35,056 bases of DNA from Thiohalobacter sp. (lineage in GTDB: Bacteria > Pseudomonadota > Gammaproteobacteria > DSM-19610), in contig JALSRZ010000162.1 in the NCBI GenBank assembly GCA_026984515.1, positions 1-35,056 of the forward strand. Reading direction: 5' to 3'. Shown one piece after another: positions 1 to 35,056 of the stretch. The notes below the pieces were generated by a model. That model did no database searches, had not been told where the DNA came from, and saw only the letters and a program-made list of their open reading frames with translations. The translations under genes and the position numbers were made by a program. Every line of letters begins with the position of its first letter. Position 1 is the first letter of the stretch.

Positions 1-577
1 CCGAGAAACGCGCCCTCAGCATGGCGTCGCCGACGTCGTGCATATCCAGGAAGGTATTGACATGACTGCGGTTGTCGACCTGTTCCCAGCTGAGGCGCAG
101 CTCGCGCAGGGTATCGGGACCGAAACTGGTAAACAGCAACAGCCCACCGGGCCGCAACACGCGGTGCAGTTCTGCAAACACCGCGTCCAGGTCCACACAC
201 CATTGCAGCATCAGGTTGGAAAACACCAGGTCAAACTGCCGGTCTGCGAAAGGCAGGCGTTCGGCGTCTGCGCACACGCAACGCGGCCGGCGCAGCCAGT
301 GGCCGCGTCGGCGTGCCCGCTGCAGCATGGGCAGGGCGATATCCAGCGCAACCAGTTCCGACTTCCGGTACCTCGCCAGCAGATCGGGGATACACTGTCC
401 GGTACCCGAGCCCAGGTCGAGAATACGTTCCGGCCTGATTTTCACCAGCTCCAGGCGTTGCAGCAGACGCTGCCCGATCTCCTGCTGCAACACGGCAGCC
501 CGGTCATAACCGCGTGCGGCGGATTCAAAACTGCGCCGCGCTGCCACCTTGTCGGGAAGCCGGTCAGCCGTTTGCAT
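1..577 (-). CDS. bioC: Malonyl-ACP O-methyltransferase BioC (3' end beyond window)
   Basis: BioC methylates the free carboxyl of malonyl-ACP with S-adenosylmethionine, disguising it so that fatty-acid synthesis can build the pimeloyl chain of biotin. The reading frame starts at an ATG at 577 and stays open to the window edge, giving 192 of roughly 250-300 residues. The SAM-binding glycine motif DLGSGTG is at residues 54-60, followed by the acidic strand end ALDIA. Further on come NLMLQWC and LRPGGLLLFTSFGPDTLREL, both typical of BioC. The last visible residues, FLDMHDVGDAMLRARFS, also fit the family. The start overlaps the bioH stop by 14 nt, so translation is probably coupled. It is the last visible gene of the bio operon; bioD would be expected next but lies outside. 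Confidence 0.95.
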   Translation of the reverse strand, partial: MQTADRLPDKVAARRSFESAARGYDRAAVLQQEIGQRLLQRLELVKIRPERILDLGSGTGQCIPDLLARYRKSELVALDIALPMLQRARRRGHWLRRPRCVCADAERLPFADRQFDLVFSNLMLQWCVDLDAVFAELHRVLRPGGLLLFTSFGPDTLRELRLSWEQVDNRSHVNTFLDMHDVGDAMLRARFS

Positions 578-1343
578 GCGGCACCTGTTCCTGTTTGTCC
601 AGCAACCACTCATCCAGTTGGGCGCTGCATGGCTCGGGGTGGGACAGGAACGGAGCATGCCCCGCCGCAGCGATACGCCTGGATGGAATGGCGGGGAAAC
701 ACTCGCACACCTCCGCGGGCACCAGCGTGTCACGCTCCCCCAGCAACCAGCGCACCGGCGCTGCGGGCGACTGCAGGGAGCTGCGCAAATCCGACGCCTG
801 CAGGAAGTGCAGCCCTCTTTGCAGCGCCGCTACAGCCGGCTGCGGGCGGTCGCGAAACGCGATGCGCAGTTTGCGCAGCGTCTCGCCACTGCGCTTCGCT
901 CCCCGCACTTGCAGGGCAAGAAACCGCGCCAGTGTCCGGTCGATATCGTTTTCCAGCTGCGCTGCGAACTGCCCGAACAGCTGCGCATCCACCGCGTGCG
1001 GCCAGCTCTCCCTGGTGACGAAAGCCGGTGTACTGGCCAGCAGCACGACCCCCTTTACCCGGGCAGACCGGTCGGCCAGTGCCGCCAGCGACACCAGGCC
1101 GCCCAGCGACCAGCCCAGCCACCAGGCGTCGACGGGCACCACCTCCTGCACTGCGGCAGCCCAGGCACCGAGTGTTTCCTGCTGTTGCCAGCGACTGTTG
1201 CCATGCCCGGGCAGGTCAACTGCCCAGACCCGAAAGCGGCCGGACAGCTCGCTGGCCCAGTCCGCCCAGACGCCACCATGCATGCCCCAGCCGTGCACCA
1301 GCACCAGGTCGGGACCGGCACCGCTGACCTCAACGTGCAGCAA
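564..1343 (-). CDS. bioH: Pimeloyl-ACP methyl ester carboxylesterase BioH
   Basis: BioH removes the methyl ester from pimeloyl-ACP methyl ester, ending the disguised elongation cycle begun by BioC. The 259-residue alpha/beta hydrolase has the expected length. The oxyanion-loop motif LVHGWGMHGGVW is at residues 15-26. The nucleophile elbow GWSLGG places the catalytic Ser at 79, Asp is at 205 in LLGERDTLVP, and His is at 229 in AAGHAPFLSHPE. Its start overlaps the end of bioF by 14 nt and its end overlaps bioC by 14 nt, so the three genes are translationally linked. No signal peptide is visible, so it is cytoplasmic. Confidence 0.95.
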   Translation of the reverse strand: MLHVEVSGAGPDLVLVHGWGMHGGVWADWASELSGRFRVWAVDLPGHGNSRWQQQETLGAWAAAVQEVVPVDAWWLGWSLGGLVSLAALADRSARVKGVVLLASTPAFVTRESWPHAVDAQLFGQFAAQLENDIDRTLARFLALQVRGAKRSGETLRKLRIAFRDRPQPAVAALQRGLHFLQASDLRSSLQSPAAPVRWLLGERDTLVPAEVCECFPAIPSRRIAAAGHAPFLSHPEPCSAQLDEWLLDKQEQVPHANG

Positions 1344-2502
1344 GGGAATCCCCTTCCAGGCATGCCGCCACAGTTTCCAACAGGCGGTCGATCTGCACCG
1401 CTTCGTGGGCCGCGGAAAGCGTTATCCGCAGCCGCGCGGTGCCTTCCGGCACCGTGGGTGGTCGAATCGCGGTCACCAGCAAACCCTGCGCTCGCAGGCA
1501 CTCACTCAGGCGCAATGCAGCACCCGCGTCACCCACCAGCAACGGCTGGATCGGCGTGCCGGATGCCATCAACGGCAGATCAAGCTCGCGCGCACCGTCA
1601 CGGAAATACTGCACCCGCTCCCGCAAGCGCGCCCGCAGGTGATCCCCTTCGCGCACCAGCCGCAGTGCGGTCCGGCTGGCCCAGGCAATCGCCGGTGGCG
1701 GGGCGGTGGTATATATAAAGGTACGCGCCTGCTGGATCAGTGTTTCGATCAGCGCCTCGCTGCCTGCGACGAACGCCCCGAAGGTACCCAGTCCCTTGCC
1801 CAGGGTAGCCATCAGCAGCGCGTTGTCAGGCACGGCGGGCAACTGGTCCAGGAACCAGCCCCTGCCCTGCTCACCCAGCACGCCGAGGCCGTGCGCGTCG
1901 TCCACCAGCAGCCAGGCGCCATGCCCGGTTGCCAGTCGCGCCAGTTCGGCCACTGGCGCACAGTCACCGTCCATACTGAATATCCCGTCGCTGGCCACCA
2001 GGCGCATACCCTTGCTGACCCTGGACAGTTTTTCCCGTAACCGGTCCATGTCGTTATGCGGGTAACGGACCAGCCGGGCGCGACTCAGCGCAGCGGCGTC
2101 CACCAGGGAGGCGTGATTCAGACGATCCTCGAATACCCGGCCGTGACGATCGACCAGCGCGGAAATCACCCCGAGGTTGGCCATGTATCCGGTCGAAAAC
2201 AGCAGTACCCGGGGGCGTCCCGTAAAGGCCGCGAGATCGTCTTCCAGCGCCTGGTGAGCATAACTGTGTCCACTCACCAGGTGGGCGGCACCGCTGCCGA
2301 CCCCGAAACGGTCGGCGCCTTCCTTCAACGCCTCGACCAGGCGCGGGTCACTGGCCAGTCCCAGGTAGTCGTTGCTGCAAAAGGAAAGGTAGACCCGGCC
2401 GTCGATCCGTACCTGTGTGCCCTGCGCACCCTGCAGGGTCTGTCGCACCCGGTAAAGCTGCTGCTGTTTGCGTGCGGCCAGCGCGGCCGTCAGGTTCTGC
2501 AT
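1330..2502 (-). CDS. bioF: 8-amino-7-oxononanoate synthase BioF
   Basis: BioF is a PLP enzyme that condenses pimeloyl-ACP with L-alanine to give 8-amino-7-oxononanoate (KAPA). The protein has 390 residues, normal for the family. Visible family motifs are SNDYLGLA (residues 43-50), GSGAAHLVSGHS (69-80) and DDAHGLGVLG (201-210), with the Asp and His that contact the cofactor. Lys236 in LMATLGKGLGTFG forms the Schiff base with PLP. The gene follows bioB by 6 nt and overlaps bioH by 14 nt. No irregularity was seen. Confidence 0.97.
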   Translation of the reverse strand: MQNLTAALAARKQQQLYRVRQTLQGAQGTQVRIDGRVYLSFCSNDYLGLASDPRLVEALKEGADRFGVGSGAAHLVSGHSYAHQALEDDLAAFTGRPRVLLFSTGYMANLGVISALVDRHGRVFEDRLNHASLVDAAALSRARLVRYPHNDMDRLREKLSRVSKGMRLVASDGIFSMDGDCAPVAELARLATGHGAWLLVDDAHGLGVLGEQGRGWFLDQLPAVPDNALLMATLGKGLGTFGAFVAGSEALIETLIQQARTFIYTTAPPPAIAWASRTALRLVREGDHLRARLRERVQYFRDGARELDLPLMASGTPIQPLLVGDAGAALRLSECLRAQGLLVTAIRPPTVPEGTARLRITLSAAHEAVQIDRLLETVAACLEGDSLAAR

Positions 2503-2508
2503 CGCATT

Positions 2509-3492
2509 TCAGGCGGGTCGCAGCCCCAGTCGCTCGAACAAAAGCCGGTCCTGGTCTGCCTCGGGATTGGGGGTCGTCAGCAGCTTCTCGCCATAGAAAA
2601 TGGAGTTGGCACCGGCGAGAAAACACAGGGCCTGCAGCTCGTCGCTCATCTGCTCGCGGCCTGCCGACAGGCGTACGTGCGACTGCGGCATCAGGATGCG
2701 TGCCACCGCCAGGGTGCGCACAAACTCGAAAGGATCGAGGTCATCCTGTTCAGCCAGGGGCGTCCCTTCGACTTTCACCAGCAGGTTTACCGGCACGCTC
2801 TCGGGGTGCGGCTGCTGACAGGCCAGCTGTTCCAGCAGTGATACACGGTCCACACGCGCCTCGCCCATGCCGAGAATACCCCCGCAGCAGACGTGCATCC
2901 CGGCCTCCCGAACGTGATGGATGGTATCGAGGCGGTCCTCATAGGTGCGGGTGCTGATGATGTCGCCGTAGAATTCCGGCGAGGTGTCGAGGTTATGGTT
3001 GTAGTAATCCAGGCCGGCCTGTTTCAGTTGCTGCGCCTGCTGTGCGTCCAGCATGCCGAGCGTCATGCAGGTCTCCAGGCCCTCCGCACGCACCCGCTCC
3101 ACCATCTCCAGCACGCGCTCGAAATTTTTACCGCGCGGGTTACGCCAGGCTGCGCCCATGCAGAAACGACTGGCTCCCGCGGCCCTGGCCGCCCGTGCGG
3201 CATCGACCACCGCATCGACATCCATCAGCTTTTCCGCTTCCACGGCGGCTTCGTGGTGAACACTCTGGGGACAGTAGCCACAGTCTTCCGGGCAGCCGCC
3301 GGTCTTGATACTCAACAGCGTGCTGACCTGGACTTCGTTGGCATCGAAGTGTTCACGGTGCACCTGCTGGGCCCGGAACAACAGATCATTGAACGGCAGA
3401 TCGAACAACGCCGCAATCTCTGTCTGTGTCCAGTCGAAGCGCAGTGGAGCGGTCACTGGCCGGGAATATTTTTCAGTGGCTGCCTGTTTCAT
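2509..3492 (-). CDS. bioB: Biotin synthase BioB
   Basis: BioB is the radical-SAM enzyme that inserts sulfur into dethiobiotin to form biotin. The 327-residue product has the radical-SAM cluster CPEDCGYC, with the three cysteines at residues 67, 71 and 74 binding the 4Fe-4S cluster. The RFCMGAAWR segment, the LETCMTLGM segment and [12 protein letters not shown] are all typical of BioB, as is the late Arg in HVRLSAGRE. The start at 3492 lies inside the 3' end of the preceding membrane-protein gene (20-nt overlap), so it belongs to the same transcript. A BirA-type operator upstream of that transcript fits biotin-dependent repression. Confidence 0.98.
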
Positions 3493-3898
3493 GGTGGTCT
3501 ACCGGTAACTCCATATCGTCCCATTGATCCCGACGGATGCGAACCAGGTCCAGGAGCGACCAGGGAATCAGCACCAGGGCGGCAAACGCCCAGGCAATCA
3601 GGTAATAATTCCAGCCCCCACCGGGAATAAAGGTGGCGGCGGCGACAAAAAATCCCGTGATGCCGTAAAAGCGGTAGGCGGCCTGCTGGGTATAGTGCCC
3701 CACCTTTTCATTGGGGTGGTGCCGGTTCATGGCGTACACCAGCATCGACAGACCCAGCCACAGCATACCCAGCGGAACGGGTACCAGGATGGCGAGAATA
3801 TTGCCGTAATTGAAGACAGACGCCGCAGTGCGCGCCTTGCGTCCCGGCAGCAGGCGGTCGACCGCACCCAGCGACGCAGAAATTTCAGCTTCAGGCAT
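3473..3898 (-). CDS. Small membrane protein, first gene of the bio operon
   Basis: I do not recognise this protein. From the ATG at 3898 it has 141 residues; a TTG three codons upstream (3907) is an alternative start. It has a cytoplasmic-type N-terminus ([21 protein letters not shown]) and three hydrophobic stretches: around [38 protein letters not shown], and [20 protein letters not shown]. It ends in a charged tail rich in Asp and His. It is the first gene after the predicted BirA-regulated promoter and overlaps bioB by 20 nt. By position it could help biotin or precursor handling, for example uptake, but the sequence does not show that, and no substrate-binding motif of a known transporter is visible. 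Confidence 0.7.
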
Positions 3899-3934
3899 AC
3901 CGTTCAATCAGTTAGACTGCTCACAGTGGGCCGA

Positions 3935-3964
3935 ACTATGCGGCCGCCCCGGACTCATTGTCAA
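3935..3964 (-). promoter_or_regulatory. Predicted sigma70 promoter of the bio operon
   Basis: On the minus strand a perfect -35 hexamer TTGACA (3964-3959) is followed after 18 nt by CATAGT (3940-3935), which matches four of six -10 positions. Transcription would start near 3928, about 30 nt ahead of the ATG at 3898. The -35 lies inside the left half-site of the BirA-type operator, so repressor binding would block polymerase directly. Confidence 0.6.
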
Positions 3965-3991
3965 CCATGGATGGATGGCTTTGGTTTACAA
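3958..3991. promoter_or_regulatory. BirA-type biotin operator
   Basis: The half-site TTGTCAACC (3958-3966) and its counterpart GGTTTACAA (3983-3991) are separated by 16 nt. From memory this matches the bacterial BirA operator consensus TTGTAAACC-N14-16-GGTTTACAA with one mismatch in the left half. In the known system BirA loaded with biotinyl-AMP binds the site and represses the bio genes. Here it covers the -35 of the bio promoter and also spans the presumed comF start codon at 3975, so it may affect both divergent genes. Confidence 0.85.
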
Positions 3992-4703
3992 CTGGTTAAA
4001 TATACTACAGTCGGTCCTGTTTCGGCAGACCTGCAGGCTGTGCCTCGCACCGACCGGCACGCAGGACGTCGCGCTGTGCGCGGCCTGCCAGGACGAGCTG
4101 CCCTGGCTGCCGCGCACCTGTTCCGGCTGCGCGGTCCCGCTGCCCGCGGATTCCACTGCAAGCCGTTGCGCCCGCTGTCAGCAATCGCCCCCGCACCTTG
4201 ACCGCTGCCAGGCGCTGTTTGCTTACCGCGCGCCCGTCGACCGGTGGATCCAGGAAGCCAAATTCCGGCAGGACCTGACGGCCACGCGACTGCTGGGCGC
4301 CCTGCTGGCTCAACGGGTTGCAGCGCCTGAAAGCCGACCGGCCAACCTGCTGCCGGTCCCGCTGCACCGCGACCGTCTGCGGACACGCGGTTACAACCAG
4401 GCGCTGGAAATAGCCAGACCGCTGGTGCGCAAGGGGTATGTACTGGCACCGAACCTGTGCCGGAAACGCCGCGCAACGGCGGCCCAGTCCGACCTGCCCG
4501 CCGACCGACGGCGGCGCAATGTCCGTGGCGCGTTCTCGGTGACACGCCCCGTGCCGGGTGAATGTTTTCTGCTGGTGGATGACGTACTCACCACCGGCGC
4601 AACCCTCAATGAGCTGGCATGCACCCTCAAGCGGGCGGGCGCACAGCGGGTAGAAGCCTGGGTGATCGCCAGGACGATCGAGCGTAACTTCGGGGACGGC
4701 TGA
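3975..4703 (+). CDS. comF: ComF family protein (phosphoribosyltransferase fold)
   Basis: ComF proteins take part in DNA uptake and recombination of transforming DNA in competent bacteria; many non-competent species also carry one. The 242-residue protein starts at the ATG at 3975, chosen because the N-terminal helix and the first CxxC then sit where the family has them. Four CxxC pairs (residues 20/23, 35/38, 49/52, 65/68) form the zinc-binding N-terminus. LHRDRLRTRGYNQ and the PRPP-loop motif VDDVLTTGAT (201-210) mark the phosphoribosyltransferase domain. The start codon lies inside the BirA-type operator shared with the divergent bio operon. A longer open frame exists upstream but would overlap the minus-strand gene. 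Confidence 0.92.
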   Translation: MALVYNWLNILQSVLFRQTCRLCLAPTGTQDVALCAACQDELPWLPRTCSGCAVPLPADSTASRCARCQQSPPHLDRCQALFAYRAPVDRWIQEAKFRQDLTATRLLGALLAQRVAAPESRPANLLPVPLHRDRLRTRGYNQALEIARPLVRKGYVLAPNLCRKRRATAAQSDLPADRRRRNVRGAFSVTRPVPGECFLLVDDVLTTGATLNELACTLKRAGAQRVEAWVIARTIERNFGDG

Positions 4704-4738
4704 GCGGCTCGTCCCCCTGCACTGGATTCAGGCCAGTG
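4693..4738. terminator. Hairpins between convergent comF and DUF1501-like gene
   Basis: Two small inverted repeats lie at the junction of the two convergent genes. GGGGAC (4693-4698) pairs with GTCCCC (4711-4716) across the comF stop. CACTGG (4720-4725) pairs with CCAGTG (4733-4738). No T-run follows on either strand, so these are weak candidates for a bidirectional terminator. Confidence 0.3.
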
Positions 4739-6320
4739 GCCCGAAAGCGGTCAGACTGTCGAGCAGCACTGCGCTGGGATTGGTGCCAAAGCCGGTAAAG
4801 AGGCTGGAGAACTGGCCAATCTGACCGGTCATCGACATGTAGTTGAGCAGAACCGTCTCCACCAGCAAGTTGACGTTGTTGGCAGCCGGGCTGGACGAGG
4901 TGATCACCGATCCGTCACCACTGAACGCACCGATCTGGCGGCGCAGCGCCGTGACACCGTTCGGGTTGTACACCAGGATGAACGAAGCCGCGGTAGAGGA
5001 GTTATCACCGGTCCACACGCCTTTGCCACGGCCGGCCGTCGAATTATCCACGGTACCGTTGCTGGCCAGGGAGCCGTCACTGAACACATAGATCATCACC
5101 GGGTTACCCACCAGCGCGGCGTATTCCAGACAGGCACCGATACAGCGCCCGGCCCTCAGGTCGCGGGTTTCACCGGTTGAACGGTCGCCGGTATGGTAAT
5201 CGTAGCCACCCATGGCGATGGTTCCGGCACCGGCATTCCCGTCGATGACCATTTTCATCACCGATGCGGTTTTCTGAAACTCGCGGTCGTTGTCGAACTC
5301 GGCTGCGGTAAAGATACCGCCACGAATCCGGGTGTCGCCCGCCGGGTCCACGGGAACCCCGGCAAACCGGTCTGCGATATCGGCGGCCTTCAGGTAACCA
5401 CAGCGCACCAGGTCCTTGATCACCGTGTCGCTGGAAAGCCCGGTGGTCACGGCCCCCAGCTTGCTGTTACTGACGCGCGCCACTGACTCCATGACGGATA
5501 CCACGTCCTGTTCGCTCAGGATCGCGGTCAGATCACCGGTATCCACCATGCCGGTCACATCACTGGGACGGTCCACCTTGCTGGGCCGGATGGTCGGGTC
5601 GATCATCATGGCCGGGGCCATCGAGTTGCCACCCGAATCAGAGTTGCGGGAACCGATCAGCGTCACCACGCTGCCGTCACCACCGGCCCTGGCGATACCG
5701 TACATGGGATTGTGCGGGTTGTTACCGGTGTCATTTCCCGAACGGGCTGGAATCACCACGCCATCCACGTTGGCCGGTCTGGCCACCACCGTCGGCGCGC
5801 TCGCCACCATCCCGCGCAGGAAAGCACTGTCGGAATGAAAAGCCAGCCCGAAGGTGGTATCGGTGAAATCCCCGTTACTGGTACCGGTAGCAGACGGGGT
5901 TGCCTCGGTCCCGCCCGGGATCATGTCCCCCGGCAGACCCAGCTTGCTGTAACCGGCCGTGGTCAGAAAATCCATCTGGGTGTCGCGGCCGACCAGTACA
6001 TTGGAACCGGCAATATTGGCGCCACCGGCCAGGTCGAAGCAGATAAAAGGCAGGGGATTGGAACCGGTGCCACCCAGCGAACAACTCGGGTTGCCACCGG
6101 CATCGCGCAGCGAATTGGCCAGCGCGATCAGGTCCGGCGACAGTCCGTGCGAAGCGTGCGCCCGGGAACTGGCCAGCAGACTGAGCGCCGAACCACCGAG
6201 CGTCATACCCATACCGGAAAGAAAGCCCTGGGCCAGGAAATCACGCCTCGTTACCGGGCGCGCATGATCCCGGTGCCTGAGCGGCGCGTCCGGGTGCAGA
6301 GGTTGTTTACGTTTAGCCAT
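4728..6320 (-). CDS. Tat-exported DUF1501-like protein
   Basis: The 530-residue protein starts at the ATG at 6320, which has a GAGGAAG ribosome site; six upstream codons are not needed. The twin-arginine signal is clear: TRRDFLAQGF around residues 24-33, then a hydrophobic stretch ending in SSRAHA. This means export in folded form, probably with a cofactor or metal. The start of the mature part (DLAGGANIAGSNVLVG, SNGDF) and GYDYHTGD followed by an ARAG-type segment resemble the DUF1501 family, a sulfatase/alkaline-phosphatase-like fold. In planctomycetes such proteins are encoded next to heme/LamG proteins. Here the next gene upstream is exactly such a heme/LamG protein, 42 bp away, and the three minus-strand genes look like one operon. 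The reaction is unknown. Confidence 0.75.
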   Translation of the reverse strand: MAKRKQPLHPDAPLRHRDHARPVTRRDFLAQGFLSGMGMTLGGSALSLLASSRAHASHGLSPDLIALANSLRDAGGNPSCSLGGTGSNPLPFICFDLAGGANIAGSNVLVGRDTQMDFLTTAGYSKLGLPGDMIPGGTEATPSATGTSNGDFTDTTFGLAFHSDSAFLRGMVASAPTVVARPANVDGVVIPARSGNDTGNNPHNPMYGIARAGGDGSVVTLIGSRNSDSGGNSMAPAMMIDPTIRPSKVDRPSDVTGMVDTGDLTAILSEQDVVSVMESVARVSNSKLGAVTTGLSSDTVIKDLVRCGYLKAADIADRFAGVPVDPAGDTRIRGGIFTAAEFDNDREFQKTASVMKMVIDGNAGAGTIAMGGYDYHTGDRSTGETRDLRAGRCIGACLEYAALVGNPVMIYVFSDGSLASNGTVDNSTAGRGKGVWTGDNSSTAASFILVYNPNGVTALRRQIGAFSGDGSVITSSSPAANNVNLLVETVLLNYMSMTGQIGQFSSLFTGFGTNPSAVLLDSLTAFGPLA

Positions 6321-6362
6321 GGTTAGTCTTCCTCGCACTTTTTCGGTTTGCCTGCCACATCA

Positions 6363-9020
6363 CTACTGCACCAGCATCGCTGCGCTGGCCAGCGTGGCCG
6401 CACACATGGACTTGACGACCGTCCGGGTCCGCACGGCGTCACAGCCGGAATCACCCGGGTTGACACAGCTACCCGCCAGTTTTTCGAACAGGTTGTTGGC
6501 ATTCACGCCATTGGGGCCGATCAGCTCTGCCTTGAGCTCCGAACGCAACGGCGCACTCAGCAACTCATTACCGCCACCGGCCGATGGTATGCCTACGATA
6601 CGGTCGTACAGCGCGTCGAGAATCCGGTTCTTTTCCGCCGAATCACCCGCGGCCGTATTGAATGCCGTCACCACAGGGGCGGTAAAGAAGGCATCGCCCG
6701 CGGCCGTACTGCCGAAATTGAAGAAACCGGCACGCAGCGAGGCATCGTCCACCAGGCTGGAACAGTAGGCGATCGCCAGTTGCGCAACCGCCATCTGGTG
6801 GGCCGACAGGAAGCCCTGCATGTCCTCGACGGACGGGAACTGACGCCGCAGCGTGTCGAAGGTCGTGCTCACCGACTGCTCGCTCACACCGGTAGCCGCG
6901 GCCATGGTGGCATTGATCTCGTCGAAGGTACGCACACCGATGTCGGAGACCTGGGCCGGCGCCGGTACATTCGGTACCGGAACCGGGGTCTCCGCTGGCG
7001 GGATGTTGCTGGCGCTGCCGAGCACTTCGAAAGTGAGGAAGAATTCATCCGTGTCCGGCCCGTTTTCCAGCGGAATAATGGTACCGATACTGGACAGCAC
7101 CTGACCGTTAACCGGGTCATAGGAGGCATCGGTAATGCTCAGGTCCAGGTTGCGGTAAGCCTGCCCGACGCTCGCTTCCCGGCCGTTGATACCGATACTC
7201 ATACCCTTGAGCGGAATAGTGCCTGGCGTCTTGTTGGGGTCCAGGTTGATGTAGGTCGGCTTGTCGAACAGGTAGCTGTAGCTGTCATACTGTTCCACCG
7301 AGAACATAATGTAACTGTCGGCGGGCACACCGGCCACATCACCGATCGAGAACAGCAGGAAGAATTTTTCGCCCACGCCAACGTCAAAGTTCTGCTGGAT
7401 CTGCTCCTGTGTCAGCGCGCGATTGTGAATGGCCACCATGCGGATGGTGCCCTGCCACTGCCGGTCACCGGATACTTCATTACCCAGCACCAGGGCAAAG
7501 GTATCGTCCCAGTCATTGAGATTACCTGCCGGCACAGGATCCATATCGTCAGTGAACACGCCATTGACGTAGATACGCCGTCCGTTCAGCGGATCGAAAG
7601 TAACCACCACGTGCTGCAACGTGGCCTGCAGGTCTTCATCCGCGTCAGCGGTCGACAGCATGGGCTCGCCATTCCCGTCCGTGGTGCTGGAGCGCTGCAT
7701 GAAATCATAGTTGTACTGGGTCTGGCCCAGCGTGAAGTTACGCGCCGTGGTACCCGCCGAATAGCTGACGATACGCGCCGGACCCTCCTGGGTGACGTTG
7801 GCAGGGGCCACCCAGGCCTCGATGGAATATTCACCGGTCGAGGTAATCAGGTCACGCAGCTTCTTGCTGCTGGTGGTAGAGCCCTGGGCACGCCCGTTGG
7901 TGATACTGATGCCCCAGCCACCGACCCAGTCGATATCGCCGGAGGTATCGGGATCCGGGCTGAGCGTCAGGTTCAGGTCCGGTGCGACACCACTGCTGTC
8001 GATGGCCACGTTGCCGCTGCCGGTCTTGAATTCGTACAGGGCAATGATGTCTTTTTCGTAGCGGTTACCGCCCGACGCAACTACCCCGTCGGCCAGCGTC
8101 AGGGCCTTGCTGAACACGGTTGGCGCCTGCACCGAATTCGGAAGTATGGGCGGGGAACCCGCGATCATGGCCACGATGGCGGCTTCCATGGTTGCCCCGT
8201 CGGCGACACAGTCTGCCGGCGCTGCCCCGGTCCAGCAGTTATGGAACTGGTCGCGCAGGCGAATCACTACCCGCGATGAAGCCGGGTCGTTCAGGTTGAT
8301 CTTGGATTTAATGGCCTCGTAGGCTTCGTCCACGTCGTCGCTGGCAAAGTACGGCTGCTGTTTGGTCGCGGACGAATCGATATGGCAGTTGACGCACTGC
8401 GCGGTTCCCCTCACCAGCGGCCAGACCGTGGATGCGAAGGCAGTCTCGGCAGCCGTGGCGGGAAAGGTCAGGGTAGCGCCGGGATCCTTGATCACCGGGG
8501 CCGTGAGCAGAATCTGTTTGCCGCCGCCGGCCGTGCCGGCCGCCCAGTCCTGGATATAGCCGGTAATCGCGGTTGCGCAGGCCGCGGGGCTGGATACCCA
8601 GCAGTTGTGGCCTTCGGCTACCTTGGTCACCAGTCGCGAAGCGGCGGGGTTGTCCAGGTCGATCAAGGGGTTGGCCGCGGCATAGGCGTCATTGACGTTG
8701 TCGTCGCGCACAAACATCGGCGTCTGTCCCACAGTCGGGCTGTGACACGCCCCGCACTTGGTGGGTACCCGCAGGGGTTCCCAGACATTCACCTGGAATG
8801 CACGGATATCGGCGGTCTGGGCGTTCGGCCCGGTATAGGCGGAGATACCCAGATTGCCGGTGTTGTTCGACAGGCCGGCAGTCGGATTGGTTTCGGTAGA
8901 CGCACCGCCACCGCAGGCACTCAGCAACATGGCTGCCAGCAGGCATACCGTACATTGCAGAACCACACGCAGCGCACCACGGTCGCCGGCTGCTGACAGA
9001 AAATCGATGGCTGGATTCAT
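6363..9020 (-). CDS. Secreted diheme lipoprotein with LamG domain
   Basis: Start chosen at the ATG at 9020 with AAAGG six nt upstream, giving 885 residues. A lipoprotein signal ends in LLSACGGG, so Cys36 would be lipidated. Two consecutive repeats of about 90 residues follow. Each has a c-type heme site (CGACH at 89-93, CVNCH at 209-213), a D(D)xV(D/N)xAY segment, an LxDPASSR-like segment and a HNCW motif. Residues about 325-550 form a concanavalin/LamG-like beta-sandwich (YSIEAWVAPANVT, ATLQHVVVTFDPLNGRRIYVNG, VAIHNRALTQEQI). The C-terminal third has a linker rich in Pro and Val and then a helical domain with further cysteines. It probably sits on the outer membrane and carries electrons or binds a polymer. 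It lies 26 nt after the monoheme gene and 42 nt before the DUF1501-like gene. Confidence 0.8.
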   Translation of the reverse strand: MNPAIDFLSAAGDRGALRVVLQCTVCLLAAMLLSACGGGASTETNPTAGLSNNTGNLGISAYTGPNAQTADIRAFQVNVWEPLRVPTKCGACHSPTVGQTPMFVRDDNVNDAYAAANPLIDLDNPAASRLVTKVAEGHNCWVSSPAACATAITGYIQDWAAGTAGGGKQILLTAPVIKDPGATLTFPATAAETAFASTVWPLVRGTAQCVNCHIDSSATKQQPYFASDDVDEAYEAIKSKINLNDPASSRVVIRLRDQFHNCWTGAAPADCVADGATMEAAIVAMIAGSPPILPNSVQAPTVFSKALTLADGVVASGGNRYEKDIIALYEFKTGSGNVAIDSSGVAPDLNLTLSPDPDTSGDIDWVGGWGISITNGRAQGSTTSSKKLRDLITSTGEYSIEAWVAPANVTQEGPARIVSYSAGTTARNFTLGQTQYNYDFMQRSSTTDGNGEPMLSTADADEDLQATLQHVVVTFDPLNGRRIYVNGVFTDDMDPVPAGNLNDWDDTFALVLGNEVSGDRQWQGTIRMVAIHNRALTQEQIQQNFDVGVGEKFFLLFSIGDVAGVPADSYIMFSVEQYDSYSYLFDKPTYINLDPNKTPGTIPLKGMSIGINGREASVGQAYRNLDLSITDASYDPVNGQVLSSIGTIIPLENGPDTDEFFLTFEVLGSASNIPPAETPVPVPNVPAPAQVSDIGVRTFDEINATMAAATGVSEQSVSTTFDTLRRQFPSVEDMQGFLSAHQMAVAQLAIAYCSSLVDDASLRAGFFNFGSTAAGDAFFTAPVVTAFNTAAGDSAEKNRILDALYDRIVGIPSAGGGNELLSAPLRSELKAELIGPNGVNANNLFEKLAGSCVNPGDSGCDAVRTRTVVKSMCAATLASAAMLVQ

Positions 9021-9046
9021 GATACCTTTCCCCTGTTCTTGTCCTG

Positions 9047-10267
9047 TCAGTTGCCCATGCACAACGTGGCAGCCCTGGCAAAGACCTGTTTCAGGCTTTT
9101 GTTGTTGCCGTTGTAATCAACCAGCATGGTATCCACCTGGCCCTGGTCGGGATCGCCCAGGCAAACCGTTCGGTAGACCTTGGTCACCTGGCAACGCTCG
9201 AACGCCACACTGTTGGCCAGTTCGTCGCCCATGCTGGCCGCACCGCTGCCACTGCCGCTGCCGCCCGGACCACCGCTGGCCCAACCCAGGTTGGAGTTGG
9301 GGCCGCTGCGCCAGTAGTTATCCCAGTTGTCATTCGGCGTCACATAGCCTGGTTTGAAATTATCCGAGTTGATCAGGTACTTGGGCTGCACCGCATTGGG
9401 TGTGTACACCAGCTGGCCGGCATCCTCGTTGCCATCCGGGTACACGTAATCGTAGTAGGCGAAGGCCTGCACCATGGGATCCATACCGGAATGGCAGCCG
9501 ATACAGCTGTTCATGAAAATACGGCTGTCGCCACCCGGACTGCGACTGACATCCTGGCGAACACGATCAGCCGTTCGGGTCGGGTCCTCGACTTCCTCCA
9601 TGTCCTTGCACAGATGGTTCAGCATGGCGAAGCGGAACATGGCGCGGTTGGTGCCGTCGATAAAAAAGGCACGTGCCGCAGCGCGGGTGGTGAACGCACC
9701 GGCCGGCGCCGCAATGGCCTGTGGCACCTGGACAAATTTCGAGCTGTCACCAAGATCGACACCGCTGGCTTCCAGCTCTTCATAGTGATTGTTATTGGTG
9801 GGCGAAACCGGGCTCAGGCCCAGCGAACCGGCGCCCGCATAGGTGAAAGGAACGGAAAAAAGCCGGTTGAAAGGCACCTCATCGCGCACCATACCGATTA
9901 CCAGCGCCGTGTAATCGTTGAGGGGCGCAAATACATCCTGTGCCTCGTTGGTCCAGGGTGTGGCAAAGTTCTTCAGGGTGACATTGTAGAAATACTTTGC
10001 ATTCTGCGGATTGTCGGCCGGGTCAATGGCCATCAGGGCCGCCGTCTTGGGATCACCCATGGCCGCTTCCATGGCATCCAGCACGGCGGCCGTCGGCTGT
10101 ACGCCGGTCAGGCGGTCGTGCATGCGCTTGGCCTTTTCCCGGTCACCCGCCAGCGCGGGCGCGGTCAGCACCAACGCCATCATGCCCGCCGCCAGACTGA
10201 GCCGGTACCGCTTCCCCCGTGTGCCCTCCCGGCAGACTGCAGGTTGTTTGTGCGCTGTCTTCGTCAT
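9047..10267 (-). CDS. Secreted monoheme protein, DUF1585/DUF1588-like
   Basis: The 406-residue protein has a cleavable signal peptide (basic KRYRLSLAAG, hydrophobic core MMALVLTAPALA, cut near residue 40). One c-type heme site, CIGCH, is at residues 255-259 in SCIGCHSGMDPMVQAFAYYD. That context, a C-x-x-C-H-x-x-x-D-P segment followed by an aromatic-rich stretch, is like the DUF1588/DUF1585 proteins that accompany DUF1501 proteins. A Gly/Ser linker (GGPGGSGSGSGAAS) precedes a short Cys-containing C-terminal domain. It is the first gene of a minus-strand operon of three and is divergent from the large diheme gene at 10747. The heme site and export are clear from sequence; electron transfer is the likely role but the partner is inferred. 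Confidence 0.75.
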   Translation of the reverse strand: MTKTAHKQPAVCREGTRGKRYRLSLAAGMMALVLTAPALAGDREKAKRMHDRLTGVQPTAAVLDAMEAAMGDPKTAALMAIDPADNPQNAKYFYNVTLKNFATPWTNEAQDVFAPLNDYTALVIGMVRDEVPFNRLFSVPFTYAGAGSLGLSPVSPTNNNHYEELEASGVDLGDSSKFVQVPQAIAAPAGAFTTRAAARAFFIDGTNRAMFRFAMLNHLCKDMEEVEDPTRTADRVRQDVSRSPGGDSRIFMNSCIGCHSGMDPMVQAFAYYDYVYPDGNEDAGQLVYTPNAVQPKYLINSDNFKPGYVTPNDNWDNYWRSGPNSNLGWASGGPGGSGSGSGAASMGDELANSVAFERCQVTKVYRTVCLGDPDQGQVDTMLVDYNGNNKSLKQVFARAATLCMGN

Positions 10268-10746
10268 TGGAAGCCCCGTTTTGTGTGATCTGTCATGGCC
10301 GGACAGGTAGCAAAATCCGGTCCAGCCTGAATTCGCCCGGTGTTGGCAGCCAATCTAGTGCAGCAGAAGCCGCCTTTCTGTGAACCAGTCCACAACCATC
10401 GGCATTTCCGCAAGCGCACTTGATGCCCCGTTCACAGGCAGAACCTGCTGAACCAGGCCGATCTTCCGGATCGTGACCGGCATCACAGATCAAACGTCCA
10501 CCCGCGCCCTATAGTCATCGGCAATGCAGCCGTAACGTTGGCATCGTGGCCGGGCACTGTCTGCAAACAGCAACAGTTGAAGGAATCCGGGGACCGGCCG
10601 AATAGGCCCATATATTAAAGGTCAGGTGGCACCCCCGGGACGACAGGGGACAGCACCGGCCTGATCTTTGCTAGTTAAAACGGGCGGCTACCATAGCCAG
10701 GCCGCGATGACCCGCACACAAAAGGTATTTTTCGTATAAAAACTGC
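10268..10746. other. 479-bp divergent regulatory gap
   Basis: No gene is apparent between the two divergent heme-protein genes. The stretch contains a CRP-like dyad (10472-10487), a TATAGT hexamer at 10510-10515 and an AT-rich run around 10610-10620. The length and divergent arrangement suggest that both heme transcription units are controlled from here. I found no convincing promoter for the leftward gene. Confidence 0.6.
10472..10515 (+). promoter_or_regulatory. CRP/FNR-family site with downstream -10 box
   Basis: CGTGA (10472-10476), six nt, and TCACA (10483-10487) match the CRP consensus TGTGA-N6-TCACA at nine of ten positions, and the outer bases GATC...GATC extend the symmetry. TATAGT at 10510-10515 is a good -10. 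With a start near 10522, the dyad centre falls at about -42, the spacing used by CRP as a class II activator. Transcription would run toward the gene at 10747 with a leader of about 225 nt. Confidence 0.5.
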
Positions 10747-13700
10747 ATGTTGAATCTACGCGACAGAAAATGGGCGATCACGGCCGGCAGCACGACGCAC
10801 CTGCTGACAGGGGTATGGCTGCTCGCCAGCACGCTGCTCACCGCTTGCGGTGGTGCCGGGGGCGGCGGTGGCAGCACGGGTAGCGGCCTGGCGCCCCTGG
10901 TCGCCGACCTGGGCATTGCCTACGTGCGGCAACCGGTACCGGCCATGGATGACGCGGATGTCCGCGATCCCGCCGCGTTCACACCCGGGGGCGAACTGAT
11001 CTACCGCGACCTGGCCTCGCCCATTGCCAACGAACGTAATGTAACGGCCGCCCTGACCGGGACAATGGGTGACGTCAAGGACGTCGAAATATCCTACGAC
11101 GGCACCAGACTGCTGTTCGCCCTGCGCCTGCCGGATATCGAGAATGCCGCGCCCGAGGATCAGCCCACCTGGAACATCTGGGAATACGACATTGCCGCGG
11201 ACACCCTGACACGCATCATTCAATCCGACCTGCTGGCTGAAGAAGGGCAGGACATCGCGCCGCACTACCTGCCGGACGGCCGGATCATTTTTTCATCCAC
11301 GCGCCAGCGTACATCCAAAGCCATGCTGGTGGACGAGGGCAAGCCCCAGTTTTCAGCACTGGACGAAAACCGCCGGACACCGTCCTTTGTGCTGCACGTG
11401 ATGGATGCAGATGGTACCAATATCAAACAGGTCACCTTCAACCAGAGCCATGACCTGGACCCGGTGGTACTCGAAAGCGGTGAAGTGGTGTTTTCCCGCT
11501 GGGACAATGCCGGCAGCAACGATGCGGTCCACCTGTACAAAATGAACCCGGACGGCACCAACCTGCGGCTGCTGTACGGTGCCAAAAGTCACGATACCGG
11601 TACCGATGGCGCCATCATCCAGTTTACCCAGGCGCGCGAATTCCCGGACGGTTCGATCATGGCGCTGATGAAACCCTATACCGGCGCCTACCAGGGGGGT
11701 GACATCATCAAGATCGACACCGCCAACTATGTCGACAACAGCCAGACCACCGCCATCAACCAGGGCATCCTCAACGGACCTGCCCAGGTATCGATGGGTT
11801 TCAATCCCGTTCGTTCAGACAATATGCCCTCGCCGGGAGGCCGGTTCACTTCTTTCTACCCGTTCTGGGACGGGACCAACCGGGCGCTGGTGGCCTGGAG
11901 CCCATGCCGCCTGCTGGAAAACAATGTCATTGTGCCCTGCACCACGGAGCGTCTTGCCAGTCCGACAGTGGTAGAGGCACCGCCCCTGTACAGCGTGTAT
12001 CTCTACGACATGGATGAACAGACGCAGCAACCGATATTCATTCCGCAGGAAGGTTTCCTGTACCGTGACGTGGTTGCCGCCCAGCCCCGGCAGCTGCCCT
12101 CGATCCGTTCAGACGGACAGGCGCCGGCAACCACAGGCTATGACTTCGATCCGTCGCTGTTGAGCGAAAACACCGGTATTCTCGATATCCGCAGCGTGTA
12201 CGATTTCGACGGCAGCTTTAACAGCTTCGGCTCGGCTGCCACCGATATCGATACACTGGCCAACCCGGCACTGACCCCGAGCGCGGACAACCGGCCGGCC
12301 CGCTTCCTGCGTATCGTCAAGCCGGTCAGCATACCGCCCCGTGACCTGGTGACCCTGCCCGGCACGGCATTCGGCCGCAGCGTCGGTCAGTTGATGCGGG
12401 AAATCATCGGTTACGCGCCCATCGAACCGGACGGTTCGGTTCGGGTCAAGGTGCCCGCCAACACGCCCTTCGCCATCAGCGTGCTGGACAAGAACGGCAA
12501 ACGCATCAGCAATCGACACCAGAACTGGTTACAGCTCCGCCCCGGGGAAATACTGACCTGCAGCGGTTGCCATGCCGCAAACGCCGGCGTATCGCACGGC
12601 AGAAGCGACCTTTTCACACCGTTGTACAGCGGGGCCCCCATCGACGGTTACAGCTTCAACGGTTCAACCCTGTTCGGCAATTTCGGTGATACGATGGCCG
12701 AAGCACGCACACGCCTGGATAGTACTGCGCTGGACCTGTCCGGGGACATCATCTATTCGGACGTCTGGTGGGCAATAGACACACCCTTTGATTACAGCTA
12801 TGCTGATTTAAATGATGACGTTGTCGACCCGACCATGGATGCACTGCTGACACCGCCAGTTGCCACAGCCTGCCTGGCCAGCTGGTCCACGAACTGCCGG
12901 ATCACGATCAACTACGAAACCCATATTCACCCCATCTGGAGCAAGAACCGCGGTGCCGGCACCTGCACCAACTGTCACAGCAACGTGGACCGCATGACCG
13001 GCAACCCGATGGTACCGGCCGGGCAGCTGGACCTGTCCGACGGACCCGATCAGCAGGTTCCCGATCATTTCAAGTCATACCGCGAACTGTTCTTCCCGGA
13101 CAACGCCCAGAGCCTGGACGCCAACGGCCAGATTCTTGACCAGGTGCAGGCTACGGATGCCGCGGGCAATCCCCTGTTCCAGCAGGCCAGGGACGCCAAC
13201 GGCAACCTGCTGTTCAAACAACTGACGGACGCCGGCGGCAACCCGCAGTTCATTCAGGCAACCGACAACGATGTCCTGCAGCTCGATGCCGCCGGCAACC
13301 CGGTGCTGGGACCCGTCATGGCACCGGCAACCGACGCGGCCGGCAATCCACTGCTCGTGCAGGACATCGACGTCAACAATAATCCCCTTTTTGACCCGGT
13401 CACCGGCAACCCGATCATGATACCCGCCTTCACCACCAGCACGGACAGCAACGGGAATCCGCTGCTTATGCAGGACTTCGTGGCAAGTGGCGTACCGCAG
13501 TTTGACCTGATTACCGGCAACCCCATCCTGAGGCAGGCTGTCGATGCCGGCGGAGTCCCGATGGTCGATGCCAGTGGAAACCCCGTGTTCATACCGGCAC
13601 TGATACCCTATATGGAACCGGTACTGATCACGGTGAATGTTCCGCAGGTCATGTCCGTTAACGGGGCACTGGCCAGTACTCGCTTCTTCAGCCATTTCGA

Positions 13701-13818
13701 GGACCCGGCCGACACGGATCACTTCGGCACCCTGTTGCCGTCGGAGCTGAAACTGATTGCCGAATGGCTGGATATAGGCGGACAATACTACAATAACCCG
13801 TTTGCTGTTCCCCAGTAG
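10747..13818 (+). CDS. Large diheme lipoprotein, hydrazine-synthase-alpha-like (PD40 repeats)
   Basis: The 1023-residue protein has a lipoprotein signal with lipobox LTAC (Cys34) followed by a Gly/Ser linker. Residues about 80-330 contain propeller-type repeats (DVEISYDGTRLLFA, HYLPDGRIIFSSTR, HVMDADGTNIKQVTF, YKMNPDGTNLRLLYG) of the PD40/TolB kind. A middle domain with SVRVKVPANTPFAISVLDKN and HQNWLQLRPGEILTCSGCH carries heme site one (605-609); this block is characteristic of proteins related to the hydrazine synthase alpha subunit. Heme site two, CTNCH, is at 740-744. An odd repeat block (about 799-958) follows, then a C-terminal EWLDIGGQYYNNP segment. True hydrazine synthase comes from anammox bacteria. 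Nothing here indicates hydrazine chemistry, and I read it as a surface-exposed electron-transfer or oxidase protein. The start has no strong ribosome site. Confidence 0.75.
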   Translation: MLNLRDRKWAITAGSTTHLLTGVWLLASTLLTACGGAGGGGGSTGSGLAPLVADLGIAYVRQPVPAMDDADVRDPAAFTPGGELIYRDLASPIANERNVTAALTGTMGDVKDVEISYDGTRLLFALRLPDIENAAPEDQPTWNIWEYDIAADTLTRIIQSDLLAEEGQDIAPHYLPDGRIIFSSTRQRTSKAMLVDEGKPQFSALDENRRTPSFVLHVMDADGTNIKQVTFNQSHDLDPVVLESGEVVFSRWDNAGSNDAVHLYKMNPDGTNLRLLYGAKSHDTGTDGAIIQFTQAREFPDGSIMALMKPYTGAYQGGDIIKIDTANYVDNSQTTAINQGILNGPAQVSMGFNPVRSDNMPSPGGRFTSFYPFWDGTNRALVAWSPCRLLENNVIVPCTTERLASPTVVEAPPLYSVYLYDMDEQTQQPIFIPQEGFLYRDVVAAQPRQLPSIRSDGQAPATTGYDFDPSLLSENTGILDIRSVYDFDGSFNSFGSAATDIDTLANPALTPSADNRPARFLRIVKPVSIPPRDLVTLPGTAFGRSVGQLMREIIGYAPIEPDGSVRVKVPANTPFAISVLDKNGKRISNRHQNWLQLRPGEILTCSGCHAANAGVSHGRSDLFTPLYSGAPIDGYSFNGSTLFGNFGDTMAEARTRLDSTALDLSGDIIYSDVWWAIDTPFDYSYADLNDDVVDPTMDALLTPPVATACLASWSTNCRITINYETHIHPIWSKNRGAGTCTNCHSNVDRMTGNPMVPAGQLDLSDGPDQQVPDHFKSYRELFFPDNAQSLDANGQILDQVQATDAAGNPLFQQARDANGNLLFKQLTDAGGNPQFIQATDNDVLQLDAAGNPVLGPVMAPATDAAGNPLLVQDIDVNNNPLFDPVTGNPIMIPAFTTSTDSNGNPLLMQDFVASGVPQFDLITGNPILRQAVDAGGVPMVDASGNPVFIPALIPYMEPVLITVNVPQVMSVNGALASTRFFSHFEDPADTDHFGTLLPSELKLIAEWLDIGGQYYNNPFAVPQ
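13140..13620 (+). repeat. Degenerate GNP-repeat region in the diheme lipoprotein
   Basis: The codons here spell about nine imperfect repeats of 14-20 residues around a core (T)DAxGNPLxxQ, for example TDAAGNPLFQQ, RDANGNLLFKQ, TDAGGNPQFIQ, TDAAGNPLLVQ, TDSNGNPLLMQ and VDASGNPVFIP. They sit between the second heme site and the C-terminal domain. Such Asp/Gly/Asn-Pro turns suggest a stack of beta-hairpins or a flexible spacer, possibly calcium-binding. The repeats are diverged at DNA level, so this is not a recent expansion. Confidence 0.7.
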
Positions 13819-13870
13819 CCCCCGGCGGCCACCGGACCGGATTGACGTATTAAAAGGATGTAAGTACGCA

Positions 13871-14653
13871 GTGACCCGGATCACACCCTCTTTACAGTAC
13901 AGCCTGCCTGTTTTTTTCTGCCTGCTGTTTATGGCAGCTCACGCGCATGCCGGCCTGTTCGACGGGCTGTTCACAGAACAGCAGCCGATCGAGGTACAGG
14001 TTGCCGATCCCTATATCGAGCTGCACAGCGGAGCCGGCGAAGGCTACCCGGTGTTCCACGTCGAGGAAAAGGATGCGTGGATTGAAATCCTCAAGCGCAG
14101 GACCGACTGGTTCAAGGTGCGTACCGCGACCGGAAAGGAAGGCTGGGTGGCGCGTGAACAACTGGAGCGCACCCTGACGCCGGCGGGTGAATACACGGAC
14201 ATAACCGACGCAACCCAGGCGGAGTTTGCCTTCCACCGCTGGGAAATGGGCGCCATGGGCGGAGCATTCAAAAGCGGCGAAGTCATGACGGTTTACGGCA
14301 GCTTCTTCTTCATGCCCAACCTGTCCCTGGAACTATCCGCGTCAAAAATATTCTTCGACTTCTCGGACGCCAAAATGGCCGATGCCAGCCTGGTGATACA
14401 CCCCTACCCGGCCTGGCGATTCTCGCCGTTTTTCAGCATCGGTACCGGCGTGATCAAAAACGACCCCAAGCCCACGCTGGTCGAGGAAAAAGACCAGACT
14501 GACCAGCTGGCGCACGTTGGCGCCGGTCTGCGCGTCTACCTGGCGCGGCGCTTTATTTTTCGGGCACAGTACAAACACTACGTCATTTTCCAGAGTAAGG
14601 ACGACAACCAGGAGATCAATGAATGGAAAGCGGGATTCGCAGTCTTTTTCTGA
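13871..14653 (+). CDS. Outer-membrane beta-barrel protein with N-terminal SH3 domain
   Basis: Start chosen at the GTG at 13871 (260 residues): it gives a normal signal peptide (VTRITPSLQYSL..., hydrophobic core, cut after AHAHA) and has AAGGA upstream; an ATG at 13858 runs straight into a stop. Residues about 35-100 form a bacterial SH3 domain (VADPYIELHSGAGEGYPVFHV, WFKVRTATGKEGWVAREQLE), usually a peptidoglycan or protein binder. The rest alternates polar and aromatic residues and ends in Phe-Phe after GFAVFF, the mark of an outer-membrane barrel. It overlaps the next barrel gene by 31 nt. In Myxococcus, small barrels accompany the Glt machine, and the downstream Glt-like genes suggest the same role here. 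Confidence 0.72.
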   Translation: MTRITPSLQYSLPVFFCLLFMAAHAHAGLFDGLFTEQQPIEVQVADPYIELHSGAGEGYPVFHVEEKDAWIEILKRRTDWFKVRTATGKEGWVAREQLERTLTPAGEYTDITDATQAEFAFHRWEMGAMGGAFKSGEVMTVYGSFFFMPNLSLELSASKIFFDFSDAKMADASLVIHPYPAWRFSPFFSIGTGVIKNDPKPTLVEEKDQTDQLAHVGAGLRVYLARRFIFRAQYKHYVIFQSKDDNQEINEWKAGFAVFF

Positions 14654-15279
14654 ATGCGGCTGCAACACTGGCACTGGCCGCCGGCACCGCGTTCACTCCG
14701 GCGGTTGCGGTGGCGGAAGACGCGCCGGAACAGGTAATACGTCCGGAAATCGAACGTCGTGAAGTGCACGAAGCCGATATTGATACCGAGGATTTTGAAA
14801 TCGGCATATTCGGCGGCCTGATGAATGTCGAGGATTTCGGCACCAACCCGGTGTACGGCGCACGCGCGGCCTACCATGTAACGGAATACATCTTCGTCGA
14901 AGGTGCCTATGGACACACTTCCACCGACAAGAGCAGCGCGGAACGGATATTCGGAATCAACGTGCTCGGCGACAATGACCGCAACCTCGACTATTACAAC
15001 CTGTCGGTCGGTTTCAATATTCTTCCCGGGGAAGGATTCATCGGCAGCAAATGGGCATTCACTTCGGATTTTTACCTGATCGGCGGCGCCGGCAGCACCA
15101 GCTTTGGCGGTGAAGATGAATTTACCTGGAACGTGGGTTTCGGCTATCGCCTGCTGGCCAATGACTGGCTGGCATTTCGCGTCGACGCCCGGGACCATGT
15201 ATTCGATGTCAACATCCTCGGCGAATCACAGACCAACCATAACCTTGAGTTTACCGGGGGGCTGTCGATCTTTTTCTGA
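14623..15279 (+). CDS. Outer-membrane beta-barrel protein (myxobacterial-type domain)
   Basis: The 218-residue protein starts at the ATG at 14623, with AGGAG eight nt upstream. A signal peptide ends near VAVAEDA. After an acidic spacer (REVHEADIDTEDFEIG), the sequence FGGLMNVEDFGTNPVYGARAAYHVTEYIFVEGAYG starts a barrel of alternating strands. It ends in LEFTGGLSIFF, with the terminal aromatic signal for outer-membrane insertion. The pattern is that of the outer-membrane barrel domain described in myxobacteria (TIGR04565-like, from memory). It is translationally linked to the SH3-barrel gene, and the two may form a pair. Confidence 0.75.
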   Translation: MESGIRSLFLNAAATLALAAGTAFTPAVAVAEDAPEQVIRPEIERREVHEADIDTEDFEIGIFGGLMNVEDFGTNPVYGARAAYHVTEYIFVEGAYGHTSTDKSSAERIFGINVLGDNDRNLDYYNLSVGFNILPGEGFIGSKWAFTSDFYLIGGAGSTSFGGEDEFTWNVGFGYRLLANDWLAFRVDARDHVFDVNILGESQTNHNLEFTGGLSIFF

Positions 15280-15287
15280 AGCGTGAA

Positions 15288-15309
15288 CCGGGTCTCATTT
15301 TGCACCCGG
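15288..15309 (+). terminator. Weak hairpin after the barrel genes
   Basis: CCGGGT (15288-15293) and ACCCGG (15304-15309) can form a 6-bp stem with a 10-nt loop in the 108-nt gap before the thioredoxin gene. No T-run follows. It could attenuate transcription or stabilise mRNA; evidence is limited to the stem itself. Confidence 0.25.
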
Positions 15310-15387
15310 GCAGCTGCCGATACAGCGCTGGAAGCGGTGTGCTGCAAGCCGGCACCCGCCACCACCAGGAATGCAGGAGAACAGTGA

Positions 15388-15900
15388 ATGAATACGATGT
15401 TGAAAACCATCCGCAAGGCGGTGCGCACCGCCATCATGGGCAGCCTGCTGGTCGCAGGCACGGCGTACGCCGATATCGATGCCGGCCCGGCCCCGGACTT
15501 TACCCTCAAGAGCCAGACCGGTGAAAACCTGCGCCTGAGCGAATTCCGCGGTGAAGTCGTCATGATCAACTTCTGGGCATCGTGGTGCGCGCCGTGTCGC
15601 CAGGAAATGCCCCTGCTGGACGAACTGTACCAGCAGTACCAGCCCCTGGGCTTTACGATACTGGGCGTCAACGTCGAGGAAGATTCGACCAAAGCCCGCC
15701 AGATGCTGAAAAAGTTACCGGTCAACTTCCCGGTGCTGTTCGACAACAAGAGCAACGTCAGCAAACTGTATAACGTGGTCGCCATGCCCAGCACGGTGCT
15801 GGTCGACCGGGATGGCAATATCCGCTACCTGCACCAGGGGTATAAACCCGGCTACGAGGAATCGTACCAGCAGCAGGTCCGGGAGCTGATCAGGGAATAA
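15388..15900 (+). CDS. TlpA/ResA-type periplasmic thioredoxin
   Basis: The 170-residue protein has AGGAG ahead of its ATG, a signal peptide ending near GTAYA, and a TlpA-like fold. The active site WCAPC (Cys67, Cys70) lies in VVMINFWASWCAPCRQEMP. The cis-Pro motif AMPSTVLVDRDG appears late in the protein. Such proteins reduce disulfides in the periplasm, commonly those of apocytochromes before heme attachment or of other secreted thiol proteins. In this cluster it could act on the CxxCH proteins or on the cysteine tail of the neighbouring DUF4266 lipoprotein, which starts 2 nt downstream. Confidence 0.9.
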   Translation: MNTMLKTIRKAVRTAIMGSLLVAGTAYADIDAGPAPDFTLKSQTGENLRLSEFRGEVVMINFWASWCAPCRQEMPLLDELYQQYQPLGFTILGVNVEEDSTKARQMLKKLPVNFPVLFDNKSNVSKLYNVVAMPSTVLVDRDGNIRYLHQGYKPGYEESYQQQVRELIRE

Positions 15901-15902
15901 AC

Positions 15903-16127
15903 GTGAACTACCAGGGAATTCTTATTGCACTGACACTGTTGCTGCTGGGCGGCTGCAGCCAGGTGGAGCCGTGGGTGAAGCCCTATGAACGGGCCCATCT
16001 CGCCGACCCCGTCATGAGCTTCAGCCGGGACCCGGTGGCAGACGGTTACATCAGCCACATCTACCAGGTCAGGGAAGGCGCCCGCGGAGCAGAAGGCGGG
16101 CACGGGGGTGGTTGTGGGTGCAACTAG
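15903..16127 (+). CDS. DUF4266 lipoprotein
   Basis: The 74-residue protein has a lipobox LLGGC (Cys18). Its segments VEPWVKPYERAHLADPVMSF and the His/Gly/Cys-rich end, EGGHGGGCGCN, are those of DUF4266 proteins. The C-terminal GGHGGGCGC is a plausible metal or redox-cofactor ligand set, but no function is established to my knowledge. It begins 2 nt after the thioredoxin gene and overlaps the DUF3570 gene by 20 nt. DUF4266, DUF3570, a thioredoxin and ApbE are commonly found together, from memory, so the four probably work as one unit. Confidence 0.85.
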   Translation: MNYQGILIALTLLLLGGCSQVEPWVKPYERAHLADPVMSFSRDPVADGYISHIYQVREGARGAEGGHGGGCGCN

Positions 16128-17253
16128 GAGACACCCGGGAGCGCTACTGTCCGCACTGTTCCTCGTCAGTCATGCCGCGCCGGCCGGCGTTCTGCCGGAA
16201 GACCGGGCCGACGCGATGTACCACTCCTACGATGGCGGCGGCGTCGACGTAAGTGGGCCTTCCTACCTGGTTCGCAAGGGTGACGGCAAACGCTTTTCGG
16301 CCTCGGTAAACTACTACGTCGACAGCATCAGCAGCGCATCGATCGACGTGCTTACGCAGGGCAGCCCGTATAACGAACAGCGCACCCAGTGGACCGGCAG
16401 CGTGGATTACATCCACGCCGATACCACCATGACAGCAGGCTACAGCAACAGCGACGAGAGTGATTACCAGTCCGACACCTACAATTTTTCCATCAGCCAG
16501 GCCATGTTCGGTGACCTGACCACGGTCACGCTGGGCTATTCCTACGGGGATGACGACGTATCCAGTAACGTGGATTCATCCTTCGAACGCTCGGCGGAAC
16601 ACAGGAACTACCACGTTTCCCTGACCCAGGTGCTGACCAAAAACCTGCTGTTGAGCCTGAACTACGATGCGATCACCGACGAGGGCTTCCTGCACAGCCC
16701 GTACCGCAAGGTACGCGTCCAGAACGACCCGCTGGACCCTTCCGCCGGCTGGAACTTCAACACACCCGAAACCTACCCCAATACACGTACCAGCAACGCG
16801 GTGTCGGCAAACTTTATCTACTACCTGCCCTACCGCGCAGCGGTCAAGGCGGGTTACCGCTACTACACGGATGACTGGGATATTGATGCCCACAATGTCG
16901 AGGTCGGTTATGTACACCCGCTGTGGGACCGCTGGATTGTCGAATTCAACTACCGCTACTACCAGCAGGACCAGGCCGACTTCTATTCCGACCTGTTCCA
17001 GTTCCCTGACCAGCAGAATTTCATGGCCCGCGACAAGGAGCTGAGCAAGTTCAAGGACCAGACCCTGGGTGTAGCGCTGAGCTATGACCTGTTCGAAGAC
17101 GGCTGGGGCTACCTCGACAAGGCCACGCTCAACGTGAAATACAGTCGCATCTGGTTCGATTACGACAACTACTCGGATGCCCGTCAGGCGAATGCACCCG
17201 GTTATGACTTTACCGCCGATCTGTTCCAGCTGTTTGCCTCCGTCTGGTACTGA
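16108..17253 (+). CDS. DUF3570 outer-membrane protein
   Basis: The 381-residue protein uses a GTG start at 16108, or the GTG at 16114; both lie inside the end of the DUF4266 gene. A signal peptide spans about residues 8-27. YDGGGVDVSGPSYLVRKG and SVNYYVDSISSASIDV are DUF3570 signatures. The rest is a series of amphipathic strands with many Tyr (FIYYLPYRAAVKAGYRYY, VEFNYRYYQQDQ), and the protein ends in SVWY, as expected of a large outer-membrane barrel. DSISSAS at residues 72-78 resembles the site that ApbE enzymes flavinylate (D-x-x-S/T-G/A-A-T/S), and an ApbE gene follows 15 nt downstream. Modification of this site is my inference. Confidence 0.85.
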   Translation: MVVGATRRHPGALLSALFLVSHAAPAGVLPEDRADAMYHSYDGGGVDVSGPSYLVRKGDGKRFSASVNYYVDSISSASIDVLTQGSPYNEQRTQWTGSVDYIHADTTMTAGYSNSDESDYQSDTYNFSISQAMFGDLTTVTLGYSYGDDDVSSNVDSSFERSAEHRNYHVSLTQVLTKNLLLSLNYDAITDEGFLHSPYRKVRVQNDPLDPSAGWNFNTPETYPNTRTSNAVSANFIYYLPYRAAVKAGYRYYTDDWDIDAHNVEVGYVHPLWDRWIVEFNYRYYQQDQADFYSDLFQFPDQQNFMARDKELSKFKDQTLGVALSYDLFEDGWGYLDKATLNVKYSRIWFDYDNYSDARQANAPGYDFTADLFQLFASVWY

Positions 17254-17268
17254 CCGGCGCATACCATC

Positions 17269-18282
17269 TTGTACACGCTAAGCCTTTTCCTCTCGCTGCT
17301 GGTCATTACGGTCCCCGTCAGCGCCGGCTGGCTGAAAGAAAATGCAGATATCATGGGTACCCGGATCACCGTGGAACTGTTTCACCCGGACCCGGCCGTT
17401 GCCCGGCAGGGAGTAGACCGGGTACTCGCGGAGATGCGCCGTATCGACCACGCAATGAGCCCCTACCTCGCCACCAGCGAACTGGCACAGCTGAATATCC
17501 GCGCCCGGCAACACGCTTTCGCGGTCAGCGATGAACTGTTCACCCTGATTCAGCGTGCGCAGGATTTCTCCGACCTGACCGGCGGCGCGTTCGATATCAC
17601 ATTTGCCAGTGTCGGTTTCCTGTATGACTACCGCAAGGCCATCAGACCCGATGCCGCCCGGCGCAAGAAGGCTGCCGCATTGATCGACTACCACAACCTG
17701 GTCATGGACAAGGACCGGCATACGGTAGCTTTCAGCACACCCGGCGTACGTATCGATCTGGGAGGCATCGCCAAGGGATACGCCGTGGACCGCTGTATCC
17801 GGCTGCTGCAGGACATGGGTATCCGGCAGGCACTGGTCACCGCCGGTGGCGACAGCCGCATCATTGGCGATCGCTGGGGCAGGCCCTGGACCATCGGCAT
17901 ACGCGACCCAAGAGAGGCCGACAAGATGGTTGCGGTGATTCCCCTGATGGACGTCGCCGTATCGACATCGGGAGACTATCAACGCTATTTCGAGGAAGAT
18001 GGCGTGCGTTACCACCACATTATCGATCCGCAGTCCGGTGACTCCGCCCGCGAACTGCGCAGCGTCACGATCATCGCACCGGATGCAACCACCAGCGACG
18101 CCCTGTCCACCAGCGTGTTTGTACTGGGCACCAGGGCAGGCCTGGCGCTGGTCAACCGCTTGCCGGGTATCGATGCCATCCTGGTGGACCGCCACGGTGA
18201 ACTGCATTATTCGGACGAACTGCAACCGGCCGAAGCGGCAGGTGAGCGCCACGCAGCCGCAACCCGGACATCCGCGCACTGA
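17269..18282 (+). CDS. apbE: ApbE-family FAD:protein FMN transferase
   Basis: ApbE transfers FMN from FAD to Ser/Thr of exported proteins, making covalent flavoproteins. The 337-residue product has a signal peptide (MYTLSLFLSLLVITVPVSAG). The motif MGTRITVEL is at 29-37, TGGAFDITFA near 104-113, DLGGIAKGYAVD at 163-174 and AGGDSRIIG near 192-200. The Mg-binding region DATTSDALSTSVFVLG is at about 272-287. The start at 17269 is a TTG without a clear ribosome site; no ATG or GTG fits the signal peptide, so low or coupled translation is likely. Its partner is expected nearby, and the adjacent DUF3570 protein is the best visible candidate. Confidence 0.9.
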   Translation: MYTLSLFLSLLVITVPVSAGWLKENADIMGTRITVELFHPDPAVARQGVDRVLAEMRRIDHAMSPYLATSELAQLNIRARQHAFAVSDELFTLIQRAQDFSDLTGGAFDITFASVGFLYDYRKAIRPDAARRKKAAALIDYHNLVMDKDRHTVAFSTPGVRIDLGGIAKGYAVDRCIRLLQDMGIRQALVTAGGDSRIIGDRWGRPWTIGIRDPREADKMVAVIPLMDVAVSTSGDYQRYFEEDGVRYHHIIDPQSGDSARELRSVTIIAPDATTSDALSTSVFVLGTRAGLALVNRLPGIDAILVDRHGELHYSDELQPAEAAGERHAAATRTSAH

Positions 18283-18398
18283 TGGAGATCGATATGGACA
18301 GACCGCTTCAGTGGTACTGCAACACCCGTCACAACCCCGTTGCCGGGCACCGGCCCGGGTCCTGGTTCAACGGCTGTATGGCACGGAGTTTGCCTTGA
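18282..18398 (+). CDS. Possible small ORF coupled to apbE
   Basis: An ATG at 18282 overlaps the apbE stop as TGATG and opens a 38-codon frame. A second ATG at 18294 in the same frame has GGAG six nt upstream. The product would be MEIDMDRPLQWYCNTRHN and so on, with two cysteines and no membrane segment or known motif. The coupled start is the only argument for it. It may be chance, and the 280-bp gap before the next gene would otherwise be leader DNA. Confidence 0.25.
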   Translation: MEIDMDRPLQWYCNTRHNPVAGHRPGSWFNGCMARSLP

Positions 18399-18421
18399 TT
18401 ATGAAAGGATTATTCTATAAA
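18395..18421 (+). promoter_or_regulatory. Candidate promoter of the TPR/TolQR operon
   Basis: TTGATT (18395-18400) and TATAAA (18416-18421) lie in an AT-rich island in otherwise GC-rich DNA, but the 15-nt spacing is short; TAAATA two nt later gives 17 nt. About 40 nt downstream is an imperfect dyad, GTTCACC...GTGTGAAC (18459-18479), which could be an operator. The gene it would serve starts at 18562. Confidence 0.4.
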
Positions 18422-18561
18422 TATGGGAACCGGATCACAGCTTGCGGATGGAGAACAGGTTCACCATTCGGGTGTGAACAGGCACTCGGCTGCGGATCCC
18501 GTCCAGCATTGATACCCGTTTCCAGGCATGCGCTGGTGTCCGGAACGCCGAGGGAGAGCGT

Positions 18562-19086
18562 ATGAAAGCATTACTCAGGGGAATTCTGACCGGCTTGCTG
18601 GTCTGGCCTTTACTGCTTGCCGCAGAAACCGCCGCACCGCCGGAAAAGGGGATCAGTGACGATGTCCAGACCCTCAAGCAACAGGTACTGGAACTCAACC
18701 GGGACCTGTTCCTGCTCGAGGAAGAACTGCTGTTCCCCTCCAACACCCAGGTCTCGGTATTCATCTCCCTGAACGTAGGAGAGTTCTTCAAACTCGATTC
18801 GGTAACACTCAAGATCGACGGCAAGGAAGTCGTGGACTACCTCTACACAAAGCGCGAGCTTGACGCTCTGGCACGCGGTGGCGTGCAACGCCTGTATATC
18901 GGCAACTTGCGCACCGGCGACCACGAGCTCGTTGCTTTTTTCGTCGGCAAGGGTCCTCACGACCGGGATTACAAGCGCGGGACCACGATGACTATCAACA
19001 AGGGCCTCGGTCCCAAATACGTTGAACTGAAAATCGTCGACCAGACCAGCAACTTTCAGCCCGGGTTTGAAGTCAGGGAGTGGTAA
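18562..19086 (+). CDS. Periplasmic coiled-coil protein, first gene of the Glt-like operon
   Basis: The 174-residue protein starts at an ATG with GGAG upstream and has a signal peptide ending near LLLAAETA. A heptad-like segment (DVQTLKQQVLELNRDLFLLEEELL) at about residues 32-57 predicts a coiled coil. A compact beta-rich domain follows (VSVFISLNVGEFFKLDSVTLKIDG, GVQRLYIGNLRTGDHELVAFF, YVELKIVDQT). I do not recognise the family by name. Its stop codon overlaps the start of the next gene as TAATG. The coiled coil and beta domain suggest an adaptor in a periplasmic complex. Confidence 0.75.
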   Translation: MKALLRGILTGLLVWPLLLAAETAAPPEKGISDDVQTLKQQVLELNRDLFLLEEELLFPSNTQVSVFISLNVGEFFKLDSVTLKIDGKEVVDYLYTKRELDALARGGVQRLYIGNLRTGDHELVAFFVGKGPHDRDYKRGTTMTINKGLGPKYVELKIVDQTSNFQPGFEVREW

Positions 19087-20966
19087 TGCCGAAGCGCCTG
19101 CTTCATTTTTTTCTGTTCTGGGCGTGCCTGGCGGGAAGCGCCGGGAGTGGTGCCGTGTCGGTAAAACCACAGGAGGTTCTCGACCTGCACTACGGGGAAG
19201 TCCTGTTTCACTTCTACCAGAACGACTACTTCACGGCCATCACCCACCTGCTGGCCGCACAACAACGCAACCAGCTGCCACATCACCGGCAGGAAGCAGA
19301 ACTGTTGCTGGCCGGCCTGGAACTGTCCTACGGCATGCTCGACCAGGCGCAGGCCCGCTTCGAACGCCTGCTGGACCAGGATACCGACAGGGAATTACGC
19401 AACCGGGTCTGGTACTACATTACCCGCATCGCCTACCAGCGCGGCCGCCACCATCAGGCGATCGAGACGCTGAAGAAAATTGAAAAGCCGAGGGACAAAA
19501 ACATGCGCGCAGAGCTGGCGCTGCTGAATGCCAACCTGCACATGGAAACGGGGCAGAACGAGGAGGCCGCCAGGATACTGAAGCAAGCCTCTGTTCCCGA
19601 ACGCTGGGAAGACTACCTGCGCATCAACCGGGGCATTGCCCTGTTGCGCGCCGGTAAAGTAAGGGAGGGTCAGGCCATACTGGACAAGCTGGGCGACCAG
19701 CGCGCCGATAGTGAAGAGCTGCGCGCCCTGCGCGATCGTGCCAACCTGGGCCTGGGCTACGAACTGCTGCGCAAGGGCGATGGCGAACAGGCCCGCAAGT
19801 ACCTCAACCGGGTTCGCCTGCAGGGTCCGTTCATGCAGGCTGCGTTACTGGGAGCCGGCTGGGCCGATACCGAGCGCGGCGATTACGAACAGGCGCTCAC
19901 TCCCTGGCTGGCGCTCATGAAACTGTCCGGTCATGATGCCCCGGTGCAGGAAGTGCACCTCGCTGTCCCCTATGCCTTCAGCAAGATCGGCGACAACCAG
20001 CGCGCCAAATACTTTTACAAGCAGGCGCTGGATTTCTATGACCGGGAACAACAGTACCTGGCGGATGCCATCCAGGCTGCACGCTCCGGTGCGCTGGTCT
20101 CACTGCTGAGCCAGACAGACAATGACGCGGGGATATCCGGCGGCTGGCTCAATGCGCACCCGACCCTGGAAAACGTACCCTCCGGACGTTACCTGGTGGA
20201 CATATTGTCCGGGCATCCATTCCAGGAAACCCTGAAAGACTACCGTGACCTCGATTACCTGGAACAGCTGCTGCATAACTGGCTGAAAAATATCAGCCTG
20301 TACCATGACATGGTCGAGGCCCGGCGACTGGCGTATGAACAGCGTGCACCGCGGGTCAGGCAACGCCTGGGTCAGCAGGAGGCGGCCGCCCTGCGCCAGC
20401 GCTGGCAGCACTTTCAGGACCTGGTCCAGGAAGAACACCAGAACGGTGACCCGCTGCACCTCGCCACGAGCAAGGAAAAGCAGCAATGGAAAACCCTGCA
20501 GGACATACAGGAAAAACTGACATCCCTCCCTGGCGAACCGCGCTACCGGAAGATACAGGAACGCGCACGCTGGCTGCAGGGTACCCTCTACTGGCAGATT
20601 CAGTCGGATTACCGGGTGCGACTCCGCAAGGCAGAAAAGCAGATCCGGGAACTCGACACCCTCACCGGCGAAGCCCTCGCCAGGCACAGGCAGGTCAGCA
20701 CTGCGCTGGCGGACGTCAAGGCGGGCTTCGACGGCTTCGATACACGCATCGCAGCCCTGCGTCAGCGCATCCTGGCGCTGTTGCCGGGTATTGACATGGC
20801 ACGCAGGGATGCCGGTGAACACCTGCAGAAACTCGCGCTCAAGGAACTGGAAACCCGCCGGCAACGACTGTCCAGCTACCGGCTGCAGGCACGTTATGCG
20901 CTGGCACGCAGCTACGACCAGGTTTCGCAGCAACCCGGGACAAGCGGGGATGGAGTACAGCAGTGA
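19086..20966 (+). CDS. Periplasmic TPR protein (GltC-like by context)
   Basis: Start taken at the ATG at 19086 (626 residues), overlapping the previous stop; a GTG two codons upstream is possible but the ATG has GGGAG at good distance. A signal peptide (MPKRLLHFFLFWACLAGSAG) is followed by TPR-type helical pairs to about residue 330 (LHYGEVLFHFYQNDYFTAITHL, LELSYGMLDQAQARFERLL, ALLGAGWADTERGDYEQAL, KIGDNQRAKYFYKQALDFY). The second half is long, charged and helical, with coiled-coil character up to the end. TPR proteins of this size with a TolQR motor and TonB-like protein recall the Glt gliding machinery, where they span the periplasm. Homology is by architecture and context only. Confidence 0.8.
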   Translation: MPKRLLHFFLFWACLAGSAGSGAVSVKPQEVLDLHYGEVLFHFYQNDYFTAITHLLAAQQRNQLPHHRQEAELLLAGLELSYGMLDQAQARFERLLDQDTDRELRNRVWYYITRIAYQRGRHHQAIETLKKIEKPRDKNMRAELALLNANLHMETGQNEEAARILKQASVPERWEDYLRINRGIALLRAGKVREGQAILDKLGDQRADSEELRALRDRANLGLGYELLRKGDGEQARKYLNRVRLQGPFMQAALLGAGWADTERGDYEQALTPWLALMKLSGHDAPVQEVHLAVPYAFSKIGDNQRAKYFYKQALDFYDREQQYLADAIQAARSGALVSLLSQTDNDAGISGGWLNAHPTLENVPSGRYLVDILSGHPFQETLKDYRDLDYLEQLLHNWLKNISLYHDMVEARRLAYEQRAPRVRQRLGQQEAAALRQRWQHFQDLVQEEHQNGDPLHLATSKEKQQWKTLQDIQEKLTSLPGEPRYRKIQERARWLQGTLYWQIQSDYRVRLRKAEKQIRELDTLTGEALARHRQVSTALADVKAGFDGFDTRIAALRQRILALLPGIDMARRDAGEHLQKLALKELETRRQRLSSYRLQARYALARSYDQVSQQPGTSGDGVQQ

Positions 20967-23758
20967 AGCGCCTGCCCCGACTGCTGTCATTGACTGTCGC
21001 CCTGTCACTGGGCGGCTGTTCACTGTTCTCCCGCTTTGATGATGACGCCTATGTCACGGTAGGCTCGCTGCCCGCGGAGGAACTGCCCGCCGTCCCGACC
21101 GACAGCCCGGCACAGGACCGCGCCGAAGCCACACGCCAGTACGAAGCCTTTCTGCAGGAATCCCCGGACAGCGAACACGCCCCGGAAGCCATACGACGCC
21201 TGGCCGACCTGCAACTGGCGGCGGAACAGGAAGCGGTGGAACAGGGTGCTCCGCCACCGGGCGGTCAGTCCCGTGCCGCGCAGCTGTACGAGGAGCTGCT
21301 GGAGCGCTACCCGGACCTGCCCGACAACGAAAGCGCCCTGTACCTGCTGGCACGTGCCTATGACCAGGCCGGCGCTATCGAACCGTCCATGCAGGCCCTC
21401 ACGCGCTACACGCAAAACTACCAGTCGGGCAACAAGTATGACGAAGCCCAGTTCCGCCGTGGTGAGTACCTGTTTGTACGGCGTGACTATGCACAGGCCC
21501 AACAGGCGTACCAGGCCGTGGTTGATACCTATGGACTGGAATCCCCCTTTCACCAGCAGGCCCTGTACAAGCTGGGATGGGCGCACTTCAAGCAGGGCCA
21601 CTACCAGGCTGCACTGGACGCCTACATGCAACTGCTGGATGAAACCATCCCCGATCACGATTCCGCCAGCATGCCGGACTATGTCAGGCGCACGGAACAG
21701 GAACGCCTGAACGACACCCTGCGCGCCATCAGCCTGAGTTTTTCCTACCTGGGTGACGCAAATGCAGTGCGTGACTATTTTGCACGCACAGGCAACCGCA
21801 AGTACGAACCGCTGATCTACTCCAACCTCGCCGCCCTGCACCTGTCCAAGGAACGCTACACGGACGCCGCGGAGACCTACCGCCTGTTTGCCGAAGTTCA
21901 CCCCGGTCACCCGGAAGCGCCGCTGTTTCAGTCAAACGTAATCGATGTCTATAAAAAGGCCGGCTTCGCAGAACGCGTACTGGCCGAAAAAGAAGCCTTC
22001 GTGTTGCGCTATCAGCCCGCCAGCGACTACTGGAAACGCTACGATCCGGGTCAGTCTCCCTACATTCTGCCGGAGGTACAACGGCACCTGCGCGATGTGG
22101 CACGCCACTATCATGCCCTGGCCCAGCAGAAAAACGATCCGGCAAGCTACGCACAGGCAGGCCGCTGGTACCAGCTCTACCTGCGCGCTTTCCCGGGCAG
22201 CGAACAGGCACCCTACATGAATTTCCTGTACGCCGAACTGCTCACCAGCAGCGGCCGGCACGGGCTGGCGGCCGTGCAGTACGAACGCACGGCCTACGAC
22301 TACGAACCACACAGGAAATCGTCCGAGGCCGGTTATGCCGCGCTGCTGGCCTACCGCAAACACGAGCCTTCGCTAAAAGGCACCGCCAGGGCTGAATGGC
22401 ATCGTGCCGGCATCGACAGCGCGCTGCGCTTCGCCAAGCATTTCCCGGACCACAAACAGGCATTGCCGGTACGCACCCTGGCCGCCCAACAGCTCTATGC
22501 ACTGAAGGAATACGAAGCCGCCATCGAAGCAGCCCGGCCGGTTGCGGAAAACCCGGCGGCACCGGCCAGTTTACAGCTATCCGCGTGGACGGTAATCGCA
22601 CACGCCCGCTTCGACCTGGCGGACTACCAGTGGGCCGAGTCCGCCTACCAGCAGGTACTCGCCCGCATGCCAAAGCACAGCGACAAGCGGGAAAAAATCC
22701 AGGAGAAGCTGGCGGCCAGTATTTACAAGCAGGGCGAGATGGAACGTGCCGCGGGTGACCTGTCTGCCGCGGCCGAACACTTCCTGCGCATCAAGGACGC
22801 CGTTCCGGACTCAGACATCAACATAACAGCCCGGTATGATGCCGCGGCCGCCTACATTGCACTGAAGCAGTGGCCGGCCGCGATCCGCATCCTGGAACAG
22901 TGGCGCAGCAGCTACCCCGGCAACGAACTGCAGGAAGATGTAACCGGCAAACTGGCCGTGCTGTACCAGAAGAATAATCAGCCCCTGCACGCCGCTGTTG
23001 AATTCGGGCGCATTGCCAGAACCGGGTCAGACCCGGCCCTGCGACGGGAGGCCGCATGGACCTCGGCCACGCTGTACCAGCAGGCCGGGCGAAAACAACA
23101 GGCTATAGACGCCTGGACACGCTTTGTAAAAAACTATCCTGATCCCGTTGAGCCGGCGGAGGAAGCCCGCTATCAGCTGGTGCAGCTGTTCCGGGACGCC
23201 GGCCCCCCTGCCAAAGTACGTTACTGGCGGGAGCAGATCATCCGTGCTGACCGGGCCGCGGGTCGGGCACGCACCGACCGCACCCGTTACCTGGCGGCAC
23301 ACGCCAGGCTGGCGCTGGTCGAGCCCGATCGTGAAATCTACCAAAGCATCCAGCTGAAAGAGCCGCTAAAGAAAAATCTCGCGCGCAAGAAGAAATACAT
23401 GCAGGCTTCGATCAAGGGCTACACGGCAGCCGCCGCCTACAACGTATCCGAAGTAACCACGCAGGCCACCTACCGCATCGGCGAGCTGTACGGTGACTTC
23501 AGCGTGGCACTGCTGGAATCCGAACGCCCGCGCAACCTCAATGGCGAGGAACTGGAACAGTACGATATCCTGCTGGAAGAGCAGGCCTACCCCTTTGAGG
23601 AAAAAGCGATCGACGTCCACGAAGCCAATGCACAGCGCATTGTTGACGGACTGTACGACGAATGGGTAAAGAAGAGCATGCTGGCGCTGGCGAAACTGGT
23701 ACCGGTACGTTACGCGAAGGAAGAGAAGGGGGAAGACTTTGTCGCCGCACTGCAGTAA
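20963..23758 (+). CDS. Large TPR lipoprotein of the Glt-like operon
   Basis: A GTG start at 20963 overlaps the preceding stop by 4 nt (GTGA). The 931-residue product has a lipobox LGGC (Cys19) followed by an acidic region. TPR units run through most of the length, for example TRQYEAFLQESPDSEHAPEA, LYLLARAYDQAGAIEPSMQA, ALYKLGWAHFKQGHYQAALD and ARYDAAAAYIALKQWPAAIR. Such repeats make a long superhelical scaffold anchored to a membrane by lipid. The N-terminal half resembles YfgC/BamD- or YbgF-like repeats with segments of about 35 residues. It probably recruits other envelope components of the cluster. The end overlaps the next TPR gene by 20 nt. Confidence 0.82.
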   Translation: MKRLPRLLSLTVALSLGGCSLFSRFDDDAYVTVGSLPAEELPAVPTDSPAQDRAEATRQYEAFLQESPDSEHAPEAIRRLADLQLAAEQEAVEQGAPPPGGQSRAAQLYEELLERYPDLPDNESALYLLARAYDQAGAIEPSMQALTRYTQNYQSGNKYDEAQFRRGEYLFVRRDYAQAQQAYQAVVDTYGLESPFHQQALYKLGWAHFKQGHYQAALDAYMQLLDETIPDHDSASMPDYVRRTEQERLNDTLRAISLSFSYLGDANAVRDYFARTGNRKYEPLIYSNLAALHLSKERYTDAAETYRLFAEVHPGHPEAPLFQSNVIDVYKKAGFAERVLAEKEAFVLRYQPASDYWKRYDPGQSPYILPEVQRHLRDVARHYHALAQQKNDPASYAQAGRWYQLYLRAFPGSEQAPYMNFLYAELLTSSGRHGLAAVQYERTAYDYEPHRKSSEAGYAALLAYRKHEPSLKGTARAEWHRAGIDSALRFAKHFPDHKQALPVRTLAAQQLYALKEYEAAIEAARPVAENPAAPASLQLSAWTVIAHARFDLADYQWAESAYQQVLARMPKHSDKREKIQEKLAASIYKQGEMERAAGDLSAAAEHFLRIKDAVPDSDINITARYDAAAAYIALKQWPAAIRILEQWRSSYPGNELQEDVTGKLAVLYQKNNQPLHAAVEFGRIARTGSDPALRREAAWTSATLYQQAGRKQQAIDAWTRFVKNYPDPVEPAEEARYQLVQLFRDAGPPAKVRYWREQIIRADRAAGRARTDRTRYLAAHARLALVEPDREIYQSIQLKEPLKKNLARKKKYMQASIKGYTAAAAYNVSEVTTQATYRIGELYGDFSVALLESERPRNLNGEELEQYDILLEEQAYPFEEKAIDVHEANAQRIVDGLYDEWVKKSMLALAKLVPVRYAKEEKGEDFVAALQ

Positions 23759-24335
23759 AACGCTCGTCACGGGCCTGGCCCTCCTGTTGTTGCTGGGCGG
23801 CTGCAGCAGTACTGCCACGCGTGACGGGGACAGCGGACAGGCTGCCAAACTGCCGCGCGACTATGACCAGGCGCTGCTACTGATGCAAAGCGGTGACTAC
23901 GGGGCTGCCATTCCCGTACTGCAGGCCTTCATCGAACAGCAGCCGCAACTCGCGGGTCCGCACCTCAACCTGGGCATCGCCTACCGGAAAGTCGGCGAAC
24001 CCGCTGCAGCCGTGACCGCCCTGGCGAAGGCGGCTGAACTGAACCCGGACAACCCGGTCATCTACCAGCAACTGGGTATCAGCTACCGCGAACAGGGCCG
24101 CTTCGAAGCCGCACTGGACGCGTACAAAAAGGCACTGAAACTGGATCCGGCGTATGCGCTCGCGCACCGCAATATCGGCATTCTGTATGATCTCTACCTG
24201 CGGCAACCGGCGCTGGCACTGCAACATTACCGGCGTTACCTGGAGCTGATCGACGAACCCGACCAGACGGTCGAACGCTGGGTAGTGGACCTGGACCGCC
24301 GGACCGGCACTGCCAGCGCGAGGTCGACACCATGA
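23739..24335 (+). CDS. Small TPR lipoprotein (GltE-like by context)
   Basis: The gene uses a TTG start at 23739, inside the previous gene, preceded by a strong GGGGGAAG ribosome site; no better start exists before the signal peptide. The 198-residue product has lipobox LLGGC (Cys23) and then four TPR units (ALLLMQSGDYGAAIPVLQAF, PHLNLGIAYRKVGEPAAAV, IYQQLGISYREQGRFEAAL, AHRNIGILYDLYLRQPALAL). It ends within 4 nt of the next start. Such short TPR lipoproteins usually act as outer-membrane assembly adaptors. Confidence 0.82.
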   Translation: MSPHCSKTLVTGLALLLLLGGCSSTATRDGDSGQAAKLPRDYDQALLLMQSGDYGAAIPVLQAFIEQQPQLAGPHLNLGIAYRKVGEPAAAVTALAKAAELNPDNPVIYQQLGISYREQGRFEAALDAYKKALKLDPAYALAHRNIGILYDLYLRQPALALQHYRRYLELIDEPDQTVERWVVDLDRRTGTASARSTP

Positions 24336-24604
24336 AAAAAACCTGCAGACTGCTCGCATTCCTCGTGGCCGCCGCTGCCCTGCCGGCGGCGGCCGAGGAG
24401 CGAATGGACCTCGAGGGCATGGCGGTCATCGGTAACCGCGAACTGCCCAAGGCACTGTTTATCGTGCCGTGGAAAGACCCCAACGCGGAATTGACACCCG
24501 AGCGTCCGGTGAATAGCCTGATCGATGAGACGCTGCAGCCGGTCGATCCGGATGTTTTCAGACGCAAACTGGAATATTTCGACACAGTTCACAAAACGGA
24601 TTAA
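24332..24604 (+). CDS. Small secreted protein of the Glt-like operon
   Basis: The ATG at 24332 overlaps the preceding stop as ATGA. The 90-residue product has a clear signal peptide (MKKTCRLLAFLVAAAALPAAA) and a mature part of about 68 residues beginning EERMDLEGMAVIGNRELPKAL. I do not recognise the family. The segment GMAVIGNRELPKALFIVPWK has the look of a short plug- or secretin-contacting peptide. It sits immediately before the motor genes, so it may link the TPR proteins to the motor; that is inferred from position only. Confidence 0.7.
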   Translation: MKKTCRLLAFLVAAAALPAAAEERMDLEGMAVIGNRELPKALFIVPWKDPNAELTPERPVNSLIDETLQPVDPDVFRRKLEYFDTVHKTD

Positions 24605-24655
24605 AGATACGGGCCTGATCCCCGAGAAACAGTAGGCACTTTTAAGGAGTTCACG

Positions 24656-25303
24656 ATGGATATCTTCTCGACATTTGTTCAGTTTTTCCAGTCCGGCGGG
24701 GTGTTTATGTATCCCATCGTTGTCGTCCTGGCCCTCGGCGCCGCCATTGCCATCGAGCGCTATGTCTACCTGACCGCGGCACGCGCCACCAACCAGCGCA
24801 TCTGGAAAAAAGTGATGCCGCTGCTGATGGAAGGCAAGTACAGCCAGGCCATTGCCGTTACCGAAAAGTCCCGATCCGCCCTCAGCCGCATCCTGCGCTA
24901 CGGACTGGACCGCACCGACAATGTCACCGCCCACCGGGATGACGTGGAAGTCGCCATGGAAGAGGGCCTGATGGAAACGGTGCCCCGCCTGGAGAAACGT
25001 ACCCACTACCTGGCCACCTTTGCCAACATCGCCACCCTGCTGGGCCTGCTGGGCACCATCATGGGCCTGATACAGGCATTCACCGCGGTCGCCAACGCCA
25101 ACCCGGCGGAAAAAGCCGATATGCTGTCTGCCAGTATCTCGGTGGCCATGAACACCACGGCATTCGGCCTGATGGCCGCTATTCCGCTGCTGCTGATCTA
25201 CACCGTGCTGCAGACCAAGACCACGGAACTCGTCGACAGCCTGGAAATGGCATCGGTTAAATTCCTTAATATCCTCACCGAGCGCCGCGGAACTTCCGCC
25301 TGA
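24656..25303 (+). CDS. TolQ/ExbB/AglR-type motor protein
   Basis: This is a 215-residue MotA/TolQ/ExbB proton-channel protein with AAGGAG before its ATG. Three membrane segments are visible: residues about 17-40 (MYPIVVVLALGAAIAIERYVYL), about 120-143 (FANIATLLGLLGTIMGLIQAF, the typical family signature) and about 160-185 (AMNTTAFGLMAAIPLLLIYTV). It ends with ATGA overlap into the first ExbD-like gene. With two ExbD/TolR proteins it would form an inner-membrane motor driven by proton flow, as AglR does with AglQ and AglS in Myxococcus. Confidence 0.92.
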   Translation: MDIFSTFVQFFQSGGVFMYPIVVVLALGAAIAIERYVYLTAARATNQRIWKKVMPLLMEGKYSQAIAVTEKSRSALSRILRYGLDRTDNVTAHRDDVEVAMEEGLMETVPRLEKRTHYLATFANIATLLGLLGTIMGLIQAFTAVANANPAEKADMLSASISVAMNTTAFGLMAAIPLLLIYTVLQTKTTELVDSLEMASVKFLNILTERRGTSA

Positions 25304-25833
25304 TGAAACGTCGCTGGCGTAACAAGCGTTCCGGCGGACCGCCGGAGCTGGATATCACGGCCTTTATGAACCTGATGGTCATACTGGTGCCGTTCCTGCT
25401 GATTTCTGCCGTATTTTCGCGCATCACCATCCTGGAACTGGATCTGCCGACATCGGCGGCCGAACAGCAGGACCCGAAAGACGAACCCGAGCAACTGCAG
25501 CTCGAGGTCATCCTGCGCAACCACGTCGTGGAGATCGGGGACCGCAAGCGCGGCCTGCTGAAACAGGTGGAAGTACAGCCCGATGGCAGCCACCTGCAAC
25601 AGGTCTCTGAGCTGCTGCAACAGATCAAGGCCCGCTTCCCGGACAAACGGGACATTACCCTGTTACTGGAAACGGATATTGCTTATGAACGCCTGGTGGA
25701 AATGATGGATACCCTGCGTGTCGCCCAGGTCGAGCAGGACGGCGAGACCGTCAACGCCGAACTGTTCCCTGCCATCTCCATCGGGGACGCCCCGGCTGCC
25801 AGAACGCGCACTTCCGCAAAGGACCGCAAATGA
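25303..25833 (+). CDS. ExbD/TolR-like protein with Asn in place of the membrane Asp
   Basis: The 176-residue protein has one N-terminal membrane segment and a periplasmic TolR-like domain (ITLLLETDIAYERLVEMMDTLR). In ExbD/TolR the membrane segment holds an essential Asp that carries protons. Here the aligned segment is ELDITAFMNLMVILVPFLL, with Asn23 where family members have Asp. The upstream Asp17 is at the membrane edge and could substitute only poorly. The neighbouring second ExbD keeps the Asp. The gene overlaps both neighbours by 1-4 nt, so the three motor genes are made together. Confidence 0.9.
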   Translation: MKRRWRNKRSGGPPELDITAFMNLMVILVPFLLISAVFSRITILELDLPTSAAEQQDPKDEPEQLQLEVILRNHVVEIGDRKRGLLKQVEVQPDGSHLQQVSELLQQIKARFPDKRDITLLLETDIAYERLVEMMDTLRVAQVEQDGETVNAELFPAISIGDAPAARTRTSAKDRK

Positions 25834-26348
25834 AACAGTCCCGTCGCGCCAAACGCATGGAACGCCACTACAAACGCAACAAGGGAGCTCCGGCGTTCAA
25901 CATGGTCTCCCTGATGGACATCTTCACCATCCTGGTCTTCTTCCTGCTGGCCAACTCCGGGGAGGGCGAAGTCCTGCCCAGCACCCGCAACATTGAGCTG
26001 CCCGAATCCATTGCCGAACAGAAACCCCGCCAGAATGTTGTCATCGTGGTCACGGCCAGTGACATCCTGGTGCAGGGCGGCAAGGTGATTTCCGTGCGCG
26101 ATGCAGAGCACAGCAAGGGACTGGTGATCGAACCGCTCAGGGCCGAGCTGGAACGGCAGAACAGGCGCCGCGTGCTGCCGGCAGACGGCAGCCGGGAACA
26201 GCCCATGGAAGTGACCATCATGGGCAACAAGCTGATTCCCTATCGGCTGCTGAAAAAAGTCATGGCGACCAGCACCGAAGCCGGCTTCGGGAAAATCTCG
26301 CTGGCCGTGATGCAGAAGACCACGGCTGCGGGGGACCAGGAAATATAA
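25830..26348 (+). CDS. ExbD/TolR-like protein with conserved membrane Asp
   Basis: The second ExbD/TolR protein has 172 residues. The membrane segment SLMDIFTILVFFLLAN has Asp30 at the proton-carrying position. The periplasmic part (NVVIVVTASDILVQGGKVIS, VTIMGNKLIPYRLLKKVMATS) is TolR-like but includes an inserted charged loop. The start ATG overlaps the previous stop as ATGA, and its stop TAA overlaps the next ATG. Two unlike ExbD subunits with one TolQ is the arrangement of the Agl gliding motor. Confidence 0.9.
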   Translation: MKQSRRAKRMERHYKRNKGAPAFNMVSLMDIFTILVFFLLANSGEGEVLPSTRNIELPESIAEQKPRQNVVIVVTASDILVQGGKVISVRDAEHSKGLVIEPLRAELERQNRRRVLPADGSREQPMEVTIMGNKLIPYRLLKKVMATSTEAGFGKISLAVMQKTTAAGDQEI

Positions 26349-27298
26349 TGGTCTATTCCCACTCCCTCTCCCTGCCCTGGTCGATTTCCGCGGAAGACGA
26401 ACGCCGTTTCCGTAAAATCCTCCTCGTCACGCTGGCACTCACCATCGCGTTCGGTATTGCCATACCGCTGCTGCCGGTAGTTAAAAAACCGGTGGAAGAG
26501 GAAGTCGAGCTTCCTCCGCGCGTGGCCAAACTGATTTTCGAGAAAAAGACCGAGCCGAAACCGCGCAAAAAACCGCAGGTAGAGAAAAAACCGGAACCCA
26601 AACCAAAACCGCTGGCCAAAAAGAAGCCCTTGCCCAAAAAGAAAGTGCCGCCCAAAGTCGAAAAGAAAGTCGTGCCGAAAAAGCCGAAGGTGGACGCCAT
26701 CGAACAGGCACGCAAAAAGGCCTCTACGGCCGGGCTGCTGGCCCTGCAGGATTCACTCGCCGACCTGCGCGACCAGTCGGTCGATGAACTGAAAGGCTCC
26801 AGGCGGCTCAGCAACAGCGGATCGAGCGCGCGCAAGACCGAGCGGTCCCTGATCACCTCGAAAGTGGGCAGCAGCAGCCGGGGCATCAATACGGCGGCGA
26901 TGAGTCGCGACACCGGCTCGACCAGGCTGGCCGCGCGCACCGCAACCCGGGTAAAAAGTTCCATCGCCAAACCTGCGGGCAAGAACGCACGCAAAAACAG
27001 TCGTGCTGCGTCGCGCAGCATCGAGGAAATCCAGGTGGTATTCGACCGCAACAAGAGTGCAATTTACGGCCTGTATAACCGCGCACTGCGCAAGGACCCG
27101 ACGCTGCAGGGAAAACTGGTAATCCGCCTGACCATCGCGCCTTCAGGAAAGATTACCAGTATCAGCATGGTATCCAGCGAACTCGGCGACCCCCGGCTGG
27201 AACGCAAGCTGGTGCAGCGCATCAAGCTGTTCAACTTCGGTGCCAAGGCAGTAGACCCGGTCACCATCACCTACCCGATCGAATTCCTGCCCGCCTAG
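26348..27298 (+). CDS. TonB-like protein with AgmX/PglI-type C-terminus
   Basis: The 316-residue protein has a short cytoplasmic start, one membrane segment (KILLVTLALTIAFGIAIPLLPV, about residues 22-43) and a long Pro/Lys-rich spacer (about 60-115) that would cross the periplasm, as in TonB. A Ser/Arg-rich stretch follows. The C-terminal domain (about 225-316) has SIEEIQVVFDRNKSAIYGLYNRALRKDPTLQG and LVIRLTIAPSGKITSISMVSSELG, the pattern of the AgmX/PglI C-terminal domain of myxobacterial gliding proteins and related TonB tails. It is the last gene of the operon and likely transmits motor motion to the outer-membrane or TPR components. Confidence 0.88.
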   Translation: MVYSHSLSLPWSISAEDERRFRKILLVTLALTIAFGIAIPLLPVVKKPVEEEVELPPRVAKLIFEKKTEPKPRKKPQVEKKPEPKPKPLAKKKPLPKKKVPPKVEKKVVPKKPKVDAIEQARKKASTAGLLALQDSLADLRDQSVDELKGSRRLSNSGSSARKTERSLITSKVGSSSRGINTAAMSRDTGSTRLAARTATRVKSSIAKPAGKNARKNSRAASRSIEEIQVVFDRNKSAIYGLYNRALRKDPTLQGKLVIRLTIAPSGKITSISMVSSELGDPRLERKLVQRIKLFNFGAKAVDPVTITYPIEFLPA

Positions 27299-27472
27299 CC
27301 CGCATTTCTCACCGGGTTCCGTAGCGAGGCGGCAGGTCGTGTGATAAGCGGCGTTCGCGACCGAGGGCCGCGCAGGCATAGTCGACACTATGTCGAGCAG
27401 CCCGACCGAGTGAACGCCGCTTAGCGCGCGGCATGACGCCGCCGCAGCAGGAAGTCGGTGAGAAATGCGGGC
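27298..27472. repeat. 175-bp imperfect palindromic element
   Basis: The first 17 bases (starting GCCCGCATTTCTCACCG at 27298) are repeated inverted at the end (27472). A second exact inverted block, TAAGCGGCGTTC, lies deeper on both arms. The centre near 27385 is itself palindromic (CATAGTCGAC...). No frame is open through it. It lies directly behind the stop of the TonB-like gene, between two convergent genes. It has the structure of a MITE or REP/BIME-like repeat or of a very large two-way terminator; copies elsewhere cannot be seen from this window. Confidence 0.75.
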
Positions 27473-27489
27473 TAAGCCCGGAATTCTCA
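27459..27489. terminator. Hairpin at the convergent TonB-like/ubiA junction
   Basis: GAGAA...CGGGC (27460-27472) pairs with GCCCG...TTCTC (27476-27488), giving a two-part stem with a TAA loop that ends in the ubiA stop codon. It reuses the terminal arm of the palindromic element. It is placed where two transcripts meet, which fits a bidirectional terminator, although no long T-run is present. Confidence 0.4.
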
Positions 27490-28359
27490 CCGCGGCGCAG
27501 GAACCCGCACCAGGTAATCCAGCACGATACCCGTAAACACCGCGGCACCGAACCAGTTGTTGTTCAGAAACGCCTGGAAGCAGGCCCCGGGTTCGCGCTC
27601 GCGAATCAGGTATTGCTGGTACAGTGCCAGCCCCGCCGCCAGCAACAGGCCGAAATAGTAATACCCGCCCAGGCTGGCGACCTGCCCCACCATCAGCAGC
27701 GCCAGCATCAACAGCACCTGGATTGCTGCGATGATGGCGCGATCCGCCTCGCCAAAAAGAATCGCCGTGGACTTGACACCGATTTTCAGGTCGTCCTCGC
27801 GGTCCACCATCCCGTACATGGTGTCATAGGCCGTCGCCCACAATACCGTTGCCACAAACAGCAACCAGGCCACTTTCGGCACAGCACCGGTCTGCGCCGC
27901 AAAAGCCATGGGCACAGCCCAGCCAAACGCAGCCCCCAGGAACACCTGCGGCAGGTGCGTAAAGCGTTTCATAAAAGGATACAGCGCCGCCAGGGCAACC
28001 CCCGCGAAAGACAACAGGATCGTCAGGCGGTTCATGAGCAGCACCAGGCCGAACGCCGCCAGGCACAGCACCGCGAACAGCAGCAGCGCTTCCCCGGGAC
28101 TGACCAGGCCCGCGGCTACGGGTCGTTCCCGGGTGCGTTCCACGTGCGGGTCGAATTTCCGGTCGGCATAGTCATTGATGACACAACCCGCGGAACGCAT
28201 CAGTACGACACCCGCCGCAAACACCAGCAACACCCGCAGGTCCGGACTGCCTTCACCCGCGATCCACAGGGCCCACAACATCGGCCACATCAGCAGGAAA
28301 ATACCGATCGGCCGGTCCAGGCGCATCAGCCGGACATACCGGGTCAGTCGTTCTCTCAT
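27487..28359 (-). CDS. ubiA: 4-hydroxybenzoate octaprenyltransferase UbiA
   Basis: UbiA attaches the polyprenyl tail to 4-hydroxybenzoate in ubiquinone biosynthesis at the inner membrane. The 290-residue protein has the first Asp-rich motif NDYADRKFD (residues 62-70) and the second in DREDDLKIG (186-194), both binding prenyl diphosphate through magnesium. Its many hydrophobic helices match the family. A TATTAT hexamer about 14 nt ahead of the start on the minus strand may be its own -10. It is separated from ubiC by an opposite-strand gene, so it cannot simply be co-transcribed with ubiC unless through that gene's antisense strand. Confidence 0.96.
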
Positions 28360-28402
28360 GTCGGAGCTGGAAATAATACCCGTAATCCCTTATTTTCGTC
28401 TC

Positions 28403-28987
28403 ATGAATGCACGCCGGATCCTGGTCTATCTTACCTGCCTGTACCCGCTGACGGGAATAGCAGCGCCGGCACCGCCGCCATTCTACAGCTGTACCGACTA
28501 CCACTGTGACGAGGGAGAAACGGTTTCACTGTCCGCGGCGCAATGGCAGGAAATCCGGGCACTGTTTGCAACGACGTCGAACGCGCAGGAAGAACGTCAA
28601 CAGATTCGCAAAGCCATTGCCCTGCTGGAGACGCAGGTCGGCGCCATCACCGGCACCTCACGGGACCTGGCAAAAAATGTCGCCGGCGCCGGGCTGCCAG
28701 GCCAGCTCGACTGCATATCGGAATCGAAGAACACCACCACTTATCTCCGCCTGATGGACGCGGACGGCCTGCTGCACTGGCACACGGTGGAAGAACGCCG
28801 TCTCAGGCACCCCTGGATACTGGACCTGCACTGGTCCGCCGTCATCCGCGATACAGACACCGGCCAGCGCTACGCGGTCGACTCCTGGTTCCTGGATAAT
28901 GGTCAGCCGCCCTACATTCAGCCACTGGAGCAGTGGCTGTCAGGACGCGCCTTCGATAGCGGGCAGGAACAGCTCGGCGACCAGTAA
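28403..28987 (+). CDS. Secreted protein of unknown function between ubiA and ubiC
   Basis: From the ATG at 28403 the product has 194 residues with a signal peptide (ARRILVYLTCLYPLTGIAAPA). The mature start PFYSCTDYHCDEGETVSL has two cysteines, then LSAAQWQEIRALF and a helical segment with QQIRKAIALLETQVG. The later part is conserved-looking: LDCISESKNTTTYLRLMDADG, WHTVEERRLRHPW, HWSAVIRDTDTGQRYAVDSWFLDNGQPPYI. I recall uncharacterised proteobacterial proteins like this but no function. It runs opposite to ubiA and ubiC and its end overlaps the ubiC end by 48 nt. Confidence 0.75.
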   Translation: MNARRILVYLTCLYPLTGIAAPAPPPFYSCTDYHCDEGETVSLSAAQWQEIRALFATTSNAQEERQQIRKAIALLETQVGAITGTSRDLAKNVAGAGLPGQLDCISESKNTTTYLRLMDADGLLHWHTVEERRLRHPWILDLHWSAVIRDTDTGQRYAVDSWFLDNGQPPYIQPLEQWLSGRAFDSGQEQLGDQ

Positions 28988-29506
28988 CGGCTTGCCGCCC
29001 GAGCGGAACACCGAGCGTCGTCCCCAGATGGCCGCCGGCTTCCGTTTCAGCCCCTGGCTCGCAGCACGAAACATCGCCTGCCCGCTGCGAATACAGGCCA
29101 GTTCCACCGCACCACGCTGCAGGCCCGGGTCCGCGAACAGGAACGCACCCAGCGGGCGGTCACCGAGGCGCGCCAGGCGCCGTTGCGCACCGGTCAACGT
29201 ACCTGCCGGCACCACGGTGCGGGCAAACACCCACGGCGTTCCATCACACAGCAACTGAACCTGGCGGACCCAGCCGACCCGGCCGGCCGGCATACCCAGC
29301 GCGCGGGCTTCATCCAGCCGGGGACGCTGCCACCCTTCCGCCAGCACACGCACCTCGAAGCAACCGTCACAATGCTTCTTCAGGCGGTCTGTCAGGGACC
29401 CGGCATCCAGCAGCCAGGCGCGCAGCGCTTGCGGGATCCGGGTGCGCGACCAGCGCTCGTAGCGCAACCAGACCGGCATCGCACCGGTATTCAGGGGGTG
29501 GGGCAC
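28940..29506 (-). CDS. ubiC: Chorismate lyase UbiC
   Basis: UbiC splits chorismate into 4-hydroxybenzoate and pyruvate, the first step of ubiquinone synthesis. The GTG at 29506 is preferred (188 residues) because GGAG stands about 10 nt upstream and the length then matches E. coli UbiC at the N-terminus; the ATG at 29479 has no ribosome site. Family motifs are LRAWLLDAGSLTDRLKK, VRQVQLLCDGTPWVFARTVVP and LGDRPLGAFLF, followed by the late WGRRSVF..GKPLLVAELFLP with the acidic residue near the end. A longer open frame upstream covers the promoter and is not coding. Confidence 0.93.
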   Translation of the reverse strand: MPHPLNTGAMPVWLRYERWSRTRIPQALRAWLLDAGSLTDRLKKHCDGCFEVRVLAEGWQRPRLDEARALGMPAGRVGWVRQVQLLCDGTPWVFARTVVPAGTLTGAQRRLARLGDRPLGAFLFADPGLQRGAVELACIRSGQAMFRAASQGLKRKPAAIWGRRSVFRSGGKPLLVAELFLPAIEGAS

Positions 29507-29548
29507 GAACAGGCTTCTCCGCGGACTTCCGTCCGGTAAAAAAAGCGG

Positions 29549-29576
29549 ATTATGACATAGATGCCGTTTCTGTAAC
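29549..29576 (-). promoter_or_regulatory. Predicted ubiC promoter
   Basis: Minus-strand GTTACA (29576-29571) and CATAAT (29554-29549) are 16 nt apart, and a TG one base ahead of the -10 makes it an extended -10 promoter. Transcription would start near 29542, about 36 nt before the GTG start. Confidence 0.5.
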
Positions 29577-29617
29577 CCGGTTCTCAGTTTGGGGCGGCAC
29601 CGGTGTGAAACAGGTCG

Positions 29618-29646
29618 CTGAAACCACCCCTTGCGGGGTCGATAAT
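29618..29646 (+). promoter_or_regulatory. Predicted promoter of the M48-like gene
   Basis: CTGAAA (29618-29623) and GATAAT (29641-29646) are separated by 17 nt. The -10 matches five of six positions. The start would lie about 25 nt ahead of the ATG at 29679, which has an AGGAGAAGG ribosome site. This promoter is divergent from the ubiC promoter. Confidence 0.4.
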
Positions 29647-29678
29647 TTCCCTGCCCCACCGATGCAGGAGAAGGTGCA

Positions 29679-31190
29679 ATGAACCAGCAGCTAGTACAGG
29701 GCCAGATCGCCGTCTGGCTGGAACCGGGACGCCGGAAATGGTCACAGATGCTCCACCGTTCCAGCCGGGTACGCCTCGCTGCCCTGTCACTGGCAAACAT
29801 CGGCGGCTGCCTGCTGATGCTGTCGCCCCTGGTCACGCTGGCGCTTGCCGCCATCGGCGGCGTCTACCTCTTCCAGCATATCCAGGGACCGCTCGACTGG
29901 TTCATGGTGGAGGTGCTGGGTGCGATCTGCCTGTTCAGCGGCTACCTCTCGATCCAGTTTTACCGTACTCGCCCGGAAACCCCGCAGGGCGTACGCGTGG
30001 CCAGGGAGCAGTCTCCCGAACTGTTGACCATGCTGGAGCGCCGCGTCTCGCACTTCGGGGTACGCGCCCCGGAGACGCTCGAACTGACGCCCGACACCGA
30101 TCTGAAAATACAGGCGACACCGGCCTGGCCGGTGCCGCTGTTACACCGCTACCGGCTGCAGATCGGGGCACCGCTGCTGTACTTCCTGTCCCCGGGACAG
30201 TTCCGCCTGGCGCTGGCAGGCGCCATCGCCGCCACCGCACGCAGCCGGCACAGCTGGACCGGCTGGCTGGCCCAGGCCGCTGAAGACTGGCCGCTGATCG
30301 TAGCCGCGCTGGAGCAGCGCAGCTCCCTGCTGGCCACCCTCACGCTCAGGCCGCTGCGGTGGATTTCCCGGGTAACACTCAGGCTCAGCGCCGAACTGCG
30401 CGCCGAACGGGTGCAGGTACAGAGTCGCTGGGTGCTGGAGAACACCGATGAACAGAAAGCCATGGAATACCTGTCCAACCTGGTCGTCGCCAACGCCTTC
30501 CTCAACAGGCAGTACTGGCCGATGATCTACAAGGCCGCCGAACGTTGCCCGGCGCCGGTCGTCAAACCCTTTTCCCATTTCGGCCTGTTACTGGAGAAAT
30601 TGCTCAGCGAGCGCTCGGCCCGCCGCTGGCTGCTGCAGGCACAGACCCGCAGCAGCACCATCAGCGACGCCGACCTGCGCGACCTGCTGGCCGATCTGAA
30701 CATCGAGCACCTGCACTGGTCCCGGTTACCGGAAAAGAGCGCCTTTGACGACCTGTTCGCTTCAACGGACATCCTCAAGGAGCTGGATACACACTGGCAG
30801 ACGCTGATTGAACCGGAATGGAACCGTCGCCACGCTGCCTTCCAGAACGACCGGCTGCGCTTTGAAAAACTGCAGGCGCGCGCCCGGCAACAGGGCCTGA
30901 GAGGCGATTCCGCGCTGCGTTACGTAAAACTCGCGGGGAAATTCATGGACGGGGAAAAAGCCGTCGCCGTTTACCGGACCATGTACCAGGCCAACCTGGA
31001 CGACGCCAACCTGTGTTTCACCAGTGGCTGCGAGATGCTGAAATCGGGCAATCTGCGCGAAGGCTGCGAAGCATTACAGCGCGCCGCTGAACTGGACCGC
31101 TCTCTCGCCAACCGTGCCCACGCGCTGATCAGCGAGCACCGGCATGCCTGGATCAATGAAAATGAAGCAGTAACACAACGGGCCGGCTGA
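29679..31190 (+). CDS. Membrane protein with degenerate M48-peptidase-like domain
   Basis: The 503-residue protein has two membrane segments (residues about 33-65 and 75-95) and then a region that looks like the M48 metallopeptidase core: APETLELTPDTDLKIQATPAW and LQIGAPLLYFLSPGQFRLALAGAIAATARSRHSW (161-193). In active members the place after the LSPxExRxVLA-like helix reads HExxH, but here it is GAIAA (181-185), so the zinc ligands are missing. The rest is helical, with a TPR-like end (NLCFTSGCEMLKSGNLREGCEALQRAAEL). It is likely a pseudo-peptidase with a structural or regulatory role. Assignment rests on the flanking pattern. Confidence 0.7.
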   Translation: MNQQLVQGQIAVWLEPGRRKWSQMLHRSSRVRLAALSLANIGGCLLMLSPLVTLALAAIGGVYLFQHIQGPLDWFMVEVLGAICLFSGYLSIQFYRTRPETPQGVRVAREQSPELLTMLERRVSHFGVRAPETLELTPDTDLKIQATPAWPVPLLHRYRLQIGAPLLYFLSPGQFRLALAGAIAATARSRHSWTGWLAQAAEDWPLIVAALEQRSSLLATLTLRPLRWISRVTLRLSAELRAERVQVQSRWVLENTDEQKAMEYLSNLVVANAFLNRQYWPMIYKAAERCPAPVVKPFSHFGLLLEKLLSERSARRWLLQAQTRSSTISDADLRDLLADLNIEHLHWSRLPEKSAFDDLFASTDILKELDTHWQTLIEPEWNRRHAAFQNDRLRFEKLQARARQQGLRGDSALRYVKLAGKFMDGEKAVAVYRTMYQANLDDANLCFTSGCEMLKSGNLREGCEALQRAAELDRSLANRAHALISEHRHAWINENEAVTQRAG

Positions 31191-31215
31191 CCCTTCAGGA
31201 CCGGCAACAGCAAAC

Positions 31216-32286
31216 TCAGTCAGCAGCTGGCCCGCGCTGCGGGTCAGGAAGCGCTTCGACCTGCAGCACAAAGGAAACACGCCGGTTCCTGGCACGGCCT
31301 TCGGGGCTGTCGTTGTCCGCCAGCGGGCGCGTCGCCCCGTAGCCGATGGCACGCACCCTGTCGGAAGCAACACCCTGTTCCACCAGCTTGCGCGTGACTA
31401 CCGCGGCACGCGCCGATGAAAGCTCCCAGTTCGAGGGATAACGCGCCGTTTTGATCGGTGTATTATCCGTGTGCCCTTCGACGGACAGGAGATAAGGCTG
31501 GTCCTCCAGCACTTCCGCCAGGTCCCTGAGCAGCACCAGGCCTTCCTGTGTAAGCACAGCACTGCCCCGGTCGAACAGTATCCGGTCACTGATTGCAAGC
31601 GTCACTTCACCCGGGTGGACGGCCACCTCGACCTGGTCGCGCAGTCGGCTGGCCTCGAACACCTCCAGCAGCGCCTGTGCCGCATCCGGCTTCCCGGGAA
31701 GCACCGCCTCGTCCGGTATCACCTCTCGCGTATCAACCGGGGCGGGTTCCCCGTTCGGAACCGGGACAGCTCCCGCTATCGATGCATCCTGCACCGATGG
31801 TGTTTCAACCGCCACCGGCTCAACCGGCTGCTGCAGCGGCAGTGCTTCCACGACCGGTTCCGGCACCGGGTCAACGGGCATCGTGGCAGCCGCTGTTGCC
31901 TGATCGCTCCTCGCCTCCTGCACATCCACCGGCAACAGCCCGGGGCCCGGCATGGCGTAGCCCTCTGAACCCAGTGCATCGGCGGAAACCGGCAGCGGTG
32001 GCCTGAAAATACGGCCCAACGCATCCAGCTTGAAATTGAACTCCGCCGCGGAAGACTGCTGCGGCGCCAGAGTCGGCAGCGCCGGCTTCCTCTCACTGTC
32101 CTGGTAGGCCAGCAACAGCACGAACAGCGTTAACAGCAGGGCCAGGATATCGATAAAACTCAACAGCCAGGTATCCTGCCGCGCGCGGGACGAACCGATG
32201 TCCGCCTCCCACGGCAGAGTACCCGCGTCGTCGCCCTGCAGCACGGTGTCGGGTGACACAAAATGTCGTTCAGCTGCGTAGTCCAT
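31216..32286 (-). CDS. MotB-like stator protein with OmpA domain
   Basis: The 356-residue protein has one membrane helix, LSFIDILALLLTLFVLLLA, with Asp46 at the proton-accepting position of MotB. A long periplasmic linker rich in Pro, Val and Glu follows. The C-terminal OmpA-like domain (about 233-345; FDRGSAVLTQEGLVLLRDLAE, SVEGHTDNTPI, NWELSSARAAVVTRKLVE, GYGATRPLADN, NRRVSFVL) binds peptidoglycan. It lies 25 nt downstream of the MotA-like gene. No other flagellar gene occurs here. The linker is longer than in usual flagellar MotB, so it may serve another surface machine. Confidence 0.88.
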   Translation of the reverse strand: MDYAAERHFVSPDTVLQGDDAGTLPWEADIGSSRARQDTWLLSFIDILALLLTLFVLLLAYQDSERKPALPTLAPQQSSAAEFNFKLDALGRIFRPPLPVSADALGSEGYAMPGPGLLPVDVQEARSDQATAAATMPVDPVPEPVVEALPLQQPVEPVAVETPSVQDASIAGAVPVPNGEPAPVDTREVIPDEAVLPGKPDAAQALLEVFEASRLRDQVEVAVHPGEVTLAISDRILFDRGSAVLTQEGLVLLRDLAEVLEDQPYLLSVEGHTDNTPIKTARYPSNWELSSARAAVVTRKLVEQGVASDRVRAIGYGATRPLADNDSPEGRARNRRVSFVLQVEALPDPQRGPAAD

Positions 32287-32311
32287 GGCAATCGCCGGAT
32301 GCGTGTGCCCG

Positions 32312-33112
32312 TTACGCCGCGCGGACGAGGGTCAGTTTGCTACGCACCGGCTCCCCGGTCTGGAAGTGCGCATTGAAGGATTCCAGTGCTTCCCGGATCA
32401 GCGTCGGGTGACGTTTGTCGTGAACCTGCAGCACACCTTCCATCAGGGTCGTCAGCTCCATCAGCTGCTTGCCGGTGCGACGCTCGAGCTTCATCGCCAG
32501 CGGCTTAAACACAAGATTGGAGGCGACGATACCGTACACCGTGGTGAGCATGGCAAAGGCCATGGTGCCGCCGATTTCGTTCAGCCCGCTGTCACCGATG
32601 CCCGACAACATATGTACCAGCCCGAACAGGGTGCCCAGCATGCCGAACGCCGGGGCAAATGACGCCATGCTGTACAGGATCTGGGTCTGCGCATTCTCTC
32701 GTGCGCGCACCCCGGCAATGCGCCACTGCAGCGACTTGACCAGCTCGTCCAGGCTGGTCCCTTCAATAACCTGGCGCAGACCGGTGGACAGAAACGGGTT
32801 ACTGATGGCAGACAGGGCACGCTCCGCAGTACGCGGCGTGCTGTACCGATAGCGCTCGGCAAAAGCCAGCAACTGCGCCACATCCGTGTCGATGGTGCTC
32901 TCCTCGTCCCGGAACAGGCCGGGGATGCGACGCCACAGGGCACGCACCTCGGAAACCGGGCGACTGACCAGGGTCGCCGCCAGCGTGCCGCCGATCACGA
33001 CGATCAAACCCGGAACATTCAGGAAAGCGCCGGCGTTCTCGGGCGACAGAATGACCATGCCCGTCAGCAGGACTACACCGCCCAGGAGGCCGAAAATTGT
33101 GGATTGATTCAT
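32312..33112 (-). CDS. MotA/PomA-like stator protein
   Basis: The 266-residue protein has the MotA layout: two N-terminal helices (IFGLLGGVVLLTGMVIL; VPGLIVVIGGTLAATLVS), a cytoplasmic loop of about 100 residues with charged residues (VRALWRRIPGLFRDEE), and two C-terminal helices (SMASFAPAFGMLGTLFGLVHML and MAFAMLTTVYGIVASNLVFKPLA). A Pro-containing FAPAFGMLGT is typical of MotA/PomA. It has GGGGC before its ATG and pairs with the downstream MotB-like protein as a stator driven by protons or sodium. The flagellar genes expected around motAB are absent in the window. Confidence 0.92.
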   Translation of the reverse strand: MNQSTIFGLLGGVVLLTGMVILSPENAGAFLNVPGLIVVIGGTLAATLVSRPVSEVRALWRRIPGLFRDEESTIDTDVAQLLAFAERYRYSTPRTAERALSAISNPFLSTGLRQVIEGTSLDELVKSLQWRIAGVRARENAQTQILYSMASFAPAFGMLGTLFGLVHMLSGIGDSGLNEIGGTMAFAMLTTVYGIVASNLVFKPLAMKLERRTGKQLMELTTLMEGVLQVHDKRHPTLIREALESFNAHFQTGEPVRSKLTLVRAA

Positions 33113-33317
33113 ACCTGCCCCTTGTTTTCACCATTCACTGGCTGAACAGAGCAAGTTTCATTCCCGCCAGGCTTCGCCAGCGGCTGCAACTTTATCCTGC
33201 TGTTTTGTTAGCAGTTAATGAGCGCAGCAGATTCCGCGCCGGGTTGCCACACAGGCAATTGCCGCCCTCATGGCAAAACATTGCCGTCCGCGACCCGCCT
33301 GGCAGCCTGCCAGGCCG
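33113..33317. other. 205-bp gap between MotA-like and DUF1499 genes
   Basis: I see no gene. On the minus strand it holds the leader of the MotA-like gene and the end of the DUF1499 unit. No sigma28-like sequence is visible that would tie the MotA/MotB pair to a flagellar regulon. Confidence 0.5.
33298..33314 (-). terminator. Hairpin behind the DUF1499 gene
   Basis: CCTGGCA and TGCCAGG form a perfect 7-bp stem with a GCC loop, 3 nt beyond the DUF1499 stop. No T-run follows on the minus strand, so it may be a terminator or an mRNA-stabilising stem. Confidence 0.4.
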
Positions 33318-33761
33318 CTACTCGACGATGTCGGCCCGGGTACTATGGAGCAGACGGGTGCGCAAAAGTTCAACCCGACGCCGGTTGACACCGAAATCCG
33401 AATAGCCCAGCCGCGCAGCGGACCGCACCGCAATCACGCCTTCGCCCGGCCTGAGATGGAGTTCGAGATCATCGACAAAACCGAACACCGCACTCCGACA
33501 CTCCGCGTGCAGGTAATCCGCGCTCTGATTGACAATACGGGTACGAGGCAAGCGGGATACCTGTTCCCGCGCCGCTTGCCATGCGCTAGCCGGCGCCTCC
33601 CTGAGCTGAAACGGAGGCACCCGGTGCGCACTGTCCTGTGCATCGCTCGATACACAATTCGGAGAAGATGGACAGGCAGCCAGCCCTGAAGAAGAAACCC
33701 CGAGATCCGAAGGGCGTTTTCCCGCACAGGACAAAAGCGACATGCCGACCATCAGCAGCAA
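33318..33761 (-). CDS. DUF1499 lipoprotein, 5' end possibly frameshifted
   Basis: The open frame gives 147 residues from a TTG at 33761. The DUF1499 pattern is clear: LAACPSSPNCVSSDAQDSAHRVPPF, TRIVNQSADYLHAECRSAVFGFVDDLELHL, and IAVRSAARLGYSDFGVNRRRVELLR. LLSC after a short hydrophobic run looks like a lipobox. The signal peptide is too short from the TTG. Reading further upstream adds GKYIAGALLLMVGMSLLSC, an ideal signal, but in this frame no ATG, GTG or TTG precedes it before a stop at 33831-33833. An ATG at 33834 opens the other frame, so one extra base near 33804 would explain it. Confidence 0.75.
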   Translation of the reverse strand: MLLMVGMSLLSCAGKRPSDLGVSSSGLAACPSSPNCVSSDAQDSAHRVPPFQLREAPASAWQAAREQVSRLPRTRIVNQSADYLHAECRSAVFGFVDDLELHLRPGEGVIAVRSAARLGYSDFGVNRRRVELLRTRLLHSTRADIVE

Positions 33762-33849
33762 GGCTCCGGCGATGTATTTTCCGACAATCGGGCTGATCCT
33801 TTCAGTCTGCTTCCGGGTGGAATTCCAGGTTCATTTTTGCAGATGATCC

Positions 33850-34099
33850 CTCGCTTTTGAATACATCTTCAGCTGAACGGAACCACACTACGGCCTACAG
33901 GATTCTCTGTCTACGCTTCGCCCCTCTTGTTCGTCGTGGATCACACAACTCCGCCAGGGACGCAAGACTCGATACGGGTGGGTGGCTAACCCTTACCCGA
34001 CAGGGACTTTCACCCTGCAAGATACGCCGAGCCTTGCCCGGCGCGATAACGATTCGGCTCAAGCGCGCATTTATGCGTCGCTTGGAGCCGTTGGTTGGA
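33850..34099 (+). other. Probable non-coding cassette-type DNA
   Basis: Two overlapping short open frames occur here (33857-34144 and 33982-34179), in different frames and without ribosome sites. The segment from about 33940 to 34050, around GGACTTTCACCCTGCAAGAT and the GCCGAGC...GCCCGGCGC hairpin, resembles from memory a sequence often present in gammaproteobacterial cassette arrays and annotated as spurious small proteins. It ends in an attC-like fold. I regard it as a conserved non-coding element rather than a gene. Confidence 0.5.
34044..34096. repeat. attC-like site 1
   Basis: An R''-like box CGATAAC (34044-34050) with the key AAC is followed by an inverted repeat, CGGCTCAAGCG (34055-34065) against CGCTTGGAGCCG, and an R'-like GTTGGTT (34090-34096). 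Only one base interrupts the stem, giving the unpaired base normal in attC. The outer boxes do not match the GTTRRRY consensus fully. Confidence 0.45.
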
Positions 34100-34260
34100 C
34101 AATGCCGCCATGCGTTTCAAGTGGGCTGTTACTCCTTAATATAGGAAATTTTGCGCCGGGTGCTTCGGTAATGGAATAGCGCAGCACCACAGGCCGGGCA
34201 GATTCGTTCCCGTTTCTATGATGCCTTGACGCTAGTTAAGTGCCATGCCCGGCACACACG

Positions 34261-34313
34261 ATTAAGGCCAGCCACGCGCGGTGCGCGCGTCGGACTGGGA
34301 CGCATTGTTATAT
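34261..34313. repeat. attC-like site 2, upstream border of the toxin-antitoxin cassette
   Basis: A GC-rich inverted repeat (CCAG...CTGG with ACGCGCG/CGCGCGT inside) is followed by GTTATAT at 34307-34313, which acts as the R' box. The R'' side is degenerate, without AAC. The evidence for a recombination site is mainly the GTTATAT, because it is complementary to a box at the far end of the next cassette. Confidence 0.4.
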
Positions 34314-34349
34314 GTGAATTTATTCTGTACAATACTACGTACATGTACA
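34305..34349 (+). promoter_or_regulatory. Promoter and YefM-type operator
   Basis: TTGTTA (34305-34310) and TACAAT (34328-34333) are 17 nt apart and form a sigma70 promoter. Two TGTACA motifs (34326-34331 and 34344-34349), centred 18 nt apart, match the core of the yefM-yoeB operator known from E. coli. The first overlaps the -10 box, so binding by antitoxin or the complex would repress. The -35 lies across the cassette border. Confidence 0.7.
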
Positions 34350-34367
34350 ACATTAAGGCCCATTGCC

Positions 34368-34619
34368 ATGAAAGCACTTAGCTATACAGCCCTTAGAAAC
34401 ACGTTAGCAAAAACCATGGAAAAAGTCTGCGAAGACCATGAACCCATTGTTATTACAAGAAAAAGTGAGGGCGCCGTTGTGATGCTCTCCCTTGAGGACT
34501 ATGAATCTCTCGAAGAGACCACCTACCTGCTACGAAGCCCAAAGAACGTTAAACGACTCTTTGAATCCATTTCCCAGCTCGAAGAAGGCAAGGGGTTCGA
34601 GAAGGATCTGGACGAGTGA
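34368..34619 (+). CDS. yefM: Antitoxin, YefM/Phd family
   Basis: The 83-residue protein starts at the ATG at 34368. Its N-terminal DNA-binding part is KALSYTALRNTLAKTMEKVCEDHEPIVITRKSEGAVVMLSLEDY, typical of YefM. The C-terminal acidic tail (LLRSPKNVKRLFESISQLEEGKG) wraps and inhibits the toxin. The stop overlaps the toxin start by 4 nt (GTGA), giving coupled synthesis. It represses its own promoter through TGTACA motifs upstream. Chosen over a longer frame starting at 34281, which would run through the operator and cassette border. Confidence 0.93.
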   Translation: MKALSYTALRNTLAKTMEKVCEDHEPIVITRKSEGAVVMLSLEDYESLEETTYLLRSPKNVKRLFESISQLEEGKGFEKDLDE

Positions 34620-34870
34620 AGCTCATATTCTCGGAGCACGCCTGGAACGACTACCTGTACTGGCAAAAAACCGACAAAAAAATTCTAAAGCGCATAAACC
34701 TATTAATAAAAGACGTGCGACGCTCTCCATGTGAAGGTATCGGAAAACCAGAACCATTAAAACATGCCCTGTCAGGCTATTGGTCCCGGCGTATCAATGA
34801 TGAGCATCGCTTCGTCTACAAGGTGAGCAACGACTCTATGTTTATCGCTCAACTCAGATACCATTACTGA
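34616..34870 (+). CDS. yoeB: mRNA interferase toxin, YoeB family
   Basis: The 84-residue toxin starts with GTG at 34616 inside the antitoxin stop. YoeB binds the ribosome and cuts mRNA at the A site. The catalytic residues occur at the same positions as in E. coli YoeB: Glu46 in GKPEPLK, Arg65 in NDEHRFVY, and His83 and Tyr84 at the end (RYHY). The full length and intact active site suggest a functional toxin. Confidence 0.95.
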   Translation: MKLIFSEHAWNDYLYWQKTDKKILKRINLLIKDVRRSPCEGIGKPEPLKHALSGYWSRRINDEHRFVYKVSNDSMFIAQLRYHY

Positions 34871-34882
34871 GCCTCCATTCAC

Positions 34883-34940
34883 ATATAACGTCTAAACCAG
34901 CGGCGCGTATTTTTGCGTCCGCTGGATTTTCCCGTTAGAT
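34883..34940. repeat. attC site of the yefM-yoeB cassette
   Basis: R'' is ATATAAC (34883-34889). Inner inverted repeats are CCAGCGG (34897-34903) against CCGCTGG (34919-34925), with a loop rich in T. R' is GTTAGAT (34934-34940), which fits GTTRRRY exactly. The 58-bp size is typical of short attC sites. A second possible R''-like string, GTCTAAAC (34890-34897), is nearly complementary to the R' box, so the site shows two nested complementary arms. Confidence 0.7.
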
Positions 34941-35056
34941 TACAGCACTTCCTCGCAGCCTTCTTTACCGGAAAATGCTTTCACCATCGAAGGGAAATCC
35001 TTGAAGCTCTTGTTCCATGGATGGTATACACTGAATGGTTGGCGCGTGAAACGCAA
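34940..35056 (-). CDS. Partial reading frame at the window edge
   Basis: On the minus strand an open frame enters from beyond 35056 and ends with TAA at 34940-34942, giving 38 C-terminal residues (LRFTRQPFSVYHPWNKSF, then KDFPSMVKAFSGKEGCEEVL). The composition looks protein-like, but the segment is short and matches nothing I recognise. Its stop codon shares a base with the attC R' box, so it would be the reversed gene of the next cassette. It does not show the C-terminus I would expect of an integron integrase. Confidence 0.35.
   Translation of the reverse strand: MRFTRQPFSVYHPWNKSFKDFPSMVKAFSGKEGCEEVL

Follow-up and report, generated by a model that had tools for sequence, protein, structure and literature searches.

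Three described systems bear on the locus considered here. The first is the hydrazine synthase alpha subunit, HzsA, of Kuenenia stuttgartiensis (PDB 5C2V), which has a three-domain fold and two c-heme sites. Tyr591 of HzsA ligates heme alphaI, and a zinc is held by Cys303 and by His587 of the first CxxCH motif (PMC12607021, PMC12758564). Heme alphaII is bis-His ligated, with His689 as one ligand (PMC12607021) and His772 as the distal ligand (PMC12758564). HZS-like genes have also been reported outside anammox, mainly in Planctomycetota and Desulfobacterota, and these accounts deal chiefly with alpha genes that have beta-gamma homologues beside them, from Planctomycetota and a small number of other groups (PMC10732223, PMC12758564). 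The second is a flavinylation set of DUF3570, DUF4266, thioredoxin-like and ApbE genes, with 316 clusters without DsbD (PMC8238504). The third is the Glt/Nfs core, a complex whose function in Gammaproteobacteria is given as unknown (PMC3169522, PMC3858216), while the Agl-Glt/Nfs machines move glycan strands at the surface (PMC3858216).

Relatives of all three lie in the window, i.e. the whole 35,056-nucleotide stretch of Thiohalobacter sp. contig JALSRZ010000162.1 (assembly GCA_026984515.1) that was analysed. This one locus joins three questions, namely the role of HzsA-like proteins outside anammox, the purpose of DUF3570-type flavinylation, and the role of a Glt core that is found here in Gammaproteobacteria without documented gliding. 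HzsA-like proteins outside anammox, the flavinylation set and the Glt core were each known already; the linkage of the three appears to be new. A literature search, outside which most subscription papers lay, turned up one paper with DUF3570 or DUF4266 and none that connects HZS-alpha proteins with flavinylation or with Glt genes, so an earlier description is possible. A first-pass annotation had called the role of the protein family undescribed, which overlooks the reported HZS-like genes outside anammox and agrees with the papers found as far as the gammaproteobacterial cluster is concerned. The conserved block of flavinylation and Glt/Nfs-core genes, also overlooked there, is the strongest evidence on the HzsA-like protein. 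On balance, it seems somewhat probable that this protein belongs, as the lipoprotein that carries heme, to a conserved redox system of the gammaproteobacterial envelope that is coupled to a motor. Its task is probably to transport electrons within the envelope, and it makes no hydrazine.

The HzsA-like lipoprotein and its heme sites

The HzsA-like diheme lipoprotein (10747..13818, + strand) has 1023 amino acids and an ATG start, and was assigned using Pfam and an AlphaFold2 model. Its HZS_alpha domain (PF18582) spans residues 550-609 with E 2.2e-16 and 60.6 bits against a curated cut-off of 26.6 bits, and its lipobox (LLTAC) ends in Cys34, the first mature residue (10846..10848, +), which is invariant in 83 homologues. 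Membership of the HZS-alpha-like family and the lipoprotein anchor, both put forward in the first-pass annotation, are borne out by these results. The same annotation had proposed PD40-type repeats, and here structure and sequence differ: the N-terminal region is a TolB-type propeller in the model (TolB Z ~26, propeller only), whereas the Pfam sequence match to PD40 reaches 17.4 bits and stays under its cut-off of 20.9. Asp follows the lipid Cys in just 5 of the 83 homologues, which is consistent with outer-membrane sorting, and the lipoprotein is accordingly placed, by prediction, at the outer membrane.

The relation to the fold of hydrazine synthase alpha, also expected from the first pass, holds throughout the protein, so that the result named there as refuting, a predicted structure unrelated to this fold, did not occur. 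In a sequence profile comparison with the PDB the sole family matched was hydrazine synthase alpha (5c2v/5c2w, 6.4e-20), and Foldseek ranked 5c2v first for the model (5.7e-27). VIA-align superimposed the model on 5c2v_A with Z 33.4 and rmsd 3.8 over 602 residues, the match running from 16 to 990 in the model and from 51 to 806 in the chain, and covering three domains (propeller, middle and C-terminal heme domain). The model itself has a pLDDT of 80.7 and a pTM of 0.79 and was built from an alignment of 56 homologues from named genomes; without the alignment the pLDDT was only 34. Its main region of low confidence is a repeat-like, genus-level insert (mature residues 808-921; 13267..13608, +). 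D-x-x-GNP-type units are repeated in this insert, which in the alignment is confined to the window protein and that of locus L064, and no tandem repeats were found there at the DNA level.

The first heme site, equivalent to that of heme alphaI, is CSGCH at residues 605-609 (12559..12573, +), and the second is CTNCH at residues 740-744 (12964..12978, +). Both CxxCH motifs are, like the lipid Cys, essentially invariant in 83 distinct homologues, so the heme sites are not chance occurrences. Profile alignment places the His of CTNCH on HzsA His689, and His992 (mature residue 959; 13720..13722, +) exactly on His772 (numbering offset 27), the distal ligand of heme alphaII; each of the two positions is retained in at least 82 of the 83 homologues. 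The heme alphaI side differs. In the register of HzsA Tyr591 the window protein has Ala, and the homologues have mostly Ser, Ala, Thr or Asn, with Tyr not among the common residues. At the position of the zinc ligand Cys303 the window protein has Lys, and most homologues have His or Asn; Scalinduaceae likewise are without this Cys (PMC12758564). One branch of the family (L047, L048, L067, L070 and L073) has a C-terminal extension with a third CxxCH and is missing the conserved His after heme I.

A true hydrazine synthase alpha subunit, or an ancestral version of one that performs the same reaction, would agree with the shared fold and the retained ligand positions of heme alphaII, and this reading is nevertheless extremely improbable. 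It is contradicted by the ligand map, with no Tyr at the 591 position and Lys at the Cys303 position. The score against the anammox equivalog NF052339 is 54 bits, far from its cut-off of 800. No HzsB/C-like or HAO/HDH-like genes are present among the annotated window genes, in agreement with the earlier remark that neither hydrazine synthase beta/gamma nor hydrazine dehydrogenase is encoded nearby. The genome has two CCP_MauG matches, whose open frames measure 349 and 395 amino acids, too short for a fused beta-gamma protein. A genome search with HAO-type Pfam models gave no match, nor did it in any control genome, so that this negative carries no weight by itself. Hydrazine synthesis by the window protein was rejected on ligands, equivalog score and partners, which upholds the first-pass view that this is not its chemistry, and HZS_alpha matches should not be taken as signs of anammox.

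Compared with HzsA, the window protein is further distinguished by being a lipoprotein, by its C-terminal repeat insert and by an extra invariant His before a Trp. The non-anammox HZS-alpha-like clades I-IV share with it the HZS_alpha domain and the loss of Tyr591 and of the zinc Cys (PMC12758564). They differ in lying beside fused beta-gamma homologues, and their clade that retains the alphaII site is without His772 (PMC12758564), whereas the window locus retains His772 and has flavinylation and Glt-core genes as partners.

The extra residue, His591 (mature residue 558, in RHQNW; 12517..12519, +), lies three residues before a conserved Trp and is present in 83 of 83 homologues, while HzsA has no His there. 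It is also missing in a small sample of five other HZS_alpha proteins (from four other gammaproteobacterial loci and one Parabacteroides plasmid), which makes it a candidate mark of the subfamily. Judged from the alignments, it is the likeliest candidate for a residue newly placed at heme I, as second ligand or on the distal side. An alternative is that the HzsA-like protein is itself an enzyme, in which heme I is catalytic and the flavin and thiol proteins merely feed electrons; His591 could then be a distal acid-base residue, as in peroxidases, or heme I could offer an open site that acts on some small nitrogen, sulfur or oxygen compound. Catalysis is supported by the retention of the HzsA fold in full, with its heme-alphaI domain, and by the invariance of His591, Trp594 and CxGCH across the 83 homologues, a degree of conservation beyond what plain electron transfer would require. 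The absence of the Tyr ligand and the zinc Cys of HzsA speaks against it, as do the contrasting loci described below, and an enzymatic role is considered unlikely, if worth keeping in view.

Redox genes and the Glt/Nfs-type core

Three genes are divergent from the HzsA-like gene. The nearest (9047..10267, -) encodes a monoheme protein (CIGCH) of DUF1585/PSCyt type, for which a PSD2 match was obtained in 15 of 21 members (best 1.1e-6). It is followed by a LamG-domain lipoprotein with two CxxCH motifs (6363..9062, -; PF13385, 1.4e-22) and by a very conserved Tat-signal protein (4728..6338, -). The Tat protein has no Pfam match, and its profile comparison with DUF1501 is full-length but weak (probability 51%, E 1.6e-4), so that "DUF1501-like" is used here as a lead only.

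Downstream of the HzsA-like gene, which stands at the head of the block, the genes on the same strand mostly overlap or nearly touch as far as ApbE. The first encodes an SH3-domain and outer-membrane barrel protein (13802..14653, +; PF08239/PF13505), the true start of which is probably downstream of 13802, and the second an outer-membrane barrel of family TIGR04565, OMP_myx_plus (14623..15279, +; 158 bits, cut-off 60). Then come a TlpA/ResA-type thioredoxin (15388..15900, +; AhpC-TSA, 1.8e-32), a small DUF4266 lipoprotein ending in GGGCGCN (15903..16127, +; PF14086, 79 bits), a DUF3570 protein of the ApbE-substrate family (16108..17253, +; PF12094, 157.5 bits; motif DSISSASIDV) and an ApbE flavin transferase (17269..18282, +; PF02424, 3.6e-83). 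ApbE, DUF3570, DUF4266 and thioredoxin-like genes thus occur together in the window, as in the described set, and the four genes are adjacent with no DsbD among the annotated window genes, as in the published clusters (PMC8238504). The window differs from those clusters in adding HzsA-like, LamG and DUF1585-type heme proteins and the Glt core, and in its SSAS motif. At the two expected flavinylation sites the window DUF3570 protein has SGPS and SSAS, against the published [S/T]GA[S/T]; some homologues have SGAS. Because this motif is degenerate, flavinylation of the window protein is not certain. The C-terminal GGGCGCN of DUF4266 is almost invariant in 46 homologues, which exceeds the need of a plain CxC pair. 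In another genome, G029, which is without PF18582, contig C16 carries a DUF4266 gene (4482-4631) less than 1 kb from a DUF1501 gene (5407-6450).

After a gap of ~280 bp from ApbE, a nine-gene core begins with p174 (18562..19086, +), the first core-complex gene in these loci, which has no significant Pfam match. Three TPR proteins follow, GltC-like by position (19080..20966, +; TPR matches, conserved order), GltD-like by position (20963..23758, +; conserved order) and GltE-like (23739..24335, +; NF033758, 2.1e-12 and 46.7 bits, under the equivalog cut-off of 225), and then a 90-amino-acid core-complex protein with a conserved position (24332..24604, +). The run closes with an AglR-like motor protein of ExbB/TolQ type (24656..25303, +; PF01618), two AglQ/S-like ExbD/TolR proteins (25303..25833 and 25830..26348, both +; PF02472), and a GltG-like protein with an AgmX/PglI C-terminal domain (26348..27298, +; NF033768, 68 bits, cut-off 40), in which no FHA domain was found. 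The combination of an AglR/Q/S-type ExbB and two ExbD with an AgmX/PglI domain of GltG type, all in a single run, identifies it as a Glt/Nfs core, with a motor of the type that powers bacterial gliding. It shares with the described gammaproteobacterial core an operon-like run of ExbB, two ExbD, GltG-like, TPR and small genes, and the window subfamily differs in being tied to a redox module (PMC3169522, PMC3858216). Near this core lies a separate MotA/MotB-like pair (MotA_ExbB and an OmpA-domain MotB; 31216-33112, -), and near the window end Rfam places a group-II-D1D4-6 intron match (33844-34010, -; 63.7 bits vs 49).

These genes suggest an electron relay that would involve the TlpA thiol, the DUF4266 CxC, an FMN carried by the DUF3570 protein, and the hemes of two lipoproteins, the HzsA-like and the LamG one. 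These hemes would be situated at the outer membrane, and the relay might exchange electrons, in either direction, with a substrate in that membrane or outside the cell. The ExbB/ExbD-GltG motor could power a step of this process at the outer membrane, e.g. moving or presenting cargo. Gene linkage alone does not imply that electrons flow between linked proteins. A role in surface redox chemistry had been suggested for the HzsA-like protein before; the redox part fits the surrounding genes, and surface exposure is putative. More speculatively, and held only as a tentative possibility, the locus may encode an undescribed envelope-spanning machine that couples a proton-driven Glt/Nfs-type motor to a thiol-flavin-heme electron relay and has a repurposed HzsA fold as its terminal heme protein. 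If that were true, the standalone Glt core of these Gammaproteobacteria would gain a function.

The presence of a Glt/Nfs core also raises the alternative that a polymer of the cell surface is assembled or altered by the cluster, in the way that Nfs acts on the spore coat of Myxococcus, with the HzsA-like protein in a processing complex and the LamG, Tat and heme proteins processing the polymer oxidatively. Surface glycan transport by Agl-Glt/Nfs machines (PMC3858216) is a precedent, and the LamG domain, the outer-membrane barrels and the conserved Tat protein would suit polymer handling. However, no glycosyltransferase or export gene is found among the annotated genes, and plain core-complex loci without redox genes exist, from which it follows that the redox part may have a task of its own. 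A polymer-directed cluster is therefore judged improbable.

Conservation, contrasting loci and distribution

Support for a motor-coupled redox system comes from the conservation of the block in 80 named loci and 60 other gammaproteobacterial loci. The named loci include Thiogranum, Thiohalobacter, Thiodiazotropha, Sedimenticola and Lamellibrachia endosymbionts, as well as Woeseiaceae, Steroidobacteraceae and Kangiellaceae. Block content is retained while HZS identity drops to about 45-67% in most loci. The gene immediately 3' of HZS encodes the SH3/OMP protein in 77/80 named loci and in 54/60 of the others. Among the named loci, DUF4266 and DUF3570 are present in 70, the monoheme gene (cyt406) in 71 and LamG in 66, whereas the unrelated bio/comF flanks are retained in at most 3 of the 80. 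ApbE lies within the fetched stretch of only 28/60 other and 16/80 named loci, and TlpA is absent from a group of loci.

The association extends to whole genomes. PF18582 was found in 57 of 369 genomes and the core subfamily, defined by a p174 score of at least 220 bits, in 51; both occurred in 47 genomes, HZS only in 10, the core only in 4 and neither in 308 (Fisher 1e-44, a value that ignores shared ancestry). If p174 matches of any score are admitted, HZS and p174 occur together in 50 genomes, at most 26 kb apart in 38 of them and on different contigs of fragmented assemblies in the remaining 12. DUF4266 is present in 50/57 HZS genomes and 40/312 others, shared ancestry again being ignored.

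Where the p174 score is lower, the core complex stands by itself, and 10 of the 13 such complexes examined cluster together in the p174 tree. On reading these plain Glt-core loci, no common redox or other cargo was seen. Three further loci (L187-L189) have the flavinylation set and the core without an HzsA-like gene. Just upstream of the SH3/OMP gene they encode a small lipoprotein in which CX4CH, an unusual heme-type motif, occurs once or twice (in L187, region 5715-6569). One of these small lipoproteins has a weak Pfam match to a Geobacter CX4CH family. The exchange of a large diheme lipoprotein for a small CX4CH one in the same slot fits general electron carrying better than specific catalysis, a small lipoprotein being an unlikely substitute for a specific enzyme, and suggests a heme-relay role for the HzsA-like protein.

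PF18582 occurs in ~15% of sampled gammaproteobacterial genomes, mostly with the block, and these include tubeworm and lucinid-clam symbionts and sediment lineages; with this spread the role of the block could be tested in culturable relatives. Among 299 sampled Pseudomonadota genomes it was found in 10, nine of them Gammaproteobacteria and the tenth under the cut-off. One record titled "Halobacteria archaeon" (L178) carries an HzsA-like gene with an SH3/OMP neighbour and is probably a misbinned contig. The plasmid collection yielded only distant relatives, from Bacteroidota. On a Parabacteroides distasonis plasmid (L211), a single gene joins the HZS_alpha domain to a SUMF1-type enzyme and lies among YncE-family and CcsA genes, in a run that resembles an alpha plus beta-gamma arrangement.
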